64,000 nucleotides of DNA from a virus. Below, piece by piece: positions 1 through 64,000 of the stretch. A program made the translations under genes and the position numbers. Each line of letters opens with the position of its first letter. The first letter of the stretch is position 1. The notes under the pieces are model-generated. The model worked only from the letters and a program-made list of their open reading frames with translations, ran no database searches and was not told the DNA's origin. Location: positions 1 through 64,000 of the IMG/VR virus record IMGVR_UViG_3300037087_000760; one strand, given 5' to 3'.

Positions 1-1794
1 GTGAAGAAGAATTGGTTTTTTATAATATTATTAGCTATTGCAGCCCTATCATTAGCTGGAACGGCCGCCTACTTTTCTGTATTTGGAATTTCTAAACTTT
101 TTTACGCAGCCGGATTAGGAATTGTTATCTTAGCATCATCATTAGAATTTGCAAAACTTGTTACAGTATCCTATGTTTATCGTTTCTGGAAAACTATTCA
201 AAAAGGATTGAGAGGTTTCTATATTTTTGCTGTTGTTTTTATCATGTTCTTGACATCAATAGGTATATATGGTTTCTTAACGGGGGCTTATCAAAAGTCA
301 GCCAACAAAATCGAAATAAGGGATTCCCAAATAAGAATTGCTGAAAACAAAAAATCTTTGTTTACAAAACAATTAGAGAGAATAAATACGACAATAGAAA
401 GTGATAACAACCGTATCAATGGATTAAATAACGCTCGTGGAGTACAAGAAAGAAGATTGGATACCTTATATAATAGAAGGCAAAGTAGAAAATTTACGGA
501 AAGTTCAATAACTTCTGATAATGAACAATTAAAATTTCTTAATCAGGATATTACGGAAAAAATGAAACAAGCCAGTTCTGTAAATGATTCTATCTCATAT
601 TATGATCAAAAAATTGTAGAATATAAATCATCTGATGTTTCGAATGAAGTTGGACCTTATAAATTCATATCTGATTTAACAGGACTTTCGATGAATAAAG
701 TGGTTAATATAGTAGCCCTTATACTTATATTAGTATTTGACCCGTTAGCCATTGCCCTATTAATTGGGGTAAATCACCTAACCATGATGGGGAAGAAACC
801 AGAAGAAGATAAAGAAGAACATCCAATAAATATTTTTAAGAAACTTTTTAAGAAGAAGAAAAAGATTATCGAACCTGATGTTGACCATGATACTATTAAT
901 TGGAATGAATCTGAACCAGAACCAAAGAAACCTGAAACAATGTACGATTTATTCGTAGAAAAGAAAGAAAAAGAGAAAGAGAAAAAAGTCATAGATAAAC
1001 CAGAAACAATTCAACAGGAAATACCCTTGGAATGGAACAAACAAACTGAAACAAATGATACCGTAAATGATGTTGTAATTGAAAAAAAAACTCTGGTTGG
1101 AAACGATTTATCAGAAGATTCCGAAAATGAAGATGATTATGAAGAAGTTTTTCAAGAATTAACATTTATCGAACCAGGAACACCAGTTTATCATGAGGTT
1201 TTTGGTAAAGGAAAAATTATAGATGTATATCCAAATCAAAGAGTCAAAATAGAATTTGAATCTGGAGAAATTAAGGAATTAAACACTGATTTTGCTAATC
1301 TTAAAGAAGTAAAACGAGTTAAAAAAGATTGGTTTGATAAATACGCAGAGGAATTAAAAAAAAAGAATGATGTAAATCAAAATTTCTATGTTCAGGAAAA
1401 AGTAATAGATGGTAAATCAATATTAGAATTTACCAATGAAGAAGTTGAACACGAAGAAGAAATTCCTTATATTACTATAAAAATAGAACCACCATCTGTT
1501 GAATCCGAGCCAGTTTCACCCGTTGAATCCGTTATTGAAAAAGTCGAATCCGAAACTGTGGTCGAATCCGAACCTGTGGTTGAACAACCTGAGATAGTTA
1601 AATCTGTCCCACCAGTTGAACCAGTAAAACCACCAGTTGTTGAACCTGATTATTATAGTAAAAGTGTGGAACAAAAAGATGATATTCAGAGTGTTACATT
1701 CGGAAATATAATTAGAGTAAACGAACCCGAATCCGATGGATTATCATCACCGAGAATTGGATTTACAAAAGATAGGAAAGGTAGATTACTTTAA
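1..1794 (+). CDS. Membrane protein with coiled coil and tudor-like C-terminal domain
   Basis: Function unknown. Three hydrophobic segments lie in the first ~100 residues and a fourth at about 235-260, with a charged, coiled-coil-like stretch (about 100-210) between them. After residue 260 the chain is acidic and low-complexity, rich in E, P, V and K. At about 385-430 a segment with VYHEVFGKGKI and VKIEFESGEIKEL resembles the tudor-like C-terminal domain of PcrA/UvrD helicases, which can bind RNA polymerase; that is inference from pattern. The start is a GTG at the first base of the window, so the true start could lie upstream. It overlaps the convergent gene at 1791 by four bases. Confidence 0.6.
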   Translation: MKKNWFFIILLAIAALSLAGTAAYFSVFGISKLFYAAGLGIVILASSLEFAKLVTVSYVYRFWKTIQKGLRGFYIFAVVFIMFLTSIGIYGFLTGAYQKSANKIEIRDSQIRIAENKKSLFTKQLERINTTIESDNNRINGLNNARGVQERRLDTLYNRRQSRKFTESSITSDNEQLKFLNQDITEKMKQASSVNDSISYYDQKIVEYKSSDVSNEVGPYKFISDLTGLSMNKVVNIVALILILVFDPLAIALLIGVNHLTMMGKKPEEDKEEHPINIFKKLFKKKKKIIEPDVDHDTINWNESEPEPKKPETMYDLFVEKKEKEKEKKVIDKPETIQQEIPLEWNKQTETNDTVNDVVIEKKTLVGNDLSEDSENEDDYEEVFQELTFIEPGTPVYHEVFGKGKIIDVYPNQRVKIEFESGEIKELNTDFANLKEVKRVKKDWFDKYAEELKKKNDVNQNFYVQEKVIDGKSILEFTNEEVEHEEEIPYITIKIEPPSVESEPVSPVESVIEKVESETVVESEPVVEQPEIVKSVPPVEPVKPPVVEPDYYSKSVEQKDDIQSVTFGNIIRVNEPESDGLSSPRIGFTKDRKGRLL

Positions 1795-2087
1795 ACTAAA
1801 TCAAGATATTCAGAAGCCCAACTTCTACTACCCCATTGACCACAAACATTACAAGTGTAAATAATATGTCCATGACCAGCATCACTTTTCCCCGTTATAG
1901 CTGGCTTTCCATCCTTAAATGTATGATCACAATCATTTTTGAGTTCATCTATTTTTCTTGTTAAATTTTTCGCAATAATTAAATGATCTTTAATTTCAGC
2001 TTGTAAATTCTTGATTTTTTTTTCGTTTTGAAAATATTTATTCATCATCTGAATTGTATTTTTCTTATATATCATTTTTTTGAACAT
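1791..2087 (-). CDS. Small zinc-finger-like protein
   Basis: A 98-residue unrecognised protein. The N-terminal half is basic and helical (coiled-coil-like). The C-terminal half has C-x-H about residue 53 and C-x-x-C near residue 80 (CNVCGQWG), which suggests one bound zinc. It converges on the preceding gene with a four-base overlap. No early or late promoter motif is obvious directly upstream. Confidence 0.55.
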   Translation of the reverse strand: MFKKMIYKKNTIQMMNKYFQNEKKIKNLQAEIKDHLIIAKNLTRKIDELKNDCDHTFKDGKPAITGKSDAGHGHIIYTCNVCGQWGSRSWASEYLDLV

Positions 2088-2134
2088 AAGATTTAAAAAA
2101 TGTTAATAACTTGTAAAAATCATTTTTCAAAAAG

Positions 2135-2143
2135 AATATATAA
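2135..2143 (+). promoter_or_regulatory. Late-type promoter box (AATATATAA)
   Basis: The box AATATATAA lies about 20 bases before the ATG at 2164. It matches the motif found before the other late genes here and recalls the T4 late promoter TATAAATA. Confidence 0.5.
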
Positions 2144-2163
2144 AAGAAAATAAGAAGGTAAAT

Positions 2164-2946
2164 ATGCTGTTATTATCGTCTATCTTTGAAGTATGGGATA
2201 AATTACCAACTCATGCAAAAATTATCATAGCTGTTTCTACTGTTATTTCCACATTAGTTAAACCTACAATTCTTCTTGTTAAGTGGTTTAAAGAAAAGAA
2301 TAATCCACCTCAGATTCCACCTCAGGTTGGTGATGAATTATTAGTACCTTTTTCTATTAAGATATCACCCAAAAGAAGGAAGATAAGATGGTATAAAGAT
2401 AAATTAAATAATCATAATATTTTCTTTCAATTTAATGAATTAATTAAATATGAAATAGACAGTAATAGATTTGTATTTGGAACTTCTGAAAAAACAAGAA
2501 TATTTAGACAAATATTAAGGATCTACTTAGGTGTTTTATCTGATAAAGTTCGTAAATTTTATGATAGTAAGGTCGAATTGGATAGATTAAGTGATAAAGA
2601 ATTCGCCGAACATTTTGATAATTTTATAGAAGATACACATAATCAGATATTCAAAAAATTTAAAGATAATCTATCTCCAGCTATCTATAATTTATTAATA
2701 ATGAATGAAACAAGAGGTTTTGTACATTTTGTTGAGAAACACAAAAAGCATTTTATAACATCTATAAAGGAGATGATCAGACATGATAAAAGACTTTATG
2801 ATAAAACAAATTATCGTAAAGTATGGGAAATGCTATCCTTGTTGAGATTGGTATTAAGTGTGGCTCTTGATGACTACATGGAATTTTATAATGGATTCGA
2901 TGGAGATTTAGACGAAGTTCTCAGAAAATCGAAAGGTAAAGAGTGA
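2164..2946 (+). CDS. Membrane-anchored protein of unknown function
   Basis: A 260-residue unrecognised protein. A hydrophobic segment at about 18-40 (IIIAVSTVISTLVKPTILLV) is followed by a proline-rich hinge (PPQIPPQV). The rest is a mainly helical, basic-acidic domain. It lies behind a late-type promoter box and ends in a GTGA overlap with the next small gene, so the two are probably translated together. A virion or late membrane role is inferred from the promoter only. Confidence 0.6.
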   Translation: MLLLSSIFEVWDKLPTHAKIIIAVSTVISTLVKPTILLVKWFKEKNNPPQIPPQVGDELLVPFSIKISPKRRKIRWYKDKLNNHNIFFQFNELIKYEIDSNRFVFGTSEKTRIFRQILRIYLGVLSDKVRKFYDSKVELDRLSDKEFAEHFDNFIEDTHNQIFKKFKDNLSPAIYNLLIMNETRGFVHFVEKHKKHFITSIKEMIRHDKRLYDKTNYRKVWEMLSLLRLVLSVALDDYMEFYNGFDGDLDEVLRKSKGKE

Positions 2947-3116
2947 AACTGTATGAAAAGTTGAAATCTGAAAATTTGGTAGATGATTATAAAGAATTTT
3001 CCCATTTAATATGGATTAGAGCCATCAGGGTGAACGATTATCCTGTGGATGACCCAACACACGAGCTGAAAGAGAACGATCAAATAAAGGTCGGAATTAA
3101 GTCCATAGGTGATTAA
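2943..3116 (+). CDS. Small protein, 57 aa, GTG start
   Basis: An open frame of 57 codons starts at a GTG that overlaps the stop of the preceding gene (GTGA) and ends with TAA at 3114-3116. The product (begins VKLYEKLKSENLVDDY) has normal phage-like composition and is unrecognised. The translational overlap and lack of any gap argue that it is real. It overlaps the convergent gene at 3113 by four bases. Confidence 0.55.
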   Translation: MKLYEKLKSENLVDDYKEFSHLIWIRAIRVNDYPVDDPTHELKENDQIKVGIKSIGD

Positions 3117-3559
3117 CCAATTTCACTGGCTGGTTTATTAGTCGTTGGAACAGGTGTATTATTCTGTGGAAGATTCGGATTATTGAATTCGTCTGGCTTC
3201 TGAGTTGGTATAACTCCCCAACTGGAAGATGAAGATGATGTAGACCCCCATTGATTGGATTGATTATTGTTATTATTTAAGATTGGTGCCAATCCACCGG
3301 CCCCTCCGTGTGGTTGACTAAAATATTGGTCTGGGATTTTTGTAGGTGCAAAACTTTCACCCAATACATAAGCATATAAAGGTACATTAGCCATTGCTAA
3401 AAAAACACCCAATGCCGTTAAATCAGCCCCTAATATCATACCAATAATACCTAATATAAAATTGGCAATAATCACAGCGATACAAAATTTTAATCTTGTT
3501 CTTGGTGCCAATGTTTTAAACAATGGTTCGCCGTTATTCTTTTGAACTTTTACTTTCAT
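3113..3559 (-). CDS. Two-pass membrane protein with Ser/Asn-rich tail
   Basis: A 148-residue unrecognised protein. Two adjacent transmembrane segments span about residues 27-68. The tail from about 85 is rich in G, N, S and Q, with runs of Asn and Ser, and ends with a P/N/T-rich stretch. It lies 12 bases downstream of the gp15-like gene on the same strand and is probably co-transcribed with it from the late box at 4471. Confidence 0.6.
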   Translation of the reverse strand: MKVKVQKNNGEPLFKTLAPRTRLKFCIAVIIANFILGIIGMILGADLTALGVFLAMANVPLYAYVLGESFAPTKIPDQYFSQPHGGAGGLAPILNNNNNQSNQWGSTSSSSSSWGVIPTQKPDEFNNPNLPQNNTPVPTTNKPASEIG

Positions 3560-3571
3560 GTTTCATTTTTG

Positions 3572-4450
3572 TTATTTTTCATAATTCGGATTATCATCTG
3601 AAAAATTAGGTGGAATATCTAAATCCTCAGGTGGTGTAGATTTATCATGTTCAGGAACACCTTTACTTCCTTGAAAAGTTGGATCATTAATGTTTGGTAT
3701 TGTTAAATCTCTTAATCTTTTCATATCGTGAATATAAGCTTTGAAATATACCTTTTTCATATTTTCAAATTCAATGTTCTCACCACAATCTAATCTATCT
3801 GTATCCACTTTCCAAGATGGATAATAACTTCTTACTGTTAAAGGGACTTTCATAACTTTTTCTCTAGCTGGACCATTATCAACTGGAAGTGATCTTGGTT
3901 GTTCAATGGTTTTATCATCTGGTAAAAATAAAGCTGAATCTATTTTTAAACCGTAATAATCAATACTGAAAAAGAAATAGTTATACATCATATCCAATAT
4001 CTTCGAACTACACTTATAAACATCTCCCTCAGAAGTTAGATGAATTTCGAAATTGAAATTAAATTGAATCGGAATAGCTTTAACTTTGGTAACAATTCTT
4101 TTTAATTCCTTATCAATTTTTACCGTTTTGGGAATATAAATATTCGGATTGGCAAATTCATCTGAAACAGGTCCCCAACTTTCTATGTTTATAACCCCCC
4201 TCGGCCTTACATCCGTACCCAATTCTACTCTCCTATCAGTTATATCATCTATATAAGTATCTAATAAAAATCTTTCTTCCCCTGTCATCGTTGTGTAAAC
4301 AGGTAGAGTTACACAAACTTTACCTGTTTCAAAACGATATACCCATCTCATATTCCTATTCAATGTTTTGGCCAGAGCCACAATAATCATTCTGAAAAAA
4401 TCATTGTCATAATTATACTCATGCCCTATTTTACTTAAATCCGAACTCAT
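3572..4450 (-). CDS. Tail sheath stabiliser/completion protein, gp15-like
   Basis: Probable homologue of T4 gp15, the tail terminator that caps the tube and sheath. At 292 residues it is close to gp15 (272). The layout matches by eye: an N-terminal helix (DFFRMIIVALAKTL), a strand with a polar-to-valine change (KVCVTLPVYTTMTGEER), a segment AIPIQFNFNFEIHL, and then a helix with the final-jaw pattern KCSSKILDMMYNYFF, corresponding to the gp15 region around PSPIKMIYELSIFTR. The C-terminus is a proline/acid-rich extension. A late promoter box lies 20 bases upstream. A profile search would settle the call. Confidence 0.45.
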   Translation of the reverse strand: MSSDLSKIGHEYNYDNDFFRMIIVALAKTLNRNMRWVYRFETGKVCVTLPVYTTMTGEERFLLDTYIDDITDRRVELGTDVRPRGVINIESWGPVSDEFANPNIYIPKTVKIDKELKRIVTKVKAIPIQFNFNFEIHLTSEGDVYKCSSKILDMMYNYFFFSIDYYGLKIDSALFLPDDKTIEQPRSLPVDNGPAREKVMKVPLTVRSYYPSWKVDTDRLDCGENIEFENMKKVYFKAYIHDMKRLRDLTIPNINDPTFQGSKGVPEHDKSTPPEDLDIPPNFSDDNPNYEK

Positions 4451-4470
4451 TATTAAGACTCTTTTTATTT

Positions 4471-4480
4471 TATATATTAA
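4471..4480 (-). promoter_or_regulatory. Late-type promoter box (TTAATATATA)
   Basis: On the minus strand TTAATATATA lies about 20 bases before the ATG of the gp15-like gene. It is back to back with the + strand box at 4500. Confidence 0.55.
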
Positions 4481-4499
4481 AATCCCAATCTCAAATTAA

Positions 4500-4508
4500 A
4501 ATATATAA
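4500..4508 (+). promoter_or_regulatory. Late-type promoter box (AATATATAA)
   Basis: AATATATAA lies 20 bases before the ATG at 4528 and would drive the four-gene run 4528-6319. Confidence 0.55.
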
Positions 4509-4527
4509 GAATAAAAGTATCCCAAAA

Positions 4528-4716
4528 ATGAAACACATAAAAGATTTTCAATTAAATGAAGATAATGACAATTCAACTCTGCAACTTGAAGAAGAGTTAA
4601 AAGAATTATGGTATAAATACATGAGAAAAATTGGTATTGAAGAAACTTGTACTATTTTTCGAAAATTTAGCATAGAAGGAGATAATTTACGATTAAAAAC
4701 GAAAAAAAGAGACTGA
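4528..4716 (+). CDS. Small protein with capsid-targeting-like N-terminus
   Basis: A 62-residue protein. It begins MKHIKDFQLNE, the pattern of a T4 capsid-targeting sequence: basic start, hydrophobic and Phe positions, then a glutamate for prohead-protease cleavage. The remainder is charged and unrecognised (two helical stretches). It is the first gene behind the late box at 4500, with the next cargo-type gene 6 bases downstream. A role as a packaged internal protein is inferred from the N-terminus and promoter. Confidence 0.55.
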   Translation: MKHIKDFQLNEDNDNSTLQLEEELKELWYKYMRKIGIEETCTIFRKFSIEGDNLRLKTKKRD

Positions 4717-4722
4717 TTCTTA

Positions 4723-5538
4723 ATGATAACCAAATTCAAATTATTTGAAACATATAAGGAAGATGACAGTGATCTCAAAGGTAGTGAAGAATGGATAGAT
4801 CTTCAAAAAGATGCCAGAAAACAAACCTTATTGGGTAAACATATCAGATATTGTTATGAATTTGAAGATAGAAGATATGGATTTGAATTGGAGGACGAAT
4901 CTAAACTTATGTTTGATGAAAATATGAACTGGATAGAATACGATTTACCAGACAGGGATCATTATATTACTCAAAAAGCAAAAGATGACTATGATTTAAC
5001 TCGATCTTTCAAAGATTGGAAGAATGGAGGGGATGAACCGATATTTCCTACTAAATCGGAAGCTAAAAAATTTATTGATTTTTGTCAAAAATATCTCAGA
5101 GAAAAGCCAAAAATAAAACTCAAATATCTTTTAACAAAAGATTATAAAGAAAAGAAAGTTCCAATGGTTTCCAAAGAAGATATTGAAAAGGTATTATTGG
5201 GGGAAGTTGTCACTATACGAGAAATTGATGACATTGATACAAATAGACGAGTTACATATAAAGATGTGGAATGGACTTGTACCAATATTAATTATGAACC
5301 AGAGGAAAATCGTTTATGGAATTATATACATTTAAGATTTGAAAACAAAGATAAAGATGATTTTTTCTTAGGATTCAATTCCGCATATAAAATATCCTAT
5401 ATTATAAATTTTAACGAACTTGGTGAAAAAGGAAAAGAAGAAATAGAGTTGACTTTCGGTAATGATGATGAAAATTTAATTAATAAAAGATCAGAATTCA
5501 AACCGATAATTAAAGAATTACAAAAATTATTCAAATAA
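4723..5538 (+). CDS. Capsid-targeting-like protein of unknown function
   Basis: A 271-residue protein that begins MITKFKLFETYKED, another capsid-targeting-like start with a candidate cleavage site after the first glutamates. The body is highly charged, with EDRRYGFELEDESKLMFDE, and shows no family I recognise. It lies in the late + strand run between two other genes with the same type of start. Likely an internal virion protein by inference. Confidence 0.6.
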   Translation: MITKFKLFETYKEDDSDLKGSEEWIDLQKDARKQTLLGKHIRYCYEFEDRRYGFELEDESKLMFDENMNWIEYDLPDRDHYITQKAKDDYDLTRSFKDWKNGGDEPIFPTKSEAKKFIDFCQKYLREKPKIKLKYLLTKDYKEKKVPMVSKEDIEKVLLGEVVTIREIDDIDTNRRVTYKDVEWTCTNINYEPEENRLWNYIHLRFENKDKDDFFLGFNSAYKISYIINFNELGEKGKEEIELTFGNDDENLINKRSEFKPIIKELQKLFK

Positions 5539-5559
5539 AAAAATGATAACAAACTATAT

Positions 5560-5904
5560 ATGGGAAAAAGAATTAAAAAATTTGAAGAATTCGTGAATGA
5601 AGATATGTGGAATCAGGATATGTTTTTTCCCATGACCACCAAAAGTTCACTGGCTATGTATTACAAATGTCTAAATTGTGGTATTCCTTATATTTCAATT
5701 AACAAAGAATTACATTTTTGTGAGGAATGTAAATCATCAAAATTACAAGAAATTGGTGAAGATGAATTCTATAAAATTCTTAAAACAAAATTATCACCGT
5801 CTGGTTGGCAAACTATTCTACAAAAAAAGAGAGAAATAGAAACTGATTTAGTGGATCTTACTTTATTGAATCCGTCCACTTCATCAAGAGCTATGATAAA
5901 TTAA
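5560..5904 (+). CDS. Zinc-ribbon protein with capsid-targeting-like N-terminus
   Basis: A 114-residue protein that begins MGKRIKKFEEFVNED, a strong capsid-targeting-like start with candidate cleavage after VNE. At about 36-60 it has two CxxC pairs (CLNCGIPY and CEECKSSK), a rubredoxin-like zinc ribbon. Third gene of the late run. It may bind nucleic acid or host protein after injection; this is inference. Confidence 0.6.
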   Translation: MGKRIKKFEEFVNEDMWNQDMFFPMTTKSSLAMYYKCLNCGIPYISINKELHFCEECKSSKLQEIGEDEFYKILKTKLSPSGWQTILQKKREIETDLVDLTLLNPSTSSRAMIN

Positions 5905-5908
5905 AAAT

Positions 5909-6319
5909 ATGAAACATATAATTAATTTTTCGAATTTTGTAATGATTAAAGAGAATCAATCATCTTTAAAGCAAAAACAATTAGAAATAATATTAAAAAC
6001 TAATCCAATGATTGATGATTATCATACTGGAATTAGAGATTTGAAAGATATAAAAACTGCAGAAGAAGCATTTTCAGAATCTATTAAAAATAATGAGAGT
6101 TCTTTTGATGATTTTAGTGTTGAAGATATGAAAGAATCATTAAAGACTAAATTGATTACGGTATATTCATCACATCCAATAAAAAATGGAGTATTCGTTA
6201 CTCCAAGTAAAATGGATGCAAAATCATATGCTGGTAATGGTGAGATTTATCAAAAAAGAGTAAACATATTAGATATCGCTTGGATAGATCAATTTGAAGG
6301 ACAATATGCTAAATTTTAA
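5909..6319 (+). CDS. ADP-ribosyltransferase-like (ART-PolyVal type) cargo protein
   Basis: A 136-residue protein. It begins MKHIINFSNFVMIKEN, a capsid-targeting-like start. The rest matches by eye a phage domain known from polyvalent proteins: DDYHTGIRDLKDIKTAEEAF, then DFSVEDMKESLKTKLITVYSS, GVFVTPSKMDAKSYAG and a final AWIDQFEGQYAK. That family (ART-PolyVal) is predicted to ADP-ribosylate proteins. T4 Alt is the precedent for an injected ADP-ribosyltransferase with a cleaved targeting peptide. It ends in a four-base convergent overlap with the RNA ligase gene. Confidence 0.6.
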   Translation: MKHIINFSNFVMIKENQSSLKQKQLEIILKTNPMIDDYHTGIRDLKDIKTAEEAFSESIKNNESSFDDFSVEDMKESLKTKLITVYSSHPIKNGVFVTPSKMDAKSYAGNGEIYQKRVNILDIAWIDQFEGQYAKF

Positions 6320-6957
6320 ATATCTTGATCATTCAATTCGTCCAGTAAAACCTTTTCCCCGAATTTATTTTTTAATCTATCTAACCAATCATCAGTCTTA
6401 ATTTTAACCATCCAAATCTGATGTGATTTATCTTGAGCTTTGGCCTTGCATACTACACCTTCCATCAATCCATAATCATTTCTTTTCACACTATTGATGA
6501 ATTCTTGATTAAGATTACCATGATGAATCAATCTGGGAATTTCCATATGTCCAAAATCTTCTATAAATCTTTTTGGATCTACAAATCCTTTGGTAACAGG
6601 ATTCACATCGAACAACACCAGATTCATCTGATCTTTCGGGTCAATATGTCTACCAGCAAACGAATTTGGGCCATACCATTCACAAAAAACAATAAAATTT
6701 TGAATATTCCTATAATCTTTATTCTTTTTGAATACTTCGGATAGTCCATCTCCATATTTATTCAAAAATAAAGGAATAGCCATTCCAAAATCTGGATTCT
6801 TTGCATCTATCATACATTTACGAGTACCAAATTTATACCATCCTCTTTTCTTTGACCATTCAAAACGTAAATTAGAACCATCCAATTTATCGAAGGCATA
6901 AACCACTTCACCCACTAAACGCTTTCCGTAATAATCTATGTGATCGTATTGTTTCAT
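6316..6957 (-). CDS. RNA ligase (nucleotidyltransferase family)
   Basis: ATP-dependent RNA ligase, 213 residues, resembling the compact Rnl2-like ligases of large phages. The nucleotidyl-acceptor lysine is in motif I, FDKLDGSN (about residue 24). Motif III-like is FIVFCEWYG (about 110-118), motif IV is EGVVCK (about 172) and motif V is WMVKIK (about 187). There is no separate C-terminal domain. With the kinase at 36587 it could form a kinase/ligase pair that reseals cleaved RNAs such as tRNA anticodon loops, as T4 Pnk/Rnl1 do. Four bases overlap the gene upstream. Confidence 0.75.
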   Translation of the reverse strand: MKQYDHIDYYGKRLVGEVVYAFDKLDGSNLRFEWSKKRGWYKFGTRKCMIDAKNPDFGMAIPLFLNKYGDGLSEVFKKNKDYRNIQNFIVFCEWYGPNSFAGRHIDPKDQMNLVLFDVNPVTKGFVDPKRFIEDFGHMEIPRLIHHGNLNQEFINSVKRNDYGLMEGVVCKAKAQDKSHQIWMVKIKTDDWLDRLKNKFGEKVLLDELNDQDI

Positions 6958-7232
6958 TTTTCTTTTAATTGTTTTGTTAATTCCTTTCTTCTTTCAATTG
7001 CTTTCTCTTTATCTTCCCATTTTTCAATGAAAGTTTTTTTGAAATAGAATTTGTAATAAATAACATAAAATTTCCCTTCTTTTTCAATAACATATCTCCT
7101 TGTGGTAAATAAAGTCAACTCACTCATTAAGTAATTCCATTTTCCCTCGAAAGCAAAATGATATGTCTTTGTCCCGTATGATATATAGACAGAGAATTTA
7201 CTACCGTTTATATAAAATTTTTTAAAGTTCAT
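6954..7232 (-). CDS. Hypothetical protein, 92 aa, basic
   Basis: Unrecognised basic, aromatic-rich protein of 92 residues, probably mainly beta strand in the first half and helical at the C-terminus ([18 protein letters not shown]). Its start overlaps the end of the EF-G gene by 11 bases and its stop overlaps the RNA ligase start by 4, so it belongs to the EF-G/ligase operon. Confidence 0.55.
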
Positions 7233-9252
7233 TTTCTATTTTTTCATAATGAGAAAAAGTCAAATTGTTTATAGCTCTCCCCTGTGATAATGTTCTAAGT
7301 GTTGTTATAAAACCAAACTTCTCAGCCAAAGGTGATTGAACTTTGAGGATTATAGTCGAATCTGGTAATGTATTAATAGATACTATCGTAGAACGATGTT
7401 TATTAAGTTCACTAATTATATCACTCAAATATTCTTCTGGTGTCGTAATTTCTTCATCCATGATAGGTTCAAGTAAACACGGTTTACCTTTCATATAAGC
7501 CTTCGGAAACGAAATCTTCACACAAGTTTCAAAGGCGTATGGGCTTGAATCCACAACATGAGTAGAACCATCTATGATTGTTACTTTCAAACTTTCGATT
7601 TCGTTACCACCCAATGGACCACTAATCATACATTCTTTAAAAGCCTTTTCGATAGAAGTCATATATTCTCTTGGAATGTTTCCACCTTTAACCTCATTCA
7701 CAAAAATTAAACCCTTTGTATCATCGGATACAGGTTCTATTCTATACTCAATCTCAGCAAACATACCCTTTCCACCAGTTTGTCTTGATAATCTTTCTTT
7801 GTGTGTTACTGGTTGAGTTATTGTTTCTCTATAAGAAACTTTTGGTTGTCCTGTATTACATCCGACATTAAAATCAGTAATCAATCTACTTAAAATCACA
7901 TCCAAATATAATTCGCCCATACCACTAATAATGGTTTGTCCATTTTCATCTATCTTAACAGTAAATGTAGGATCTTCCTCAGTAAGTTTTTGAAGAGCAA
8001 ATCCTAATTTATCACTATCCTTATTTGTTAAGGGTTCAATGGTTATTGAAATAACTGGTTTTGGAACAATCATATTCTCAAAATGGAATGTATCTTTTGT
8101 TTCACAAAGAGTATCACCAGTTCGTAAATCTTTTATTCCAACAATACCACAAATATCACCAGCACCAACAGATTTTACTTCTATTTTCTTATTGGCTTGA
8201 ATGGTAAATAATCTTGAAATTCTTTCTGATTGTCCTGTTCTGGAATTATAAACAACTTGACCAAGTTTAAGCACACCAGAATAAACTCGAATCATAGATA
8301 ATTTTCCAGTATTTTTATCTGTCGAAATTTTAAAAACCAAAGCTGATAATTTTTCATCTTCACTTGGTCTAATTTCAACTTGTTCCGAATCTCTATTGGC
8401 ATAAATAATACCCCTATCAACTGGAGATGGTAAAAAATTCACCACAGCATCAAGTAATGTTTGTACTCCCTTATTTTTCTTAGCAGATCCACACAAAATA
8501 GGAACAATAGAAAAATCTAATGTTAAACTACGAAGATTTTTAATTATTTCTTCATTCGTTATCAATTCAGGTGTTTCCAAATACTTCTCAAAAAAGTCAT
8601 CGTTATGTTCCGAAATAGATTCAATCATTTTAATTCGGAATTTCAATGCCTGATCTAAGTATTCTTCAGGTATTACAGAAACACTATATTCCTGACCTAA
8701 TGTTTCGGAAGCCCATGTAATCAGTTTCATATCTATAAGGTCAATAACACCTTTGAAATTACTTTCACTTCCTACGGGAAGTTGAATCACAACTGGTTTC
8801 GATTTAAGTCTATCTTGAATTTGATGTACTACATTAAAGAAATCAGCTCCAATCCTATCCATCTTGTTTACAAAGGCTATTCTTGGTACTTTATATCTGT
8901 TGGCCTGTCTCCAAACTGTTTCGGATTGAGGTTGTACACCGCCGACTGCACAGAAAACAACAACGGCCCCATCTAATATTCGGAGTGAGCGTTCAACCTC
9001 AATCGTAAAATCAATGTGGCCGGGAGTATCTATAATATTTATCTTATGATCTTTCCAATACGATGTAACAGCAGCTGCCATAATCGTTATACCTCGTTCT
9101 TGTTCCTGAGGCATAAAATCGGTTACTGTATTACCATCGTGAACCTCTCCCATTTTATGATTCTCACCAGTATAATACAATATACGCTCAGTCAATGTGG
9201 TTTTTCCGGCATCGATATGGGCTACTATTCCTATATTTCTGTTAAGATTCAT
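7222..9252 (-). CDS. fusA: Elongation factor G
   Basis: Phage-encoded EF-G, the GTPase that drives ribosomal translocation. The 676 residues are close to the usual ~690-700. G1 is AHIDAGKT, switch I ends in [10 protein letters not shown]3 is DTPGH, G4 is NKMD and G5 is GSAKKNKG. Domain II follows from about 290. Domain IV includes [21 protein letters not shown] and the tip loop GSTHVVDS with its histidine retained. Domain V ends the protein ([14 protein letters not shown]). All motifs are intact, so it should be active rather than a decoy. It heads a minus-strand operon with the 92-aa gene and RNA ligase. An inverted repeat lies in its leader. Confidence 0.93.
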
Positions 9253-9282
9253 ATTTAATTTTTATTATATTTTCGAAATTTA

Positions 9283-9314
9283 ATGTCGTTTAAAATGATG
9301 TTTATAAACGACAT
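9283..9314 (-). repeat. Perfect inverted repeat in the EF-G leader
   Basis: Nine-base arms (ATGTCGTTT and AAACGACAT) flank a 14-base AT-rich loop, 31-62 bases before the EF-G start codon and downstream of the putative promoter at 9353. No U-tract follows, so it is more likely an operator or leader hairpin than a terminator. Confidence 0.45.
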
Positions 9315-9352
9315 AATGACCGAAATCAGTCTGTAATGTAGGATATAAACAA

Positions 9353-9364
9353 CAAAAAGTATAT
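9353..9364 (-). promoter_or_regulatory. Putative promoter box shared by EF-G and the tRNA array
   Basis: On the minus strand the 12-mer ATATACTTTTTG occurs here, about 100 bases upstream of EF-G, and again at 13108 ahead of the tRNA array. It looks like a variant of the Bacteroidetes -7 box. The call rests on the shared 12-mer and position only. Confidence 0.3.
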
Positions 9365-9399
9365 GTATAACATATCTTAAATTTTATTTATTTTATTTG

Positions 9400-9474
9400 A
9401 GTCAGAGGAGGGATTCGAACCCACGATTGTACGGTTTTGCAGACCGGTGCTTTTGACCACTCAGCCACCCTGAC
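9400..9474 (-). tRNA. tRNA-Cys (GCA)
   Basis: Seven-base acceptor stem (GTCAGGG with CTCTGAC), T arm with TTCGAAT loop, anticodon loop CTGCAAA and discriminator U73, which fits cysteine. The outermost anticodon-stem pair is mismatched. It is the last gene of the minus-strand tRNA array. Confidence 0.85.
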
Positions 9475-9477
9475 GAA

Positions 9478-9609
9478 TTATTCTTCTTTGGATTCCTCTA
9501 ATCTTTTCCTGTCGAATTCTAACCATTCATCCAGTTTTTCATCAGTAAAAGAATTGAGTAATTCTACAAAATCCTCATATAAAGTATCCAAATCTATTCC
9601 TTTTTCCAT
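9478..9609 (-). CDS. Small acidic protein, 43 aa
   Basis: A 43-codon frame starts with ATG at 9607-9609, inside the end of the Mom-like gene, and stops just before the tRNA-Cys. The product (begins MEKGIDLDTLYEDFVELL) is acidic and helical. The overlap with the upstream coding sequence suggests translational coupling. Unrecognised. Confidence 0.45.
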   Translation of the reverse strand: MEKGIDLDTLYEDFVELLNSFTDEKLDEWLEFDRKRLEESKEE

Positions 9610-10214
9610 TTTACATTTAATGACTTATCGAATACTAACAAATATCTATGTTTACGACTTCGAGGTCTCCATTCACCCTCGACATCTTTCACTTTCCCCC
9701 TTGATTGCTTTATATATGTTCCATCTGGTTTTTTAATCCAGAAATCATTTTTGGGTTCTGTTAAACCATAATATTGAAAATTACATGCTTTATATATCGT
9801 ACCTAAATGAAAATCAGCATCAGCATAACTCAATATAACTCTAACTTTCGTATCTTTTCTCAATTGACGAATCGCCCTCGATACAAACCAACTGGTAATA
9901 TTATGTTCTACTTTTTGAATATCTGGATGAACACATAATCTACTCAACTCAAATAAACCCTCTTGATCATTTCTTTCCAATCCTAACATCCCCTTAGAAA
10001 GTTCTGGAACTGGAAAACCAGTGAAAATAATCACACCAACTAATTGTTCATTTTCAAACAGACCGTAATTAAAACCACTTTTAAATCCTCTGGAGATGTC
10101 TTTGAGATAATGAAATTTCAATAATAATTCACCAGCTTGTTCTTTGGTAATTCTACTCACATTGAAATTTTCTTTCATACCCTCATTTATAAACTCCAAA
10201 AATGTTTTTATCAT
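9594..10214 (-). CDS. Mom-like acyltransferase-fold protein with capsid-targeting-like N-terminus
   Basis: A 206-residue protein starting at the ATG at 10214, which gives MIKTFLEFINEGM, a model capsid-targeting sequence with cleavage expected after INE. The body has the GNAT-related layout of phage Mu Mom-type proteins: a chain entry HYLKDISRGFKSGFNYGLF, strand GVIIFTGFPV, then LFELSRLCVHP, WFVSRAIRQLRK and VILSYADADFHLGTIYKACNF. Mom modifies adenine in phage DNA to resist restriction; whether this one modifies DNA is inference. A late box lies just upstream. A longer frame from 10238 is possible but loses the motif. Confidence 0.6.
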   Translation of the reverse strand: MIKTFLEFINEGMKENFNVSRITKEQAGELLLKFHYLKDISRGFKSGFNYGLFENEQLVGVIIFTGFPVPELSKGMLGLERNDQEGLFELSRLCVHPDIQKVEHNITSWFVSRAIRQLRKDTKVRVILSYADADFHLGTIYKACNFQYYGLTEPKNDFWIKKPDGTYIKQSRGKVKDVEGEWRPRSRKHRYLLVFDKSLNVKWKKE

Positions 10215-10219
10215 GATTG

Positions 10220-10229
10220 TATATATTAA
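10220..10229 (-). promoter_or_regulatory. Late-type promoter box (TTAATATATA)
   Basis: TTAATATATA on the minus strand lies only six bases before the ATG of the Mom-like gene, closer than the ~20 bases usual here. Confidence 0.45.
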
Positions 10230-10249
10230 TATACTCAATCATGAATTAG

Positions 10250-10342
10250 AAGCGGGGGTAGGAGTCGAACCCACTATCTAAAGGTTATGAGCCTTTAATG
10301 ATTTATGTTGACGAATCAACAATTCCGTTTCACTCTCCCGCA
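10250..10342 (-). tRNA. tRNA with anticodon CAT, inserted hairpin in D loop
   Basis: The anticodon arm is AAAGG-CTCATAA-CCTTT and the T arm has loop TTCGACT. The D loop is about 28 bases because of an inserted perfect hairpin (GTTGA-TTCG-TCAAC). In the acceptor stem the position 1-72 pair is U·U and the seventh pair is A·C. It could be elongator Met or an Ile tRNA needing lysidine; the sequence does not decide. Confidence 0.6.
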
Positions 10343-10356
10343 ATGTATTAAAATAG

Positions 10357-10445
10357 TAGCGGATGTAAGATTCGAACTTACGACTTCCTTATGGGAAGTT
10401 TCAGCTTATGAGACTGAGGAGATAGGCCAACTTCTCTAATCCGCG
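10357..10445 (-). tRNA. Class II tRNA with anticodon CAT
   Basis: The anticodon arm is TCAGT-CTCATAA-GCTGA. It has a long variable arm (ACTTCC with GGAAGT around CATAA), D loop with GG, T loop TTCGAAT and discriminator A73. Long variable arms belong to Leu, Ser and Tyr tRNAs in bacteria, none of which normally carries CAT. The 1-72 pair is C·U. Aminoacylation identity cannot be assigned. Confidence 0.6.
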
Positions 10446-10452
10446 ATGTGTG

Positions 10453-10553
10453 TCCTACTGTTGGTGCGACCAACCTTTCTGGAACTCATTATACCGTAGG
10501 TTAGAGCGACCAACTTTATTAGTTCAATGATATTTCCCTCTGAATTAGTAGGA
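10453..10553 (-). other. tRNA-like element A in spacer
   Basis: A 101-base spacer bounded by a perfect seven-base inverted repeat (TCCTACT and AGTAGGA) where an acceptor stem would be. Reading the minus strand, a TTCA/TGAA D-like stem and a GTTGG/CCAAC stem next to the 3' arm follow, but the T loop is only five bases and no clear anticodon arm is seen. Possibly a decayed or divergent tRNA. Confidence 0.25.
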
Positions 10554-10558
10554 CTTAG

Positions 10559-10630
<72 letters not shown>

Positions 10631-10635
10631 ATATA

Positions 10636-10884
10636 TTATTTCAATTCATGTCTGCACAATGGACATTCTTTAATTTTTATCAACCAATGAATAGTTCTCA
10701 CTACCGTTTTTTCTGGGTCATCAAAACACACCTTTTCACCATCCCAAATTCCTACGATTGATGTTTTCACAGTTTTACCATTAACTCTTTTTATGTTATG
10801 GTATTGAACTAAATCACCTTTCTTAATATCATCTAATTGTTTACCAATCAGATTTCCGTAATTGTCGTATTTACTTTCTTCCAT
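10636..10884 (-). CDS. Hypothetical protein with C-terminal CxxC
   Basis: An 82-residue protein inside the tRNA array. The middle (KKGDLVQYHN and VGIWDGEKVCFDD) looks like a small beta barrel; the end has CPLCRHE, half of a zinc site. The early promoter at 10889 ends only a few bases before its ATG, so its leader must be very short. Unrecognised. Confidence 0.55.
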   Translation of the reverse strand: MEESKYDNYGNLIGKQLDDIKKGDLVQYHNIKRVNGKTVKTSIVGIWDGEKVCFDDPEKTVVRTIHWLIKIKECPLCRHELK

Positions 10885-10888
10885 TTTA

Positions 10889-10922
10889 CAAAGATATAAA
10901 TAAATATTCTAATTAAAAAATC
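10889..10922 (-). promoter_or_regulatory. Early-type promoter (T-tract + TATCTTTG)
   Basis: Reading minus: a T-tract ending in TTTTTTAAT, about 17 bases, then TATCTTTG. It matches the early consensus and drives the 82-aa gene inside the tRNA array. Confidence 0.55.
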
Positions 10923-10926
10923 ATTG

Positions 10927-10999
10927 AGATCGGAGAGGGAATCAAACCCCCGTCTCTGAGGTTGCAGCTCAGCACCTATTTACACTCGGCCATCCGACC
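10927..10999 (-). tRNA. tRNA-Cys (GCA), second copy
   Basis: Anticodon arm CTGAG-CTGCAAC-CTCAG, acceptor GGTCGGA with TCCGATC, discriminator U73 and T loop TTTGATT. Differs widely from the first Cys tRNA, so not a recent duplicate. Confidence 0.8.
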
Positions 11000-11004
11000 A
11001 TTTG

Positions 11005-11077
11005 AGCGATAAGTGGGGGTCAAACCCACGACCTTCAGCTTGGGAAGCTGACACTCTATCAACTGAGCTATTATCGC
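11005..11077 (-). tRNA. tRNA-Gly (TCC)
   Basis: Canonical cloverleaf: acceptor GCGATAA/TTATCGC, D arm AGCTC...GAGT, anticodon arm CAGCT-TCCC region giving loop CTTCCCA, T loop TTTGACC, U73. G1:C72, C2:G71, C35, C36 and U73 are the glycine identity set. Confidence 0.88.
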
Positions 11078-11130
11078 ATCCGTTTGACACATCCTTTGAC
11101 ATCACCCTCTCTCCGTTATATCAAACAGCG

Positions 11131-11202
11131 AGCGAGTAATCAGAATCGAACTGACATCATCGGTATGGTAAGCCGATACACTACACATTGTGCTATACTC
11201 GC
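11131..11202 (-). tRNA. tRNA-Gly with rare anticodon ACC
   Basis: Aligned with bacterial glyT-type tRNAs, the arm is TCGGC-TTACCAT-ACCGA, which puts ACC at 34-36 with a C31·A39 mismatch. Acceptor GCGAGTA/TACTCGC, T loop TTCGATT and U73 give all glycine identity elements. A 34 in a Gly anticodon is very rare in bacteria. A nine-base loop closed by TCGG/CCGA is an alternative reading. Confidence 0.65.
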
Positions 11203-11277
11203 GAATCAGTACCCGCACTTTCCGCCTTAATTATTCCCTGTTACACTGCGGTTAGGGAGTTGGTTATGATAGACCTG

Positions 11278-11360
11278 AGCGGGAGAAGGGATTCGAACCC
11301 TCACCTGAAGTTTGGAAGACTCCTATGCTAGCTTACGCGACCGTTAAACACCACTCCCGC
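11278..11360 (-). tRNA. tRNA-Gly (TCC) with enlarged D loop
   Basis: Acceptor GCGGGAG/CTCCCGC, anticodon arm GGAGT-CTTCCAA-ACTTC, T loop TTCGAAT and U73. The D loop is about 19 bases, roughly ten longer than normal, after the conserved AACGG. Confidence 0.75.
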
Positions 11361-11371
11361 GAGTGATTTTG

Positions 11372-11442
11372 AGCAGATAATGAGAATCGAACTCACATCA
11401 AAAGATTGGAAATCTCTTACACTACCATTGTGCTATATCTGC
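11372..11442 (-). tRNA. tRNA-Gly (TCC), third copy
   Basis: Acceptor GCAGATA/TATCTGC, D arm GCAC...GTGT, anticodon arm AGAGA-TTTCCAA-TCTTT, T loop TTCGATT, U73. Compact and canonical. Confidence 0.85.
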
Positions 11443-11446
11443 GTAA

Positions 11447-11555
11447 AAGGTCAGTATGTCGAATGTATTCGGACTGATTTTCGTTTTGCACATTCCTAAT
11501 CATCTGTCTTAACATCTCAGTTCACCGCCATTGTGCTACCGCGTTTACTGACCTT
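11447..11555 (-). other. tRNA-like element B in spacer
   Basis: A 109-base spacer closed by a perfect nine-base inverted repeat (AAGGTCAGT and ACTGACCTT). Near its 5' end (minus strand) is a D-arm-like string TAGCACAATGG, as in the Gly tRNAs here. No canonical T loop is present. Possibly a decayed or highly divergent tRNA. Confidence 0.25.
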
Positions 11556-11557
11556 GG

Positions 11558-11629
11558 AGCGGGATGCGGGATTTAAACCCGCGACCTGAAGTTTGGTAAA
11601 CTTCCGCTCTATCACTGAGCTAATCCCGC
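11558..11629 (-). tRNA. tRNA-Gly with anticodon ACC, second copy
   Basis: Well-paired cloverleaf: acceptor GCGGGAT/ATCCCGC, D arm AGCTC...GAGC, anticodon arm GAAGT-TTACCAA-ACTTC (perfect five pairs), T loop TTTAAAT, U73. The anticodon reads ACC without ambiguity and all glycine identity elements are present. Confidence 0.8.
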
Positions 11630-11717
11630 GTGGGAGGCTATCTAAACTCTTTGACCCAATCAGATTTCTCCTGTCATGAGTTAACTTCGCCTTATTAGTT
11701 TTTCGAATGTTTTTTAG

Positions 11718-11789
11718 TAGCCCCGGCGGGAATCGAACCTGCATCCAGAAATTAGAAGTTTCTTGTTCTATCCATTGAACTACGGAGCC
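11718..11789 (-). tRNA. tRNA-Arg (TCT)
   Basis: Canonical: acceptor GGCTCCG with CGGGGCT (1-72 is G·U), D loop with AATGG, anticodon arm AGAAA-CTTCTAA-TTTCT, T loop TTCGATT, A73. It reads AGA, a codon common in AT-rich genomes. Confidence 0.88.
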
Positions 11790-11838
11790 ATACTTTATAT
11801 AAACTATTTACCACCATTAAGTTTAATATTAATTATTG

Positions 11839-11916
11839 TAACCCTGAAGGGATTCGAACCCTCATTTTCATCCGTTATGCACAATCGAGTTTAGAAAACT
11901 CAGCCATTACAGGGCT
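11839..11916 (-). tRNA. tRNA-Arg-like (TCT) without a visible D arm
   Basis: Acceptor AGCCCTG/CAGGGTT with A73, T arm GAGGG-TTCGAAT-CCCTT and a perfect anticodon arm TGAGT-TTTCTAA-ACTCG are present. Only seven bases separate the acceptor from the anticodon stem, too few for a D arm, while about 22 bases lie between anticodon and T arms. The AACGG typical of D loops here lies in that second stretch. Confidence 0.5.
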
Positions 11917-11921
11917 ATTTG

Positions 11922-12003
11922 TACCGATGGAGAGATTCGAACTCTCACTTCCGATGGAAACAAGTTCCTAAAACTTGCGTGTCTACCATTCCACCACACC
12001 GGC
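11922..12003 (-). tRNA. tRNA-Leu (TAG)
   Basis: Class II tRNA: acceptor GCCGGTG/CATCGGT, D arm with GGAATGGTAGAC, anticodon arm CAAGT-TTTAGGA-ACTTG, long variable arm (TTCC/GGAA type), T loop TTCGAAT, A73. Confidence 0.88.
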
Positions 12004-12037
12004 TTAAAAAGTTAAATAAGTTGTGATATTGTACACC

Positions 12038-12114
12038 ATACCCAACCCAGAGTCGAACTGGATTAGTTGGGGTCTCGAACCCCGCTTCACACAACCACCT
12101 ACTACCGTTCAGTA
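12038..12114 (-). tRNA. tRNA-like gene, candidate anticodon CGA
   Basis: The T arm (TCCAG-TTCGACT-CTGGG) and an arm GGGG-TTCGAGA-CCCC are clear; if the latter is the anticodon arm it reads CGA (Ser), but the variable region is only five bases. The best acceptor (TACTGAA/TTGGGTA) has a G·G mismatch and the D region is unstructured. Identity uncertain. Confidence 0.4.
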
Positions 12115-12128
12115 TTATTCAACCTTAG

Positions 12129-12198
12129 CAGTACAAGCAGGAATCGAACCTACATCCACCCTCTACTGAGGGTACTCTTTCCATTAAGCTACTGTACT
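12129..12198 (-). tRNA. tRNA-like gene with abnormal anticodon loop
   Basis: Acceptor AGTACAG/TTGTACT with discriminator G, T arm GTAGG-TTCGATT-CCTGC and an AATGG D loop are normal. The anticodon arm ACCCT-CAGTAG-AGGGT has a six-base loop without U33 and could even close to a tetraloop. GTA can be read but position 33 is A. A1-U72 with G73 resembles Trp. Identity not assignable. Confidence 0.5.
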
Positions 12199-12262
12199 TA
12201 CACATCAATTTTATTCTAGCTTATTATGATGTGATTTACACTTTTGATGTAAATATCTTTTA

Positions 12263-12330
12263 GTACTCTAAAAGGATTCGAACCTATACTCCTCGCTTAC
12301 GCGAGTGTGCTACCATTACACCATAAAGTC
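12263..12330 (-). tRNA. tRNA-like gene with anticodon loop reduced to GTAA
   Basis: The D arm (GTGT-AATGGTA-GCAC) and T loop (TTCGAAT) are normal, but between them lies CTCGC-GTAA-GCGAG, a five-pair stem closed by a GNRA-type tetraloop where a seven-base anticodon loop belongs. The gene is 68 bases, three or four shorter than usual. The 1-72 pair is G·A and the T stem has a U·U. Confidence 0.45.
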
Positions 12331-12344
12331 AACTTTCGTCATTG

Positions 12345-12425
12345 ACACTGACATATCATTTCGGAAAGAACACATATTTTACTCCTTTCTGATTGTCAGA
12401 TCTTACTCGTTTCAAATTCCAGTGT
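12345..12425 (-). other. tRNA-like element F in spacer
   Basis: An 81-base spacer bounded by ACACTG/CAGTGT. On the minus strand it holds internal hairpins TCTGA-CAA-TCAGA and GAAAG...CTTTC. Clover-like in outline but with no T loop; function unknown. Confidence 0.2.
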
Positions 12426-12430
12426 TTTTG

Positions 12431-12503
12431 CAGGCAGTACGGGAGTTGAACCCGCTCCGAACGCCGTGACAGGGCGACATCTTAACCGTTTGACCTACTG
12501 CCT
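12431..12503 (-). tRNA. tRNA-Asp (GTC)
   Basis: Acceptor AGGCAGT/ACTGCCT, anticodon arm CGCC-CTGTCAC-GGCG, T loop TTCAACT, G73 as expected for Asp. Confidence 0.83.
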
Positions 12504-12521
12504 ATGTAGGGGAACATTCTG

Positions 12522-12598
12522 CGGGCCCAGTGGGATTCAAACCCACCTGTTATTCCTGATCGACAGTCAGGTAGACACATCCAGCATCTCCTGAGCCC
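12522..12598 (-). tRNA. tRNA-Asp (GTC), second copy
   Basis: Acceptor GGGCTCA/TGGGCCC, D stem AGAT/GTCT, anticodon arm CCTGA-CTGTCGA-TCAGG, an eight-base variable region, T loop TTTGAAT, G73. Confidence 0.82.
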
Positions 12599-12609
12599 AT
12601 TCATTATTG

Positions 12610-12709
12610 CGGTAGGAGTTGGGATCGAACCAACATATAAAGCATTCATCCTATCAGACTACTTCTGATGTCCATCGGTGGCACCCTATGAACTTTATGC
12701 TATCCTACC
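12610..12709 (-). tRNA. Enlarged tRNA-like gene, identity unknown
   Basis: Perfect acceptor (GGTAGGA/TCCTACC), T arm GTTGG-TTCGATC-CCAAC and G73. About 65 bases lie between position 9 and the T stem, against ~40 normally, forming GTTCAT/ATGGAC and ATCAG-AAGTAGT-CTGAT hairpins. The second could be an anticodon arm reading GTA but lacks U33. Confidence 0.45.
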
Positions 12710-12773
12710 ATTTATTTTTAGTATCCAATATGTCAAAGAACATATTATAATGTCAAAGAAACATTATAATTGG

Positions 12774-12848
12774 CGGTACATTACGGTTTCGAACCGTTGA
12801 TTTTACATGGGTGACAACCATGTTCCTCACCAAGAGGCCTAATGAACC
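12774..12848 (-). tRNA. tRNA-Asp (GTC), third copy
   Basis: Anticodon arm CATGG-TTGTCAC-CCATG, D stem CCTC/GAGG, T loop TTCGAAA, G73. The acceptor (GGTTCAT/ATGTACC) has one U·U mismatch at the fourth pair. Confidence 0.75.
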
Positions 12849-12854
12849 ATTTTG

Positions 12855-12985
12855 AGTCGGGAGCAGGAATCGAACCTACAGCTCTGGTTTAGGAGACCGA
12901 AGTAACTGTAACCATCGCCACTCTTTCACAAGAGGGAATATTTAGAACAGTGTTTTTAAGCGTGTTGCCATTACACTATCCCGAC
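12855..12985 (-). tRNA. tRNA-Arg-like (CCT) with ~60-base insertion
   Basis: Acceptor GTCGGGA/TCCCGAC, a Gly/Arg-type D arm (GTGT-AATGGCA-ACAC) and T arm GTAGG-TTCGATT-CCTGC are perfect. The anticodon arm with loop CTCCTAA lies about 60 bases after the D arm. The insert folds on itself (ACTGT/ACAGT enclosing CTCT/AGAG). Discriminator is U, unusual for Arg. It is either an intervening sequence or an enlarged tRNA. Confidence 0.5.
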
Positions 12986-12990
12986 ATAAA

Positions 12991-13080
12991 AAGATTTTAG
13001 AGATATTCACCACTGAGTATTGTTTGAAAACAAATTTGCAGTTTGTCGAAGTAACCCAGATAAGTTCACTACTAAATCTT
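12991..13080 (-). tRNA. Possible degenerate tRNA-Cys-like element
   Basis: A 90-base segment closed by AAGATTT/AAATCTT. It contains a perfect anticodon arm ACAAA-CTGCAAA-TTTGT (GCA) and an AGTA/TACT D-like stem with GGG in its loop, but no canonical T loop. It is the first element of the array behind the putative promoter at 13108. Confidence 0.35.
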
Positions 13081-13107
13081 CTTTTAAAAATATACAGAGA
13101 ATGTTTT

Positions 13108-13119
13108 CAAAAAGTATAT
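13108..13119 (-). promoter_or_regulatory. Putative promoter box for the tRNA array
   Basis: The minus-strand 12-mer ATATACTTTTTG is identical to the one upstream of EF-G (9353) and lies 28 bases before the first tRNA-like element. Confidence 0.35.
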
Positions 13120-13207
13120 TTGGTAAACATTATGAGTGTTTGATGTAACTCTTCGAACCGCTTCTGTAAATTTCATTCAATATTTTAAAGAACTATACTT
13201 ATTAAAA

Positions 13208-13242
13208 ACAAAAAAACCCAACCGTTATTATCCGATTGGGTT
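13208..13242 (-). terminator. Intrinsic terminator
   Basis: Arms AACCCAA and TTGGGTT around a 14-base loop, followed on the minus strand by a run of seven T. It ends the transcript of the gene at 13444-13647 before the tRNA array. Confidence 0.7.
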
Positions 13243-13443
13243 CATTTGTTTATCTTTATATTTTCTTAATGCAAAACAAACCCAATCAGAAATCTATCAT
13301 CTCTGCCACAATCCATTCCGATTCTTACTATATTTTCCATTTGTTTCTGCGTTAATTGGGATTTAATTTTGTTTATATATTATACTTTAAAAGTCGTATT
13401 TTTCTATTTTTAGTAATTTTTTTCGAAAAAGTTTAATTTTTCT
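13243..13443. other. AT-rich intergenic stretch
   Basis: Part of the ~360-base gap between the tRNA array and the next gene. Apart from the terminator and promoter box listed, I see no convincing gene; a 76-codon + strand frame here has no start signal and overlaps both signals. Confidence 0.4.
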
Positions 13444-13647
13444 TTAAATAGTTTTCTTCTTTTTAGCCGGTTTGAAATCTTCTTTCATTAATTCATCTAT
13501 GGCTTCTTGTTTCTTCATGGGTTCACTTACAAGATATTTGCCAGCTATAATACCATACTTTCCTGTGGGTTTACCACTATTAAGTAACGGTACTACTTTA
13601 AACCCTAAATGTTGAAACTCAACACGACCAATTTTACCTCTTGCCAT
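13444..13647 (-). CDS. Small basic protein, 67 aa
   Basis: Starts at the ATG at 13647, chosen because a rare clear Shine-Dalgarno sequence (AAAGGAG) precedes it by a few bases; a longer frame from 13689 lacks this. The product begins MARGKIGRVEFQHLGFK, with a beta-rich core and a lysine-rich end (KPAKKKKTI), suggesting nucleic acid binding. An early promoter lies at 13747 and a terminator follows. Unrecognised. Confidence 0.6.
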   Translation of the reverse strand: MARGKIGRVEFQHLGFKVVPLLNSGKPTGKYGIIAGKYLVSEPMKKQEAIDELMKEDFKPAKKKKTI

Positions 13648-13746
13648 TTTACTCCTTTTTTTAAAAAGTTTTTGAGAGTGGGGATACATTCATACCCCCA
13701 TCCTCAAATCCGACCTTTTCACTTTAACACAATCTGAAAACTTTGA

Positions 13747-13780
13747 CAAAGATATGTCAAATATTTGGAAGAAAAAAATT
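13747..13780 (-). promoter_or_regulatory. Early-type promoter (T-tract + TATCTTTG)
   Basis: Minus strand: AATTTTTTTCT, about 17 bases, TATCTTTG. Drives the 67-aa gene. Confidence 0.6.
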
Positions 13781-14123
13781 ATTTCAATATTTTCTTTAAT
13801 TTTCTTTTTCTATATATGTTAATCAATTCTTCTTCTGAACACCAACCAACCTTTTCAAATAATCTATAATACCTATTACCATTGATGATTGTATTTAGAA
13901 GTGTTCCCGGCTTTGTTAAAATTCCAATTATGAGTTTATCTGGATTTTTGATATGTTCAACCATTATTGCATCGTAAGCTCTTCTCAGAATGACATTTTG
14001 TTCTGCCATAACATCCACAATAGCTTTTTTCTTACCGACAGGTGGTATTATTGTAATTTCTTCAGTTGTTTCAAATTTAATGAACTTAGCTGTAAATATC
14101 TCTATTTTAAGATTCTCATTCAT
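13779..14123 (-). CDS. Hypothetical protein, 114 aa
   Basis: Unrecognised. Begins MNENLKIEIFTAKFIK; contains EQNVILRRAYDAIMVEHIK and a basic tail (RKRKLKKILK). Last gene of an overlapping minus-strand run (14123 to 16743); its start overlaps the preceding gene by eight bases. Confidence 0.55.
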   Translation of the reverse strand: MNENLKIEIFTAKFIKFETTEEITIIPPVGKKKAIVDVMAEQNVILRRAYDAIMVEHIKNPDKLIIGILTKPGTLLNTIINGNRYYRLFEKVGWCSEEELINIYRKRKLKKILK

Positions 14124-14481
14124 CTTCTTCGAAAACTACTTTTTTAAATATGATTTTTTTATCTAACTCGATTTTATTTTCTTTTATTAAAATTTTTATT
14201 TTCGTATGTACAAAACAATTCAAATGTGAAATTAAAACTGGATCAATTCCTTTTTCTTTTAAAGAAGTCAATGTGGATGTTTGTTCTGTTTTTATTAAAT
14301 GTAATATATATTCTTTAATATAAGAGGGTTGTCCCTTATTCAAATATGAACACATTTCATTAAATCTTCCAATGAACTTTGAAAAATATTTTTTTTGATT
14401 CTTTGGAAGAAGATTAATTCTTTCTGCTATTATGTTTATAATAGGAAATTTATTTGGATCTCCGAAAGTGTCTACATTCAT
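14116..14481 (-). CDS. Hypothetical protein, 121 aa
   Basis: Unrecognised, helical, lysine-rich. Overlaps both neighbours by 4-8 bases (ATGA type), which indicates translational coupling inside the run that starts at the methyltransferase. Confidence 0.55.
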   Translation of the reverse strand: MNVDTFGDPNKFPIINIIAERINLLPKNQKKYFSKFIGRFNEMCSYLNKGQPSYIKEYILHLIKTEQTSTLTSLKEKGIDPVLISHLNCFVHTKIKILIKENKIELDKKIIFKKVVFEEDE

Positions 14482-15236
14482 TTGAAATATTCTTTAGCTG
14501 TTGGATAAATGGGAAGTGTTCCAAGATCGTTACGAATGTAATCAATTGGTGGTTGACTTTCCAGAATATCAAGACAAACAAAATCGTCAATCAATTCATC
14601 TTTTGTTGGAAAATTTTTGTATGTTTTCGACAAAGTAAATCTTTGGGCACCTTCTTCAAGTTCAAGTTCCCAACCATTTCCTTCATTAGAAACATTATAA
14701 GGACCAACAATTCCTCTCACAATAACTCTATATTGATGGGCGTATGCTTCTTTTTTAATTAAAATTCCGATACGATTTTCTCCACCATAATCTCTTTCAC
14801 AAATACAAATTAATTGTGTAGCTAATTCTTTCTCATTAAAATATTCATTATCCCAATATTCTTCAATGATTGTGGTGGATTCTTCCATTTTATCAAATAA
14901 TAATTCTTCCGTTTTATTTTTTGGTTTTCTGTCAGTGAAGAATTTTCTTGCCGGTCTGTTCTGAATCCAGTTATTTAATTCCAGATTCTTTCGATCTAAT
15001 ATTTTTGTATGAATGTGTTCAAGATAATCGGTGATATTTTCAAAAGAGAAAATTGATTTATCGTAGATAATTCCACCTTTCATTAGGATATCTACTAACA
15101 TTCCAGATGATTCACTAACTAATAAGGATAATTGATCGTCATTTAAGTTAGAATCAAATTTTTTAGCAGATTCATTCCCAATGGTGAGTTTCTGTTTGGT
15201 ACAGAACTGTAAATATTTAAAAGCCGAATCTTTCAT
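14478..15236 (-). CDS. Hypothetical protein, 252 aa
   Basis: Unrecognised. N-terminal ~130 residues are helical and charged; a mixed strand-helix C-terminal half has CICERDYGGENRIGILIKKE and a VRGIVGPYNVSNEG segment, reminiscent of small-molecule or peptide binding folds, but no family is claimed. Overlaps neighbours by 4 and 20 bases. Confidence 0.55.
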   Translation of the reverse strand: MKDSAFKYLQFCTKQKLTIGNESAKKFDSNLNDDQLSLLVSESSGMLVDILMKGGIIYDKSIFSFENITDYLEHIHTKILDRKNLELNNWIQNRPARKFFTDRKPKNKTEELLFDKMEESTTIIEEYWDNEYFNEKELATQLICICERDYGGENRIGILIKKEAYAHQYRVIVRGIVGPYNVSNEGNGWELELEEGAQRFTLSKTYKNFPTKDELIDDFVCLDILESQPPIDYIRNDLGTLPIYPTAKEYFK

Positions 15237-15468
15237 TTTCTAAAGCTATTTTAACATCAGGATATCTTCGATGATTTGTGAAATTACCATTGATTAAGTC
15301 CGCACACATCCAACCATCTTTCACTTTCCAAATGTGTTTCTTGAATTTCTTAAACATGATTGGAAAGAAAGGGTTATCGAACCTTTTATTTAATTTATCC
15401 TGATGATGATATTCTATTTCATATCCCAATGAAATAGCTAATTCTTTTGCTTCCAAATCATCTCTCAT
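15217..15468 (-). CDS. Hypothetical protein, 83 aa
   Basis: Unrecognised small protein (begins MRDDLEAKELAISLGYEIEY), rich in aromatic and basic residues. The 20-base overlap with the downstream gene supports coupling. Confidence 0.5.
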   Translation of the reverse strand: MRDDLEAKELAISLGYEIEYHHQDKLNKRFDNPFFPIMFKKFKKHIWKVKDGWMCADLINGNFTNHRRYPDVKIALENERFGF

Positions 15469-15471
15469 GGT

Positions 15472-15780
15472 TTAATTTTTTACAATTGTATCATTAATTC
15501 GGTGCTCTGATCCAATATGATTAGCAAGTGAGGAACGATTTCCAAAAACGACAACTCGTTTTTCTGAATCGACTAATGTGACACCCCAATATCCCATGGC
15601 TTCATCTTTTCCGATTAAGATAATTGGTGGTTTTAATTCATTCATCACTTTCACTGTATAATTAGTGTAGCTTGAATATGCTCTTCCATTTTCATCCACA
15701 TAAACGGGATCGGTTCTCTCGTAATCACATCCTGTTAAAAGAATGAATCCAAAAATCATTAAAATTAAAAAATTTTTCAT
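15472..15780 (-). CDS. Lipoprotein, 102 aa
   Basis: N-terminal signal peptide with lipobox: hydrophobic MKNFLILMIFGFILLTGC, cysteine at residue 18. The mature part is a small, beta-rich domain with no recognised family. A phage-encoded envelope lipoprotein could act in superinfection exclusion, as known for some phages; that is inference. Its stop lies 3 bases before the next gene and its start overlaps the previous gene by four bases. Confidence 0.6.
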   Translation of the reverse strand: MKNFLILMIFGFILLTGCDYERTDPVYVDENGRAYSSYTNYTVKVMNELKPPIILIGKDEAMGYWGVTLVDSEKRVVVFGNRSSLANHIGSEHRINDTIVKN

Positions 15781-16004
15781 AATGTTTTTATTAATTGTTC
15801 AGCCTCTGCAATATGAATAAACTCTGTGTGATATAAAGAAATAGGAATAGTATCCACTTTCTGAGTTCCGATTATTTGACACAAATGTATAAATTTAGGA
15901 TCAGAATAACTTTGTTCTATTATAGTAATCTCAGGAAATTTTTCACGAAGTTTTTTGATAATCGCCTCAATTTCTTCTGATGTATATACCCTCGGTTTTA
16001 TCAT
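15777..16004 (-). CDS. Hypothetical protein, 75 aa
   Basis: Starts at the ATG at 16004, directly after the methyltransferase stop; a TTG-initiated form from 16019 is less likely. The product (MIKPRVYTSEEIEAIIKKL) has an alternating helix-strand pattern. Unrecognised. Confidence 0.5.
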   Translation of the reverse strand: MIKPRVYTSEEIEAIIKKLREKFPEITIIEQSYSDPKFIHLCQIIGTQKVDTIPISLYHTEFIHIAEAEQLIKTL

Positions 16005-16008
16005 GATA

Positions 16009-16743
16009 CTATTTATCAATTATTAAAATTTGTGACTCAATCATTGTTCCACTCTCTTTGAAAGTACCAGAGGGTACTTTTTGAATTTTAGCACGAACTT
16101 TTTTCAACCAATTTCTGAATTCGGTTTCCTTTTTGTTGTTTGAGGTTTCCCAATGTCTTGAAGCGATAGTAACCAATCTACCACCATCTTTCAAACAATC
16201 ATACATCTTGTAAATGTGGTCTATATCCTGATTTTTCGAGAACGGTGGATTGGCGATAATTTTATCGAAGTGTGTATCACACTCTGTTAAGAAGTCATTT
16301 CCAAGTAATCGGAAACCAACGATTTTATTCAAAAAAGTTTGGTTCACATCCATTAATTCGTATCCCCAAACAGTTCTCGCTCCCCAAGTTTCACGATGGA
16401 TAGCCTTAACAATGGCACCCTGTCCAGCACTTGGTTCTAATACTTCATCATCAATTTGAATTTCAGCCAATTCAACCAGAATATCACTTAATCCCTCTGG
16501 TGTTTCAAAAAATTGAAATTCCTTTTTAAGATTACGACTTTCTCCGTTTGCTATCTGATAAAGTAATTCGGTGGGATCAGTAGGAAAAACAAACCCAAAA
16601 ACCTTTCCACCTTTCCATTTTCCACCAATCAGTTCAAGTGCCTTTGCAACTTCCTGATAAAGCTTTCTTTCCAGTTGTCCATAGGGTAGTTTTACAACAA
16701 AACCCTCAACGGTACATCCTTTTAATACATCTTCCTTAGTCAT
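16009..16743 (-). CDS. SAM-dependent (adenine-type) methyltransferase
   Basis: A 244-residue class I methyltransferase. After a ~70-residue N-terminal extension, motif I reads VLEPSAGQGAIVKAI and motif IV NPPF, the signature of N6-adenine and related amino-methyltransferases. Later motifs include DGGRLVTIASRHW. No target-recognition domain is obvious, so substrate (DNA, RNA or protein) is unclear; phage DNA protection is a fair inference. The start at 16743 lies ~20 bases after the early promoter; a longer frame to 16815 would run through that promoter. Confidence 0.75.
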   Translation of the reverse strand: MTKEDVLKGCTVEGFVVKLPYGQLERKLYQEVAKALELIGGKWKGGKVFGFVFPTDPTELLYQIANGESRNLKKEFQFFETPEGLSDILVELAEIQIDDEVLEPSAGQGAIVKAIHRETWGARTVWGYELMDVNQTFLNKIVGFRLLGNDFLTECDTHFDKIIANPPFSKNQDIDHIYKMYDCLKDGGRLVTIASRHWETSNNKKETEFRNWLKKVRAKIQKVPSGTFKESGTMIESQILIIDK

Positions 16744-16760
16744 TGTTTCAGTTTGAACTA

Positions 16761-16794
16761 CAAATTTACAACAATAAGCTGAAATAAAAAAATT
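16761..16794 (-). promoter_or_regulatory. Early-type promoter (T-tract + TAAATTTG)
   Basis: Minus strand: ATTTTTTTATTTCAG, spacer, TAAATTTGTAG. Its T-tract abuts the + strand late box at 16793, so early and late promoters sit back to back. Confidence 0.65.
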
Positions 16795-16803
16795 AATATA
16801 TAA
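16793..16803 (+). promoter_or_regulatory. Late-type promoter box (TTAATATATAA)
   Basis: TTAATATATAA lies just before the ATG at 16808, sharing the A/T tract with the early promoter on the other strand. Confidence 0.5.
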
Positions 16804-16807
16804 ATTC

Positions 16808-17581
16808 ATGGTCATTCAGAGATTTAACGATATTGTTTTTGAGAAAAAGTTGGATTTTTTCTTATATTCACTTGATGAAGGGTTATCTTTTGAAGATTTT
16901 AAAGATAAGGTGAAAAGATATTTACCGAATATAAAGACAAAAGAACAAGCCAAAAATTTCTTATTGGGTGTAATTAAAAAACTGAAGCCTAAAAAAGTTT
17001 TTATATTTTTTTTAATAAAAGCCGTATTACTTCTTAACTTATTGACAATCAGTGAAACATTTGATTTATTTAAAGGGACACAATATTATAAAGTTGTTAC
17101 TGAATATAGGGAATTCGTAAAGCCAAAAAATGAAAAAATCAAAGAATTTATAGCTAAATTATTCCAAAGAGAAGCTGGTGGAATAGTAAATGCAACAAAA
17201 ACAGATTCCACAGGAACAAATACTTATATCGGGGCTTTTCAATTTAGTAAATCAGCTCTGAAAGAACTTGGGTTGGGACATATCACGATTGATAAATTTA
17301 AAAATAATCCAAATATTTTTCCTTACGAGGAACAAGAAAAAGCATTAATGAAATATATGGATCTGAATGAATATTATTTAAGAAGATATATGAGTTACAT
17401 TGGAAAAGAGATAAATGGAGTTGAAATAACAAAATCGGGTATATTGGCAGCGGCTCACTTGGTTGGTCAGGGAAAAGTAAAAAAATTTTTGAGTAGTAAC
17501 GGTAAAAAAGATCCCAGAGATGGTAACGGTGTAAGATGTTCTACTTATATGAAAGAATTCGGTGGATATGATATTGAATAA
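16808..17581 (+). CDS. Lytic transglycosylase/lysozyme-like protein
   Basis: Peptidoglycan hydrolase, 257 residues. From about residue 120: FQREAGG with the presumed catalytic glutamate, then YIGAFQFSKSALKELG, EEQEKALMKYM and SGILAAAHLVGQGKVKKFL, ending DGNGVRCSTYMKEFGGYD. This order matches phage lysozyme-like transglycosylases. The N-terminus (MVIQRFNDIVFEKK) is weakly capsid-targeting-like, and a hydrophobic segment at about 60-80 (VFIFFLIKAVLLLNLLTI) could span a membrane. Its late promoter fits a virion-borne or lysis role. Confidence 0.7.
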   Translation: MVIQRFNDIVFEKKLDFFLYSLDEGLSFEDFKDKVKRYLPNIKTKEQAKNFLLGVIKKLKPKKVFIFFLIKAVLLLNLLTISETFDLFKGTQYYKVVTEYREFVKPKNEKIKEFIAKLFQREAGGIVNATKTDSTGTNTYIGAFQFSKSALKELGLGHITIDKFKNNPNIFPYEEQEKALMKYMDLNEYYLRRYMSYIGKEINGVEITKSGILAAAHLVGQGKVKKFLSSNGKKDPRDGNGVRCSTYMKEFGGYDIE

Positions 17582-17582
17582 A

Positions 17583-18293
17583 ATGATAACAAAATTTGAC
17601 GATTTCATAAAGGAATCAATTAAAAATCCGACACTCACAAAGGTTGCCGTCAAGGAATTATTACATGATATACAAAAAATAACTCCATCAATCAAGAGAG
17701 ATAATATCACTTTCAATACTGATTCTTGGATGTGGTGGGAATTGAATATCAGATGGTTAGATATAAAAGTTAAAGAAAAAGTTGAAAAATTGTTAAAGGC
17801 AAGACAAGAAAAGTTATTAAAAAATGGGTTGATAATGGCTTATAGAATAAGTAAAACTCCAGTAACAGAATTAGTAGGAGATGATCTTGACATTGAATTG
17901 ACGGGGGAAATGAATTTTGAAATTCATGCTTTTTTCAAAGACTTATATACAAAAAGGTTCATCCCACCAAAGTATGTATATCATGTAACCAAAGCAAAGA
18001 ATCGTAAATCTATTAAAGAAAATGGTTTAATACCTATGGAATTTTCAAAAGGGAATTGGACATTTGAATCTCTAAGACTTTATTATCCACCAACCGTTTT
18101 TGCAGCACTTGAACCAACTGGTCATTATAATGGATTGTTGGGTGATGATGTCTGGAGAATAGACACAACCAATTTAAAAAATAAATGGTGGGAAGATTTG
18201 AATTTTTACAAACATAAAAAGAAAGATAAAATTGATTATGTGATGACATTTGAACCTATTCCACCAGATCACTTAGAACTTTACAGCGAATAG
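17583..18293 (+). CDS. ADP-ribosyltransferase-like protein with capsid-targeting-like N-terminus
   Basis: A 236-residue protein from the ATG at 17583 (right after the upstream stop), beginning MITKFDDFIKES, a clean capsid-targeting-like start. The C-terminal ~110 residues have an ADP-ribosyltransferase/KptA-like layout: YVYHVTKAKNRKSIKENGLIP, FAALEPTG, DDVWRIDTTNL and a final YVMTFEPIPPDHLELYS. The H...GL.P segment is typical of NAD-binding cores. An injected enzyme that modifies host protein or RNA, like T4 Alt, is inferred. Ends with TAG. Confidence 0.55.
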   Translation: MITKFDDFIKESIKNPTLTKVAVKELLHDIQKITPSIKRDNITFNTDSWMWWELNIRWLDIKVKEKVEKLLKARQEKLLKNGLIMAYRISKTPVTELVGDDLDIELTGEMNFEIHAFFKDLYTKRFIPPKYVYHVTKAKNRKSIKENGLIPMEFSKGNWTFESLRLYYPPTVFAALEPTGHYNGLLGDDVWRIDTTNLKNKWWEDLNFYKHKKKDKIDYVMTFEPIPPDHLELYSE

Positions 18294-18295
18294 AT

Positions 18296-18547
18296 TTATA
18301 CTTCCTCTGGATGGGTAGACATCCATTCTATTATTTCATCCCTATTCTTAATAATCTCTGTGGGAATATTATCAAAATCAAAATCGTCTAATGTTATTAC
18401 CCAAAACTTGTCTCTATAAACAACCCATAAAACTAATTGACCATCATCTAACCCGATAGTTGGTTTCGTCTCTGGATTAGTTTTCTGATTGAGTTCAGAA
18501 TATGAAAATTCTAATAATTGAGTTAATTTTTCAAATGAAACATTCAT
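18296..18547 (-). CDS. Hypothetical protein, 83 aa
   Basis: Unrecognised acidic protein (begins MNVSFEKLTQLLEFSYSEL) with a strand-rich middle (LVLWVVYRDKFWVITLDDF). It is part of a minus-strand set of small genes (18296-19449) and converges on the ART-like gene two bases away. Confidence 0.5.
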   Translation of the reverse strand: MNVSFEKLTQLLEFSYSELNQKTNPETKPTIGLDDGQLVLWVVYRDKFWVITLDDFDFDNIPTEIIKNRDEIIEWMSTHPEEV

Positions 18548-18555
18548 AAAATTAA

Positions 18556-18840
18556 TTATTTTTTATAAATAATACACAAGGGGTCATAATTAGTCATTCG
18601 AATAAGCTTCCTAAATGCCCCTCTGTAATCTTCATTATAAACTAATGGAGATTCATCCGAATCAGATGAAAAAATTTTCTTCAAAAGTTTGTAATTAATC
18701 TCGTATGGATCACCCTTGAAGATAATTCTATCTGTTTTGTTAGTTTCAATAAAATTAAGGATAGCTACATTCAAGTGTTTTTGGGATTTGAATGATTCGT
18801 AAACTATTTTCTCTCTTATGTGAATTTCCACCAAGGCCAT
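18556..18840 (-). CDS. Hypothetical protein, 94 aa
   Basis: Unrecognised; begins MALVEIHIREKIVYESFKSQ. Eight bases upstream of the next gene on the same strand. A weak TTTG box lies near 18870. Confidence 0.5.
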   Translation of the reverse strand: MALVEIHIREKIVYESFKSQKHLNVAILNFIETNKTDRIIFKGDPYEINYKLLKKIFSSDSDESPLVYNEDYRGAFRKLIRMTNYDPLCIIYKK

Positions 18841-18898
18841 ATTTAATTTTCTTGTTTTATCTTAATTTTGTTACAAAGTTTTAATTTAGTTCACAGAT

Positions 18899-19084
18899 TT
18901 ATATAATCGGTTCAAAATAATCCCAACTTTCCCAAACTCTTTCTATGAAATCATTTTTCATATTTTCTAAGTAGGTAAAATCTATTTCTCCGAATAAATT
19001 TTCCAAAATAAATTTTCTTCTTTCATTTATGTATTTTTCTTCATTCAATTGATATTTTGGTAGGTGAGTGAAACGTGCTAACAT
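18899..19084 (-). CDS. Hypothetical protein, 61 aa
   Basis: Unrecognised small protein (MLARFTHLPKYQLNEEKYIN), helical and aromatic-rich. Lies 11 bases after the 117-aa late-type gene and is likely co-transcribed with it. Confidence 0.45.
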   Translation of the reverse strand: MLARFTHLPKYQLNEEKYINERRKFILENLFGEIDFTYLENMKNDFIERVWESWDYFEPII

Positions 19085-19095
19085 AAACAGTGTTA

Positions 19096-19449
19096 TTATT
19101 TTTTGATTTCCGTTATCTCCATTTTTTCAAATGTGATGGATATTGGTTCATCACCAATTATTTTCATGTAATTCATATTAGAACTTAGCTTTATATTTCT
19201 TTGTCCCTGACCCTCTTTATCACATACTCTTATTGTTAATTCCTGAGGTTTAACACAAGATAGAATATTCTCAAATTTATCATCAGTTTGAAATGTTACA
19301 AGGATATTACACCTGTATAAATCCATTTTTTCTATCTTGACGAAATTACTTTCGAATTTATCCCATGAAATAGTATATGGTGTGAATGATTGAGTATCTT
19401 CAACTCCACTCATGGATGCTCGAACATTTGTAAAATGAGGTAACGGCAT
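19096..19449 (-). CDS. Hypothetical late protein, 117 aa
   Basis: Unrecognised beta-rich protein with alternating hydrophobic strands and a conserved-looking end (ITFEKMEITEIKK). The late box 20 bases upstream suggests a virion or assembly role. Confidence 0.5.
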   Translation of the reverse strand: MPLPHFTNVRASMSGVEDTQSFTPYTISWDKFESNFVKIEKMDLYRCNILVTFQTDDKFENILSCVKPQELTIRVCDKEGQGQRNIKLSSNMNYMKIIGDEPISITFEKMEITEIKK

Positions 19450-19468
19450 AATTGATAGGTTTTATTTT

Positions 19469-19478
19469 TATATATTAA
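19469..19478 (-). promoter_or_regulatory. Late-type promoter box (TTAATATATA)
   Basis: TTAATATATA on the minus strand, 20 bases before the ATG at 19449; back to back with the + strand box at 19506. Confidence 0.5.
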
Positions 19479-19505
19479 GCTTAGTTCATTTCCTGTCTAA
19501 AAAAA

Positions 19506-19515
19506 TTAATATATA
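19506..19515 (+). promoter_or_regulatory. Late-type promoter box (TTAATATATA)
   Basis: TTAATATATA lies ~18 bases before the ATG at 19533. Confidence 0.55.
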
Positions 19516-19532
19516 CTAAAAACTATTCAGTC

Positions 19533-20924
19533 TTGATGGATAAATTCAGTAATAAATACATAAATCAGTTCGACATTCTTAAAAACAGTATAGTTGGATT
19601 TGAGTTTGAATTCTATACTAAGCGTTCATTTTATAAATTACTTGAATTGTTGAACAGGGAACTCTCCCCAATTAAAGTTCATGGAAGAAGAAGATACCAT
19701 TCGGATTTCAAACCAGACGAATATAACTTTAAAATTGAACCTGATCTTTCAGGTGGTCCAGACATGGTTGAATTAATTACGGGCCCTATGCCTTATGTAA
19801 ATGCTAAGATAATTTTACTGAAAATATTAAAATTATTACAGGAACACGCAAAAACTGGAGATCGTTGTTCAGTTCACATAAATATATCTTTTGATACAGA
19901 TAAATGTGAGAAAGATGTCAGTGAAGTTAATAAACTAAAAATGATACTTGAAATTGATGAAAGTCTTATCTATAAATTCTTTCCAGATAGAAAAGATAAC
20001 TTTTATTCAAAGTCTATCAAAAAATTAATTCCATTTAAAGGATATAATTATTCTATTGATGCTGTGAATTTAACCTTAAATAATTTTCAATTGACTGATG
20101 ATACAAAATATTATGGAGTGAACCTGAAGGAAGCATTTAATGGACGATTAGAATTCCGTTATATTGGTGGAGATAAATATCAATTCAAGACTCGTGAAAT
20201 TATGGAGTTGATGGATTATTTCATTTCATTATCTTGGAATTGTATAAATGAAGAATTATCGAAAGAAAATATAGAAGATCTGAGAGAATATTTGGAAGAA
20301 AATATTAACATATTCAAAAATTTTACAAAAGTAGAAAATTTTGTCGCTGAATTTCCAACTATCCAATTAGAAATAGATAAGAATGACAGTTTCCTTATTA
20401 TCAAATCTCAATATGATCATATACAGGAAAAGCTTTATGACATCATCAGAAACATATATGATTTAAATAACTGTATAATCAATCAGGATTCAGTTGATAA
20501 CAGATTGGAAATAGTTGATGCCAGCTTTGAAACAATATTTACCCTTAAAGGTATTAATATTATTGATTCAAATGTTACAGGTGGCGAATATATTAGAGTT
20601 GAATTCCATAATGTTGATGTTAAGAATGCCCATATAAGTAACTGTACTTTAATAAACACCGATGTATTTAATTGTAAATTGGAAAACTGTGAGGTTGATG
20701 AAACCTGTACTCTCCGTGAATGTTATTTTGCTGGTGGTAAGATGGATGGTAATTTCGAAAGTGGTATAATGAGAGGGGGTGTAGTAGGTCAAAGGGGTGA
20801 ACTTGGAGCTGGTGTTGAGATTGTTACGGACACTGATTCTTATTTTGGTTCATTTAATGATGAAGAAGAAACAAAAGGTGGGAAAAAAGTAGTTAAGAAA
20901 TTAACTACAAAAGGAAAAATATAA
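19533..20924 (+). CDS. Amidoligase-like enzyme with pentapeptide-like C-terminus
   Basis: A 463-residue protein. Residues ~20-220 match the putative amidoligase family (glutamine-synthetase-like COOH-NH2 ligases): SIVGFEFEFYTKRSF, then EPDLSGGPDMVELITGPM, and DRCSVHINISFD with the metal-binding HxN. Such enzymes form amide bonds on peptides or peptidoglycan. From ~345 a run of near-repeats (NVTGGEYIRVEF, NAHISNCTLINTDVFNC, NCEVDETCTLRECYF) suggests a pentapeptide-like beta helix, perhaps for surface binding. Late promoter; the CTS-type gene follows 5 bases on. Confidence 0.65.
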   Translation: MMDKFSNKYINQFDILKNSIVGFEFEFYTKRSFYKLLELLNRELSPIKVHGRRRYHSDFKPDEYNFKIEPDLSGGPDMVELITGPMPYVNAKIILLKILKLLQEHAKTGDRCSVHINISFDTDKCEKDVSEVNKLKMILEIDESLIYKFFPDRKDNFYSKSIKKLIPFKGYNYSIDAVNLTLNNFQLTDDTKYYGVNLKEAFNGRLEFRYIGGDKYQFKTREIMELMDYFISLSWNCINEELSKENIEDLREYLEENINIFKNFTKVENFVAEFPTIQLEIDKNDSFLIIKSQYDHIQEKLYDIIRNIYDLNNCIINQDSVDNRLEIVDASFETIFTLKGINIIDSNVTGGEYIRVEFHNVDVKNAHISNCTLINTDVFNCKLENCEVDETCTLRECYFAGGKMDGNFESGIMRGGVVGQRGELGAGVEIVTDTDSYFGSFNDEEETKGGKKVVKKLTTKGKI

Positions 20925-20929
20925 ATCCT

Positions 20930-21850
20930 GTGATGATAACATTTTTTAAACTGTTTGAATCAGACCTTATTTATATAAAGGGAGAAAATGGGAAAAACGG
21001 AAAGTCGGTTGTTTATTATGACAAAAAAGAAGGCCCTATTCCTTTCTTATATTATAAAGGAACTGTATATACGGGTGAGATAGGTGGTTCTCATGATGGT
21101 ATAATTGGGTATTATTTTAGTAGTGGGGATATGACTGAAGATTCGAAACAAGGTTCAAAGTATATGAAAGCTTACATGGGTCATACTTCACAGGGTAGGA
21201 TTTACACCAAGAGAAAATATGTAAGTTTTTGGAGAGTACCAGATAAAAAGGAAATGCGTTATGTATTAGGTGAAGTAGAACGACTTACTGGTGAGAAGAT
21301 TTTACATAATGGGTATAAGATACAATTCAGGGATGCTGGTGATGTAAAGGCACAGGAAGTATACGCTAAATTGGATATACCTGAATATCGTGAAACAAAG
21401 ACGATGTTACTGGATGATTACTTATATGAACCCGTTAAAAAAACAACCCCTTTAGCATACAGACAAGCGATATATGGGGAAAATAAATCTTATAAGATAT
21501 TCAAAAATAAAAAATATAAACCACAACTCACAAGTTCTGAACTTGTTGATTTCATATGTGATAATAATTTAAGAGACGCTAACGGTGAATTGGAATATCA
21601 GGATGCTAAAGAAATAGCTTACTGGAGTGAAAGTGGAATTTGGTATCTCAAAGAATTAATAGATCTGAATAAAGAGGGACTGAGTTTTATCTATAATAGA
21701 AAACCAAAATCTTTTGGTATTCCAATCATTGTGAAACATGATGTTGGAAATGATACATATGAAGTATTAGACGGGAAACACAGAATTGGTTATACCCGAT
21801 ATAAAGGAATTCCAACTATAATGGCTTATGTTTGTGAGAATGAATATTAA
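20930..21850 (+). CDS. Capsid-targeting-like protein with ParB/Srx-like end
   Basis: A 306-residue protein that begins MMITFFKLFES, a capsid-targeting-like start (either Met possible). The first ~140 residues form an unrecognised, probably enzymatic, mixed domain. The end has PIIVKHDVGNDTYEVLDGKH and RIGYTRYKGIPTIMAYV, the DGKHR core seen in ParB/sulfiredoxin-like nucleotide-binding domains of phages. It is co-transcribed with the amidoligase gene. Injected effector by inference. Confidence 0.55.
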   Translation: MMITFFKLFESDLIYIKGENGKNGKSVVYYDKKEGPIPFLYYKGTVYTGEIGGSHDGIIGYYFSSGDMTEDSKQGSKYMKAYMGHTSQGRIYTKRKYVSFWRVPDKKEMRYVLGEVERLTGEKILHNGYKIQFRDAGDVKAQEVYAKLDIPEYRETKTMLLDDYLYEPVKKTTPLAYRQAIYGENKSYKIFKNKKYKPQLTSSELVDFICDNNLRDANGELEYQDAKEIAYWSESGIWYLKELIDLNKEGLSFIYNRKPKSFGIPIIVKHDVGNDTYEVLDGKHRIGYTRYKGIPTIMAYVCENEY

Positions 21851-22203
21851 TAAGGATTCAAAAGTTTTTTGTTGAAATTCATGAAGATCACCTTCGTTGT
21901 TGAAACATTAATTGGTTGGGACAACAATTTAACTTTATAGAAATCGGAGTTTAATTCTGTACAATCAATTATTTTTTCATTACCCACGAATTCAGTATAC
22001 AACTCGATCATCAATTCATCCTGATAATTACATAATCTTTTACCAGTACTATCAATGGATTTAAATCCAGTATAATTACGAATCATATAGCACACACCAT
22101 TGATAACAAAATCAGTAATCTCGTAATTTTCCAATTCGAAAAAACGATTGAGGGTTCCGAATCCGATATGACGGTGAATTTGATTTATAATATTATGTTC
22201 CAT
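21847..22203 (-). CDS. Hypothetical protein, 118 aa
   Basis: Unrecognised; begins MEHNIINQIHRHIGFG, mostly beta. It ends the minus-strand run of small early-type genes 21847-25403 and converges on the + strand gene with a four-base overlap. Confidence 0.5.
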   Translation of the reverse strand: MEHNIINQIHRHIGFGTLNRFFELENYEITDFVINGVCYMIRNYTGFKSIDSTGKRLCNYQDELMIELYTEFVGNEKIIDCTELNSDFYKVKLLSQPINVSTTKVIFMNFNKKLLNPY

Positions 22204-22775
22204 TCGAGGCTAAAATATTTACAACAAGGTTCATCCATTTCACTTCTTCTGTAAAATTGAATCAAGATTCTATTTTCACATTCACGTTCATAACTGACAT
22301 CTTCCAAATTGTACTCTTTTCCACAATCACCACATTTAATTTTTATAACTTCATTTTTTGGTAAAATGTCTTTCCAGACAGAACTTGGACAACTGTTCCA
22401 AGTTTCTCCGAAAAATTTATATCCAAGATTAACTCCATCCTTAAAATATAACATTTTTCGAAATAACTGACATTCGTAATATGTTACTATTGTTTGCTTT
22501 TTGAATAACTTTTTTAAGGTAGAATGAATTTCATCGATAGAATCAAATCTGTTGGTTTTATCACCAATTTTCCACAGTGAGAATTTCCAACAGTTATCCT
22601 TTTTATTTAAAGAATCGGCCTCTTTTTGAGTTTTTATGGTCTTTTTAATTTCATTATTATGACCACCATTATAATATTTACGAGGTATAGATTCCTGAAT
22701 CTTTTCATAGGAGCAGTAATAGTGGACGGCTGTAACATCCTGACCTCTAAATGTCGATATGTTGGCTACTATCAT
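22185..22775 (-). CDS. Hypothetical zinc-binding protein, 196 aa
   Basis: Starts at the ATG at 22775; two codons upstream a TTG is the only alternative. A CGDCGKEYNL motif near residue 150 with later cysteines (CENR, CCKYF) suggests a zinc site. The first half is basic and unrecognised. Its stop overlaps the next gene by 19 bases. Confidence 0.5.
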   Translation of the reverse strand: MIVANISTFRGQDVTAVHYYCSYEKIQESIPRKYYNGGHNNEIKKTIKTQKEADSLNKKDNCWKFSLWKIGDKTNRFDSIDEIHSTLKKLFKKQTIVTYYECQLFRKMLYFKDGVNLGYKFFGETWNSCPSSVWKDILPKNEVIKIKCGDCGKEYNLEDVSYERECENRILIQFYRRSEMDEPCCKYFSLEWNIIL

Positions 22776-22777
22776 TA

Positions 22778-23161
22778 TCAAAAAGTTTCTAAAAGATCTT
22801 TCAATTCAGATAATAGAATGAAACTGATTTCATAATCAGTTGTATTACCGTAATAATCCTGTCTGTCAGATTCATCCACTATTTTAATCAATTCCTCAAC
22901 TCTTTTGTACTGTAAATAGGTTAAGTTTGGTTTCAATTCATTCAAAACCAAATCCAACACTTTGAATGGTGGTTTACCATTTTCGTTCTTATATGGACGC
23001 AAATAGCTATTTTCGTGATAGCTTCCACCTGTCATACCACCAGTTTCCCATCTCTGATAAATCACTGGTTCTTTTATATTACAAGGAATTCCCCACGGCT
23101 CAGTAAACACACCCTGATCCTCAGGACATATACTGTTTATTTTACTAATATCAAGATCCAT
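22778..23161 (-). CDS. Hypothetical protein, 127 aa
   Basis: Unrecognised; begins MDLDISKINSICPEDQGVF, with a central glycine-rich loop (TGGMTGGSYHENS). It sits one base from the next gene upstream. Confidence 0.5.
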   Translation of the reverse strand: MDLDISKINSICPEDQGVFTEPWGIPCNIKEPVIYQRWETGGMTGGSYHENSYLRPYKNENGKPPFKVLDLVLNELKPNLTYLQYKRVEELIKIVDESDRQDYYGNTTDYEISFILLSELKDLLETF

Positions 23162-23162
23162 T

Positions 23163-23492
23163 TTATTTTAAAGTAATTAAATAACAATTCGAGGCAAAAA
23201 CATTATCACAATATTCAGCCTTACATTTATATTCACCACTTGGTAAGAGCATTAATATGTCCTGTTGGTCAATCGGAAGATCCAATTGACCCATATTACC
23301 ATCAATAAAAACAGGAATATCATACCCAGCCAATTCCTCAGCATCTCCGTGAATATATGCCTTATTTGTTACAACACTATCCATTACAAAATCACCGTAA
23401 CTTTTAGGTTTAACCAAAGCTGGTTCTTGGTCTTTATCAAATATACCCAATAATGACATGGGTTTTGTGGTTGTAAATCTTAACTGTTTCAT
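23163..23492 (-). CDS. Hypothetical protein, 109 aa
   Basis: Unrecognised beta-rich protein (begins MKQLRFTTTKPMSLLGIFD). Overlaps the GGDEF gene by four bases (ATGA). Confidence 0.5.
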   Translation of the reverse strand: MKQLRFTTTKPMSLLGIFDKDQEPALVKPKSYGDFVMDSVVTNKAYIHGDAEELAGYDIPVFIDGNMGQLDLPIDQQDILMLLPSGEYKCKAEYCDNVFASNCYLITLK

Positions 23493-23887
23493 ACAATCTT
23501 ATTTTTTAATAAATCCTTGTTTGCTTTTTTAATAGTTGGTCTTATTTTGGAATTGGTCTTTGCTTTTCCAACAGTATATAAATCAGTCGAAACTAATTTG
23601 TTATCATCATTGGATAAAACAATGAATTCATCCCCAGCATACCTTATAAATATATCCTTTTCGAACAATAAAGTTTTAATTTTTCTGACAATCAACCTTA
23701 TATGTTCGTCCCCATTAAAATGCCCACCTTCATTAACTTTCTTTAATCCATTAATGTCAATGAAGTACATAAAGGTATAATCTGTTAATTTGACTTCCCT
23801 GAATAAGAAATGACGATTATAGAGCTTGGTCATATCATCATGAAAAGCCATGTACTCTAATTCTCTTATTCTTTTTTCAGTAATCAT
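23489..23887 (-). CDS. GGDEF-domain protein (diguanylate-cyclase-like)
   Basis: A 132-residue single-domain GGDEF protein. It shows the family order: MAFHDDMTKLYNRHF, metal-binding FIDINGLKKVNEGGHFNGDE, and the signature RYAGDEFIVL (AGDEF in place of GGDEF, a known active variant). No I-site RxxD and no sensor domain are visible, and the end is shorter than the usual ~160-170 residues, so the last strand-helix may be lacking. It could make or bind a cyclic dinucleotide. Translationally coupled to neighbours. Confidence 0.75.
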   Translation of the reverse strand: MITEKRIRELEYMAFHDDMTKLYNRHFLFREVKLTDYTFMYFIDINGLKKVNEGGHFNGDEHIRLIVRKIKTLLFEKDIFIRYAGDEFIVLSNDDNKLVSTDLYTVGKAKTNSKIRPTIKKANKDLLKNKIV

Positions 23888-24171
23888 TTATTTTTATATT
23901 GAAAATATTTTTCCCGAAATTGTTTTTCACCCTCGATGAATAACACATCCTCGATTTCTTGGGAAATTTGATCATCAGTATCTATTAATTCAAAAATCGA
24001 AAAAAATTCATTTTTATAATACCACTTATAATACCCGATATGACAAAAAATTGTTGATTCCAAGAAAACAACAGACATTCTCTCTGGTGTTTGGTGAATT
24101 ATTCTAATCTTAAAATATTCTTCGTCTTTAAGAGAATGACATATGTAATCGGTATGTGATTTTGTTTCCAT
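23884..24171 (-). CDS. Hypothetical protein, 95 aa
   Basis: Unrecognised; begins METKSHTDYICHSLKDEEYF and is acidic-aromatic. Overlaps the GGDEF start by four bases, so is coupled to it. Confidence 0.5.
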   Translation of the reverse strand: METKSHTDYICHSLKDEEYFKIRIIHQTPERMSVVFLESTIFCHIGYYKWYYKNEFFSIFELIDTDDQISQEIEDVLFIEGEKQFREKYFQYKNK

Positions 24172-24176
24172 GATGA

Positions 24177-24488
24177 TTATCTACAAAAGTGAAACCAAAC
24201 TTTTTCAAAAGTTTCCGTACTTTCAAACATGATACCTATATATTGGATATCATCGTCAATTGAACGGGGGAATAATGGAGGATTGAGGGTATAACCAACA
24301 ATACTATATTTATCTTCATAATATTTAATTGGTATCAATTCTTCATCATCAGATAGTCGATAAATTTCAGGACAACCCATTCTTCTTGCACTATTTTCGG
24401 AAGTGAAGAGAGAACTGTTAAGTTCTTCATATTTCTCCCACCATTTATTTTCTTCGATAACAGGCTCGATTAATTTGGTTGGTTTCAT
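24177..24488 (-). CDS. Hypothetical protein, 103 aa
   Basis: Starts at the ATG (24488) that overlaps the upstream stop (ATGA). Unrecognised, tryptophan-rich (MKPTKLIEPVIEENKWWEKY). Confidence 0.5.
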   Translation of the reverse strand: MKPTKLIEPVIEENKWWEKYEELNSSLFTSENSARRMGCPEIYRLSDDEELIPIKYYEDKYSIVGYTLNPPLFPRSIDDDIQYIGIMFESTETFEKVWFHFCR

Positions 24489-24913
24489 AAACAATTTTTT
24501 TCAGAATCTTGTTTCCACTTTTTTATTTGTTTAGGTATCTCAATTTCATACAAAGTAGATTTACTTTTTTGTAAGTCAAATATTTTGTTGTGGTAGTAAG
24601 TTACTGCTTGTGGATTATGCCATATAACGATATCCCACTCTTTAAAGTCTTTTTCAGGAAACAACCAATTCATAAACTTTATATGAGATATCATTTGTTC
24701 GTGACTAAAACTAAATTCAGGATGAAATTTACCCCAAGCATCAAATTGTTCGTGATAATAATATTCTTTGGTTTGAAGTAAGATCAACTTCACAAGATTC
24801 GAATTGGTCTGATTATAATAATTTCTGGTTGTTATTTTCTTATACCTATATTGAATTATCCTGATGTGAATAATCGCGAAAGGTATCAGAAGTTTATTTA
24901 AAATGTTGTTCAT
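24485..24913 (-). CDS. Hypothetical basic protein, 142 aa
   Basis: Unrecognised; N-terminal hydrophobic stretch LLIPFAIIHIRIIQYRY, then basic and aromatic-rich sequence. Overlaps both neighbours by four bases. Confidence 0.5.
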   Translation of the reverse strand: MNNILNKLLIPFAIIHIRIIQYRYKKITTRNYYNQTNSNLVKLILLQTKEYYYHEQFDAWGKFHPEFSFSHEQMISHIKFMNWLFPEKDFKEWDIVIWHNPQAVTYYHNKIFDLQKSKSTLYEIEIPKQIKKWKQDSEKNCL

Positions 24914-25197
24914 ATTTCATCTTTTAATTCAGGAAAACAAGCCACAAATTCTTTGATTTCAAAATGTGTCCACCATTCTATTTCATTTGTGAGAAACATT
25001 ACAGCGATAGTATCTTCTTTTGATCTACAAACGATATTCTCTCCATGACACCAACCAATGGCGTATTCACGGATCAAACCCTTATTGGATATTATGACAT
25101 CTTCTCTGGTTTCGAGTTTCAACATTTCTGTTAAATTGCCAGCTCTCCATGTCAACCAATTGAATGATTGCCCTTGAAGATGTTCTATCGGTCCCAT
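24910..25197 (-). CDS. Hypothetical protein, 95 aa
   Basis: Unrecognised (MGPIEHLQGQSFNWLTWRAG), tryptophan-rich. Its start overlaps the previous gene by 13 bases. Confidence 0.5.
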   Translation of the reverse strand: MGPIEHLQGQSFNWLTWRAGNLTEMLKLETREDVIISNKGLIREYAIGWCHGENIVCRSKEDTIAVMFLTNEIEWWTHFEIKEFVACFPELKDEI

Positions 25198-25403
25198 CTG
25201 TGAGGATCGTAATCAAAATAATCAGTGATAATGATGGAGGCGAGAATACACTTTTCTTTTTTCCCCTTAACCTTCACCTCGGACTCAACTATACCAGAAA
25301 TACCCCTGTTAAATTTAACATTGGTTTTAGGTTTCCACAAACCCTCTTTAACATACTGTTCGTAGGTTGATTTGTCCGTTCTGATGACTTTAATTTCGCT
25401 CAT
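25185..25403 (-). CDS. Hypothetical protein, 72 aa
   Basis: First gene of the early minus-strand run, 26 bases after the early promoter at 25429. Begins MSEIKVIRTDKSTYEQYV; basic and beta-rich, unrecognised. Confidence 0.55.
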   Translation of the reverse strand: MSEIKVIRTDKSTYEQYVKEGLWKPKTNVKFNRGISGIVESEVKVKGKKEKCILASIIITDYFDYDPHRWDR

Positions 25404-25428
25404 GGTAGATGATTTTTAGTTTGAACTA

Positions 25429-25462
25429 CAAAAATACGAAGTTTTCTCCGAATAAAAAAATA
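25429..25462 (-). promoter_or_regulatory. Early-type promoter (T-tract + TATTTTTG)
   Basis: Minus strand: TATTTTTTTATTCGG, spacer, TATTTTTGTAG. Drives 25403 down to about 21847 and shares its A/T tract with the + strand late box. Confidence 0.6.
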
Positions 25463-25470
25463 ATATATAG
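25461..25470 (+). promoter_or_regulatory. Late-type promoter box (TAATATATAG)
   Basis: TAATATATAG, 20 bases before the ATG at 25490, back to back with an early promoter. Confidence 0.5.
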
Positions 25471-25489
25471 AAAGAAAAACTATATTACC

Positions 25490-25738
25490 ATGAAATATAT
25501 TAAATTGTTCGAAGATTATAGTAGTGAAAAAATAGATACTCGTTTAGTTTCTGGTGTTAAGGCCAATGATGTGGTTAGTTATTTTGATAGAAATGTTGAT
25601 GATATCGGGGCACAGTTCATAGATTTCGATACAGTTGAATTGATGGTCTATAATACCGATGATATGACCCAAGATGAAATTGATGAAAAATTAGACGGAG
25701 CTGAGGATACTATTTTTAGTGCACACTTAAAAAAATGA
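25490..25738 (+). CDS. Small acidic protein with capsid-targeting-like N-terminus
   Basis: An 82-residue protein from the ATG at 25490 (a longer frame from 25409 would cross both promoters). Begins MKYIKLFEDYSSEK, capsid-targeting-like. The remainder is acidic with a possible ferredoxin-like strand-helix order. It converges on the sulfotransferase gene with a 23-base overlap. Confidence 0.6.
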   Translation: MKYIKLFEDYSSEKIDTRLVSGVKANDVVSYFDRNVDDIGAQFIDFDTVELMVYNTDDMTQDEIDEKLDGAEDTIFSAHLKK

Positions 25739-26294
25739 AATATATTTCTTTCATATAACTCAACTCTTCCTCAGTAAAGGTAGGTTCTTCTCCATTCCTT
25801 GTATTTATAGTGTTCTTATAGATTGAGAATGATTTTTCTCTGTGATATTCTATATTTTCAAAGAATTCCGTAACACCAGAATCATCTACCTTTAAGAAAT
25901 CAAGTAAAACATGAATCCAATATTCACTCAAATCCTCATAATAAAGAAGAAGTTTTTCACCTTCAAAATTATCGAAGAACTTAACAAGATTCCACCACTT
26001 TACAAATTCTGGTTCAAATTTTTCCCATTTACAATCCATCGAGTTCCAGATACATTCTTTATAATCCCTCAACAAGAAAACCACTTTATCTGAATCTTTA
26101 ATTTCATTTGGAATGATTTCATGCCTTTTTATGATAATAGGTTCAGTTGAAAGAAGTGAAATATTCGATTTTTGACCCATGCGCTCACTTATAGAGAACT
26201 TTTCGTGACCCCAAGTGGGTTGGTGTGTCAAATACTCTAAAATGTATCTCACCCAAGTATTTCCACTTCTATTATAACTAACGAGATAATTCAT
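25716..26294 (-). CDS. Sulfotransferase-like protein
   Basis: A 192-residue protein with the PAPS-dependent sulfotransferase signatures: 5' phosphosulfate loop SYNRSGNTWVRYIL (residues ~6-19), 3'-phosphate motif FLLRDYKECIWNS (~93-105) and LLLYYEDL (~138-145). It is shorter than cellular enzymes (~250-300) but keeps the core. It may sulfate a surface glycan or phage product; substrate unknown. Overlaps the membrane gene upstream by 17 bases. Confidence 0.7.
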   Translation of the reverse strand: MNYLVSYNRSGNTWVRYILEYLTHQPTWGHEKFSISERMGQKSNISLLSTEPIIIKRHEIIPNEIKDSDKVVFLLRDYKECIWNSMDCKWEKFEPEFVKWWNLVKFFDNFEGEKLLLYYEDLSEYWIHVLLDFLKVDDSGVTEFFENIEYHREKSFSIYKNTINTRNGEEPTFTEEELSYMKEIYFIFLSVH

Positions 26295-26487
26295 TTGTTT
26301 TTTGGTGATTCAAATAAGAATTCACAATATAACTACCAAGAAAAACCCATGATATACTGGATAATATATCCCAAATGGCGATATAAGGACCATATTTCTG
26401 AATGTCTAATACAAGGGCTAAGATTATACTAATAATCGCAATCCCCGATATTCCAAATATGATAACTTTCAATTTCAAATTGTTCAT
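26278..26487 (-). CDS. Small two-pass membrane protein
   Basis: A 69-residue protein with hydrophobic segments at about 7-28 and 37-56 and a short polar tail. Coupled to the sulfotransferase gene by overlap. Unrecognised. Confidence 0.55.
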   Translation of the reverse strand: MNNLKLKVIIFGISGIAIISIILALVLDIQKYGPYIAIWDILSSISWVFLGSYIVNSYLNHQKTNELSR

Positions 26488-26503
26488 CTCTTTTTATTTA
26501 ATA

Positions 26504-26611
26504 TTATGAAAAATAGATAAGAGTTGTTGTTACTATAAAGAATATCAATGCCACCCAATATCCCGTAGGACTTCCCAAATATTCCGATTTGATTTTTATT
26601 TTCATTCTCAT
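26504..26611 (-). CDS. Single-pass membrane microprotein, 35 aa
   Basis: A 35-codon frame that starts with an ATG overlapping the upstream stop (ATGA) and ends at 26504. A basic N-terminus (MRMKIKIKSEY) is followed by one hydrophobic helix (VALIFFIVTTTLIYF). The overlap and composition support a real gene. Confidence 0.5.
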   Translation of the reverse strand: MRMKIKIKSEYLGSPTGYWVALIFFIVTTTLIYFS

Positions 26612-27240
26612 TGAATTGTGGTACATTGACCAGTTTTATAATCTATTTGGTATACAACATTTTTTCCATCAACATGACCCTCAACAAAAATGTAAGAATC
26701 TGAATGGATTGAGGATGAATTAATATAAGAATTTGATGAATATTTACCATCCAGAATAACTTCACCAGTTTTCAGATTGTAGTATGTACCACCCATTGTG
26801 GCAATAACACCCTTATTGAGATATAAAGAATCCAACATATTTTCGGCCTTTAAACAGACTTTACCTGTTTCATCCACAATAACATGAGTACCGAAATCAT
26901 AACCCTCTGCACTTTTTTTATCTGGTTTGTAAAGTATCAGGCTACAATATCCATCTCTGTATCCCGAACACATTCCACCTTCTCTGAAAATTTCTTTACT
27001 GATAGGTATTCCATCTTTACACAATATACCATAATTACCAACTTTACCACGAGGGGTTGGAGTTTCGAGATATTTAAGACTGAAACCATTTTTGAGGTCT
27101 CTTGAAATTGTCGATTCTTTATCTTCCGAAAGATTCGATCCGAAGAAATTTCCCAAAAAATTGAAATCTCCGAAATTTGCTCTCATGAAACTATGGAAAA
27201 TTTCATTCACATCAACAATGTTATCGTTTTTCTTTTTCAT
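26608..27240 (-). CDS. Hypothetical protein, 210 aa
   Basis: Unrecognised. From about residue 60 repeated strand-turn units (GYDFGTHVIVDETGKVCLK; GGTYYNLKTGEVILDG; VVYQIDYKTGQC) resemble WG-repeat or beta-propeller-like blades. Coupled to the microprotein downstream. Confidence 0.5.
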   Translation of the reverse strand: MKKKNDNIVDVNEIFHSFMRANFGDFNFLGNFFGSNLSEDKESTISRDLKNGFSLKYLETPTPRGKVGNYGILCKDGIPISKEIFREGGMCSGYRDGYCSLILYKPDKKSAEGYDFGTHVIVDETGKVCLKAENMLDSLYLNKGVIATMGGTYYNLKTGEVILDGKYSSNSYINSSSIHSDSYIFVEGHVDGKNVVYQIDYKTGQCTTIQ

Positions 27241-27246
27241 AATATG

Positions 27247-27531
27247 TTAATTAAAGATTTCAGCATCGAACCAAGAATCGAATCCCTCGATTTTGATTTG
27301 ATAAAAACAAAATATATTTACATCGCCAACTTCCGAAATTTTTAAAGGAGTTTCAGTTGGTAAACATTTTTCTTCCTTGAAATGAGTTGGTTTATAATCC
27401 TTTGGAAGAATTACGGCATCACCAACCTTAAAGGTCTTGAATTCATCCCTTTCTTTTTTCAAGGAATTGAAATAATCAGACGGATTATCAAATCCATGTG
27501 ATTTTGCTATTTCTCCAATTGTTGTTGTCAT
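27247..27531 (-). CDS. Hypothetical protein, 94 aa
   Basis: Unrecognised; begins MTTTIGEIAKSHGFDNPSDY, with a short SH3-like strand region (FKVGDAVILPKDYK). Lies 6 bases from its neighbours on both sides. Confidence 0.5.
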   Translation of the reverse strand: MTTTIGEIAKSHGFDNPSDYFNSLKKERDEFKTFKVGDAVILPKDYKPTHFKEEKCLPTETPLKISEVGDVNIFCFYQIKIEGFDSWFDAEIFN

Positions 27532-27537
27532 ATAATA

Positions 27538-28524
27538 TTATTTATGTAAGTCCCTGTATTTGTTGTTATAAGAAATACAAACGTCAAGGCAGTTTCCTCT
27601 ACAAATTGGATCTTCAAAACAGTTATGTTCATCGAACCATTTCTTTCTATCTGATCTCATATTTTCAGAAACCTCTCCAATTGGTTGACCATATTCTCTC
27701 ATATAAATAACACAAGGAAAATGGAAATTTCCGGCTATAACAGAATCATCCAAAACCAATGCACATTTCGATGAATCAGTTTCAGACATGCCTCTTACAT
27801 TGATTCCGTTCCTGAAATGATTTACCCTGTATTTAAGGATCGGGTACTTATTCAATAATTCTTCAGGTACTTGACCAAGAGCTTCAATCGGTTCATTCCA
27901 TTGGGCTGCCGAAATAATACGAATATCGGATACCCCCCTTGAATCAGCAAACTTGATTGTATCAATAGTTTTCTGAACATTATCGGGTGTTAAAACAACA
28001 CCAACTGTAACATAAGTGAGTTTGGAAATATGTTTGATATTTTCAACGACTTTTTCAAATGAACCAATAACCCCACCAGACATTTTTTCTCCATCATCAG
28101 CACAACAGGCATCCAATGAAATTGAGAAGTCATTAACTCCAGCCTCAATCAATTCATCGTATAGTGTAGTTCTGTTAGAACCATTGGTAGAAATGGCAAT
28201 TCTTTTAATACCCTTTGACTTAGCGTACTTTACGATTTCAATAATATCGGGATGTAATGTAGGTTCACCACCAGAAAAACGAATGTTCTCCAGAGGTAAG
28301 GGTTCACACCACAAATCGATGTTTCTTTTAATTTCTTCCAGAGAAAGCATTTTGAATTTACGATCACCGTAGATCCAAGCTTTCAAACCACGACAGTAAG
28401 GACATTTGAAATTACAATATTCAGTGATAATCATCTCACATCTTTTCATTTGAGATGAATCAGACGAATTTTTGGCTCTTTCGTCAGAAAGGGAATAGAA
28501 ACCTATATTCTTTAAATCAGTCAT
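27538..28524 (-). CDS. Radical SAM enzyme with SPASM-like C-terminus
   Basis: A 328-residue radical SAM protein. The [4Fe-4S] motif is CNFKCPYC (~34-41), followed by the SAM-binding FSGGEPTLHP and STNGSN. The C-terminal third has further cysteines (CALVLDD, CVIYMRE, CFEDPICRGNCLDVC), as in SPASM/twitch domains that carry auxiliary clusters. Such enzymes modify peptides or proteins; the substrate is unknown, though adjacent small genes could encode one. A variant early promoter (TAATTTTA) lies just upstream. Confidence 0.8.
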   Translation of the reverse strand: MTDLKNIGFYSLSDERAKNSSDSSQMKRCEMIITEYCNFKCPYCRGLKAWIYGDRKFKMLSLEEIKRNIDLWCEPLPLENIRFSGGEPTLHPDIIEIVKYAKSKGIKRIAISTNGSNRTTLYDELIEAGVNDFSISLDACCADDGEKMSGGVIGSFEKVVENIKHISKLTYVTVGVVLTPDNVQKTIDTIKFADSRGVSDIRIISAAQWNEPIEALGQVPEELLNKYPILKYRVNHFRNGINVRGMSETDSSKCALVLDDSVIAGNFHFPCVIYMREYGQPIGEVSENMRSDRKKWFDEHNCFEDPICRGNCLDVCISYNNKYRDLHK

Positions 28525-28544
28525 AGGATTTTAATAATTAGAGT

Positions 28545-28578
28545 GTAAAATTACTAAAATTCTATGACATAAAAAAAT
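28545..28578 (-). promoter_or_regulatory. Variant early-type promoter
   Basis: Minus strand: AATTTTTTTATG, spacer, TAATTTTA; the final G of the box is A. About 20 bases before the radical SAM start. Confidence 0.4.
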
Positions 28579-30581
28579 TAAAGATTAACTTTCTTATTTT
28601 GAATGCTATTTTTTGATACAACCCTGACGATATAAGTACCATTAACTACATTGGTAGGAATGGTATTATTTTCATCATATATCTTCAAATGTTGAATTTC
28701 TTTACCCAATACATCATAAATATAAACATCAGATTCACCTTTATTATTAGTGATATAAACATTCTTATCATAAGAATAGATGTTTAATGATGTACTTACG
28801 ATATTATCGTTCACACCCGAAAGAGTACTTCCGAAATGTACCAGAAAACGATTGGGAATATCTGAAGTATCAGCCGTGAAAGTATATATTGGTTGTGTTT
28901 TTAAATTGATAATTTTATTCAATTTTGTATCTTCTAAAGTTACTTCATTTGAAAATGATAATTGAGTAGCTGTTAAAATATAACTTCCAGAAACCCCGAC
29001 AACCAAACCAACCTTTACGGTGGTGGCGTCCGATTCTGGAAATGTGTTTATACATTCCATTTCATTATCTTTTAATGAATAAATCTGAGGAATATTGGAA
29101 CTACCCATCCATTTTTCGACCATCCAATAATTAGGATTTCCTATCACATCATTATTGAATTTTATAACTGTTTCATCTGATGCATTGTTTCCTTCAACTT
29201 TTAATCGAAGAGAATTCGGAGTTGCCACCGTAATTTCCTTATAAAAAGGTCTGGAATTGTGCCTTCTACAATTATTATTGAATTGAATATATCCATTCGT
29301 ATATGGTTGATCAACCTTAACAAAGAATCCTTGCATCGGGGCTATGAACCTTGAACCACCATTTGTACTATCAGAATTATATCCATTTAACTTACCGATA
29401 TAAACCTTATAATAATAATTACCATTAACATCATAATCTAAAACCCAGCAATGAGGTAACATATTGGAAACATATATTTCTTGAGATTCCCAATTAATAG
29501 CACTCGGATATGGATTACCAATTAAATTATAACCACCACCAGTATTTGGGGTTCTTGTTAAATTTACTTGAATTTGTCCATTATTCAATCCCTGAGTGGT
29601 ATAGAAGGTATCAACTTTTGTAATACTATTACCGTTTCCATCAGATGACCAAACTTCATATCCCCTTCCAAGTGGTAATGGAATGTTAGTTGGAACAATA
29701 TATTGACTCCAAACACCAGCTACTTCGTCATAGTATCGTAAATAATCATGAAGAAAGGTATTGGAGACGGCATTTGGAATAGGTGATGTAATATAATGCC
29801 ATTGACCACCTTTAATATATTGTTCTACTTTAGTTGTTCCATTTAAAGTTATCTTATTGTCATTTACTGTTGTGTCAGATAAGATTGATGCGGTATTCGT
29901 TGAATTAGATTCCAAGGTCAAATTATATCCATCGAAAGTACCCATAATGGTTGTTCTTGTAATCGGAGCCAATTTAAAATTAACCTTTTGACTATTGGTA
30001 TTGGTAAGTAGATTTATTTTATTATCCACAGTTAAACCAATGGTTGTAATATATAGTGTTGTGGAAGATGATACTGATTGTAGAATTACACTTTTATCAT
30101 TACCATTACCTGTTTTTTGAATGTATAACGAACCAATGATCTGATTCGGTACATTGGTAATAGTAATATTACTATTCGTACTGATTACCAACTGATCATT
30201 ATTCTGTGGTGTATTACGAGTTGGATTCCAATTTGAACCCGTTTGCCAATTACCATTATTAGAACCGATCCATGTATATGTGGTTTGACTAAATCCAACA
30301 TTACACATCATCATAAAAAGAATCAAATAAAATGTTTTTTTCATAAAATTTGGATTTTTTCTGTTTTTTATTTCTTCATAGATTTTATATGCACCATAGG
30401 TTACACCCAATACAATGAGTATTACAACTCCATCATCTATTGGTGCACCAACTGGTGTTCCACCACCCGGAATCGGATTTCCACCGGGATCTGGGGGATT
30501 GGGTTGATCAGCTAATGAGGTAATACAAATACCGATAGTAAACAAAATCAGCAATACAAAGTTTTTCAGTTTATTTTTCAT
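28578..30581 (-). CDS. Secreted protein with PID-CTERM-like segment and T9SS type A sorting domain
   Basis: A 667-residue export protein of Bacteroidetes type. Residues 1-78 look like a small PID-CTERM protein: signal peptide, proline/glycine linker with PVGAPIDDG, one membrane helix (VVILIVLGVTYGAYKIY) and a basic end. A second signal peptide then begins in frame at residue 79 (MKKTFYLILFMMM...GFSQ). The body is beta-rich. The last ~75 residues (LNIYSYDKNVYI, VYIYDVLGKEIQ, IPTNVVNGTYIVRV) match the T9SS type A sorting domain that directs export across the outer membrane. The second part could also start alone at 30347. Confidence 0.75.
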   Translation of the reverse strand: MKNKLKNFVLLILFTIGICITSLADQPNPPDPGGNPIPGGGTPVGAPIDDGVVILIVLGVTYGAYKIYEEIKNRKNPNFMKKTFYLILFMMMCNVGFSQTTYTWIGSNNGNWQTGSNWNPTRNTPQNNDQLVISTNSNITITNVPNQIIGSLYIQKTGNGNDKSVILQSVSSSTTLYITTIGLTVDNKINLLTNTNSQKVNFKLAPITRTTIMGTFDGYNLTLESNSTNTASILSDTTVNDNKITLNGTTKVEQYIKGGQWHYITSPIPNAVSNTFLHDYLRYYDEVAGVWSQYIVPTNIPLPLGRGYEVWSSDGNGNSITKVDTFYTTQGLNNGQIQVNLTRTPNTGGGYNLIGNPYPSAINWESQEIYVSNMLPHCWVLDYDVNGNYYYKVYIGKLNGYNSDSTNGGSRFIAPMQGFFVKVDQPYTNGYIQFNNNCRRHNSRPFYKEITVATPNSLRLKVEGNNASDETVIKFNNDVIGNPNYWMVEKWMGSSNIPQIYSLKDNEMECINTFPESDATTVKVGLVVGVSGSYILTATQLSFSNEVTLEDTKLNKIINLKTQPIYTFTADTSDIPNRFLVHFGSTLSGVNDNIVSTSLNIYSYDKNVYITNNKGESDVYIYDVLGKEIQHLKIYDENNTIPTNVVNGTYIVRVVSKNSIQNKKVNL

Positions 30582-30609
30582 ATAATTTTTTAGTTATTTA
30601 GAATTTCAA

Positions 30610-30643
30610 CAAAGGTATGTAATATTATTGAGATAAAAAAATT
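30610..30643 (-). promoter_or_regulatory. Early-type promoter (T-tract + TACCTTTG)
   Basis: Minus strand: AAATTTTTTTATCTC, spacer, TACCTTTGTTG. Drives the T9SS cargo gene. Confidence 0.6.
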
Positions 30644-30717
30644 TCAATAACAATCAGTATAATAATAAATTAGGTGGAAAAATTATTTAGATGGGTAAAA
30701 AAATTATTTAGAAATGA

Positions 30718-31038
30718 TTATAAACAATTACATTTTTTACGAGTATTTTCGTAAACCCAAGTTCCACACTTACGGCAACGATACCCAGCATATCCAGAAC
30801 TTCTTTCAAAGATCCAATCACCCGTTGATTGTTTTTCATTCGTGGCGATCCAAGACATATAGTTAGTGGTTAATACTTCACCAGAGTTCTTATCAAAAAG
30901 AACAATCTCTTTTCCTATATTCCAGAATATACATAAACAAAGAGAACCATCCTCAAAGAGAATTTGAGTCATCGTTGGTGTCGTTTCGTATCTACCTCTG
31001 TTATCATAGAAGTAAACAGGCTTTTTCGTGTCAATCAT
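30718..31038 (-). CDS. Hypothetical zinc-ribbon protein, 106 aa
   Basis: Unrecognised beta-rich protein that ends in a four-cysteine zinc ribbon (CRKCGTWVYENTRKKCNC). It lies downstream of two small genes on the same strand, in the operon from the promoter at 31426. Confidence 0.55.
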   Translation of the reverse strand: MIDTKKPVYFYDNRGRYETTPTMTQILFEDGSLCLCIFWNIGKEIVLFDKNSGEVLTTNYMSWIATNEKQSTGDWIFERSSGYAGYRCRKCGTWVYENTRKKCNCL

Positions 31039-31045
31039 ATTTTTT

Positions 31046-31207
31046 TTATTTAGATTTTTTCCATCTACCTTGTCCTACTCTTTTGTGATAATCGTCCAAT
31101 GCTTTTGATTCAGCGATTAACCTTTCAGATAATGAAAGAGTAATTGGATATTTGGTTATTCCTTTATGTGGTCTTTTACCACCCATTAAATTTCTGTTGT
31201 AGTCCAT
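31046..31207 (-). CDS. Small basic protein, 53 aa
   Basis: A 53-codon frame from ATG at 31205-31207 to TAA at 31046. The product (begins MDYNRNLMGGKRPHKGITKY, then LSLSERLIAESKALDDY) is basic with one clear helix. It fills the gap between its neighbours with spacings of 7 bases on each side, as expected for a real gene. Confidence 0.5.
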   Translation of the reverse strand: MDYNRNLMGGKRPHKGITKYPITLSLSERLIAESKALDDYHKRVGQGRWKKSK

Positions 31208-31214
31208 AATGATT

Positions 31215-31403
31215 TTATTTTATTGATTGAAACTCAGTTGCTACTTCGAAAATGATTTCTTCTTCGGGGGAATCACCTTTATCGGTCATAACACCGAAAT
31301 GATCAGCACAGGATTCACCAAGTAAAGTCATATTCACTTCACCATTACCATCAATACAATCCTGAACATTTTCAGACATCCATTTTCTATACTGATTTTT
31401 CAT
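31215..31403 (-). CDS. Small acidic protein, 62 aa
   Basis: First gene behind the early promoter at 31426 (23 bases). Begins MKNQYRKWMSENVQDCIDGN, acidic C-terminus. Unrecognised. Confidence 0.5.
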   Translation of the reverse strand: MKNQYRKWMSENVQDCIDGNGEVNMTLLGESCADHFGVMTDKGDSPEEEIIFEVATEFQSIK

Positions 31404-31425
31404 AGCTTATTTTGAATATAGACCA

Positions 31426-31459
31426 CAAAATTACAATAAATTAGCTTGATAAAAAAATA
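31426..31459 (-). promoter_or_regulatory. Early-type promoter (T-tract + TAATTTTG)
   Basis: Minus strand: TTATTTTTTTATCAAG, spacer, TAATTTTGTGG. Confidence 0.6.
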
Positions 31460-31528
31460 AAATGTCATACTCTGTCAATATTTTTTTCAAAAAATGTCAT
31501 TTTTTGTCATTTTGACCCGAAGTGTTTG

Positions 31529-31537
31529 AATATATAA
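31529..31537 (+). promoter_or_regulatory. Late-type promoter box (AATATATAA)
   Basis: AATATATAA, 16 bases before the ATG at 31553; heads the + strand run 31553-35251. Confidence 0.5.
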
Positions 31538-31552
31538 GAATAAAAATGATTT

Positions 31553-32815
31553 ATGAAAACAACAAAAACATATTCAATTGATGAAGATATATACAAATCT
31601 TTTGAAAAACTAACAGAGAGATTAAACAAGAATAAAAGTTCTATCATCGAAAATTCAATTATTGAATTTCTTAAAGAAAATGGAGTTTCAAATTATAGTA
31701 CATATTCTTTAATAACTAATCCTAATTATGAAGTTACGATTGAAAACCAAGATGAAACTTTTACATTTTTGAGTGATGGTAGTAAGATATTGAATTCAGT
31801 ATTCGAACAATCTTTTAAGAAAGTAGAAAAAATGAATTTATCAGATCCCCCATCTATACTCATACTTCCACCATTGGTTATTAAATTATATATCAAAGAT
31901 TATGATAAAAAAATATCGTTTATAAATACTATCAATAAATATAAAGATGGTGAAAAATATTCCTTGATTGGTAAAAAATTCAGATCTATTATAAATAATA
32001 AAATTTTCAAGGTAATGGAAGATGGAAAGAAGCATGTTTCCGTTGTTGAAATTATAGAGGGTATAGATTCCGAAAAACTCAAAGTAAATGATCCATATTT
32101 GAATATAAAGAAAGATTTGTTTTTTACTTCTTTTAAAATGATGGAAGAACAAGTTCATATGGGTGTTGGTGATTATGCCTTTGAATATTTGGGTACATCC
32201 AGAATAGACGGGGCTCCGATTTTCAAAGTAGGAGGTGGTCTTTTTCATGAATTCTTTTCCGATGATTTTGATAAATTCAAAAAATACATAAGGGAAAGAG
32301 AATATGTTACCATTTATTCTATAAACAATACAGGGAGTGATAAGGTATTTTTAATTGTTGATGAAATTGAAAAACTACCAATGTTAGAAGATTTAATACC
32401 GAGATTTGATTCAGAGAAATATAATGAAGTAGAGAAAAGTAAAGAAGAAAGAAAAATATTACAAAAGGCCATTGAAGAATCCTTGGGATCTGGTATCGAG
32501 GCAACTATGGCCAAAGATGATGCGGGAAATGATACGATGAATAATATGAAATCATCATATGAAGTCATATTGGATAATATATTATTTACTAATCAATCTG
32601 AAGATAAAACAAATAAATTTATACAGTTAATGAAAGAATGTTTATATGATATTCGTAAAGGTGATTTTATAAATGAATTTGAAACATCCAATCAAATTGT
32701 AAAATTTATTAAAAGTTTGGGAGTAATAGAAACATTAGATCCAAATAGTGAAATTTCTAAAGTTAAATATCAACTATTAAGAGAAATCATAAAAATACAT
32801 AATCAAAAATACTAA
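31553..32815 (+). CDS. Hypothetical late protein with ribbon-helix-helix-like N-terminus
   Basis: A 420-residue protein. The first ~45 residues (KTYSIDEDIYKSFEKLTERL then KSSI and a helix) look like a ribbon-helix-helix DNA-binding domain. The rest, with FFSDDFDKFKKYIREREYVT and a helical C-terminus from ~340, is unrecognised. First gene of a late operon; the next starts one base after its stop region. Confidence 0.55.
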   Translation: MKTTKTYSIDEDIYKSFEKLTERLNKNKSSIIENSIIEFLKENGVSNYSTYSLITNPNYEVTIENQDETFTFLSDGSKILNSVFEQSFKKVEKMNLSDPPSILILPPLVIKLYIKDYDKKISFINTINKYKDGEKYSLIGKKFRSIINNKIFKVMEDGKKHVSVVEIIEGIDSEKLKVNDPYLNIKKDLFFTSFKMMEEQVHMGVGDYAFEYLGTSRIDGAPIFKVGGGLFHEFFSDDFDKFKKYIREREYVTIYSINNTGSDKVFLIVDEIEKLPMLEDLIPRFDSEKYNEVEKSKEERKILQKAIEESLGSGIEATMAKDDAGNDTMNNMKSSYEVILDNILFTNQSEDKTNKFIQLMKECLYDIRKGDFINEFETSNQIVKFIKSLGVIETLDPNSEISKVKYQLLREIIKIHNQKY

Positions 32816-32816
32816 C

Positions 32817-33782
32817 ATGAAAAATATAAACATAACAGACTTCGAGAATGTACTATTTGATATTTTTCCAGCAAGCAGAGAAAAATATGAAATTATGTAT
32901 AATGATTTTAGATATGATGAATATGGTATGGAAGTAAAAACTGATGACATACCTGAAAATGTCATAATTAAAATAAGTAATCCAAATGATAAAACATATC
33001 CGAATGTATATGGACCTGCCGGTTGGACTAAGGTAGGTGATATGAAACCTTTGATTATCGATAAAAAAACATTGAATATCAATAATGGTAGATTCGATGA
33101 CCAAATAATAAGAACCCTGTTGTTGGAAGCCATTGAAATGTATTTTTTCAAAAAGGCAGAAGAATTGGGTGAATTAAATAGGATATGTAAACATGCACCA
33201 TCAACAGAAAAATTCGATTTGAACATACCAGAATTTAAAAAGAAAGATTTGGTTATCAAAGAAATGGACGAAAATCGTGTAGTACTGAAAAGATGGAATG
33301 AAAGTGAATCTATATCCAGAAGAATATTACCTCAGATGATAAGGTGTGGAAGTTGGATAGCGACAAACGGTAGAATTGGACCGGGGAATTATCTGATTAT
33401 GAATAAGAGTACACATAATTATTTAGAACCATATTTCGAAAAATTAAATGGTGGATATTATAAGAAAGAACAGTTTGAAGAATATTACAAATCCTGTAAA
33501 TACACTCAAGATGTATTACCTGAATCGAAAAATCTTGTCGCTAAATTATCCAGTTTTAATATAATTGTGGATGATAGAGTTCCAGATGATAAAATAATAG
33601 AGGGTAGGAAAAATGGTCAGTATAAAATAGGAATAAATGCCGTTATATGGTGTAATGATGATGGTGATGTTTTTTATGAAGATAGAGAGAATGAGATTGA
33701 ATTGAGATATAATGTAGTTGATGTTGGATTTTTTCCTTGGAATCAGTTTTACACGATTCATTTAACCAGAGAGGAAAATTAA
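32817..33782 (+). CDS. Hypothetical late protein, 321 aa
   Basis: Unrecognised, mixed alpha-beta. Begins MKNINITDFENVLFDIF, which only weakly resembles the capsid-targeting pattern. Contains PNVYGPAGWTKVGDMKP and a C-terminal beta region with VIWCNDDGDVFYED. Co-transcribed with the preceding gene. Confidence 0.55.
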   Translation: MKNINITDFENVLFDIFPASREKYEIMYNDFRYDEYGMEVKTDDIPENVIIKISNPNDKTYPNVYGPAGWTKVGDMKPLIIDKKTLNINNGRFDDQIIRTLLLEAIEMYFFKKAEELGELNRICKHAPSTEKFDLNIPEFKKKDLVIKEMDENRVVLKRWNESESISRRILPQMIRCGSWIATNGRIGPGNYLIMNKSTHNYLEPYFEKLNGGYYKKEQFEEYYKSCKYTQDVLPESKNLVAKLSSFNIIVDDRVPDDKIIEGRKNGQYKIGINAVIWCNDDGDVFYEDRENEIELRYNVVDVGFFPWNQFYTIHLTREEN

Positions 33783-33790
33783 TATATAGA
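33779..33790 (+). promoter_or_regulatory. Late-type promoter box (TTAATATATAGA)
   Basis: TTAATATATAGA overlaps the stop of the preceding gene and lies only a few bases before the ATG at 33794. Confidence 0.4.
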
Positions 33791-33793
33791 GTC

Positions 33794-34324
33794 ATGATTA
33801 AGACATTTGAAAAATTCAATTTATTGAAAGATGTAATGAATAAGTTCAATAAACTTGCTCATGTTACTCGACTATCATTAAATAGAGAGATGGAAAGAGA
33901 TTATCATCAATTGGTTCGTAAATTCAATATCCCTGATGTCGCTGTTATAAATAAAATGGCACCGACAACAGTATCAGAATTGGAAAAGGAATTAGATACA
34001 ATAATTGTAAAATATCCACAATTAACTGAAAGTGTGGAAATTAAGGATGATAAAATAGGAAAGGAATTTTGGTTCGAATATCATTGTAACGAGGGTGAAG
34101 ATAGTCCAGATTATCCAATGTATCTTCATTCACATCAGAAATGTACCATACTTTCGATATCTGAACCGGGAATTGGAGAAACTGATATCGAAAGATATGA
34201 AAACGCTGCCCAAAGATTATATAAGGTAAGATTCAGTGATGGTTTCGAATGGGATGCATTTGAGGATGAAATACTGGATTCAGAAGAAGAATATCAAAGA
34301 CCAGATCCACCAAAAAAGAAATGA
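33794..34324 (+). CDS. Protein with capsid-targeting-like N-terminus, 176 aa
   Basis: From the ATG at 33794 the protein begins MIKTFEKFNLLKD, capsid-targeting-like with Asp where Glu is usual. It then has a basic helical region and a strand-rich C-terminal half (YKVRFSDGFEWDAFEDEILD, KOW/SH3-like in outline). A longer frame from 33737 would start inside the upstream gene. Unrecognised. Confidence 0.55.
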   Translation: MIKTFEKFNLLKDVMNKFNKLAHVTRLSLNREMERDYHQLVRKFNIPDVAVINKMAPTTVSELEKELDTIIVKYPQLTESVEIKDDKIGKEFWFEYHCNEGEDSPDYPMYLHSHQKCTILSISEPGIGETDIERYENAAQRLYKVRFSDGFEWDAFEDEILDSEEEYQRPDPPKKK

Positions 34325-34328
34325 CACA

Positions 34329-34700
34329 ATGAAACATCTAAAATTATTTGAAGAATATAAAACAAAAATAGGTTTCATATGTACAACATTTGTATCATCA
34401 GAAATTGATGTGGTAATACCAAAGAAAAAAGCCGATGGATATTTAAAATCAGCCTTTGGAGGGATAAACAATACTAATGATCGATGTAGAGAATTTCTAA
34501 ACTTATCCCCCGATTATATAGCTGATGTTTTTGATACTGAAGGATACTTATCAATATCAATTAAATCAAGATATTGGTCTGAAAGGAAAGAAAAAATTAC
34601 AGAGGAAATAAAGAATATACTACTCAAGATTTTTCCTTATGTTACAGACTTCAAAGAAATTGGAAGAGATGAATTTTATGAAATAATAATGAATAGATGA
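34329..34700 (+). CDS. Protein with capsid-targeting-like N-terminus, 123 aa
   Basis: ATG at 34329, four bases after the preceding stop; begins MKHLKLFEEYKTK. The rest is unrecognised, with a ferredoxin-like strand-helix order (YLSISIKSRYWSERKEKITE). Its stop overlaps the next start (ATGA). Confidence 0.6.
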   Translation: MKHLKLFEEYKTKIGFICTTFVSSEIDVVIPKKKADGYLKSAFGGINNTNDRCREFLNLSPDYIADVFDTEGYLSISIKSRYWSERKEKITEEIKNILLKIFPYVTDFKEIGRDEFYEIIMNR

Positions 34701-35251
34701 AAACAGTAAAAGAATGTTTAAGAACATTATCAGAAAAAAATATTGACACGAATATCAACAGAACTATTAAAATCTTGTGTGAACAACTTGATGATGATCA
34801 ACTGGAATATAAATTAACGAATGGAGTGAAACTGGACAATCAAATGATTAATCTATATTTTCTAAAAAATGTGGGATTCAAATGTGATAATATTTGGGTA
34901 GAAAAATATGGACACCTACCGATCTGTAATTTTATTGAAAAGACATTAAATCAAACATACAAATCAGAGAATAAACCAAAAAGAACTGAATTTCCTTTCA
35001 TTTTCAATGGTACTTTATATCGTATACCGACAAATAAAGAACTACAAGAATTTGAACGATATCCAGATCTCACTCCTCAACAAGTTTTGGATGAATTCAA
35101 ATATATATGTATTGGAAAGGGAATTCTGAACCTTGAAATTAAAAATCAAATTTGTGATTGTATTCAGAAATTAATTGGTTTATATCCAGATGATTTGAGA
35201 TACAAAGAGTCTTTTTTATTGGCCAAAGGATTGACAGGTGGAAGATTATAA
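34697..35251 (+). CDS. Hypothetical late protein, 184 aa
   Basis: Unrecognised, helical. Begins MKTVKECLRTLSEKN, weakly targeting-like. Last gene of the late run; it converges on the minus-strand gene at 35246 with a six-base overlap. Confidence 0.55.
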   Translation: MKTVKECLRTLSEKNIDTNINRTIKILCEQLDDDQLEYKLTNGVKLDNQMINLYFLKNVGFKCDNIWVEKYGHLPICNFIEKTLNQTYKSENKPKRTEFPFIFNGTLYRIPTNKELQEFERYPDLTPQQVLDEFKYICIGKGILNLEIKNQICDCIQKLIGLYPDDLRYKESFLLAKGLTGGRL

Positions 35252-35494
35252 TGATTTTAAAATCTCTACAATGATTTCTTTTTCAGAATCAGTCAAATCA
35301 CCATGAATTTGATTATATTGAACAGTTAAAAATCCCAGATCGTCTATATTTGCATACAGAGTGGAAATTTTTAATTTTTCATTGAGTTTATCTTCAAATT
35401 TTAACAACTGACTATCATTCAGTCGTTTTATCTTTTCACAAGAAAAACCTTTAAGTGAATCATCTATATCTGTTATTTTAATATTCTTTGGCAT
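35246..35494 (-). CDS. Hypothetical protein, 82 aa
   Basis: Unrecognised helical protein (MPKNIKITDIDDSLKGFSC). Last gene of the early operon that begins at 36191; it overlaps the upstream gene by 17 bases. Confidence 0.5.
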   Translation of the reverse strand: MPKNIKITDIDDSLKGFSCEKIKRLNDSQLLKFEDKLNEKLKISTLYANIDDLGFLTVQYNQIHGDLTDSEKEIIVEILKSL

Positions 35495-35660
35495 GATCTA
35501 CTTTTTTATCTCGTTTTCTGTCGTATTTCTTTTTGTTTTTATGAACCTTACTTTTCGGTCTGATACCACTTTCAATTTCCATCAAACGACTAGCTCTACG
35601 ATTAGCTTTTAACCTATCGTTCTTAGTGAATTTGATTTTTATGGTTTCACCCTTTTTCAT
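35478..35660 (-). CDS. Very basic small protein, 60 aa
   Basis: A lysine/arginine-rich 60-residue protein (MKKGETIKIKFTKNDRLKAN), likely nucleic-acid binding by charge. Its start abuts the next gene's stop (one-base overlap). Confidence 0.5.
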   Translation of the reverse strand: MKKGETIKIKFTKNDRLKANRRASRLMEIESGIRPKSKVHKNKKKYDRKRDKKVDHAKEY

Positions 35661-35953
35661 TATCTTATTGAGTATAAAATCATTTTCAAGAATTCCTCTG
35701 TTTCACAAACACCATGATAAACTTGTCTTGTTCCACCATCCTGAGAGATACCAACAAATGGAATTTTTCCATATGTGAAATTGACATAAATAATCACTCT
35801 TCCTTTTGGTTCAGGAAAGTTCTTATTGTAATCGGTATTATAATGTTTCGTGGCATCATTTGAATACTCCAAATAACCATCTTTATCCGAAACACAATCG
35901 AACCCTAATTTTTTCATATTTTCGGGTTCTAAAAAACTTTTTCTATTTTCCAT
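35660..35953 (-). CDS. Hypothetical protein, 97 aa
   Basis: Unrecognised; begins MENRKSFLEPENMKKLGFDC. Overlaps the upstream gene by 11 bases. Confidence 0.5.
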   Translation of the reverse strand: MENRKSFLEPENMKKLGFDCVSDKDGYLEYSNDATKHYNTDYNKNFPEPKGRVIIYVNFTYGKIPFVGISQDGGTRQVYHGVCETEEFLKMILYSIR

Positions 35954-36191
35954 TTTTATCTTCGACTTTTACGACTACATCACACCATTCAGCTACCCAA
36001 TCGATTACTTCATCACTACCCTCTCTTTTCACATAAACACGATTGTTATCCAAAAAACCGTATTCCACAACTTCTGCGAGTGGTTCTTCACCATGCTTAT
36101 AACCCGGCATGAATGATAATCGTACTGTATCACCAACTCTTACTCCGTAATATCTGCGGCGTTCTTCATTATCCCAAGTTCTGGTTTTCAT
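35943..36191 (-). CDS. Hypothetical protein, 82 aa
   Basis: Starts at the ATG at 36191, 27 bases after the early promoter; a longer frame to 36305 would run through that promoter and a His-rich low-complexity stretch. The product (begins MKTRTWDNEERRRYYGVRVG) looks like a small beta barrel and ends in acidic/valine-rich sequence. Unrecognised. Confidence 0.55.
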   Translation of the reverse strand: MKTRTWDNEERRRYYGVRVGDTVRLSFMPGYKHGEEPLAEVVEYGFLDNNRVYVKREGSDEVIDWVAEWCDVVVKVEDKNGK

Positions 36192-36217
36192 ATTAATAGT
36201 TTTTGAATTTAATACTA

Positions 36218-36251
36218 CAAAGGTAAGACAAATAGCTGAAATAAAAAAATT
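36218..36251 (-). promoter_or_regulatory. Early-type promoter (T-tract + TACCTTTG)
   Basis: Minus strand: AATTTTTTTATTTCAG, spacer, TACCTTTGTAG. Drives the operon 36191-35246. Confidence 0.65.
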
Positions 36252-36597
36252 ATGATGGTGTAATTGATGGTGTAAATGATGGTGTATATTTGAAGTTTGT
36301 TCCATTTGACATCAATCCCCAATATGGAATAGATTCATCTGTTTGTTTAAATCCTAATCGTTCTATACTTAAAAAAATATAAGATACGACACAGCATATA
36401 TAAATTACCTTGTTATAAAAAGTTTTTACCAGTTCGTTCAATAGAACATTGAAATATCCATTTCCTCTATAATGATTATTGACAAATGTTCCCATCAAAA
36501 TAATTTCATCATCAATTGTTATATATTTCAGTTCACCCATCTCTTGTTCATTATCATCGAGTAAAACAATTTGATCGGTGTCATGTTTAATCTTCAT
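36250..36597 (-). CDS. GNAT-like acetyltransferase, 115 aa
   Basis: A short GNAT-fold protein. The acetyl-CoA binding region reads TFVNNHYRGNGYFNVLLNEL (~38-57), followed by SIERLGFKQTDES. It is shorter than most GNATs (~150), missing part of the N-terminal strands. A hydrophobic run (VIYICCVVSYIFLSI) replaces the usual strand 5. The C-terminus has a repeated TPS motif. Overlaps the kinase gene by 11 bases. Confidence 0.5.
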   Translation of the reverse strand: MKIKHDTDQIVLLDDNEQEMGELKYITIDDEIILMGTFVNNHYRGNGYFNVLLNELVKTFYNKVIYICCVVSYIFLSIERLGFKQTDESIPYWGLMSNGTNFKYTPSFTPSITPS

Positions 36598-37096
36598 TCC
36601 ATGATGTAACTATTTTAAATCCTTCAATTGGTAGGTTTCCCAATGTATCCATATAATCTTGATATTGGGAATCAGTAACTTCTTCGGGAATTACTGCTCT
36701 ATCAATTTTATTTTCAATATCCTTTTTAATTCTTCTTTTAGCTTCTTCACGAGAAACATAAAAAACAAGTGCAATCTTTTTAAAATCAACTTCTTTTTCT
36801 ATATCATTTATGAATGAAATTCTCTTTTCAGTTTGTATATTGGTAGCATCTAAGATAACATTCTTACCTTTTTTCAAATTGTGAATAATCATTGCTTTCG
36901 CAAATTGAAAAACATCCGAGTTTATTATTTGATTACTTATATCACCAGATAAATCTTTTCTTATCTGGTCAGTACTGACAACAATAGTATTCTTCCATTT
37001 TGGTTTGTTTTCTTTGATCCATGTAGATTTCCCACTACCTGAGATTCCTACCATAATAACCAATGTGGGATTCAAAAATTCTTTATAATTGTCCAT
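36587..37096 (-). CDS. Polynucleotide kinase-like P-loop kinase
   Basis: A 169-residue kinase resembling the N-terminal domain of T4 polynucleotide kinase. Walker A is GISGSGKST (~17-25), then STDQIRKDLSGD with the expected acidic residue, VILDATN (~81) and a lid REEAKRRIKKD. There is no C-terminal phosphatase domain, so any 3'-end healing must come from another protein. It would phosphorylate 5'-OH RNA ends and, with the RNA ligase at 6316, could repair cleaved tRNAs; inference from T4. Confidence 0.75.
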   Translation of the reverse strand: MDNYKEFLNPTLVIMVGISGSGKSTWIKENKPKWKNTIVVSTDQIRKDLSGDISNQIINSDVFQFAKAMIIHNLKKGKNVILDATNIQTEKRISFINDIEKEVDFKKIALVFYVSREEAKRRIKKDIENKIDRAVIPEEVTDSQYQDYMDTLGNLPIEGFKIVTSWNED

Positions 37097-37153
37097 ATTG
37101 TTTTATCTTTTTTACGAATTTAAAATATTTCTCATTCATAAAAAAATATTATT

Positions 37154-40100
37154 TTAAAATTTTATGATATAGAATCTTCCTTGGTCAATGATATAATAAC
37201 CAAAATCAGTCGTGAAGTATCTATAATCCAAACTATTAAAATTAGTATTGACCAACATGAAAGACCTACCTTCATTATAATTGAATAACTTATTATTTGT
37301 CATTCCGAGTCCATATCCATTATAAGATTCCGTTTCAATATACATATAAGGATCTACACTTGCATCAATATTGAAACTATAAGAAAGTAAATCTTTTTTG
37401 TAAAGTTCATGATATTGTACTGGTTCGAGTTCATTTGTTGACTGATTCAACCTGAATGTTTTTATTTTAGCAGTATAGTAATCCGGCATCGTACAACCAG
37501 TAATCATATAGAAATTAACCGTCATTAAATAATCAGTTCCCGTATTCAAGGTTTGAATGTAATCGAAATTAACAGCATTAACCTGTTGAGTCACTGATAT
37601 TTTTCTGACACGATTCGATGGATCGTAATCCATGTACATAGTCGCCACAGTTTGTTCGAGACCAGTAATATCAAGAATATTAGCTGATAGTGGAATTATA
37701 TTTCTCCTTAACCATTTAACCAATCCAGTAAGTTTTGTCTGTACCTCGGCTAATGAATATAAGTTAATATAATTTCCATCAAAATCTGTAATATGATAAG
37801 TTAAATTGAATAAGTTAGTTTTTTTATAGTTCATAGAATCTGGTTCATGAGATGTCCATCCCGGAACACTTCTATCGAATATATTTTCAATCAAAATCTT
37901 ATGAAGTTTACCATACAACAAAGAACCCTGTTTGATATTTCGATAATATTCATATAAATCCAAATCATTATATCCAAAGTAATTAATAGCATTAATAAGA
38001 GCACGATATGAACCAATATAATTATATATCTCTGGATGAACGGCTAATAATTCTTTTCTTTTTCTGTTTAGAATTGTAAAATCAATACCAGCATCTTCGA
38101 TATCACTTTCTTTATAAATTGGATAGGCATCTAATCCCAAATTAGATCCCAACATTTTCAAATTTTGATCGAATCTGTAATCTTCTATTTCAGTTTGTCC
38201 ATATAATTGAATTGTCGCTATAAGAGATGGTTCTACTTTAATTATAAAATCATATGTCTTACCTGATGCTGATGTATCAAAGAATGGTAGATTTGTATTG
38301 TCTACTGTTATTTTATTTTTTGTTAAATCGACAATCTGACTAATAGCGTAACTTTCATATAAAGTTTCTCCCGTTACAGTTATTTCAAAAAAATTCAATG
38401 ATATATTCAGCCCTACATCTAAACCAGTGTTATTAAAACTGAAAAATATATCATCAGTAATATAAGATATCGTATTTCCACTGATTAGAAAATTAACTTT
38501 TTTACCTATTTTGTTTGATGTTGTTCCAGTAAATGTTGTATGTTCGATTTGTTCAATTCTCATTGTATCTGTAATCACACCTTCATTCGGTGTATTGAAT
38601 CCCAAGAAAATTTCAAGTGGAATTGGATGATAATCATAAAAATTAGCAGCATTATATTCTTCTAATGGATATAACAATTCGTTAAAAATAGTTTGTTGAT
38701 ATTCTGGATTTGCTATCTCCAATGGATTAGTGTTTACATTTCTATTCAAAAAAACCAAATTCGTATAACCTGAATTAAACAATGGTTTTGGGCCTATATA
38801 AGTCAGATTTCCGTTTGGTTGAATTTGGTCACCTGAATAATCATAATAGAATATACTTTCGTCATACGGATCTTCCCAACTCATTTTATAATAAACCTGT
38901 TTATTGTAGTTTCCTCTTGGTTTTCTTAAAAATTCATGAATTGATATAGTAAGATTTTCAGTATAATTATTATCACTCGACCATCCGAAAAATGGACCCT
39001 GATATGATAATTGAATTGTATCTTCAGTTAATCTTAATATATTATATTGCTTATTATTTAATGTATGAGTAGAACCACTGACGGATATAATCATACCCGT
39101 AGTCAATTCAAAATCAAATAAATTCTGAGATACAGAAAATAATTCATTACTCGATATAACCATTGAATGATTTATCGTATTTTCTATTATGGTATAAGTA
39201 GAATAAGAATTAACCTTAATCTCCAAATTTATAATTTCTACATTCGGATATTGACCCTCTAATGTTAATGTATATCCACTCGTTGTTGTCCCACTACTCA
39301 GTGTAATTCCATTTTGATCAAACATTGTAAAATATTTGTCTATAAAACTATTTATGGTATCTATTGTACAACTGGTGACAGTTCCAGAAAGAGGAACATA
39401 AAAATTATTTTCATTTATTGTTAATTGAATTCCATAATTTACAGAATCAATTCCCAAATCAAATAGAATTGTTGTTTTGAAATTGTGGGCCAATAAAGTT
39501 GTATCATAAAGATGTATTGTTTCGTTTTGTAATTGTTCATTTACATTGAAATAATAAGCATCGGTTACTCCCGTCATCGTTGTTCCACTATCATAATAAT
39601 CAAAGTTTTTACCAATTGTAAGAGGAATATTATTTATCGAAGATTTGGCTGAAAAATATGGATGCCAATTATAATCCAATCCACCCAAAACCATGAAATT
39701 ATTAGTCCCATTATTCCAATGAAAACAATCAAATCCATAACGATTAAACATATTTGCATATTTATTTCTTATGGCTGTTATTGTGTTCTCATAGAAATAG
39801 GTTGTATTACCAGAATTTAAGATGTCTTGATTTACAAAGAGTTTATTTGTTGTGGAAAAACAAGTTGTGAAACCTGACCAAATGACTGTTGGTGGACAAG
39901 CGACAGCGTTTTGTTGAGCATATAATTTTTTAATCCTTTTTTTATTAATGGTTTTATCAATTTTATATGTATATCCACTCTCAGGAATTATATATTCAGC
40001 CACTTCAATTCTTCCATTTTGAATATCCAGAACTTGGAAACTTCTATTATCATGAAATGTTAATCCCGAAAGATTTGGAATGGCTGTTAAATGTATAATA

Positions 40101-41149
40101 TCATTATAGGTAAATCCAGTAATTGTACTTGTAGTTTCTATATAATTCAATCCATTCAGAACATAAAATTTACAAGTATCAGTTGTTAAATATTGAGTAT
40201 CAGCAAAACCTGTTATTGTAAATGTTGGATTATTTGGATGTATATATCCACCATTTATATCTTCGAATATCACGGTTTGACCAGTAGACACAAAATCAAT
40301 AGTTGTGTTTATCCCATTCATAAACTCGATTGTAGTTCCACTATATCCAGTATCATTATAAGTTATTTTAACATTTCCCTCATACAATTCGGGTCTTTGT
40401 GTAAACAATTCAATTTCCATTGAGATCGTACCACCTGTTACTCCACTTAAAAATAAAAAATCATAAAATTTATTATTTAAAATATTATAATCATTATATG
40501 TAAATACTCCATTATTTGAAGAACTATTAACTACGGATATTTTTTTATTTTTATAAAAATTCAAATTTGTTATATCAACTAATTTTTGTTGACCATAATC
40601 TAATACCTTAATAATATTAGCAGAAGATACTGTTCCACCACTGTTCAAAGTAAAATCAAAAGTATAGTTATCTGTTTTAGTTTCGACTAAAATGGCATTT
40701 TTTCTATGACCGAGAACATCAAAAAATGTTATTCCACTTGATATGAAATCATTATTTCCAATTCCAGTTCCAGTTACATTATTAAAATAAACAACACTTC
40801 CAATTGTAAACTTTTTATCGAAATCAGTTCCGTAAATCCATTTAGAATAAAAATTTGGATTACTATTTACTTTTTGAATATTTATAATATCTTGATTTTC
40901 AAATGTTTTACCAACAAAAGTTGTTCCACTCCAATTGAATAACTGTGATTCTCTTAAATCAAATTCAGAATTAAAATTATATGGTTTAACATCTTCAAAT
41001 ACATAAATGCAAAGGGTTCTAAATGTATCACTACTATTTTCATCAAAGAATATTTTTCCACTCCAAGTTTGTCCTGTCGGATCATATATGAAGTTATATG
41101 GAAATCCTTCTTTATTAAAAAACATTAGATTGTCAAATTGTGAGTTCAA
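37154..41149 (-). CDS. Large virion structural protein (tail/baseplate)
   Basis: A 1331-residue protein, the largest here. It consists of many beta-strand segments with Gly/Thr/Asn turns (for example SGTTTSGYTLTLEG; TDTCKFYVLNGLNYIETTS), typical of tail and baseplate proteins, and a helical region near 1000-1150. It shares a late promoter and strand with the fibre genes. The frame begins with TTG at 41149, well spaced from the late box; ATG at 41125 is an alternative. Baseplate wedge or tail-spike role is inferred from size, composition and context. Confidence 0.6.
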   Translation of the reverse strand: MNSQFDNLMFFNKEGFPYNFIYDPTGQTWSGKIFFDENSSDTFRTLCIYVFEDVKPYNFNSEFDLRESQLFNWSGTTFVGKTFENQDIINIQKVNSNPNFYSKWIYGTDFDKKFTIGSVVYFNNVTGTGIGNNDFISSGITFFDVLGHRKNAILVETKTDNYTFDFTLNSGGTVSSANIIKVLDYGQQKLVDITNLNFYKNKKISVVNSSSNNGVFTYNDYNILNNKFYDFLFLSGVTGGTISMEIELFTQRPELYEGNVKITYNDTGYSGTTIEFMNGINTTIDFVSTGQTVIFEDINGGYIHPNNPTFTITGFADTQYLTTDTCKFYVLNGLNYIETTSTITGFTYNDIIHLTAIPNLSGLTFHDNRSFQVLDIQNGRIEVAEYIIPESGYTYKIDKTINKKRIKKLYAQQNAVACPPTVIWSGFTTCFSTTNKLFVNQDILNSGNTTYFYENTITAIRNKYANMFNRYGFDCFHWNNGTNNFMVLGGLDYNWHPYFSAKSSINNIPLTIGKNFDYYDSGTTMTGVTDAYYFNVNEQLQNETIHLYDTTLLAHNFKTTILFDLGIDSVNYGIQLTINENNFYVPLSGTVTSCTIDTINSFIDKYFTMFDQNGITLSSGTTTSGYTLTLEGQYPNVEIINLEIKVNSYSTYTIIENTINHSMVISSNELFSVSQNLFDFELTTGMIISVSGSTHTLNNKQYNILRLTEDTIQLSYQGPFFGWSSDNNYTENLTISIHEFLRKPRGNYNKQVYYKMSWEDPYDESIFYYDYSGDQIQPNGNLTYIGPKPLFNSGYTNLVFLNRNVNTNPLEIANPEYQQTIFNELLYPLEEYNAANFYDYHPIPLEIFLGFNTPNEGVITDTMRIEQIEHTTFTGTTSNKIGKKVNFLISGNTISYITDDIFFSFNNTGLDVGLNISLNFFEITVTGETLYESYAISQIVDLTKNKITVDNTNLPFFDTSASGKTYDFIIKVEPSLIATIQLYGQTEIEDYRFDQNLKMLGSNLGLDAYPIYKESDIEDAGIDFTILNRKRKELLAVHPEIYNYIGSYRALINAINYFGYNDLDLYEYYRNIKQGSLLYGKLHKILIENIFDRSVPGWTSHEPDSMNYKKTNLFNLTYHITDFDGNYINLYSLAEVQTKLTGLVKWLRRNIIPLSANILDITGLEQTVATMYMDYDPSNRVRKISVTQQVNAVNFDYIQTLNTGTDYLMTVNFYMITGCTMPDYYTAKIKTFRLNQSTNELEPVQYHELYKKDLLSYSFNIDASVDPYMYIETESYNGYGLGMTNNKLFNYNEGRSFMLVNTNFNSLDYRYFTTDFGYYIIDQGRFYIIKF

Positions 41150-41168
41150 AATAGAATTGTTTTTTCTT

Positions 41169-41178
41169 TATATATTAA
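41169..41178 (-). promoter_or_regulatory. Late-type promoter box (TTAATATATA)
   Basis: TTAATATATA on the minus strand, ~20 bases before the TTG start at 41149. Confidence 0.55.
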
Positions 41179-41201
41179 AAGAGGTGAGTAGTAAAAACAT
41201 T

Positions 41202-41969
41202 TTAATACATTCTATTTGGTGGAATAAAATCTCTTTTCCATCTATAATGTCCATTTGTTATTCTGAATTCACAATAATAAGCTGATAAACTGGATATTAC
41301 TGATGATATTCCACCAATCAAATATGGAAAATTAAGAAGGGGCATTGAATAAGTTGGTGTTATTTTTTTAGTCGCCACTATTTTCCCATTAAAAAATAAT
41401 CTTATCGTATCAAAATATCTGGATACAGCCACATGATACCAATTTACAGCGTCGGGCCAAATACTTGTAATTCCTGACATGGTTAAAAAGAAGTCCCATG
41501 AACCAGCATTTTTTACCCCAAAAGTTAATCCTGTACTGTGGGTTAATAACGGGGAAATCCCACCATCAATAAAAAAACCGTAGAAATTATTTGAATTGAA
41601 AACACAACCATTACTTCCAAAATTTTGTCCGACTGCTGATATAGGACCACCACCAGTTACTTTTATCCAAAAATCTATGCAGAAATTATTTGTTCCAAAA
41701 TTCCAATCGCTTGTGTTAGTATCACAAGATAGTACACGAAATCCACCACCGAATGATGTTGCATTCCAACATGGACTATTATTGAAAACTCCACCAGTTG
41801 AAGATTGTGTTACTCCAGTTAATGTACATTGATGGGGGGAAGAAGATCCTCTCGACACATCCCAAAAATAAGGTTTTGGTGGTGGAATGGGCGTTATGAC
41901 AGTTTCATTTCCATGTGATAAAAATGTACAGAATTTATCATTACCAAATCCATTTTTATGTGTTATCAT
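41202..41969 (-). CDS. LamG-domain protein (probable receptor-binding)
   Basis: A 255-residue protein with a concanavalin/LamG-like jelly-roll: NFCIDFWIKVTGGG, WDFFLTMSGI, NWYHVAVSRYFDTIRLFFNGKIVA and a final YYCEFRITNGHYRW. This order is standard for LamG folds that bind glycans. Together with the collagen-like gene that overlaps its start by four bases, it is probably a fibre-tip or receptor-binding module. Proline-rich N-terminal linker (PIPPPKPYFWD). Confidence 0.65.
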   Translation of the reverse strand: MITHKNGFGNDKFCTFLSHGNETVITPIPPPKPYFWDVSRGSSSPHQCTLTGVTQSSTGGVFNNSPCWNATSFGGGFRVLSCDTNTSDWNFGTNNFCIDFWIKVTGGGPISAVGQNFGSNGCVFNSNNFYGFFIDGGISPLLTHSTGLTFGVKNAGSWDFFLTMSGITSIWPDAVNWYHVAVSRYFDTIRLFFNGKIVATKKITPTYSMPLLNFPYLIGGISSVISSLSAYYCEFRITNGHYRWKRDFIPPNRMY

Positions 41970-43141
41970 ACATAAGGTATTATTTCAGGAACATCATTTA
42001 TAAATGTTAAAGCAACAGTTAAATCAGAAGCATCTGCCCCAACAGGAAAAATACCACCTTTTTGTGTGGTAGTTAATTCTAAAACATCACCCATTTTTAT
42101 GTTGTATTTATTAATATCAATTCCAATATCAGTAGAAGTATATGAAATGGAATTCATCTCAATTCCATCACCAGAATTATCCGTGCTAACCTTCTTCGAA
42201 TTAATTGTAGCATTTATTTTTGGTTGTATAGTTGCATTGGCATCGGATTTATGAACCCCCATTATTCTAACTAAAAGAGCAGAGTATTTTTGCCACTCAT
42301 ATCTAAATAAATTTAAATCGGATAATAAAGTTAATCCAGATACCATAGCATAAGATCCAGATATATTAAAATATTCATCTAAAACCATTTCCGGATTTCC
42401 ATAATATAAATTTTGTATATCGGGAAGATCACCAGTAAGAGGTGCACCAGCGATATAAATTGTATCCACTGTCATTCCAGTAATAATTCCATATTTCGAA
42501 ATCGAGGCTGTATTTCCACTATCAAAAAAGTATTTAAGAGGTGTTCCTATTTTTAAAGGACCGGGAGTTGTATTCGTATCCAGCCATGTCGTATCTGTAA
42601 ATGTGATACTATTTAAAGTTGTTGGAGTGATTGTAAATCCAGAGGGATTAATTAATGTCCAACGATCAGATGCTGTTGGTGTACTTCCATTCATACCAGA
42701 AGTACCAGCTGTTCCATTAACACCAACACCACTCGTTCCACTCGATCCACGGCCACTTGTTCCTGAACTACCTAAAAAAGTACCATCTTTCCCAGAACTA
42801 CCACTTGTCCCATGAGTACCAAGAAAACTACCATCTGCACCAGAAGTACCAGCTGTTCCACCTGTTCCCTGAGGTCCGACAACAGATAATCCACTTGTTC
42901 CAGCCGTTGCACTTGTTCCAGCACTTCCACTTTTACCTGATGTACCTGAAATACCACTCGTTCCATTTATACCAGCTGTTACCCCACTTTGAATATAAGT
43001 AATATTACCGTATTCATCCATTTGGGCTAATTTTCCACCCAATTGTGTTCCACCTGAGGTATCATATCCAAGAAGAAGCCACCCATCTCTGGGAAATTCT
43101 ACTTGTGTAAAATCTTGTACTTTAAGTTTTAATATACTCAT
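41966..43141 (-). CDS. Collagen-like tail fibre protein
   Basis: A 391-residue protein. Residues ~55-150 are Gly-X-Y collagen-like repeats rich in GTSG, GSSG and GKDG, which form triple helices in phage fibres. The N-terminal ~50 residues (FTQVEFPRDGWLLLGYD) would attach to the tail. The C-terminal domain is beta-rich. Late promoter; followed by the LamG gene in the same transcript. Confidence 0.75.
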   Translation of the reverse strand: MSILKLKVQDFTQVEFPRDGWLLLGYDTSGGTQLGGKLAQMDEYGNITYIQSGVTAGINGTSGISGTSGKSGSAGTSATAGTSGLSVVGPQGTGGTAGTSGADGSFLGTHGTSGSSGKDGTFLGSSGTSGRGSSGTSGVGVNGTAGTSGMNGSTPTASDRWTLINPSGFTITPTTLNSITFTDTTWLDTNTTPGPLKIGTPLKYFFDSGNTASISKYGIITGMTVDTIYIAGAPLTGDLPDIQNLYYGNPEMVLDEYFNISGSYAMVSGLTLLSDLNLFRYEWQKYSALLVRIMGVHKSDANATIQPKINATINSKKVSTDNSGDGIEMNSISYTSTDIGIDINKYNIKMGDVLELTTTQKGGIFPVGADASDLTVALTFINDVPEIIPYV

Positions 43142-43161
43142 TTGACTGTTTTCTTTTTGAT

Positions 43162-43171
43162 TATATATTAA
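43162..43171 (-). promoter_or_regulatory. Late-type promoter box (TTAATATATA)
   Basis: TTAATATATA on the minus strand, ~20 bases before the collagen-like gene. Confidence 0.55.
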
Positions 43172-43204
43172 AATTTGAAAACTTCTTTTGAATTAAAGAA
43201 TATA

Positions 43205-43392
43205 ATAATCACAAGGAGCCTGAATCTCTCTTGTCGTTTGTGGTGTCTCAACGAATGATGACACGGCTTCGATGGCTCGGCATAAAACCATTCGGTTTTC
43301 TCTTTCACTGATGTGCGAAGGTTACAAATATGTTTGAAAGAGTTTCACGATAGAAATGACCCCGATTTTTTCAGGTAAAATCGGGGTTTTTT
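43205..43392 (+). ncRNA. Candidate structured non-coding RNA 1
   Basis: No convincing reading frame. The + strand contains an AAAACC-ATTC-GGTTTT hairpin, an eight-pair stem CTCTTTCA/TGAAAGAG with a long loop, and a strong terminator at 43360. The upstream sequence AATATAATAATC could be a promoter. The 5' end is a guess. Confidence 0.5.
43360..43392 (+). terminator. Intrinsic terminator of ncRNA 1
   Basis: Ten-pair stem CCCCGATTTT/AAAATCGGGG with loop TTCAGGT, then six T. Confidence 0.85.
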
Positions 43393-43454
43393 ATTTTCAT
43401 AAATCGGCTAAAATAAATTCCTTAAACTTTCAATTTTTTTCTGAATAAAATAAA

Positions 43455-43885
43455 TATCAGATAATTCAAAGGGAGTTGCTACCCAATGGATATTTGGTCG
43501 TGTACCCCAGACGTAACTGAAGTCGTTTGTAGCAGATCGTTAATTGTTACCCATTGAAAGGTGGAAAATCCTACTACACCTGAAAACATAGTGGGTAGTC
43601 TGTTTCACTCAACGAAGCCGCCCTAGCCTTTGAGGCGTAATCAAAGGACAATTTTTTCTTTTTATTGTCTAAAAAGATCGGTATATGTCCTCTTCCGTGA
43701 ATTAGGATTGTGTTGACTCTGAACACATAAAAGATTGAGCGGATTTTAGAACATCTATCCTTCAGGATGTCCGGCAGTTCATACGACAATGAAACTTTTT
43801 TATTCCTCTTTATCAAAACAAGTAGGAAGTTTTTAGCTAAAAATTACCCCCCGTCATATTTCAGGTATGTCGGGGGTTTTTAATT
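43455..43885 (+). ncRNA. Candidate structured non-coding RNA 2
   Basis: A ~430-base region without a credible gene. It holds long-range pairings CTACCCA/TGGGTAG and CAATGG/CCATTG, a GACAAT/ATTGTC hairpin, a short ATCC-TTCA-GGAT hairpin and a final terminator CCCCCGTCATA...TATGTCGGGGG whose loop again contains TTTCAGG. An 80-codon minus-strand frame inside it has poor start context and is rejected. Boundaries approximate. Confidence 0.5.
43847..43880 (+). terminator. Intrinsic terminator of ncRNA 2
   Basis: GC-rich stem (CCCCCGTCATA with its near complement) around TTTCAGG, followed by a T run. Confidence 0.8.
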
Positions 43886-43939
43886 TTAAACTTTTTATTT
43901 TTCCTACCTTATATTAAGAAAAAATCTCCTAAAATAATT

Positions 43940-44479
43940 ATGAGTACAATTGATCAATTCAGAGAAGTAATACAGAACTGCCAGCGTGTTTTTGTAGGGA
44001 AGATGGAAGATTATGGTCTTTCATGGAGAATACTCAGACCATCATCATTAACAGACCAAATTTTTATTAAAGCCAGTCGAATAAGAAGTTTGGAAGAAAA
44101 GAAAACATCAAAGATAAATGAGGGAGTAGAGCCAGAATATATTGGAATGATAAACTATTCGGTAATGGCTATAACTCAAATGAAATTTCCTTATAATGAA
44201 AATCCTAATTTATCAAAAGAAAATGTATTAGACATCTACATAACCGAGACAAATGAAGCTTTAGAATTGATGTTGAATAAAAATCATGATTATGATGAAG
44301 CTTGGAGAAAAATGAGAATTAGTAGTTTAACTGATATAATATTACAAAAACTTTTAAGAATAAAACAAATAGAAGATAACGATGGAACAACAAAAGTGTC
44401 AGAAGGATTAGAAGCCAATTATTATGACATCATTAATTATTCCATTTTTGCCCTGATAAAATTATCAGAGATTAAATAA
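43940..44479 (+). CDS. Tandem DUF1599 (nucleotide-modification-associated) protein
   Basis: A 179-residue protein made of two copies of one domain. Copy 1 (~10-82): KMEDYGLSWRILRPSSLTDQ, then KASRIRSLEE, EGVEPEYIGMINYSVMAI. Copy 2 (~98-178): NHDYDEAWRKMRISSLTD, KLLRIKQIED, EGLEANYYDIINYSIFAL. The pattern matches DUF1599, a family linked to modified nucleotides in Bacteroidetes and phages; the reaction is not known to me. Likely role in base modification or nucleotide metabolism. Confidence 0.7.
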   Translation: MSTIDQFREVIQNCQRVFVGKMEDYGLSWRILRPSSLTDQIFIKASRIRSLEEKKTSKINEGVEPEYIGMINYSVMAITQMKFPYNENPNLSKENVLDIYITETNEALELMLNKNHDYDEAWRKMRISSLTDIILQKLLRIKQIEDNDGTTKVSEGLEANYYDIINYSIFALIKLSEIK

Positions 44480-44480
44480 T

Positions 44481-44535
44481 ACAACAAACAACAAACAAAA
44501 CAACAAACAACAAACAAAAAATAATCAACAAAACA
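44481..44535 (+). repeat. CAA-rich low-complexity leader
   Basis: An unstructured run of (C)AACAA-type repeats directly before the ATG at 44536. It could act as a translation enhancer in place of a Shine-Dalgarno site. Confidence 0.5.
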
Positions 44536-45423
44536 ATGAAAGAAAGAGAAACAAAGATTGGAACTTTCAGAATCGTCCAGAACGATACTGGATTAACATT
44601 TTATCATGATGATACTGGAATATGGTATTCACTCACACCAAATTCAGTAGAAGAACTTAAAAAATTTCTTACATTATCTGAAAAAAAGGAAATTTCTTAT
44701 TTAGATAGAACATATTTAGATAAAAGAAGAATATTAAGACAATTATCCATAAAAGATGAAATAAGAAATTATGTCAATATAATGTCCGATAAAGTATGGG
44801 AAAAATTATTATCTTCCATAGAACATACACAGAAATTTAATTTTCTTGAGGAACTTCAATTATATTTTCACATTAAATGTTTATTAATTGATGGGTATTT
44901 AGCTTTCGAAGTGGTATACAATGAAAAACAAACGGACATTATCGACTTATCTCCAATAGATCCTTGTAGTTTAACACCTATATTTCATTCATCCGCTGGT
45001 GAAAGAAAAAATGATTTTGATTGGATACAACATAATGATAATGAAAAACTTAAAAGAGTTTTATCTCAAAATCAAGTGATTTATATATCATACTCACCCG
45101 ATCATGAATATGGTCCGACTTCTTATGTTGAAGAATTAAAAGAGTCGTATGAAAAAGTTAAGACATTGGAAAATGAATTGATGGCATCAAGAATGAATCT
45201 TCCCGGTAATGTTGGAGAAAAATTGGGTGGAGAAATAGCTTTCAAACAATTAAAAAGAGCTGATAAGAAATTACAATTTATGTCTAAAATTCCTAAATCT
45301 ATTTTGAAAGAAGAAAAAACTTTTAGTGATGATGTAAGATATAAAACATTCTTGAATAGAATATGTAATATATTTGAAACTGATCTAATAGGAAAATTAA
45401 TCGAACTAAAAAATAATCTTTAA
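44536..45423 (+). CDS. Portal-like protein (short)
   Basis: A 295-residue protein. The middle and C-terminus resemble gp20-type portals by pattern: FHIKCLLIDGYLAFEVVYN, a connecting DLSPIDPCSLTPIF, NQVIYISYSPDHEYGPTSYV and then KVKTLENELMASRMN as in the portal helix before the crown. At 295 residues it is much shorter than gp20 (~520), so it may be a portal-related domain or paralogue rather than the main portal. It has an unusual CAA-rich leader. Profile comparison is required. Confidence 0.4.
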   Translation: MKERETKIGTFRIVQNDTGLTFYHDDTGIWYSLTPNSVEELKKFLTLSEKKEISYLDRTYLDKRRILRQLSIKDEIRNYVNIMSDKVWEKLLSSIEHTQKFNFLEELQLYFHIKCLLIDGYLAFEVVYNEKQTDIIDLSPIDPCSLTPIFHSSAGERKNDFDWIQHNDNEKLKRVLSQNQVIYISYSPDHEYGPTSYVEELKESYEKVKTLENELMASRMNLPGNVGEKLGGEIAFKQLKRADKKLQFMSKIPKSILKEEKTFSDDVRYKTFLNRICNIFETDLIGKLIELKNNL

Positions 45424-45426
45424 AAC

Positions 45427-45765
45427 ATGCCAAAATCAAGGACAAATAAAAAGAGACAAAAAAAAGTGGTGGCTTATAAATCGAAAATTCAAGCTAATAA
45501 GAGAAGAATAAGAGAAGTATTCTTAAAAGGATTACAAGAAGCACATGCTAAAAAAATGGATGATCAAATAAAATCTGGTCAATCAACTGGAACTACCGTA
45601 GAAGGATTAGATGAATTCAATTTGGAAAATAATTCTGAAACACCACAGGAACAATCACAGCAACCTGTAATTGAAGGATTATCTGAACTTGGTGATTTGG
45701 GTGAAATTCAACAAGTGGAATTGAAGGGTGCACCACCTGATTCATTTTCTGGTATTGTTAAATAA
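45427..45765 (+). CDS. Basic/acidic small late-type protein, 112 aa
   Basis: Unrecognised. The first ~45 residues are strongly basic and helical (SRTNKKRQKKVVAYKSKIQA), the rest acidic and Q/P-rich with a repeated VEGL(D/S)E motif. This bipolar layout recalls scaffolding or DNA-compacting proteins. It follows the portal-like gene by three bases and ends at a strong terminator. Confidence 0.55.
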   Translation: MPKSRTNKKRQKKVVAYKSKIQANKRRIREVFLKGLQEAHAKKMDDQIKSGQSTGTTVEGLDEFNLENNSETPQEQSQQPVIEGLSELGDLGEIQQVELKGAPPDSFSGIVK

Positions 45766-45768
45766 AGA

Positions 45769-45798
45769 AACCCTGTGAAAATTTCACAGGGTTTTCTT
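45769..45798. terminator. Bidirectional intrinsic terminator
   Basis: Perfect stem AACCCTGTGAAA/TTTCACAGGGTT between convergent genes, with T runs on both strands. Confidence 0.85.
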
Positions 45799-45832
45799 TT
45801 TATTAATCTTTTTTGAATATTTCACAATGTTT

Positions 45833-46900
45833 TTAATCTAACCTTGTTCCACACATAGGACACCATCCATAATTTTTATTTCTAACTCTATATCCACATC
45901 TCTTATTAGGACAGTATTCTCTTCCTTGTGTTTTCACATAAGATGTATTATTAAAATTAGCGTTCGGAATTATATATGGATTATCCTGAAGTTTGAATGG
46001 ACCCGATTGATAAGGTGCTGATTGAAATGGAACATTATCATTTTTCTTTTCTGAGAATGGTAACAATTTAAAACAATAAGTTTTAATAATTGAACCACAA
46101 GTAAATTCAGTTTCCGAAAAATGTTGATTGGATTTCTTACCTTTTTCAATACGACCAGTTTCACTTAAACTCTCTGATAATAAACCATTGAATTTTAGAT
46201 TACCTCTTACATTCAAATCTCCATTGATATCAACATTACCTTTTAAATTAATATTGTTATTTAGATTTGTTGTGTATTTTCCATTAACATTGGTGGAATC
46301 TGAACTCAAACCGGCCGAACCGATATTCGGACTATTCGGACTATTTACTGACCCCCAATTTTTACCTTGATCACATACATTAATTTGTTGATCATATAAT
46401 GGATCACCACAGTAATATATTGGCCATGAAGGTGGAGTATATGGTGTTGTCCCCGGCCATGGTGTCGGCCATGGTGAAACTGGTGGAACATATGGTGGAT
46501 TGTTAATAATAATCGGACCATTTGTCCATGTATTCATACCATTCAATTTAGATTCATTCCAAAAAATGACTTCTAATTTCCCATTACCTTTAATGGCTTG
46601 TTTTGTTAATGGATTATTCTTGTCTACAAGATATGTATTGAATTTTAATTTCCTATTCGTACCGATGAATCGTTCAACAATAACGGATTGACCGGGATTA
46701 AGGACTAATATTGAATTGTCCGTTTCCGACCCATTCATTTTTAATTGAAAACCAACTCTCTCTGATAAAGGATTGTAGACTTTTAGCTGAAATTCATCTC
46801 CGTCATTAAGATAAATTTTGTTTTTGTTTTTTCCGTATAATTTGCGTTTTTGACCATTGACGAGAATTTCGCAAGACGGTGTTAAATAATTGTAATTCAT
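45833..46900 (-). CDS. Structural-type protein with C-terminal zinc ribbon
   Basis: A 355-residue protein. The N-terminal ~115 residues are beta-rich; a proline/tryptophan-rich linker (PPYVPPVSPWPTPWPG) follows; the middle has repeats of the NLKGNVDINGDLNVRGNLKF kind, as in beta-helical tail proteins; the end is a zinc ribbon (CPNKRCGYRV...WCPMCGTRL). A purine-rich AGAGAGG precedes the ATG by about seven bases. A virion role is inferred. Confidence 0.55.
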   Translation of the reverse strand: MNYNYLTPSCEILVNGQKRKLYGKNKNKIYLNDGDEFQLKVYNPLSERVGFQLKMNGSETDNSILVLNPGQSVIVERFIGTNRKLKFNTYLVDKNNPLTKQAIKGNGKLEVIFWNESKLNGMNTWTNGPIIINNPPYVPPVSPWPTPWPGTTPYTPPSWPIYYCGDPLYDQQINVCDQGKNWGSVNSPNSPNIGSAGLSSDSTNVNGKYTTNLNNNINLKGNVDINGDLNVRGNLKFNGLLSESLSETGRIEKGKKSNQHFSETEFTCGSIIKTYCFKLLPFSEKKNDNVPFQSAPYQSGPFKLQDNPYIIPNANFNNTSYVKTQGREYCPNKRCGYRVRNKNYGWCPMCGTRLD

Positions 46901-47061
46901 AATTACCTCTCTTTCTTTTATTTTTATTTGTGAAAAACCAATTTCTTTGACGCTTTTGAAGGCAGTCTCTAAAGCAACTATAATGTTACTCGAAATCTGT
47001 TAATTCCAAAAAAGATTAATACATTCTTTTATATGTCTAAGAACTCAAAAAGTTTTACTTT

Positions 47062-47304
47062 TTATCCCCAATTTGTTATTGAAGCCCTATCATCCCAAGC
47101 GAAAATAAAATAGTCCGTTACCGTATTTGCTCCTCTTGGTGGTAAAGCATATTCAAGTTTATAACTATTGGCTGAAGTGGATACCTTTCGTGATATTTTC
47201 CATTTTTTATCACTTGTCGCTGTTGACGGCCAAGCATACCCACTATATGTCAATCCACTACTTACATAATCCTGAATTTTTACTTCATCTAAAAAACCTG
47301 CCAT
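47062..47304 (-). CDS. Hypothetical late protein, 80 aa
   Basis: An 80-residue beta-rich protein, rich in S, T, Y and W (MAGFLDEVKIQDYVSSGLTY). Late promoter 20 bases upstream. Possibly a small capsid or tail decoration protein; inference only. The 160-base gap to the gene at 46900 holds no obvious gene. Confidence 0.55.
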   Translation of the reverse strand: MAGFLDEVKIQDYVSSGLTYSGYAWPSTATSDKKWKISRKVSTSANSYKLEYALPPRGANTVTDYFIFAWDDRASITNWG

Positions 47305-47326
47305 TTTGATTTGATTGTTTTGTTAT

Positions 47327-47335
47327 TATATATTA
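47327..47335 (-). promoter_or_regulatory. Late-type promoter box (TAATATATA)
   Basis: TAATATATA on the minus strand, about 22 bases before the ATG at 47304. Confidence 0.5.
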
Positions 47336-48664
47336 TTTTTTCTCTACTCCCTTTTTAATAACTCCCTTTTTAACATCTTTCTTTCCCTCACCTTCTTCTT
47401 CTTTAGGTTGTTTTTCTTTATCATAAACATCAGGATAAAGTTTTCCATCAGTATCAACATTAAATTTCAATTTAAAATAATCATTGAAGTTCATTAAATC
47501 ATTTTTTTGAAGATTATATTCCCTATTTATATTCAACAATTTATCTATGTAGTTTGAAATTTTATCTACAAATTCATTAAATAAAATAACTGTCTGTTCA
47601 TTAAAAACACCAAATGATCTTTTCTTTTTATGATTGAATGAACTGAGAATAACTTTCAACATATATTCAATCTTTTTACTTGATTTGGCATGTTCGATAG
47701 TTTTTTTATTCAACAACATATCAGTATTCAATTTGAACTTTTCATCTTTGAAAAAATCAGGAATAACAATAGTCCATTTATCAATACTATCCTTGATATT
47801 CTCAATATATTCATTAAAGATCTGACTAATCAATTCTATATAGATTTCATCTTTTGTATTGGCTTTAACTTTAAATTTTTTGATGTCAATCAATTGACAA
47901 AATTCTAAAAAGTTAAGAAGAATTTGACTGTATATTTCAACATAATTTGTATCATTAGTAAAGGACATTCTTTTATATAATGGATTTAATAGTTCAAATG
48001 AATATTCATCATTCCCGTCTATCTTCATAATAATTTTTTCGAGATTATTATTGAATTCATCATCTATCATCAGGAATGAATTTTTAAAATTCGGATTTAA
48101 TAACTCATAGAAGAATTTAGCAAAATTATTTTCTCCAAAAACATATTTGAGATCTTCATCCGAGGAATTTAAAAATAACGCAATAATCTCTAATTGTTTC
48201 TTACTCAATTTACCTTTAAATATAACTGGTAAACTATCTACATCCATTAGGGCTGCAAATTCTTTCAATTCATCATAATTATATTTATATTTTTGTCCTT
48301 TTACGATACAAACGAGAATCAATCCGTTTTTTGGAGTTTTACTATATTCGATATTGGCCGGATGCAAATCTGGGAAATATTCAAAACAAAACCACCAGTT
48401 AGGATTTAATAAATCGGTTATATATTGTGGTAATGAGTTGAAATAATAATAAGCCGGATTATAAAATTTTTGAATAGCTAAATCAATAAAATTCAAAGGG
48501 TCATTCCTTAAATTTTTTGGCTTAATGATGAATCTTTGTCCATCATATCTGACGAATATTCTACTACCTTGAATATCTTCGTATACAAGAAGTTCTTTAT
48601 CACTAATAATGTTGATGAAATCGTCACCTTTTTCGATGGTGTTTAACTTGAAAACTTTTGTCAT
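47333..48664 (-). CDS. Late protein with faint nucleotidyltransferase-like N-terminus
   Basis: A 443-residue protein. The N-terminal ~200 residues recall RNA ligase/nucleotidyltransferase folds in outline (YEDIQGSRIFVRYDG, IIKPKNL, WWFCFEYFPDLHPANIEY), but the catalytic lysine of a KxDG motif is absent, so it would be inactive as a ligase. The C-terminus is helical and ends in a charged K/E tail. Its late promoter suggests a virion or assembly protein. The family call is weak. Confidence 0.5.
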   Translation of the reverse strand: MTKVFKLNTIEKGDDFINIISDKELLVYEDIQGSRIFVRYDGQRFIIKPKNLRNDPLNFIDLAIQKFYNPAYYYFNSLPQYITDLLNPNWWFCFEYFPDLHPANIEYSKTPKNGLILVCIVKGQKYKYNYDELKEFAALMDVDSLPVIFKGKLSKKQLEIIALFLNSSDEDLKYVFGENNFAKFFYELLNPNFKNSFLMIDDEFNNNLEKIIMKIDGNDEYSFELLNPLYKRMSFTNDTNYVEIYSQILLNFLEFCQLIDIKKFKVKANTKDEIYIELISQIFNEYIENIKDSIDKWTIVIPDFFKDEKFKLNTDMLLNKKTIEHAKSSKKIEYMLKVILSSFNHKKKRSFGVFNEQTVILFNEFVDKISNYIDKLLNINREYNLQKNDLMNFNDYFKLKFNVDTDGKLYPDVYDKEKQPKEEEGEGKKDVKKGVIKKGVEKK

Positions 48665-48704
48665 GATTAATTTTTTTGTTTTTAAATTAATGTAATTCTG
48701 GATT

Positions 48705-48714
48705 TATATATTAA
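48705..48714 (-). promoter_or_regulatory. Late-type promoter box (TTAATATATA)
   Basis: TTAATATATA on the minus strand, ~40 bases before the ATG at 48664; back to back with the box at 48731. Confidence 0.5.
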
Positions 48715-48730
48715 AAATCGAAGTTCAAAA

Positions 48731-48740
48731 TTAATATATA
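48731..48740 (+). promoter_or_regulatory. Late-type promoter box (TTAATATATA)
   Basis: TTAATATATA, 18 bases before the ATG at 48759. Confidence 0.55.
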
Positions 48741-48758
48741 TCAGAAAAAGTTTACTCC

Positions 48759-49166
48759 ATGATGAGATTTGAAGATTTTGTGATTATCAATGAGAAAATT
48801 GATTTGGATGATGTATCCATTAGCGTTGATAATGCCGATCAAAATTTCATGTCTAATCTAATAGATAATTTTTCTTTCATTGTATCAAAAAGAATCATTA
48901 AGAATATTAGGCCAAAAAAAATAACAGGATATTTAAAAAGGCAAGATGGGAAAGGGGATAGATCCACTTTAAGTATTATTATGAATAACAAGGATTTTAT
49001 AGTGGGTACTTTTTCTAATGGAAATCTTGCGATTAGTATTAATAGTGAAATTATTTATGATGTTGATAGAAAAGATTTTGATGAAAATAAATTGGTAAAT
49101 AAACTATCAGAAGAATATGTTAAATACTTGAAATCAAATAATTATCAAGTAAAAAGAAATAATTAA
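48759..49166 (+). CDS. Protein with capsid-targeting-like N-terminus, 135 aa
   Basis: Begins MMRFEDFVIINEK, capsid-targeting-like with cleavage expected after INE. The rest is mixed alpha-beta and unrecognised. First gene of a late pair; the next follows by three bases. Confidence 0.6.
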   Translation: MMRFEDFVIINEKIDLDDVSISVDNADQNFMSNLIDNFSFIVSKRIIKNIRPKKITGYLKRQDGKGDRSTLSIIMNNKDFIVGTFSNGNLAISINSEIIYDVDRKDFDENKLVNKLSEEYVKYLKSNNYQVKRNN

Positions 49167-49169
49167 AAT

Positions 49170-50390
49170 ATGAAAAATTTACAAAATTTTGAAGAATTCA
49201 GAAATGAAGTTTTAGCTGATGAATTAATGAATGAGGGTATATTCAGTGATGCTTTGAAAAGTATTTGGAGTTTCTTCAAAGGATCATCTAAAAAATTTCA
49301 AGATAGTATTACCAATTTCACAAAGAAAATAGAAACTCAAAAAGGGTGGGATGCTGTTTATAAAACAACAGAAGCTGAAATAACGAATCTAAATCAAATT
49401 TTAACTGATGAAATCAATAACGCTCAGGATGTTTCTCAGGTTCGTAAATCATTATTTAATTTTCATAGAAATGTATTTTCCGAATTATTAATAGTGGCAA
49501 AAAAAATGGGGCCTAATGATCCTCAAGGTTATCTAACTCCAATAAAGTTATTTAATGGAACACCATTTTGGAAAATGTATAATTTTGATAAAACACAGAA
49601 ATTTGTAAATAATCTCCCGAAAGCCATAGACGCCTTAGTATTAGATATGGCTGGTAAATCTGGATTCTCAAAGGATGAAGTTCAAAAATCCATAAAACAA
49701 TATCCGAATCCAGCTGATATTCCAGAGAGTACAACTACCCCTCCAGTGAATACAAATCAACAACCGACTACTAATACTACAAAACAACCAACAACCCCGG
49801 CTCCAGCAAATACGAACTCTCCGACTCCGGCCCCAGCTCCAGCACCCACAACACCAGCTCCGACTAACGCTGGTTACATTTTGAATTTTTCTGAATTCAA
49901 TAAATTATATGAAGCTGGAGAACAACAACCCCCAGCAAATGCGGCCCCAGCTTCACCAGAGGCTGGAACTGGTACGAATACTACTAACCAGACGAATACT
50001 AATACTAACCAACAAAATAAAACCAATACTACGACTGATCAAAATAAGACGAATACTAACCAACAAACGAATACGACTGATCAAAATAAGACCAATCAAA
50101 ATACGGATATGACGAAATTAAAAGAACAGATCATCACTAATTCGAAATCTAATTTTCTTGGACAAATTGTTCAGAAAAAACTAAAAGATTTCAAATCAAA
50201 AGTGGTCAATCAACAAACAACAGGAGCTAACACTGATCAGGGTACGGAATCCATAGCCAAATCCATGAAGGCCTCCAACAATTTACAAACTAAGAAAAAT
50301 ATTTTGGATGCCGTTAAAAATTCCAATAAGGATACTTTAAAAAAGATAAGAGATATTGTTGGTGGAAAAGATAAGTTAGGTGCTTTATAA
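49170..50390 (+). CDS. Low-complexity protein with two capsid-targeting-like segments
   Basis: A 406-residue protein. It begins MKNLQNFEEFRNEV, a capsid-targeting-like start. Residues ~20-185 are helical. A long P/A/T/N/Q linker follows, interrupted at ~233-248 by a second targeting-like segment (ILNFSEFNKLYEAGE). The C-terminal ~90 residues are basic and helical. An internal protease site would split it into two cargo units. It ends at a strong terminator. Confidence 0.6.
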   Translation: MKNLQNFEEFRNEVLADELMNEGIFSDALKSIWSFFKGSSKKFQDSITNFTKKIETQKGWDAVYKTTEAEITNLNQILTDEINNAQDVSQVRKSLFNFHRNVFSELLIVAKKMGPNDPQGYLTPIKLFNGTPFWKMYNFDKTQKFVNNLPKAIDALVLDMAGKSGFSKDEVQKSIKQYPNPADIPESTTTPPVNTNQQPTTNTTKQPTTPAPANTNSPTPAPAPAPTTPAPTNAGYILNFSEFNKLYEAGEQQPPANAAPASPEAGTGTNTTNQTNTNTNQQNKTNTTTDQNKTNTNQQTNTTDQNKTNQNTDMTKLKEQIITNSKSNFLGQIVQKKLKDFKSKVVNQQTTGANTDQGTESIAKSMKASNNLQTKKNILDAVKNSNKDTLKKIRDIVGGKDKLGAL

Positions 50391-50395
50391 ACAAA

Positions 50396-50423
50396 AAAGT
50401 CGGGAATGACCCCGACTTTTTTT
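50396..50423. terminator. Bidirectional intrinsic terminator
   Basis: Stem AAGTCGGG/CCCCGACTT with A and T runs on both sides between convergent genes. Confidence 0.85.
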
Positions 50424-50838
50424 ATTTGATTTCGATTTGTTTTGGATCTGATTTCGGAAGTAGTTTTTTCTTTATTGAAACCTTTAATACTCCATTTTCA
50501 AATTTAGCATCGAATCCATCTCCATCAATATCATCAGGTATGCTGAAAGAGCGTTCGAATGATTGTTTGGAGAATTCTTTTCTGGTATAATTCTCATCGG
50601 AGTCATTTTTTTCTTCCTTGTGTTCACCCGTAACAGTGAGAATTTTTTCTTCAATGTTAATTTTTAATTCTTCTTTGGTGAACCCCGGAGCACTGACTTC
50701 AATCATGTATCCATCTTTTTCTTCCGAAATATTTACCAATCCATTTGATTTACGATACCATTCGTAATCATTATCGAAAAACCTATCCAAGTAAAAACCA
50801 AAAGGTTTTTCGAAAGCATTTCTAATTAAACTTTTCAT
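50422..50838 (-). CDS. hsp20: Small heat-shock protein (Hsp20/alpha-crystallin)
   Basis: A 138-residue Hsp20 chaperone. The alpha-crystallin domain spans ~35-125 with GYMIEVSAPGFTKEELKI, LTVTGEH, FERSFSIPDDID and AKFENGVLKVSIKK; the C-terminal IxI anchor is QIEIK. The start at 50838 is chosen because GGAG lies nine bases before it. Hsp20 genes are known in T4-like cyanophages and may assist folding of virion proteins. Confidence 0.9.
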   Translation of the reverse strand: MKSLIRNAFEKPFGFYLDRFFDNDYEWYRKSNGLVNISEEKDGYMIEVSAPGFTKEELKINIEEKILTVTGEHKEEKNDSDENYTRKEFSKQSFERSFSIPDDIDGDGFDAKFENGVLKVSIKKKLLPKSDPKQIEIK

Positions 50839-50927
50839 ATAAATATCTCCTTTCATTGATTAATTTTGATTTATAATTATCAAAATTTATACCCATTCTT
50901 TTTCGATGTCAATATGTCAGTTTTATT

Positions 50928-52187
50928 TTATTTCTTTTTGTCATTTTGTCCTATTCTAAATCCCATAGAATTCTTAGAATCTCTTACTCCATGACTCATT
51001 ATTTCACTATTCTTCTTCATAGAATATACTTCAGCTAAAGACAGTTCTGTTTTTATGACAGCTGGATCTAAACCAATTTTTTCTGCTATCAACTTACAAT
51101 CAGCTTTACTTAGTTTATGAAATTCTTTTCGGGCTATTAATCTCTCAGGTCTTAATAAAGCATCATCCAATTCATTTAAATCAGTGTTGAATGTCGCTAT
51201 AATCTGAATTGAAAGAATATCATTTAAAATACCATCAGTTAGATTAAGTAAATTGGTTATACCTAAGTTTCTGGTCGAATTACGAGAGGCAAGGAGAGGT
51301 TCAGCATCTTCAATGAGTAATATAGTCCTTTTGCCATTTTCGAGGGTCCAATCGGTTATAAAGTTGAAAAAAGAGGGTTCTGTGATGGACTCTATCATAG
51401 TCGGTGGGAAATACAGAACCTTTTTGTTAATTTTTGTTAATCTCTGGAGCAAATATCGAATGTAATATGTTTTTCCAGTGCCGGGATGACCATGTAATAA
51501 AACCAATCCCTTATCATCTTTTGTTAATCTTCTTATTAATTTTTTATTAAATTCTTCAAAATTAGCACCATAGTAAAGATCAAGATCTGGAATTTTCACT
51601 TTCTTATCAATAGTAAACTCTCTGACATATAAATTTCCATTATCAACACTTATAAGTCCAATGGAATTTTTAGATATCTCATTAACAACAGATTTCTTGA
51701 AAATTTCGAATACTATTTTTTCTAAATTCATATTATGATTCTTTGAATCAGGTGGTGGACTTACCAAGTAATTTGAACTTATTAACTCTGTGTCTTTATC
51801 CAATTTTACATCTAACTCTGGGTTTGTATAAAAAACCGATGATGAATTTGCGTAAATGTTAATCAAGTAACCTGTATCAATCATCCAAACTTCTCTACTG
51901 GTTTGAGAAATATTATTTTTTACATCAAAATATGAATCTCTGTAAATGAGTTTACATTTTTTAAATTCTTTGAATATTTCTTTTTTAATTAAATCTAATC
52001 TGAAAAATTGACCATCATCATGCACTATCTGTATTGTATGAGGTTGTTCTTTAAAACGATTATAGTATTCTTCCAAAACATTGAAATCATCAAGAGATTT
52101 ACTTTTCCCATTGAATTTAAGTGTGGTTAGAATTGAATTAGAGTTATCCCCGTAATATTTGTTGTTGTCTTTAGTTTCTTTTAACAT
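50928..52187 (-). CDS. AAA+ ATPase
   Basis: A 419-residue AAA+ protein. After an ~220-residue N-terminal domain come Walker A GHPGTGKT (~225), Walker B ILLIEDAE, sensor 1 ATFNTD and the arginine-finger/sensor region DDALLRPERL. The C-terminus is polar. It lies behind a late promoter box, so it may help assembly, packaging or virion maturation rather than replication; inference. Confidence 0.85.
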   Translation of the reverse strand: MLKETKDNNKYYGDNSNSILTTLKFNGKSKSLDDFNVLEEYYNRFKEQPHTIQIVHDDGQFFRLDLIKKEIFKEFKKCKLIYRDSYFDVKNNISQTSREVWMIDTGYLINIYANSSSVFYTNPELDVKLDKDTELISSNYLVSPPPDSKNHNMNLEKIVFEIFKKSVVNEISKNSIGLISVDNGNLYVREFTIDKKVKIPDLDLYYGANFEEFNKKLIRRLTKDDKGLVLLHGHPGTGKTYYIRYLLQRLTKINKKVLYFPPTMIESITEPSFFNFITDWTLENGKRTILLIEDAEPLLASRNSTRNLGITNLLNLTDGILNDILSIQIIATFNTDLNELDDALLRPERLIARKEFHKLSKADCKLIAEKIGLDPAVIKTELSLAEVYSMKKNSEIMSHGVRDSKNSMGFRIGQNDKKK

Positions 52188-52219
52188 CGATTTTCTATTT
52201 ATTTTTAGGAATTTTTAGT

Positions 52220-52227
52220 TATATATT
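52220..52227 (-). promoter_or_regulatory. Late-type promoter box (AATATATA)
   Basis: AATATATAAC on the minus strand, ~33 bases before the ATG at 52187. Confidence 0.45.
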
Positions 52228-52266
52228 CCAAAAGGTTTTATTGTTTTAAAAAATCACTATTGTAAA

Positions 52267-52276
52267 ATTATATATA
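52267..52276 (+). promoter_or_regulatory. Late-type promoter box (ATTATATATA)
   Basis: ATTATATATAG, 21 bases before the ATG at 52298. Confidence 0.45.
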
Positions 52277-52297
52277 GTTATAAGATAATGAAAAATT

Positions 52298-52684
52298 ATG
52301 AGAGTAGAGATTAAAAATACAAAATGGCATGACCGTCTTAAAGGTGGTAAAGCTGATGGAAAAAAACCATCTGATTATAACCCTGATGAATTAAATGTTG
52401 GTGCAAAGGTTCAACGAGAACATACTAATGATCCCAAAATAGCCACAGAAATTTCAATGGACCATGAGGAAGAAAATCCAACTTACTATGATGAACTAAT
52501 TATGTCAGGAATAGCTGATGAACAAGATGCTATTGATACCTATGGTAAAATAAAAAGTGATGATGATAAAAAGAAAGCCATTGATAAAATTCAGAAACAT
52601 TTGGATAAAGAGAGAGATAAATTGGATGTTAAAGAAAGACACATTTTGAGATTTCAAGAATATCTAAGTGAGAGGAAAAAATAA
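52298..52684 (+). CDS. DUF5661-like protein, 128 aa
   Basis: The middle reads ELNVGAKVQREHTNDPKIAT, EISMDHEEENPTYYDEL, a pattern typical of small phage proteins of the DUF5661 type. The C-terminus (HILRFQEYLSERKK) looks like a targeting-type amphipathic segment placed at the wrong end. Late promoter; function unknown. Confidence 0.55.
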   Translation: MRVEIKNTKWHDRLKGGKADGKKPSDYNPDELNVGAKVQREHTNDPKIATEISMDHEEENPTYYDELIMSGIADEQDAIDTYGKIKSDDDKKKAIDKIQKHLDKERDKLDVKERHILRFQEYLSERKK

Positions 52685-52685
52685 A

Positions 52686-53081
52686 TTATTTCTTTTTCTG
52701 AATTTTCAATAACCATTTCACTCCATCAACAAATCCTTCTCTTTTTTGACGAAGATAACTGTTTACTTTACATATGTCTTTTACAGCTTCTACGGATGGG
52801 TGTTTACTTAACATTTTTTTCGGGTCAAGTTCTCCCCAATTTTCTTCGGCCTCTTTTTCAGCCTTTATCAAAATATCTTTAACCGTTTTTATCTTTTGTT
52901 CAAGTAGCCATTTCACTCCAAAAATGAAACCATCCCTACTTCCCTGTGCGTAGTAATTGATATTTTGGAAAAATTCCCCAAAAAAATCCACCCCTCTTAG
53001 TTTTCTCATTTCACGATCACTTAATTTCGGATATTTTCTCTCTGAGGCTTTCTTTGCCTTAATTAAAAGTGTATCTTTCAT
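52686..53081 (-). CDS. Hypothetical protein, 131 aa, internal duplication
   Basis: Starts at the ATG at 53081 (a longer frame to 53129 would overlap the membrane gene by 71 bases). Two similar halves each end in a GFxxGVKWLL motif (SRDGFIFGVKWLLEQK and REGFVDGVKWLLKIQ), preceded by an IxIKAxKxAEE/ASE helix. Unrecognised family; duplication is seen directly. Confidence 0.55.
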   Translation of the reverse strand: MKDTLLIKAKKASERKYPKLSDREMRKLRGVDFFGEFFQNINYYAQGSRDGFIFGVKWLLEQKIKTVKDILIKAEKEAEENWGELDPKKMLSKHPSVEAVKDICKVNSYLRQKREGFVDGVKWLLKIQKKK

Positions 53082-53262
53082 GATTATTGAACTTTGATTT
53101 CTTCTGATTTTTTTTGGTTTCGGTATCATGTGTTCTTTTCAATGTTAACTTATCGTGCCCGAAGTCGTTAATTTTATGTTTTTTTTCCCAGTGAGTAAGA
53201 AGCCCAGCGGAAACGACAAGAACAACAATACCTATAATAGTAGTAATAACCATTCCCGACAT
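53059..53262 (-). CDS. Small membrane protein, 67 aa
   Basis: One transmembrane helix near the N-terminus (MVITTIIGIVVLVVSAGLLT) and a basic cytoplasmic tail. Between two small early genes. Unrecognised. Confidence 0.5.
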   Translation of the reverse strand: MSGMVITTIIGIVVLVVSAGLLTHWEKKHKINDFGHDKLTLKRTHDTETKKNQKKSKFNNHERYTFN

Positions 53263-53270
53263 ATCTTTTT

Positions 53271-53471
53271 TTATAAATGTTGATTATATTTAAATTTCGA
53301 ATTGTTTCCTGTAAGTTCAATTTGTGTAACTTCGAATAACCCACCATCCCTTTCATAATGTTCCGTCCATGCATGTCCACCTTTTTCCTTGAGAAGTTTC
53401 TTTGCTGTGCTTATTTTACAAAGAATTGGTTCAGTTTCTTTATTCTCTTGATAATATGTGAATCGTGCCAT
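53271..53471 (-). CDS. Hypothetical protein, 66 aa
   Basis: First gene behind the early promoter at 53498. Begins MARFTYYQENKETEPILCK; unrecognised. Confidence 0.55.
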   Translation of the reverse strand: MARFTYYQENKETEPILCKISTAKKLLKEKGGHAWTEHYERDGGLFEVTQIELTGNNSKFKYNQHL

Positions 53472-53497
53472 TTTAGTTTGATTGATTATTTATTCAA

Positions 53498-53531
53498 CAA
53501 AAGTACAACAATTAGCTGAATTAAAAAAATT
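53498..53531 (-). promoter_or_regulatory. Early-type promoter (T-tract + TACTTTTG)
   Basis: Minus strand: AATTTTTTTAATTCAG, spacer, TACTTTTGTTG. Confidence 0.65.
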
Positions 53532-53572
53532 TCTTTAAAACAAAAATACTAAAAACTCATATAAATAAAGGT

Positions 53573-53752
53573 ATGACAACAAAAGAGATAAGAAATATAC
53601 CATGTTTGGGATACAAGGATGAATATAATGGAGATTTCGATTGTTTATATGAGAAACCCCCAGATTGTGAAAACTGTATCGTTAACTATCCTCGTACAAA
53701 AGGTAATATCGATCCAAGAACAGGGAAAAAACATAAAATAATAGAAAGATGA
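53573..53752 (+). CDS. Small cysteine-rich protein, 59 aa
   Basis: A 59-codon frame from ATG at 53573 to TGA at 53750-53752, overlapping the next start (ATGA). Cysteines at ~11, 24, 32 and 35 (CLGYKDEY, DCLYEKPPDCENC) suggest a zinc site. TATAAATA, the exact T4 late box, lies a few bases upstream. Unrecognised. Confidence 0.5.
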   Translation: MTTKEIRNIPCLGYKDEYNGDFDCLYEKPPDCENCIVNYPRTKGNIDPRTGKKHKIIER

Positions 53753-54186
53753 AAAAGTATTTATTAATTTTTTTGATGTTATTCCCAATCTTAGGAATAT
53801 CACAAACCAAAGAACAAGTTAAAGATTTAATCAAGAATAATAATCTGATTGGAATGTCTAAAGATTCTCTGGTTACTAAATTCCCAGATGGTTTCAATTC
53901 AGATACTTTAAATGGAATTAAGTATGATGTAGTCAAGGGTAGAATAAATAAGATCTTGGTGACTTGCTTCTTAACCCAAAATAAAAAGAATGAACAGCAA
54001 ACTTGTTTTCATTGTAGATTCTTTATCGTTATTACTGTATTACAATCCAGTGATATAAGTAACATATTGAATACCAATTTTAAAAGAATTAAAAATCAAT
54101 GGGAACAATATCGAGAAAAAGATACCTTAAATTGGTCAAGTAAAGAAACATTGTATACAGTTACATTAGAATCTGTAAAAAAATAA
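53749..54186 (+). CDS. Secreted protein, 145 aa
   Basis: A cleavable signal peptide (MKKYLLIFLMLFPILGISQ, cut after SQ as common in Bacteroidetes) precedes a ~125-residue domain with CFLTQNKKNEQQTCFHC. Unrecognised. Coupled to the small upstream gene; followed by the ncRNA region. Confidence 0.6.
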   Translation: MKKYLLIFLMLFPILGISQTKEQVKDLIKNNNLIGMSKDSLVTKFPDGFNSDTLNGIKYDVVKGRINKILVTCFLTQNKKNEQQTCFHCRFFIVITVLQSSDISNILNTNFKRIKNQWEQYREKDTLNWSSKETLYTVTLESVKK

Positions 54187-54268
54187 ACTTTTGATAAAAG
54201 ACATTGTATAATAAATACAGGTCCCTGACTATACCTGTCGTTTTCTGTAAGTGTACGACAACAATTAC

Positions 54269-54326
54269 CGTCTTAGAGTTTTCACGACACTAAACTCCGT
54301 CTTAGAGTTTTCACGACACTAAACTC
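54269..54326 (+). repeat. Two perfect tandem 29-bp repeats
   Basis: Each unit starts CGTCTTAGAG and ends ACTAAACTC, and forms its own six-pair hairpin. The copies are identical, including loop bases. Confidence 0.9.
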
Positions 54327-54370
54327 CGTTTTTACTCTCATATAGTAGAGCTTTTTCCGTAAAAAATCAA

Positions 54371-54410
54371 ACCCCAATGAAAGGTCAGGGAGAATTTCAT
54401 TGGGGTTTAA
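54371..54410. terminator. Bidirectional intrinsic terminator
   Basis: Fourteen-pair stem AAACCCCAATGAAA/TTTCATTGGGGTTT between the ncRNA and the convergent outer-membrane gene, with flanking A and T runs. Confidence 0.8.
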
Positions 54411-54427
54411 CTTTTATAGAAAATTTT

Positions 54428-55159
54428 TTATTCCTTATGTGGAATCCTCCATGAAAATCCACAGTTAATGAAAACTGTTGACATACCACTACCATAAGAC
54501 AAATCAAATTGAAAGTCATCAGTAATAAAATAGTTAAAACCTAAATCACCATATATAAAAGGGGATGTTTTAGATGAAAAGAAACTATATGATTCAATGA
54601 ATGATCCAAATTTCGAAGTAATACTATAACCCAAATTAATACAGTAAAAACCCTGAGAGTATGGATTAATACCATCATAAAGTATTCCCACATTACCAAG
54701 AACAGTAAATTTACCAAATCCTTTCTGAAGAATAAGTGAACCCTGTGGTGAATGATCGGGAATAGAGAATTCTGGTTTACCAATATTAGGTAAATTTAAC
54801 ATTCCAAGAATAGCAATATCAGGGAGGTACTTTATATCTTGAATTATGGGAATTTTTACACCGAAATATAAAGCTTTTATACCAGCTATCTGAGAATTGG
54901 TAAGTAAATCGCCAAAGTCTGTACCGAAACGAAATTCCAGATGTTTGTACATACCAAATCTAAAAAGATTTGTATTACAAAGTTGATTGATTGGATAACA
55001 ACCAAATCCATTGTATCCCCAGCCAGATTCATAATCTGTTCTATGTAATCCGACTGAATATGCTCCGTTTGAAAATCCCGGGCGATCAGGAGAAAAAGAT
55101 TGAGAGAAAAGTAATATTGGGAAAAGCAAGATGATTATGAGGAAAGAAAATATCTTCAT
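54428..55159 (-). CDS. Outer-membrane beta-barrel-like protein
   Basis: A 243-residue protein with a signal peptide (MKIFSFLIIILLFPILLFSQ) followed by SFSPDRPGFSNGAYSVGLHR, the start seen in Bacteroidetes transporter-like barrels, then alternating amphipathic strands to a terminal aromatic strand (VFINCGFSWRI). It would insert in the host outer membrane. A role in excluding other phages or changing uptake is inference. Confidence 0.6.
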   Translation of the reverse strand: MKIFSFLIIILLFPILLFSQSFSPDRPGFSNGAYSVGLHRTDYESGWGYNGFGCYPINQLCNTNLFRFGMYKHLEFRFGTDFGDLLTNSQIAGIKALYFGVKIPIIQDIKYLPDIAILGMLNLPNIGKPEFSIPDHSPQGSLILQKGFGKFTVLGNVGILYDGINPYSQGFYCINLGYSITSKFGSFIESYSFFSSKTSPFIYGDLGFNYFITDDFQFDLSYGSGMSTVFINCGFSWRIPHKE

Positions 55160-55165
55160 AAAGAA

Positions 55166-55495
55166 TTACTTTTTAAATGATTCCGAATGTCTCACACCAA
55201 CTGGTTCATAAAGATATTTGGTGATTAATACAACTGGCACGACCACAGTTTCAGAGAAAATGACGGATAAAACAATATTACCTGTACTCAGTTCGTAAAT
55301 AACATCAGGATTTTTTTGAGAATCTTCATTTCCCAGACCATATGGTTCAACAACGACTGTTTTACCATCGATGACAAGTTCTTTACTGGAAGCAAAACCA
55401 CCAGATGAAATTACCCAAACGGCCATGATGATAACAAGGATTAATCCAAGAAACCATACACCGCAATAACCACCTACTAAAGTTCCTGTTTTCAT
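55166..55495 (-). CDS. Membrane protein, 109 aa
   Basis: Two hydrophobic segments (about 10-35 and 75-95) around a polar loop (KELVIDGKTVVVEPYGL). Co-directional with the barrel gene 6 bases away. Unrecognised. Confidence 0.55.
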   Translation of the reverse strand: MKTGTLVGGYCGVWFLGLILVIIMAVWVISSGGFASSKELVIDGKTVVVEPYGLGNEDSQKNPDVIYELSTGNIVLSVIFSETVVVPVVLITKYLYEPVGVRHSESFKK

Positions 55496-55503
55496 AAAAT
55501 TTT

Positions 55504-55647
55504 TTAGATTAATAAAAGACGAATAAAAAATATTGAAAGACCAATTACAATTAATAAAGGGAATGAGAATAAAAGATATCCCGTAAATAGTAATCCAATA
55601 CTCAAAGCAATAAAATAAGATGTCGGATTAATAATTTTCTTTATCAT
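55504..55647 (-). CDS. Small two-pass membrane protein, 47 aa
   Basis: A 47-codon frame from ATG at 55645-55647 to TAA at 55504. Almost wholly hydrophobic (IALSIGLLFTGYLLF, then LLIVIGLSIFFIRLLL). Overlaps the upstream gene by four bases, which supports it. Confidence 0.5.
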   Translation of the reverse strand: MIKKIINPTSYFIALSIGLLFTGYLLFSFPLLIVIGLSIFFIRLLLI

Positions 55648-55856
55648 ATTGTCCTAATTAAACTTCCGTTTTTATTGATAATCTTGACTTTACCACTGAA
55701 AAGTTGAACCTGAACACTTTCATTGGTAACATCATACCAATCGGCTCTTTGAGCGTCGCCACCCGAATAAGCTGTTCTTATTTTGTTCATTGTCTGGGAG
55801 TTGTAAACTTCGACATTCCCTTTGACTATTTTTAAGATCTTATTCATAATGAGCAT
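55644..55856 (-). CDS. Hypothetical protein, 70 aa
   Basis: First gene behind the early promoter at 55873. Begins MLIMNKILKIVKGNVEVYNS; beta-rich. Either Met 1 or Met 4 may start it. Unrecognised. Confidence 0.5.
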   Translation of the reverse strand: MLIMNKILKIVKGNVEVYNSQTMNKIRTAYSGGDAQRADWYDVTNESVQVQLFSGKVKIINKNGSLIRTI

Positions 55857-55872
55857 TCTTAAATTGTATCTA

Positions 55873-55906
55873 CAAAGGTAGGGATATTTTTCGAAATAAA
55901 AAAATT
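55873..55906 (-). promoter_or_regulatory. Early-type promoter (T-tract + TACCTTTG)
   Basis: Minus strand: AATTTTTTTATTTCG, spacer, TACCTTTGTAG. Confidence 0.65.
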
Positions 55907-55907
55907 A

Positions 55908-56660
55908 TTAGTCAATGGATTCCAAAATAAATCTTTGGGAATTACCAATTAAACGCTCTTTAGCGTTATAATATTCTCTGATACAGTTCCCACAAAAAGA
56001 GCAAGTTGAATGTCTTTCACAACAGGTATAAACAAATGGATTCTTTCGGAAATTTTTCATTATCTTATCCATTTCAGTTTTCTTTATACACCAATAACTA
56101 TTGATCGTTCTTTTTTTCCAAATATAATTTTTCTTGTGTTCATCTGGTACATCAGATGAATAATAGGCCATAAAAGTCAATACGACAGCCACTCCTTTTG
56201 AAGTGTAATATTCGATAGCTGGTTTCACTACATTATCAAGATTCCATGTATTAACACGAATACGGACAAACATCAAATTGTCTGGAATAGTCTTTAATTT
56301 ATGAAATGATTTATCGGTTTTAAGACTTGGATTAATGGTCAATACAACTGGTGCCGAAAAATTACCCAGATCCTTTGGAATGCTTGTATTGTAAAATCTG
56401 TCTTTAAATTGTTGAGTACTGGATTCAACGATATCTCTATCAACATTTGAATCATTACCATCATTAACTCTCACAATTCTATCGTTTGATAAATCAATTG
56501 GTGGGATATGAGGTAATGTTTCTTCTAATGGTTCTAAATAGGATCTTCCACTTTGAAAGAAACAATCTGAACATCCTACTGGACATCTACCAGATTGTGG
56601 AATACATTCAATTATTCCTGAACCTTTTACTTTGGGATTCCATAACCAATCTTGTTTCAT
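55908..56660 (-). CDS. Radical SAM-like iron-sulfur protein
   Basis: A 250-residue protein with a CPVGCSDC motif (~27-34, CxxxCxxC) near the N-terminus, VVLTINPSL and VRIRVNTWNL strands, and a C-terminal cysteine cluster (CCERHSTCSFCGNC) fit for a second cluster. This layout suggests a radical SAM enzyme of unknown substrate. Overlaps the upstream gene by four bases. Confidence 0.6.
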   Translation of the reverse strand: MKQDWLWNPKVKGSGIIECIPQSGRCPVGCSDCFFQSGRSYLEPLEETLPHIPPIDLSNDRIVRVNDGNDSNVDRDIVESSTQQFKDRFYNTSIPKDLGNFSAPVVLTINPSLKTDKSFHKLKTIPDNLMFVRIRVNTWNLDNVVKPAIEYYTSKGVAVVLTFMAYYSSDVPDEHKKNYIWKKRTINSYWCIKKTEMDKIMKNFRKNPFVYTCCERHSTCSFCGNCIREYYNAKERLIGNSQRFILESID

Positions 56661-57238
56661 TTGATAAAATCGTTGATTTTTTCTTCACTTCTGAGTACTA
56701 ATTTAACTTTCTCTTTCAATTTTTTAGTTTCAATATCCTGATAGTATTTTCTTTGTTTTAATAAATCTTTTAATGCCGTTTGAATATCCACTTGCCATGT
56801 TTTAGGTGATAATGTGTAAAACCCATCATATCCTGTGCTGGATGTATCTAAATTTAGATAATACGATTTATCAGCTGCTTCATCAGAAATAGATGCCGAT
56901 ATACCGAATGGTACGGTTTTATGGTGGAATCCTATTCTGTTGAATTTACCATCTTTGCCTTTGGGTGTATATTCTACATCGCAATAATCGATAAAATCTA
57001 CTGCCCATTTAGCATTAAGTACTTTTAAATACTTGTATTCCTTTCCTTTGTTTTTATCCCCATCCCAAGCAAAACGAATACCAAGTATTCTATCTTTATT
57101 TGTCAATTGGGATAATTTGATTTTATTAGAACTGTTTGCACGATCAGCCCTATCTTTTTCAATTTGTTTCAGACGATTATTAATCGTTGTTTGTAATGAA
57201 ACAAGTTCTTCCTTTGTAAGATTATCAATATTTTCCAT
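56657..57238 (-). CDS. Hypothetical protein, 193 aa
   Basis: Unrecognised. Helical ends (ENIDNLTKEELVSLQTTI; KLKEKVKLVLRSEEKI) flank a beta-rich centre with WAVDFIDYCDVEYTPKGKDG. In an operon with the exonuclease and radical SAM genes. Confidence 0.55.
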   Translation of the reverse strand: MENIDNLTKEELVSLQTTINNRLKQIEKDRADRANSSNKIKLSQLTNKDRILGIRFAWDGDKNKGKEYKYLKVLNAKWAVDFIDYCDVEYTPKGKDGKFNRIGFHHKTVPFGISASISDEAADKSYYLNLDTSSTGYDGFYTLSPKTWQVDIQTALKDLLKQRKYYQDIETKKLKEKVKLVLRSEEKINDFIK

Positions 57239-57241
57239 AAT

Positions 57242-57916
57242 TTATAACATCATTCTTTTTGTGATTTCAATAAGAACCTTAACATCAAGTTCACAATATT
57301 GCATAATTGCATCGTAATCTTTTTTTAACCAATAATATTCATGTACTTTACTACCATTTAAAATGTTCTTAGAGGATTCTATACCCAAATCATAAGCGAC
57401 TTCATCCATTGATGGATTTACCCTCTGAATCTTACCACTACTTTTCCAGACATCAAATATATCCAGATTCCATGTTTCCCATGGCTTTTTATCTACTGTG
57501 TTAATGTTCGAAGGAATTTCCAATCCATACTTATAAAACTTTTTAGTTATCCAAGGAATATCAAAATTCTTTATATTGTATCCACAAATTCTTTTTTTAC
57601 TACCAACACTATCAAATAATTTCTTGATATTGTTCATCAAGGCTTCTTCATCCCCATCTCTATTTAAAAAAGAACCGATTTGAGAAACACCATTTTTGAA
57701 TATACCATACGATACACATACAATCATCCCATGTTCAGCCATCAATGGAGCTTTCATTGGGTAAAGTTGTTCATATGGTTCTTTCCATTCATCTTTGAAA
57801 ACCTCACATTTTCTCAGGAATAAATCATAACCACGATGATCTTTTCTTTTTAAAGTTTCTAAATCTGGATACTTTGAGGTCGTTTCTATGTCAAAATAAA
57901 AAAAGTCGGTGTACAT
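57242..57916 (-). CDS. 3'-5' exonuclease (PolB-type, DEDDy)
   Basis: A 224-residue exonuclease related to the proofreading domain of family B polymerases. Exo I is FDIETT (~8-13), Exo II GYNIKNFDIPWI (~112-123) and Exo III YCELDVKVL (~208-216, Y...D). No polymerase domain is attached. It may act in DNA or RNA turnover or repair during replication. First gene of its operon. Confidence 0.8.
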   Translation of the reverse strand: MYTDFFYFDIETTSKYPDLETLKRKDHRGYDLFLRKCEVFKDEWKEPYEQLYPMKAPLMAEHGMIVCVSYGIFKNGVSQIGSFLNRDGDEEALMNNIKKLFDSVGSKKRICGYNIKNFDIPWITKKFYKYGLEIPSNINTVDKKPWETWNLDIFDVWKSSGKIQRVNPSMDEVAYDLGIESSKNILNGSKVHEYYWLKKDYDAIMQYCELDVKVLIEITKRMML

Positions 57917-57972
57917 AATAAAATATAATTTTTCTTGTTATATACACCGACATCAGAAAAGTTTGTGAATAT

Positions 57973-58422
57973 TTACCACCATTCAAATATTGGTAAATCC
58001 CAAGGATTTTCTACTCCCTCTGGTTCTTCAGCATCGTAATGTTTACCATCATAATATATCCACATATGAGCTGGTGGTTCTTCATCCATTAGTTTTTCAT
58101 CTGGATAACCATACCTATCTAACATATTTTTACTCCATTCAATATCATCATGTTTAATCATTACATCATTGTATGTTGATATTAAATGTTGTTTTTGTCT
58201 ATCATCTGTCGGTGTAAACATAGAAGATGTTAATGTTTCAAGTTTATCAGGAAATCTATCTTGAATTTCATCAATAAAGTCAACACAATGACCACTATTA
58301 ATATCCGAATATGATTTTATTTTACCTTTAATAAATTCATCTCTGACGGTTTTAATTATTTTAGTCAGATTCGAGAGTGTTTCTTCTTTCTCGTTCATAA
58401 ACTGTTTAAAGTTATCAATCAT
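57973..58422 (-). CDS. Protein with capsid-targeting-like N-terminus, 149 aa
   Basis: Begins MIDNFKQFMNEKEE, capsid-targeting-like with cleavage after MNE. The rest is helical with a C-terminal acidic, aromatic end (PWDLPIFEWW). Overlaps the receiver-domain gene by four bases (ATGA), so the two are made together from the late promoter at 58803. Confidence 0.65.
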   Translation of the reverse strand: MIDNFKQFMNEKEETLSNLTKIIKTVRDEFIKGKIKSYSDINSGHCVDFIDEIQDRFPDKLETLTSSMFTPTDDRQKQHLISTYNDVMIKHDDIEWSKNMLDRYGYPDEKLMDEEPPAHMWIYYDGKHYDAEEPEGVENPWDLPIFEWW

Positions 58423-58781
58423 AAAGATTCTATGGATTTTAAAAGATCTGCTTTATGATATGGTTTACAAATTATATCATCAAATTTAAATTTTTTAACA
58501 TAATCAACATCCTGAATAACTTCATCTATCCCCGAAATCAATATAATTGGTACTTCCATTATGTTCTTTATTTCATTTGTTATCATTAAACCATTCTTAT
58601 ATGGTAATCTGTAATCAATGATAACTAAGTCAATAGATTTCTTTTTGAATATATCTAATGCCTTTTCCCCTGTTACACATTTGAAAACTTTAGCTTTTAA
58701 AGATTTCAAATGGCTTTCTGCTATTTTCATATCGTTTTCGTTATCTTCAACGATAAGAACATTTTTTCCTTTTAATAACAT
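58419..58781 (-). CDS. CheY-like response-regulator receiver
   Basis: A stand-alone 120-residue receiver domain. Acidic pocket VEDNEND (~11-17), phospho-acceptor Asp in VIIDYRLP (~55), ISG serine (~83) and KPYHK lysine (~106) are all present, so it could be phosphorylated. No output domain. It could tap into or block a host two-component pathway; inference. Behind a late promoter and coupled to a targeting-type protein. Confidence 0.88.
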   Translation of the reverse strand: MLLKGKNVLIVEDNENDMKIAESHLKSLKAKVFKCVTGEKALDIFKKKSIDLVIIDYRLPYKNGLMITNEIKNIMEVPIILISGIDEVIQDVDYVKKFKFDDIICKPYHKADLLKSIESL

Positions 58782-58802
58782 AATAGTAAAGATTTTTCTT
58801 TC

Positions 58803-58810
58803 TATATATA
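58803..58810 (-). promoter_or_regulatory. Late-type promoter box (TATATATA)
   Basis: TTTATATATAG on the minus strand, ~20 bases before the receiver gene and directly after a terminator. Confidence 0.45.
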
Positions 58811-58811
58811 A

Positions 58812-58848
58812 AAAAAAGGTCTAAAATTTCCATCTTAGACCTTTTTTT
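58812..58848 (-). terminator. Intrinsic terminator
   Basis: Stem AGGTCTAA/TTAGACCT with T runs on both strands; ends the transcript from the membrane gene at 58867. Confidence 0.8.
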
Positions 58849-58866
58849 ATTCAAAAAATAGTTTTA

Positions 58867-59250
58867 TTATTTTTTCATAAATTCCTCTGTCGTTCTATAA
58901 CATTGATCAATAAAATCACTTTTGATAAAAGTTTTTCGGATTTTCTTTCCATTTAAATCTCTTTTATAAGGAAAAGGCCAAACATCATCTTCATGATAAC
59001 ATTCAAGATAACTCAACATTATAAATGACAGTAAAGATATTCCAATAATAATAAGTGGAATTAACCAAAGATCTGATGAAAATAAAAAGACATTTGATGT
59101 TTCTCTGACTTCTTTGGTTGTGGCACCCAAGGCATATTGAATTGGTTGAGAAAAACTATCAGCCATTGCAATACAAAGAGATAAAATAAGAGATACTATT
59201 CCAGTTGTGGAAAAACAAGTCTTAATTAATGAATAGTCCTTTTCGTACAT
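58867..59250 (-). CDS. Membrane protein, 127 aa
   Basis: Two transmembrane segments (about 15-32 and 55-78, LWLIPLIIIGISLLSFIML) and a basic C-terminal part. Unrecognised. Ends at a terminator. Confidence 0.55.
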   Translation of the reverse strand: MYEKDYSLIKTCFSTTGIVSLILSLCIAMADSFSQPIQYALGATTKEVRETSNVFLFSSDLWLIPLIIIGISLLSFIMLSYLECYHEDDVWPFPYKRDLNGKKIRKTFIKSDFIDQCYRTTEEFMKK

Positions 59251-59253
59251 CGG

Positions 59254-59391
59254 TTATGACTTTGCAGTTGACATTACTTTGTAATGAATACTCAATGGTT
59301 TCACAGTTTCCATTATTTTGTAATGAACACTCGAATTGGTCACTGGAATATGGCCATCTTCCTTTTTCTGATCTTTTTTTGAATTTTTCAT
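59254..59391 (-). CDS. Small protein, 45 aa, with internal repeat
   Basis: A 45-codon frame from ATG at 59389-59391 to TAA at 59254, three bases before the next start. A lysine-rich start (MKNSKKDQKKEDGH) precedes two near-copies, SVHYKIMETVKP and SIHYKVMSTAKS. Unrecognised. Confidence 0.45.
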   Translation of the reverse strand: MKNSKKDQKKEDGHIPVTNSSVHYKIMETVKPLSIHYKVMSTAKS

Positions 59392-59410
59392 TTTATGATT
59401 GTATTATGGT

Positions 59411-59803
59411 TTATAAATCCCAAACTTTATCCATGAAACGATTCCATGTGGAAGTTGAACCAAATTCCTTGATCAGTTCTTCCATCGCGGTATCATAATC
59501 TTTATCACCCTCACGGCCGGGAATTGAATTGGCGAAATAACCATCCCCGTAACAAATATTACTACCTGTATTATCTGGAGGGAGTCCGTTGAGAGTTTTC
59601 AACATATCTTTGATATGTTCTTTTCTTCTGAAATTGAGAGGTTTATTTTTATTCTCTCTGCGTTTGTGAGCCAACCATTGTTCATGGTCTTGTTTCTTTT
59701 TCTCTTCGGCTTTCCGAATGGCTACCATTTCATCATTCCTTTTCTTAACATATAATGTCAAGGGAAGTTGAAGTTCGTGTGCTTTTCTTGTGAAAATATT
59801 CAT
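59411..59803 (-). CDS. Hypothetical basic protein, 130 aa
   Basis: Starts at the ATG at 59803; a GTG-initiated form from 59821 would leave almost no leader after the early promoter. Begins MNIFTRKAHELQLPLTLYVK, then a K/E/R-rich helix (EEKKKQDHEQWLAHKRREN). The C-terminus is acidic. Unrecognised. Confidence 0.55.
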   Translation of the reverse strand: MNIFTRKAHELQLPLTLYVKKRNDEMVAIRKAEEKKKQDHEQWLAHKRRENKNKPLNFRRKEHIKDMLKTLNGLPPDNTGSNICYGDGYFANSIPGREGDKDYDTAMEELIKEFGSTSTWNRFMDKVWDL

Positions 59804-59823
59804 CGGTTTATAATTTGACACTA

Positions 59824-59857
59824 CAAAGATACAACAAACCTCTGAAATAAAAAAATA
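59824..59857 (-). promoter_or_regulatory. Early-type promoter (T-tract + TATCTTTG)
   Basis: Minus strand: TATTTTTTTATTTCAG, spacer, TATCTTTGTAG. Drives 59803-58867. Confidence 0.65.
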
Positions 59858-59858
59858 A

Positions 59859-61814
59859 TTAGCTTTTCTTCTTTTTCAATTGATTATATAATTTCATCTT
59901 CTCGGTATCACTCAATGTATCAAAAGCAGCCTTCATGTCCTTAACATCAGATCTGTTTTTTTGATCGAGAACACGAGTATCTGATTGATTTTGAACACTT
60001 TCTTGATTTTTTGATAATTCAATATGATTTGTGATATTACTGAAGTATACAGTTGGAAGAGCGGATTCATTTGAATTAATATACTTAACATCAACCGAAT
60101 CCCCCTCTTTCGTCATATAGATTTCGACCACATTAGAAGTACTAAGTACGATAGCTTTCTTCATCTTTTTAAACTGAATGTAGTGAGTATTATTTTCACC
60201 AATTCCTATACGCCAAACGACATCACGAATTTCAACCATATCTTTTGTAGCTTCAGTAGATAGTTGTGTACTGGAATTCATAATTGTTTTTACAAACATC
60301 TGTAAAGCCTCACGAGGGGTTTTACCGATAGCGAATGCCTTATTTTTAGTCGAAACAATACCAAGATTCTGAAAATTAGCGTGTCCATTATTATCCTTGG
60401 CCAATATCGGTACAAGTGCACACATTTCACCATAAATATTTTCATAGACAATCTGTTCAGAGGCGTACCAATTTGGAAAGTTCTTAATGGCTGTTTCAAT
60501 TGTACCAATAACAGAAGATTCAGTTTGACCACCCTCAGTAGTGTAAAAAATACTTTGCCCAGTTCTTGCGTCCGTATAAATCAACCCCACCATTGTTTGA
60601 TCACTTTTAATTGATGTTACAGGTGTAACATATACACAACGGCCATCAATTGAATAATTCATAACTGGTGTTTCTGGTTTTAATAAGTTATTTCTACCAC
60701 CCCACCATACAGCGTTACCCCAACCATCTTTTAAATCACCCCAAAGAGTAATATAATACTGAACAAGATCTTTTGGAATTACACGGTCAATCCAAGAGTA
60801 TTTGGGATTTCCATTATCAATTTCACTTTTCGGAATAAATGTATCTTCACCAGTTTCAGGATCAAAAAGAATAACACCCTGAACAACGGCACCACACCAA
60901 AAAATAGATGGTTTGGAAGCAGTTACAGTCCACCATACTCTACCATTATCATCTTCTTCGAATGTGAAATCTTCAAGATGATAATTGAAATATTTCTTAT
61001 AAAGTTTTCTTTCGATATTATCACCGAAAAATGCACCGAATGTATATTTCATTTTTTGATTTGACTTCACCAAAACAGGTTTTGCATTCGGATCAGTGGC
61101 TGACACTTTTACATAATCCGTAACATAATTTGTATTGAACCATCTGAAAATATTAGAAAAATCAATTGGAATGAGGTAGTAATAATCATTTTTTATTTTC
61201 TGTAATGTACTATGATTCTCATCCAGTTCAAATTGAGAACCAAGTGTATGTCCACTACTATCACTCAATGATGTTGATGCTAATGAAAAGGCGAGATCAT
61301 ATGTAACTAATCTGATATGTGTTGGGTCAATAGATTGTTGGTCTTGTGACCAATGTTGTCTTGTTTTATTATCCATTTTACCGATAAGATCGGCGTATTT
61401 ATGATCTTGATTTCCCCAGAATGCCCAACTAAATATCCATGTGGAAATTAACAAACTAATAGAAATTAAAGAAACCCACATAGGAATTTTATAGGAATTT
61501 TTTGATGGTTGTTTATTATCTCCACCTCTTTGATTACGCCAATTAGAACTATTATCTTTTTCATTGAAATAAATACCAATAGCGACAATTGCTGTTATGA
61601 ACCACCAAACCATGAGGATAATAAAATATGTACCCAATAATGGATAGGCTATAGATGGCATTCCAAGATAGACGATGAAAAATGAAATTAAAAAATACGC
61701 ACTACCCGAAATAAACATAGCCGTAAATCTTTCACCACTCTTTTTCAATGAATAAAGAGGGGCTATTCCAAGAATAGCCATGACTAACGAAATTAAAATT
61801 GATAATCCAAACAT
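59859..61814 (-). CDS. Large membrane protein with big extracytoplasmic domain
   Basis: A 651-residue protein. Four transmembrane helices lie within the first ~130 residues (ILISLVMAILGIAP; AYFLISFFIVYLGM; IILMVWWFITAIVAIGIYF; WVSLISISLLISTWIFSW), followed by a ~500-residue soluble, beta-rich domain and a charged tail. No known family recognised. Such a protein may remodel the envelope; speculation. Confidence 0.6.
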   Translation of the reverse strand: MFGLSILISLVMAILGIAPLYSLKKSGERFTAMFISGSAYFLISFFIVYLGMPSIAYPLLGTYFIILMVWWFITAIVAIGIYFNEKDNSSNWRNQRGGDNKQPSKNSYKIPMWVSLISISLLISTWIFSWAFWGNQDHKYADLIGKMDNKTRQHWSQDQQSIDPTHIRLVTYDLAFSLASTSLSDSSGHTLGSQFELDENHSTLQKIKNDYYYLIPIDFSNIFRWFNTNYVTDYVKVSATDPNAKPVLVKSNQKMKYTFGAFFGDNIERKLYKKYFNYHLEDFTFEEDDNGRVWWTVTASKPSIFWCGAVVQGVILFDPETGEDTFIPKSEIDNGNPKYSWIDRVIPKDLVQYYITLWGDLKDGWGNAVWWGGRNNLLKPETPVMNYSIDGRCVYVTPVTSIKSDQTMVGLIYTDARTGQSIFYTTEGGQTESSVIGTIETAIKNFPNWYASEQIVYENIYGEMCALVPILAKDNNGHANFQNLGIVSTKNKAFAIGKTPREALQMFVKTIMNSSTQLSTEATKDMVEIRDVVWRIGIGENNTHYIQFKKMKKAIVLSTSNVVEIYMTKEGDSVDVKYINSNESALPTVYFSNITNHIELSKNQESVQNQSDTRVLDQKNRSDVKDMKAAFDTLSDTEKMKLYNQLKKKKS

Positions 61815-61843
61815 AGTTTTTGTTTTTAATAACGGTTAATAAT

Positions 61844-62083
61844 TTATATTTTATTGTAATCTTTTCGTTCAACTCCATTGTAATCTTCGGGATAATCATC
61901 TTTGATTTCTCTCCAATGGGTTACAGTAAACTCTCCATTTTCAATATTTCCTCTGATAATATCCTCTGCTCTGACATTCGTAATTCGATAACTATGATTG
62001 TGAGGATCATATCCATACACATCATAAAAAGGATTCTCTTTTGTTAATCGAACTTTTTCTTCACGAATATTAATCCATTTCAT
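61844..62083 (-). CDS. Hypothetical protein, 79 aa
   Basis: Unrecognised (MKWINIREEKVRLTKENPFY), rich in polar and aromatic residues. Downstream of the zinc-type gene by 11 bases. Confidence 0.5.
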   Translation of the reverse strand: MKWINIREEKVRLTKENPFYDVYGYDPHNHSYRITNVRAEDIIRGNIENGEFTVTHWREIKDDYPEDYNGVERKDYNKI

Positions 62084-62094
62084 TATCCATTGTT

Positions 62095-62646
62095 TTAATG
62101 TGCAATCCTTATTACACCTTGTTCTTTACAAAATTTACACCTACATGGTGCTGGACTATGATCTTCTGGGCTTCCATTCGGTTCCGCACCATGCCATCTC
62201 CAACGATCTTCGGCACCCATCAAACAATAAACACCATCATCCTTACCAGTTGTCATTTGATACTCATGATTTAATGTTTCTTTTCGGTAAATAAAATCTT
62301 CAAAACTTCTTAGAACTTCTTCATTTGATTTACCTACATCAAAAGTCCAATGTTCGAACCATGTTAAACACCAAACTTCAAACTCTACAAACTTGATGTC
62401 GATGGTTACATCATTAATATTTTTAATGTCAAGTTTATATTTATCCCACCATTCAACAAAAATTTCTGAAAGTTCCTTTTCGGATTTTTCTTCTTTAAAC
62501 ATTCTTCGAAAACTGGTACTATTCCAAATTCTACCCTCTGGTAAATCTTTATACCAATTAGGATAATTTGGATCTTGAATTCCATCTTCACTCCATCTAA
62601 CAGAGAATGAATAAATGGGAAAAGCTTGTTCTTTATTAATTTCCAT
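62095..62646 (-). CDS. Hypothetical protein with CxCxxC end, 183 aa
   Basis: Unrecognised. Ends PCRCKFCKEQGVIRIAH, half of a zinc site, preceded by a DRWRWHGAEPNGSPEDHSP loop. Three bases downstream of the Thg1-like gene, so in its operon. Confidence 0.55.
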   Translation of the reverse strand: MEINKEQAFPIYSFSVRWSEDGIQDPNYPNWYKDLPEGRIWNSTSFRRMFKEEKSEKELSEIFVEWWDKYKLDIKNINDVTIDIKFVEFEVWCLTWFEHWTFDVGKSNEEVLRSFEDFIYRKETLNHEYQMTTGKDDGVYCLMGAEDRWRWHGAEPNGSPEDHSPAPCRCKFCKEQGVIRIAH

Positions 62647-62649
62647 AAT

Positions 62650-63453
62650 TTACTTATAATTAGGGATAATCTTGGTTAAATATTCCCATTCCTGAGAAAA
62701 TATTGGTGGATCAACAACAACCCATTTACCATCCACTTTTACGATAGCACGGCCACGCTTTAAACCAGTTGGTATTTTATCCCAATTCTGACCTTTCTGA
62801 AAAATCATTTCTTGTTGTTGTTTGGAATTTTTTCCATTTAATTGAGATCGTGAAGAATGTGGATATAAGGATTGTGCCACCGATGAAATACTATTTCTGG
62901 TGGCATCTCCCTGACGCCAAACCAGATAGTTGATAACATCAGTCGGGGATGGAATGGTGAATACTCTGGAATCAAAACGAGCACCTTTATTTTTTTTAAT
63001 GAGTTTTATGACATCAGATAGTTTAACTAATCCCAATAATTCATCAAATTCCAATGAATTCATTGATGCCGCTAATAACCAAATATAAAATTCTTTATTG
63101 AATGTTTCAGTTACAATGGAAGCGGAATTACTACAAATCTTCTGAACAATTCCATCCCACCAAGGCATTGTTTTAATATCATCAAAATCGGTCATGATGA
63201 TAGAAATTTCATCCGATTGAACAAATCCAATTTTACAACCCTGAGCTTCTTCACAAAGAGCAATAGCGGATTGATTCATCATATTCACAAAATTTTCATC
63301 AAATGGTCTTTTGAACCTCTTAGTGAATGTGTGGAAAGCACGACCATCTACACGGATAAGAGTATATGTTCTCTGAGGGAGTTTACCACGAGTGACTTCC
63401 TCATAATTTTTCATTCTTTCCCCTAAAGAATCTTTCTCTGGTTTCTTACTCAT
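62650..63453 (-). CDS. Thg1-like tRNA 5'-nucleotidyltransferase
   Basis: A 267-residue member of the Thg1 family, 3'-5' polymerases that add or repair nucleotides at tRNA 5' ends. The catalytic region reads LIRVDGRAFHTFTKRFKRPF (first metal-binding Asp), then CKIGFVQSDEISIIM (second acidic pair) and SNSASIVTETFN; the later QGDATRNSISSVAQ matches the family's (N/D)xxR region. Bacterial and phage members (TLPs) prefer 5' repair over His guanylation. Relevant because several tRNAs here have 1-72 mismatches. Early promoter directly upstream. Confidence 0.88.
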   Translation of the reverse strand: MSKKPEKDSLGERMKNYEEVTRGKLPQRTYTLIRVDGRAFHTFTKRFKRPFDENFVNMMNQSAIALCEEAQGCKIGFVQSDEISIIMTDFDDIKTMPWWDGIVQKICSNSASIVTETFNKEFYIWLLAASMNSLEFDELLGLVKLSDVIKLIKKNKGARFDSRVFTIPSPTDVINYLVWRQGDATRNSISSVAQSLYPHSSRSQLNGKNSKQQQEMIFQKGQNWDKIPTGLKRGRAIVKVDGKWVVVDPPIFSQEWEYLTKIIPNYK

Positions 63454-63478
63454 AAAATATTTGTATTAATCAATCTAA

Positions 63479-63512
63479 CAAAAATAGATTATTTATATGA
63501 ATAAAAAAAATT
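63479..63512 (-). promoter_or_regulatory. Early-type promoter (T-tract + TATTTTTG)
   Basis: Minus strand: AATTTTTTTTATTCAT, spacer, TATTTTTGTTAG. Drives the Thg1-like operon. Confidence 0.6.
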
Positions 63513-64000
63513 TTAAGCCAATAATTCTATTTTTCCTTTCAAAATATCTTTCCAACGACACGACTTTCCAGTAATGTGATCAGTTACAACATCTTCTCTT
63601 ATTCTATAAGTCCTTCTTTTTTGACCTCCCCTACTTCCATTTCCAATTTGGTCATTACGAAAATTCTTATTCTTCTCGTAGTTTTTCTTATCTTCGATTA
63701 CTTTTAGTTTCTCATATAATCTCTGATAAGCTATTTCTTCATTTTTTGTTTGGTCTCTTGTGTCTTGACATTTAATTTGAATTCCAGTTGGAATATGAGT
63801 TAATTGAACACAAGAGGCCACTTTATTCACATTCTGACCACCAGCTCCAGAACTACGGATATATTTCTTAGTTATCTCATTATAATTCAACTGAAGGTCT
63901 GTATTAACTTCTGGGTTCATAATTGCCACCGTTACGAAGCTGGTTTGAACCCTACCATTCTTTTCGGTAGGTGGTATCCTCACAAAACAGTGTGATCCAC
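63513..64000 (-). CDS. Class I peptide chain release factor (N-terminally truncated by window)
   Basis: Release factor domain with the universal SSGAGGQNVNK (GGQ) motif, preceded by VRIPPTEKNGRVQTSF and followed by THIPTGIQIKCQDTRDQ and RTYRIREDVVTDH. In-frame coding sequence continues past the window end (GSHCFV before VRIPP), so only the C-terminal part is visible and RF1 or RF2 type cannot be decided. It would release peptides at stop codons. With EF-G and tRNAs it forms a phage translation set. Confidence 0.85.
   Translation of the reverse strand, partial: GSHCFVRIPPTEKNGRVQTSFVTVAIMNPEVNTDLQLNYNEITKKYIRSSGAGGQNVNKVASCVQLTHIPTGIQIKCQDTRDQTKNEEIAYQRLYEKLKVIEDKKNYEKNKNFRNDQIGNGSRGGQKRRTYRIREDVVTDHITGKSCRWKDILKGKIELLA

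Follow-up and report, generated by a model that had tools for sequence, protein, structure and literature searches.

By its sequence, a 667-aa open reading frame in an IMG/VR viral record is a real, well-formed phage gene for a type IX secretion system (T9SS) cargo of the RemA/RemZ family, carrying an unusual in-frame fusion to a PID-CTERM module. The record is a viral contig of 210,983 bp without end repeats, probably a fragment, and the window analyzed here is its first 64 kb. The encoded product is probably a phage-borne T9SS type A cargo that is exported in infection and alters the surface of the infected cell.

Domain layout and the T9SS sorting domain

The original prediction had placed the gene correctly at 28578-30581; it is read on the minus strand from 30581 to 28578, and the plus strand across the same interval is dense with stops. 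The earlier description of the product, a phage-encoded protein that is large, beta-rich and equipped with both T9SS and PID-CTERM signals, is backed by profile, structure and family evidence; the internal second signal peptide that was also proposed is present, with a model helix over it (Table 1). An AlphaFold model of the protein (mean pLDDT 77.8, 55 sequences in the alignment) contains three hydrophobic helices and is otherwise nearly all beta structure, with low to moderate confidence where the cargo part begins (its first 150 residues).

Table 1. Features of the cargo gene and its immediate flanks, in coordinates of the window.
Feature	Residues	Position	Strand	Basis
667-aa ORF, PID-CTERM module fused in frame to RemA/RemZ-like T9SS type A cargo	1-667	28578..30581	-	ATG start
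First signal peptide (MKNKLKNFVLLILFTIGICITSLA)	1-24	30510..30581	-	Sequence, hydropathy, model helix 2-24
PID-CTERM motif and membrane helix (GAPIDDGVVILIVLGVTYGAYKIY)	about 46-68	30378..30446	-	NF046080; helix 50-73
Met80, probable second translation start and start of cargo part	80	30342..30344	-	Start score
Internal second signal peptide (MKKTFYLILFMMMCNVGFS), cleavage expected before Gln99	80-98	30288..30344	-	Sequence; helix 77-93
N-terminal beta-rich region (TYTWIGSNNGNWQTGSNW...)	about 101-250	29832..30281	-	Model, low-moderate confidence
RemA/RemZ/Mfa5-like core (NLIGNPYPSAINW, PMQGFFVK motifs)	about 219-588	28818..29927	-	Profile
T9SS type A C-terminal domain, seven strands	600-667	28581..28784	-	TIGR04183, model, Foldseek
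Bacteroidota -7-like box TAnnTTTG (TACCTTTG), 36 bp upstream of ATG		30610..30617	-	Weak evidence
Radical SAM gene, next downstream, flank marker outside cargo		27538..28524	-	23 related IMG/VR contigs

The C-terminus had been read as a T9SS sorting domain, and this assignment is borne out by both profile and fold. TIGR04183 (Por_Secre_tail) matches the very C-terminus, residues 607-665 of 667, with 25.1 bits in an NCBIfam scan of the protein, barely above the cut-off of 23 bits, and with 31 bits in the genome scan, where it is the sole such match in the 211-kb record. The same profile rose above cut-off in 1 of 14 control genomes, a set whose Bacteroidota member is Bacteroides ihuae. In the model, the last 68 residues form a sandwich of seven strands (600-666, pLDDT above 90), the number described for T9SS C-terminal domains (CTDs) (PMC10994853). 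Foldseek matched this part to two solved T9SS CTDs, that of translocon-bound NucA (8glk), with a TM score of 0.74 by target length and an rmsd of 2.3, and that of mirolase, with TM 0.66-0.69; in the full-length search against the PDB no convincing whole-chain match was found, and the CTD part alone was convincing. Ahead of the cargo lies a Sec signal peptide, as judged from the sequence and the predicted helix.

Relationship to RemA and RemZ

RemA is a gliding adhesin of Flavobacterium johnsoniae and a T9SS type A substrate, as is its homologue RemZ. Relatives of the phage cargo were found at 73 loci in the genome collection, nearly all of them in Bacteroidota MAGs, the best having 29% identity with its best segment at residues 150-667 (E 4e-50; 6e-54 in a pairwise comparison). 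A family profile of 55 members, comprising the 667-aa protein and 54 of the 73 loci, aligned end to end with RemA (E 1.4e-81) and with RemZ (E 6.7e-72), giving a sequence relationship over core and CTD. As a single query, the 667-aa protein had no PDB match at E values up to 10, so the link to RemA rests on the family profile and the relationship is distant. We assign the protein body (roughly residues 100-667) to a family of surface proteins found in Bacteroidota.

The likeness to RemA and RemZ of F. johnsoniae (PDB 8gl6, 8gl8; PMC10994853) extends over body and CTD, 497 profile positions, and all three proteins have a type A CTD. In the family profile, the stretch WNGNTNTDWNTASNW of RemA lines up with the N-terminal beta-rich region of the phage protein. 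The phage protein is shorter, and RemA aligns only from its residue 892; the long N-terminal adhesin region before that residue has no counterpart in the phage protein in the profile alignment. It further differs from both proteins in being phage-encoded and in carrying the PID-CTERM module. RemZ and a RemA-CTD fusion have been seen bound in the translocon (PMC10994853). The profile core also resembles Mfa5, a minor fimbrium subunit of Porphyromonas gingivalis (6to1; E 2.4e-24), in a match confined to about profile positions 5-308 that does not cover the CTD region.

PID-CTERM fusion and a probable second start at Met80

The first 78 residues had been predicted to be a PID-CTERM protein fused in frame, and this was upheld: residues 1-79 scanned alone reach 29.7 bits with NF046080 (cut-off 26 bits), and residues 1-73 share 49% identity with the free-standing PID-CTERM protein of one bacterial host locus (L028, E 8e-20). 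In the full protein the match at residues 47-68 scores 25.4 bits, just below cut-off, and in the genome scan it scores 31 bits. The likeness to the small bacterial proteins of NF046080 runs along nearly their full length at up to 49% identity.

The bacterial copies are arranged differently. At 14 host loci the family cargo gene has a short PID-CTERM gene immediately downstream, at a gap of -14 to 107 bp; this adjacency of PID-CTERM and T9SS cargo genes suggests joint action. Bacterial PID-CTERM matches (26 in 7 genomes, and, within one order, 36 in 19 of 99 genomes, two sets that overlap in part) all lie in frames of at most 133 codons, whereas the phage motif is internal to a frame of 671 codons instead of ending a short protein of its own. 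Among about 55 bacterial copies no in-frame fusion to a cargo was found. The module is a separate gene downstream of the cargo in these bacterial loci and is upstream and fused in the phage, reversing the order. The N-terminal 79 residues correspond to a membrane peptide of the PID-CTERM kind, for which bacteria have a small gene of its own beside the family cargo; with stop codon and spacer gone in the phage, the two have become one reading frame.

Met80 looks like a genuine start. Its start score of 6.55, a level reached by only 0.8% of the 595 internal ATGs, lies at the 71st percentile of true starts; the start-site model was built from 146 long ORFs of the record and trained on its own best-scoring starts, so the score is support and not proof. 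Two products are likely, a PID-CTERM-plus-cargo chain from Met1 and the cargo from Met80. The segment between the second and third helices is rich in Lys and Arg (YKIYEEIKNRKNPNFMKK), so a polyprotein would be topologically consistent. From the model we infer a topology in which the second helix would run from outside to inside, the basic loop would lie inside, and the third helix would run from inside to outside and end at a signal peptidase site.

No other phage PID-CTERM was found. NF046080 gave no match above cut-off in the control genomes, tblastn with a bacterial PID-CTERM protein returned none in the phage collection, and a PID-CTERM DNA pattern recovered the record itself and 5 host loci but nothing further in IMG/VR. 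Absence from IMG/VR by this pattern is not proof, because the pattern is strict and misses most host copies. No literature naming PID-CTERM was found among the papers searched. The fused part offers a handle on PID-CTERM proteins.

Cargo genes in other phages

A TonB-dependent receptor encoded elsewhere in the record (151758-153890, +; also L008:12758-14890) has Pfam plug and barrel domains above cut-off and is conserved in 23 phage records. Its homologues were found in very large phages (735, 642 and 634 kb) as well as in Prevotella Lak phages (540-550 kb), so the record sits close to the Bacteroidota megaphages. That megaphages, among them LR745206, encode a TonB-dependent receptor has been noted earlier (PMC9723777).

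T9SS domains above cut-off were found in three phages of 634-735 kb (LR745206, LR756501 and LR756502) and in none of the three Lak phages tested. The 634-kb phage LR745206 encodes a 608-aa homologue (L003:5410-7236) that is related over the cargo body, has no PID-CTERM part and has a degenerate CTD of 18-19 bits, below cut-off. A nearly whole-length relative compared by fold only (E 2e-30) is A0A8D9C8P8, annotated as a putative hemin binding protein of an uncultured marine phage, and BFVD already labels other phage proteins with a "Secretion system C-terminal sorting domain". Queries of IMG/VR with the 667-aa protein, a two-phage alignment and the 55-member alignment found no further viral relatives of the cargo. 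The two phage homologues fall apart in the tree; separate acquisitions are not proven by this, since support for the deep splits is weak and LR745206 sits on a long branch.

Other phage genes also carry the domain. Two small secreted proteins that are related to each other and have strong T9SS CTDs are encoded at L012:1105-1704 (LR745206) and L117:1147-1707 (LR756502), each directly after a DnaJ-like gene, and this shared arrangement suggests inheritance within phages. ORFs of 136 aa at L119:1492-1902 (-) (LR756501) and L013:1282-1692 (LR745206) contain little beyond a signal peptide and a T9SS CTD. A secreted protein at L118:625-1965 (-) (LR756501) combines a T9SS domain, located within the N-terminal third of its length, with a FISUMP domain after it.

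The original prediction implied that a phage T9SS cargo was new, and in this respect it had been anticipated: Cryophage was reported in 2020 to encode such cargo, with hijacking of the host system suggested (PMC7468147), so that phage-encoded T9SS cargo as a kind is already known. In the available text of that report the Cryophage cargo is likewise phage-encoded, has T9SS type A sorting domains and is presumed to use the host system; it consists of an endoglucanase, a GH39 hydrolase and a PA14 protein, and that text mentions neither a PID-CTERM nor a second signal peptide. New in the present case are the occurrence of PID-CTERM in a phage, the in-frame joining of this protein to a cargo and the start-like Met80.

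Predicted role in infection

In the sequence of events that we propose, the cargo gene would have been acquired long ago from a Bacteroidota bacterium and retained by the megaphage. The cargo would be made in infection with its own signal peptide, either from Met80 or as a Met1 polyprotein cut before Gln99 by signal peptidase. It would cross the inner membrane via Sec, its CTD would dock on the host PorV-SprA translocon, and it would be released or displayed extracellularly as a coat of the adhesin or ligand-binding type, altering the infected-cell surface. Export of the protein to the surface is likely and well based, the homology to RemA and RemZ adding strength, and use of the host system with a changed outside of the infected cell is probable. 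Changed adhesion or receptor blocking is plausible, adhesion being the role that would best fit the RemA, RemZ and Mfa5 relatives; what the phage would gain is speculative. If the protein is exported, host type IX secretion serves the largest known phages, as well as the smaller Cryophage, for surface placement of proteins, and the gene is a concrete candidate for how uncultured megaphages change adhesion or block competitors.

A wider reading, which we regard as doubtful, takes the frame as the source of two envelope proteins, an inner-membrane PID-CTERM peptide and a RemA-like T9SS cargo, which, together with the TonB-dependent receptor and CTD-only proteins, would make up a phage program that rebuilds the Bacteroidota cell surface in infection. 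The cargo would again come from Met80 or from the polyprotein by signal peptidase cutting, the small CTD-only proteins would be those of the related megaphages, and exclusion of other phages would be one example of its use.

It is unlikely that the exported protein and its PID-CTERM helix instead serve to occupy PorV-SprA, lowering the export of a host adhesin that acts as phage receptor and so causing superinfection exclusion. RemZ is trapped in the translocon once transport power is removed (PMC10994853), and the 136-aa proteins of two megaphages would be apt for such competition and are possible translocon competitors. The trapping was seen only in disrupted-motor cells, however, the large folded body of about 500 residues would be unneeded for competition, and no direct test was found in the literature searched.

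Genomic setting

The gene has a GC content of 31.8% against 31.0% for the window and is flanked by phage genes. Its assignment to a phage draws on the IMG/VR record, a neighbor present in 23 viral contigs, a TonB receptor common to megaphages and the window-like GC. Contamination by host DNA was rejected on the phage-gene flanks, the GC content and the recurrence in phages. The radical SAM neighbor has MoaA as its best NCBIfam match, far under cut-off, and matches PADLOC pVip (prokaryotic viperin) at E 1e-18. A further PADLOC match, to ZorD (E 0.006), is at chance level.

None of the 23 records sharing the radical SAM neighbor, most of them fragments, has a T9SS domain, and a contig whose radical SAM neighbor is 83% identical has 1.1 kb where the record has 6.2 kb. 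The cargo gene is therefore accessory and looks dispensable in the lineage. Its absence from these relatives, the shorter interval in that contig and the lack of any other fused PID-CTERM would suit a chance passenger from a host, disrupted by the fusion and functionless, but we consider this quite improbable: the 2-kb frame is still open, both modules retain their motifs, the start context of Met80 is good, and three other megaphages likewise carry T9SS cargo. We regard it as very improbable that the protein is a virion component, a tail or capsid-decoration adhesin with a merely T9SS-like C-terminal fold, for while phages do use beta-rich adhesins and there are putative tail genes at a distance of some 7-12 kb (37154-43141, with one weak collagen-like tail match), the protein has two signal peptides, a CTD above cut-off, no PHROG match and relatives that are bacterial T9SS substrates.

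The gene had also been predicted to lie under an early promoter, which is not established. A single -7-like box precedes it, no -33 box was found at the usual spacing upstream of that box, and TAnnTTTG boxes upstream of genes are only mildly enriched (31 observed against 20.7 expected, sd 4.4).

Other genes of the record were noted in passing. Another envelope protein is encoded at 54428-55159 (-) of the window, a secreted protein of 243 aa that resembles an outer-membrane barrel (Phenol_MetA_deg, E 5e-10), and an elongation factor G with a full domain set (7222-9252, -) lies near 14 predicted tRNA genes at 9399-12848. About 15 proteins start with a MITKFKLFE / MKNIxxFEEF-like motif (4723-5538, 25409-25738 and 49170-50390 in the window, and elsewhere in the record); a loose pattern for it matched 17 of 304 ORFs against 2 of 647 internal Met positions. 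The motif recalls the capsid targeting sequence of T4, and its carriers are perhaps a set of internal head proteins.
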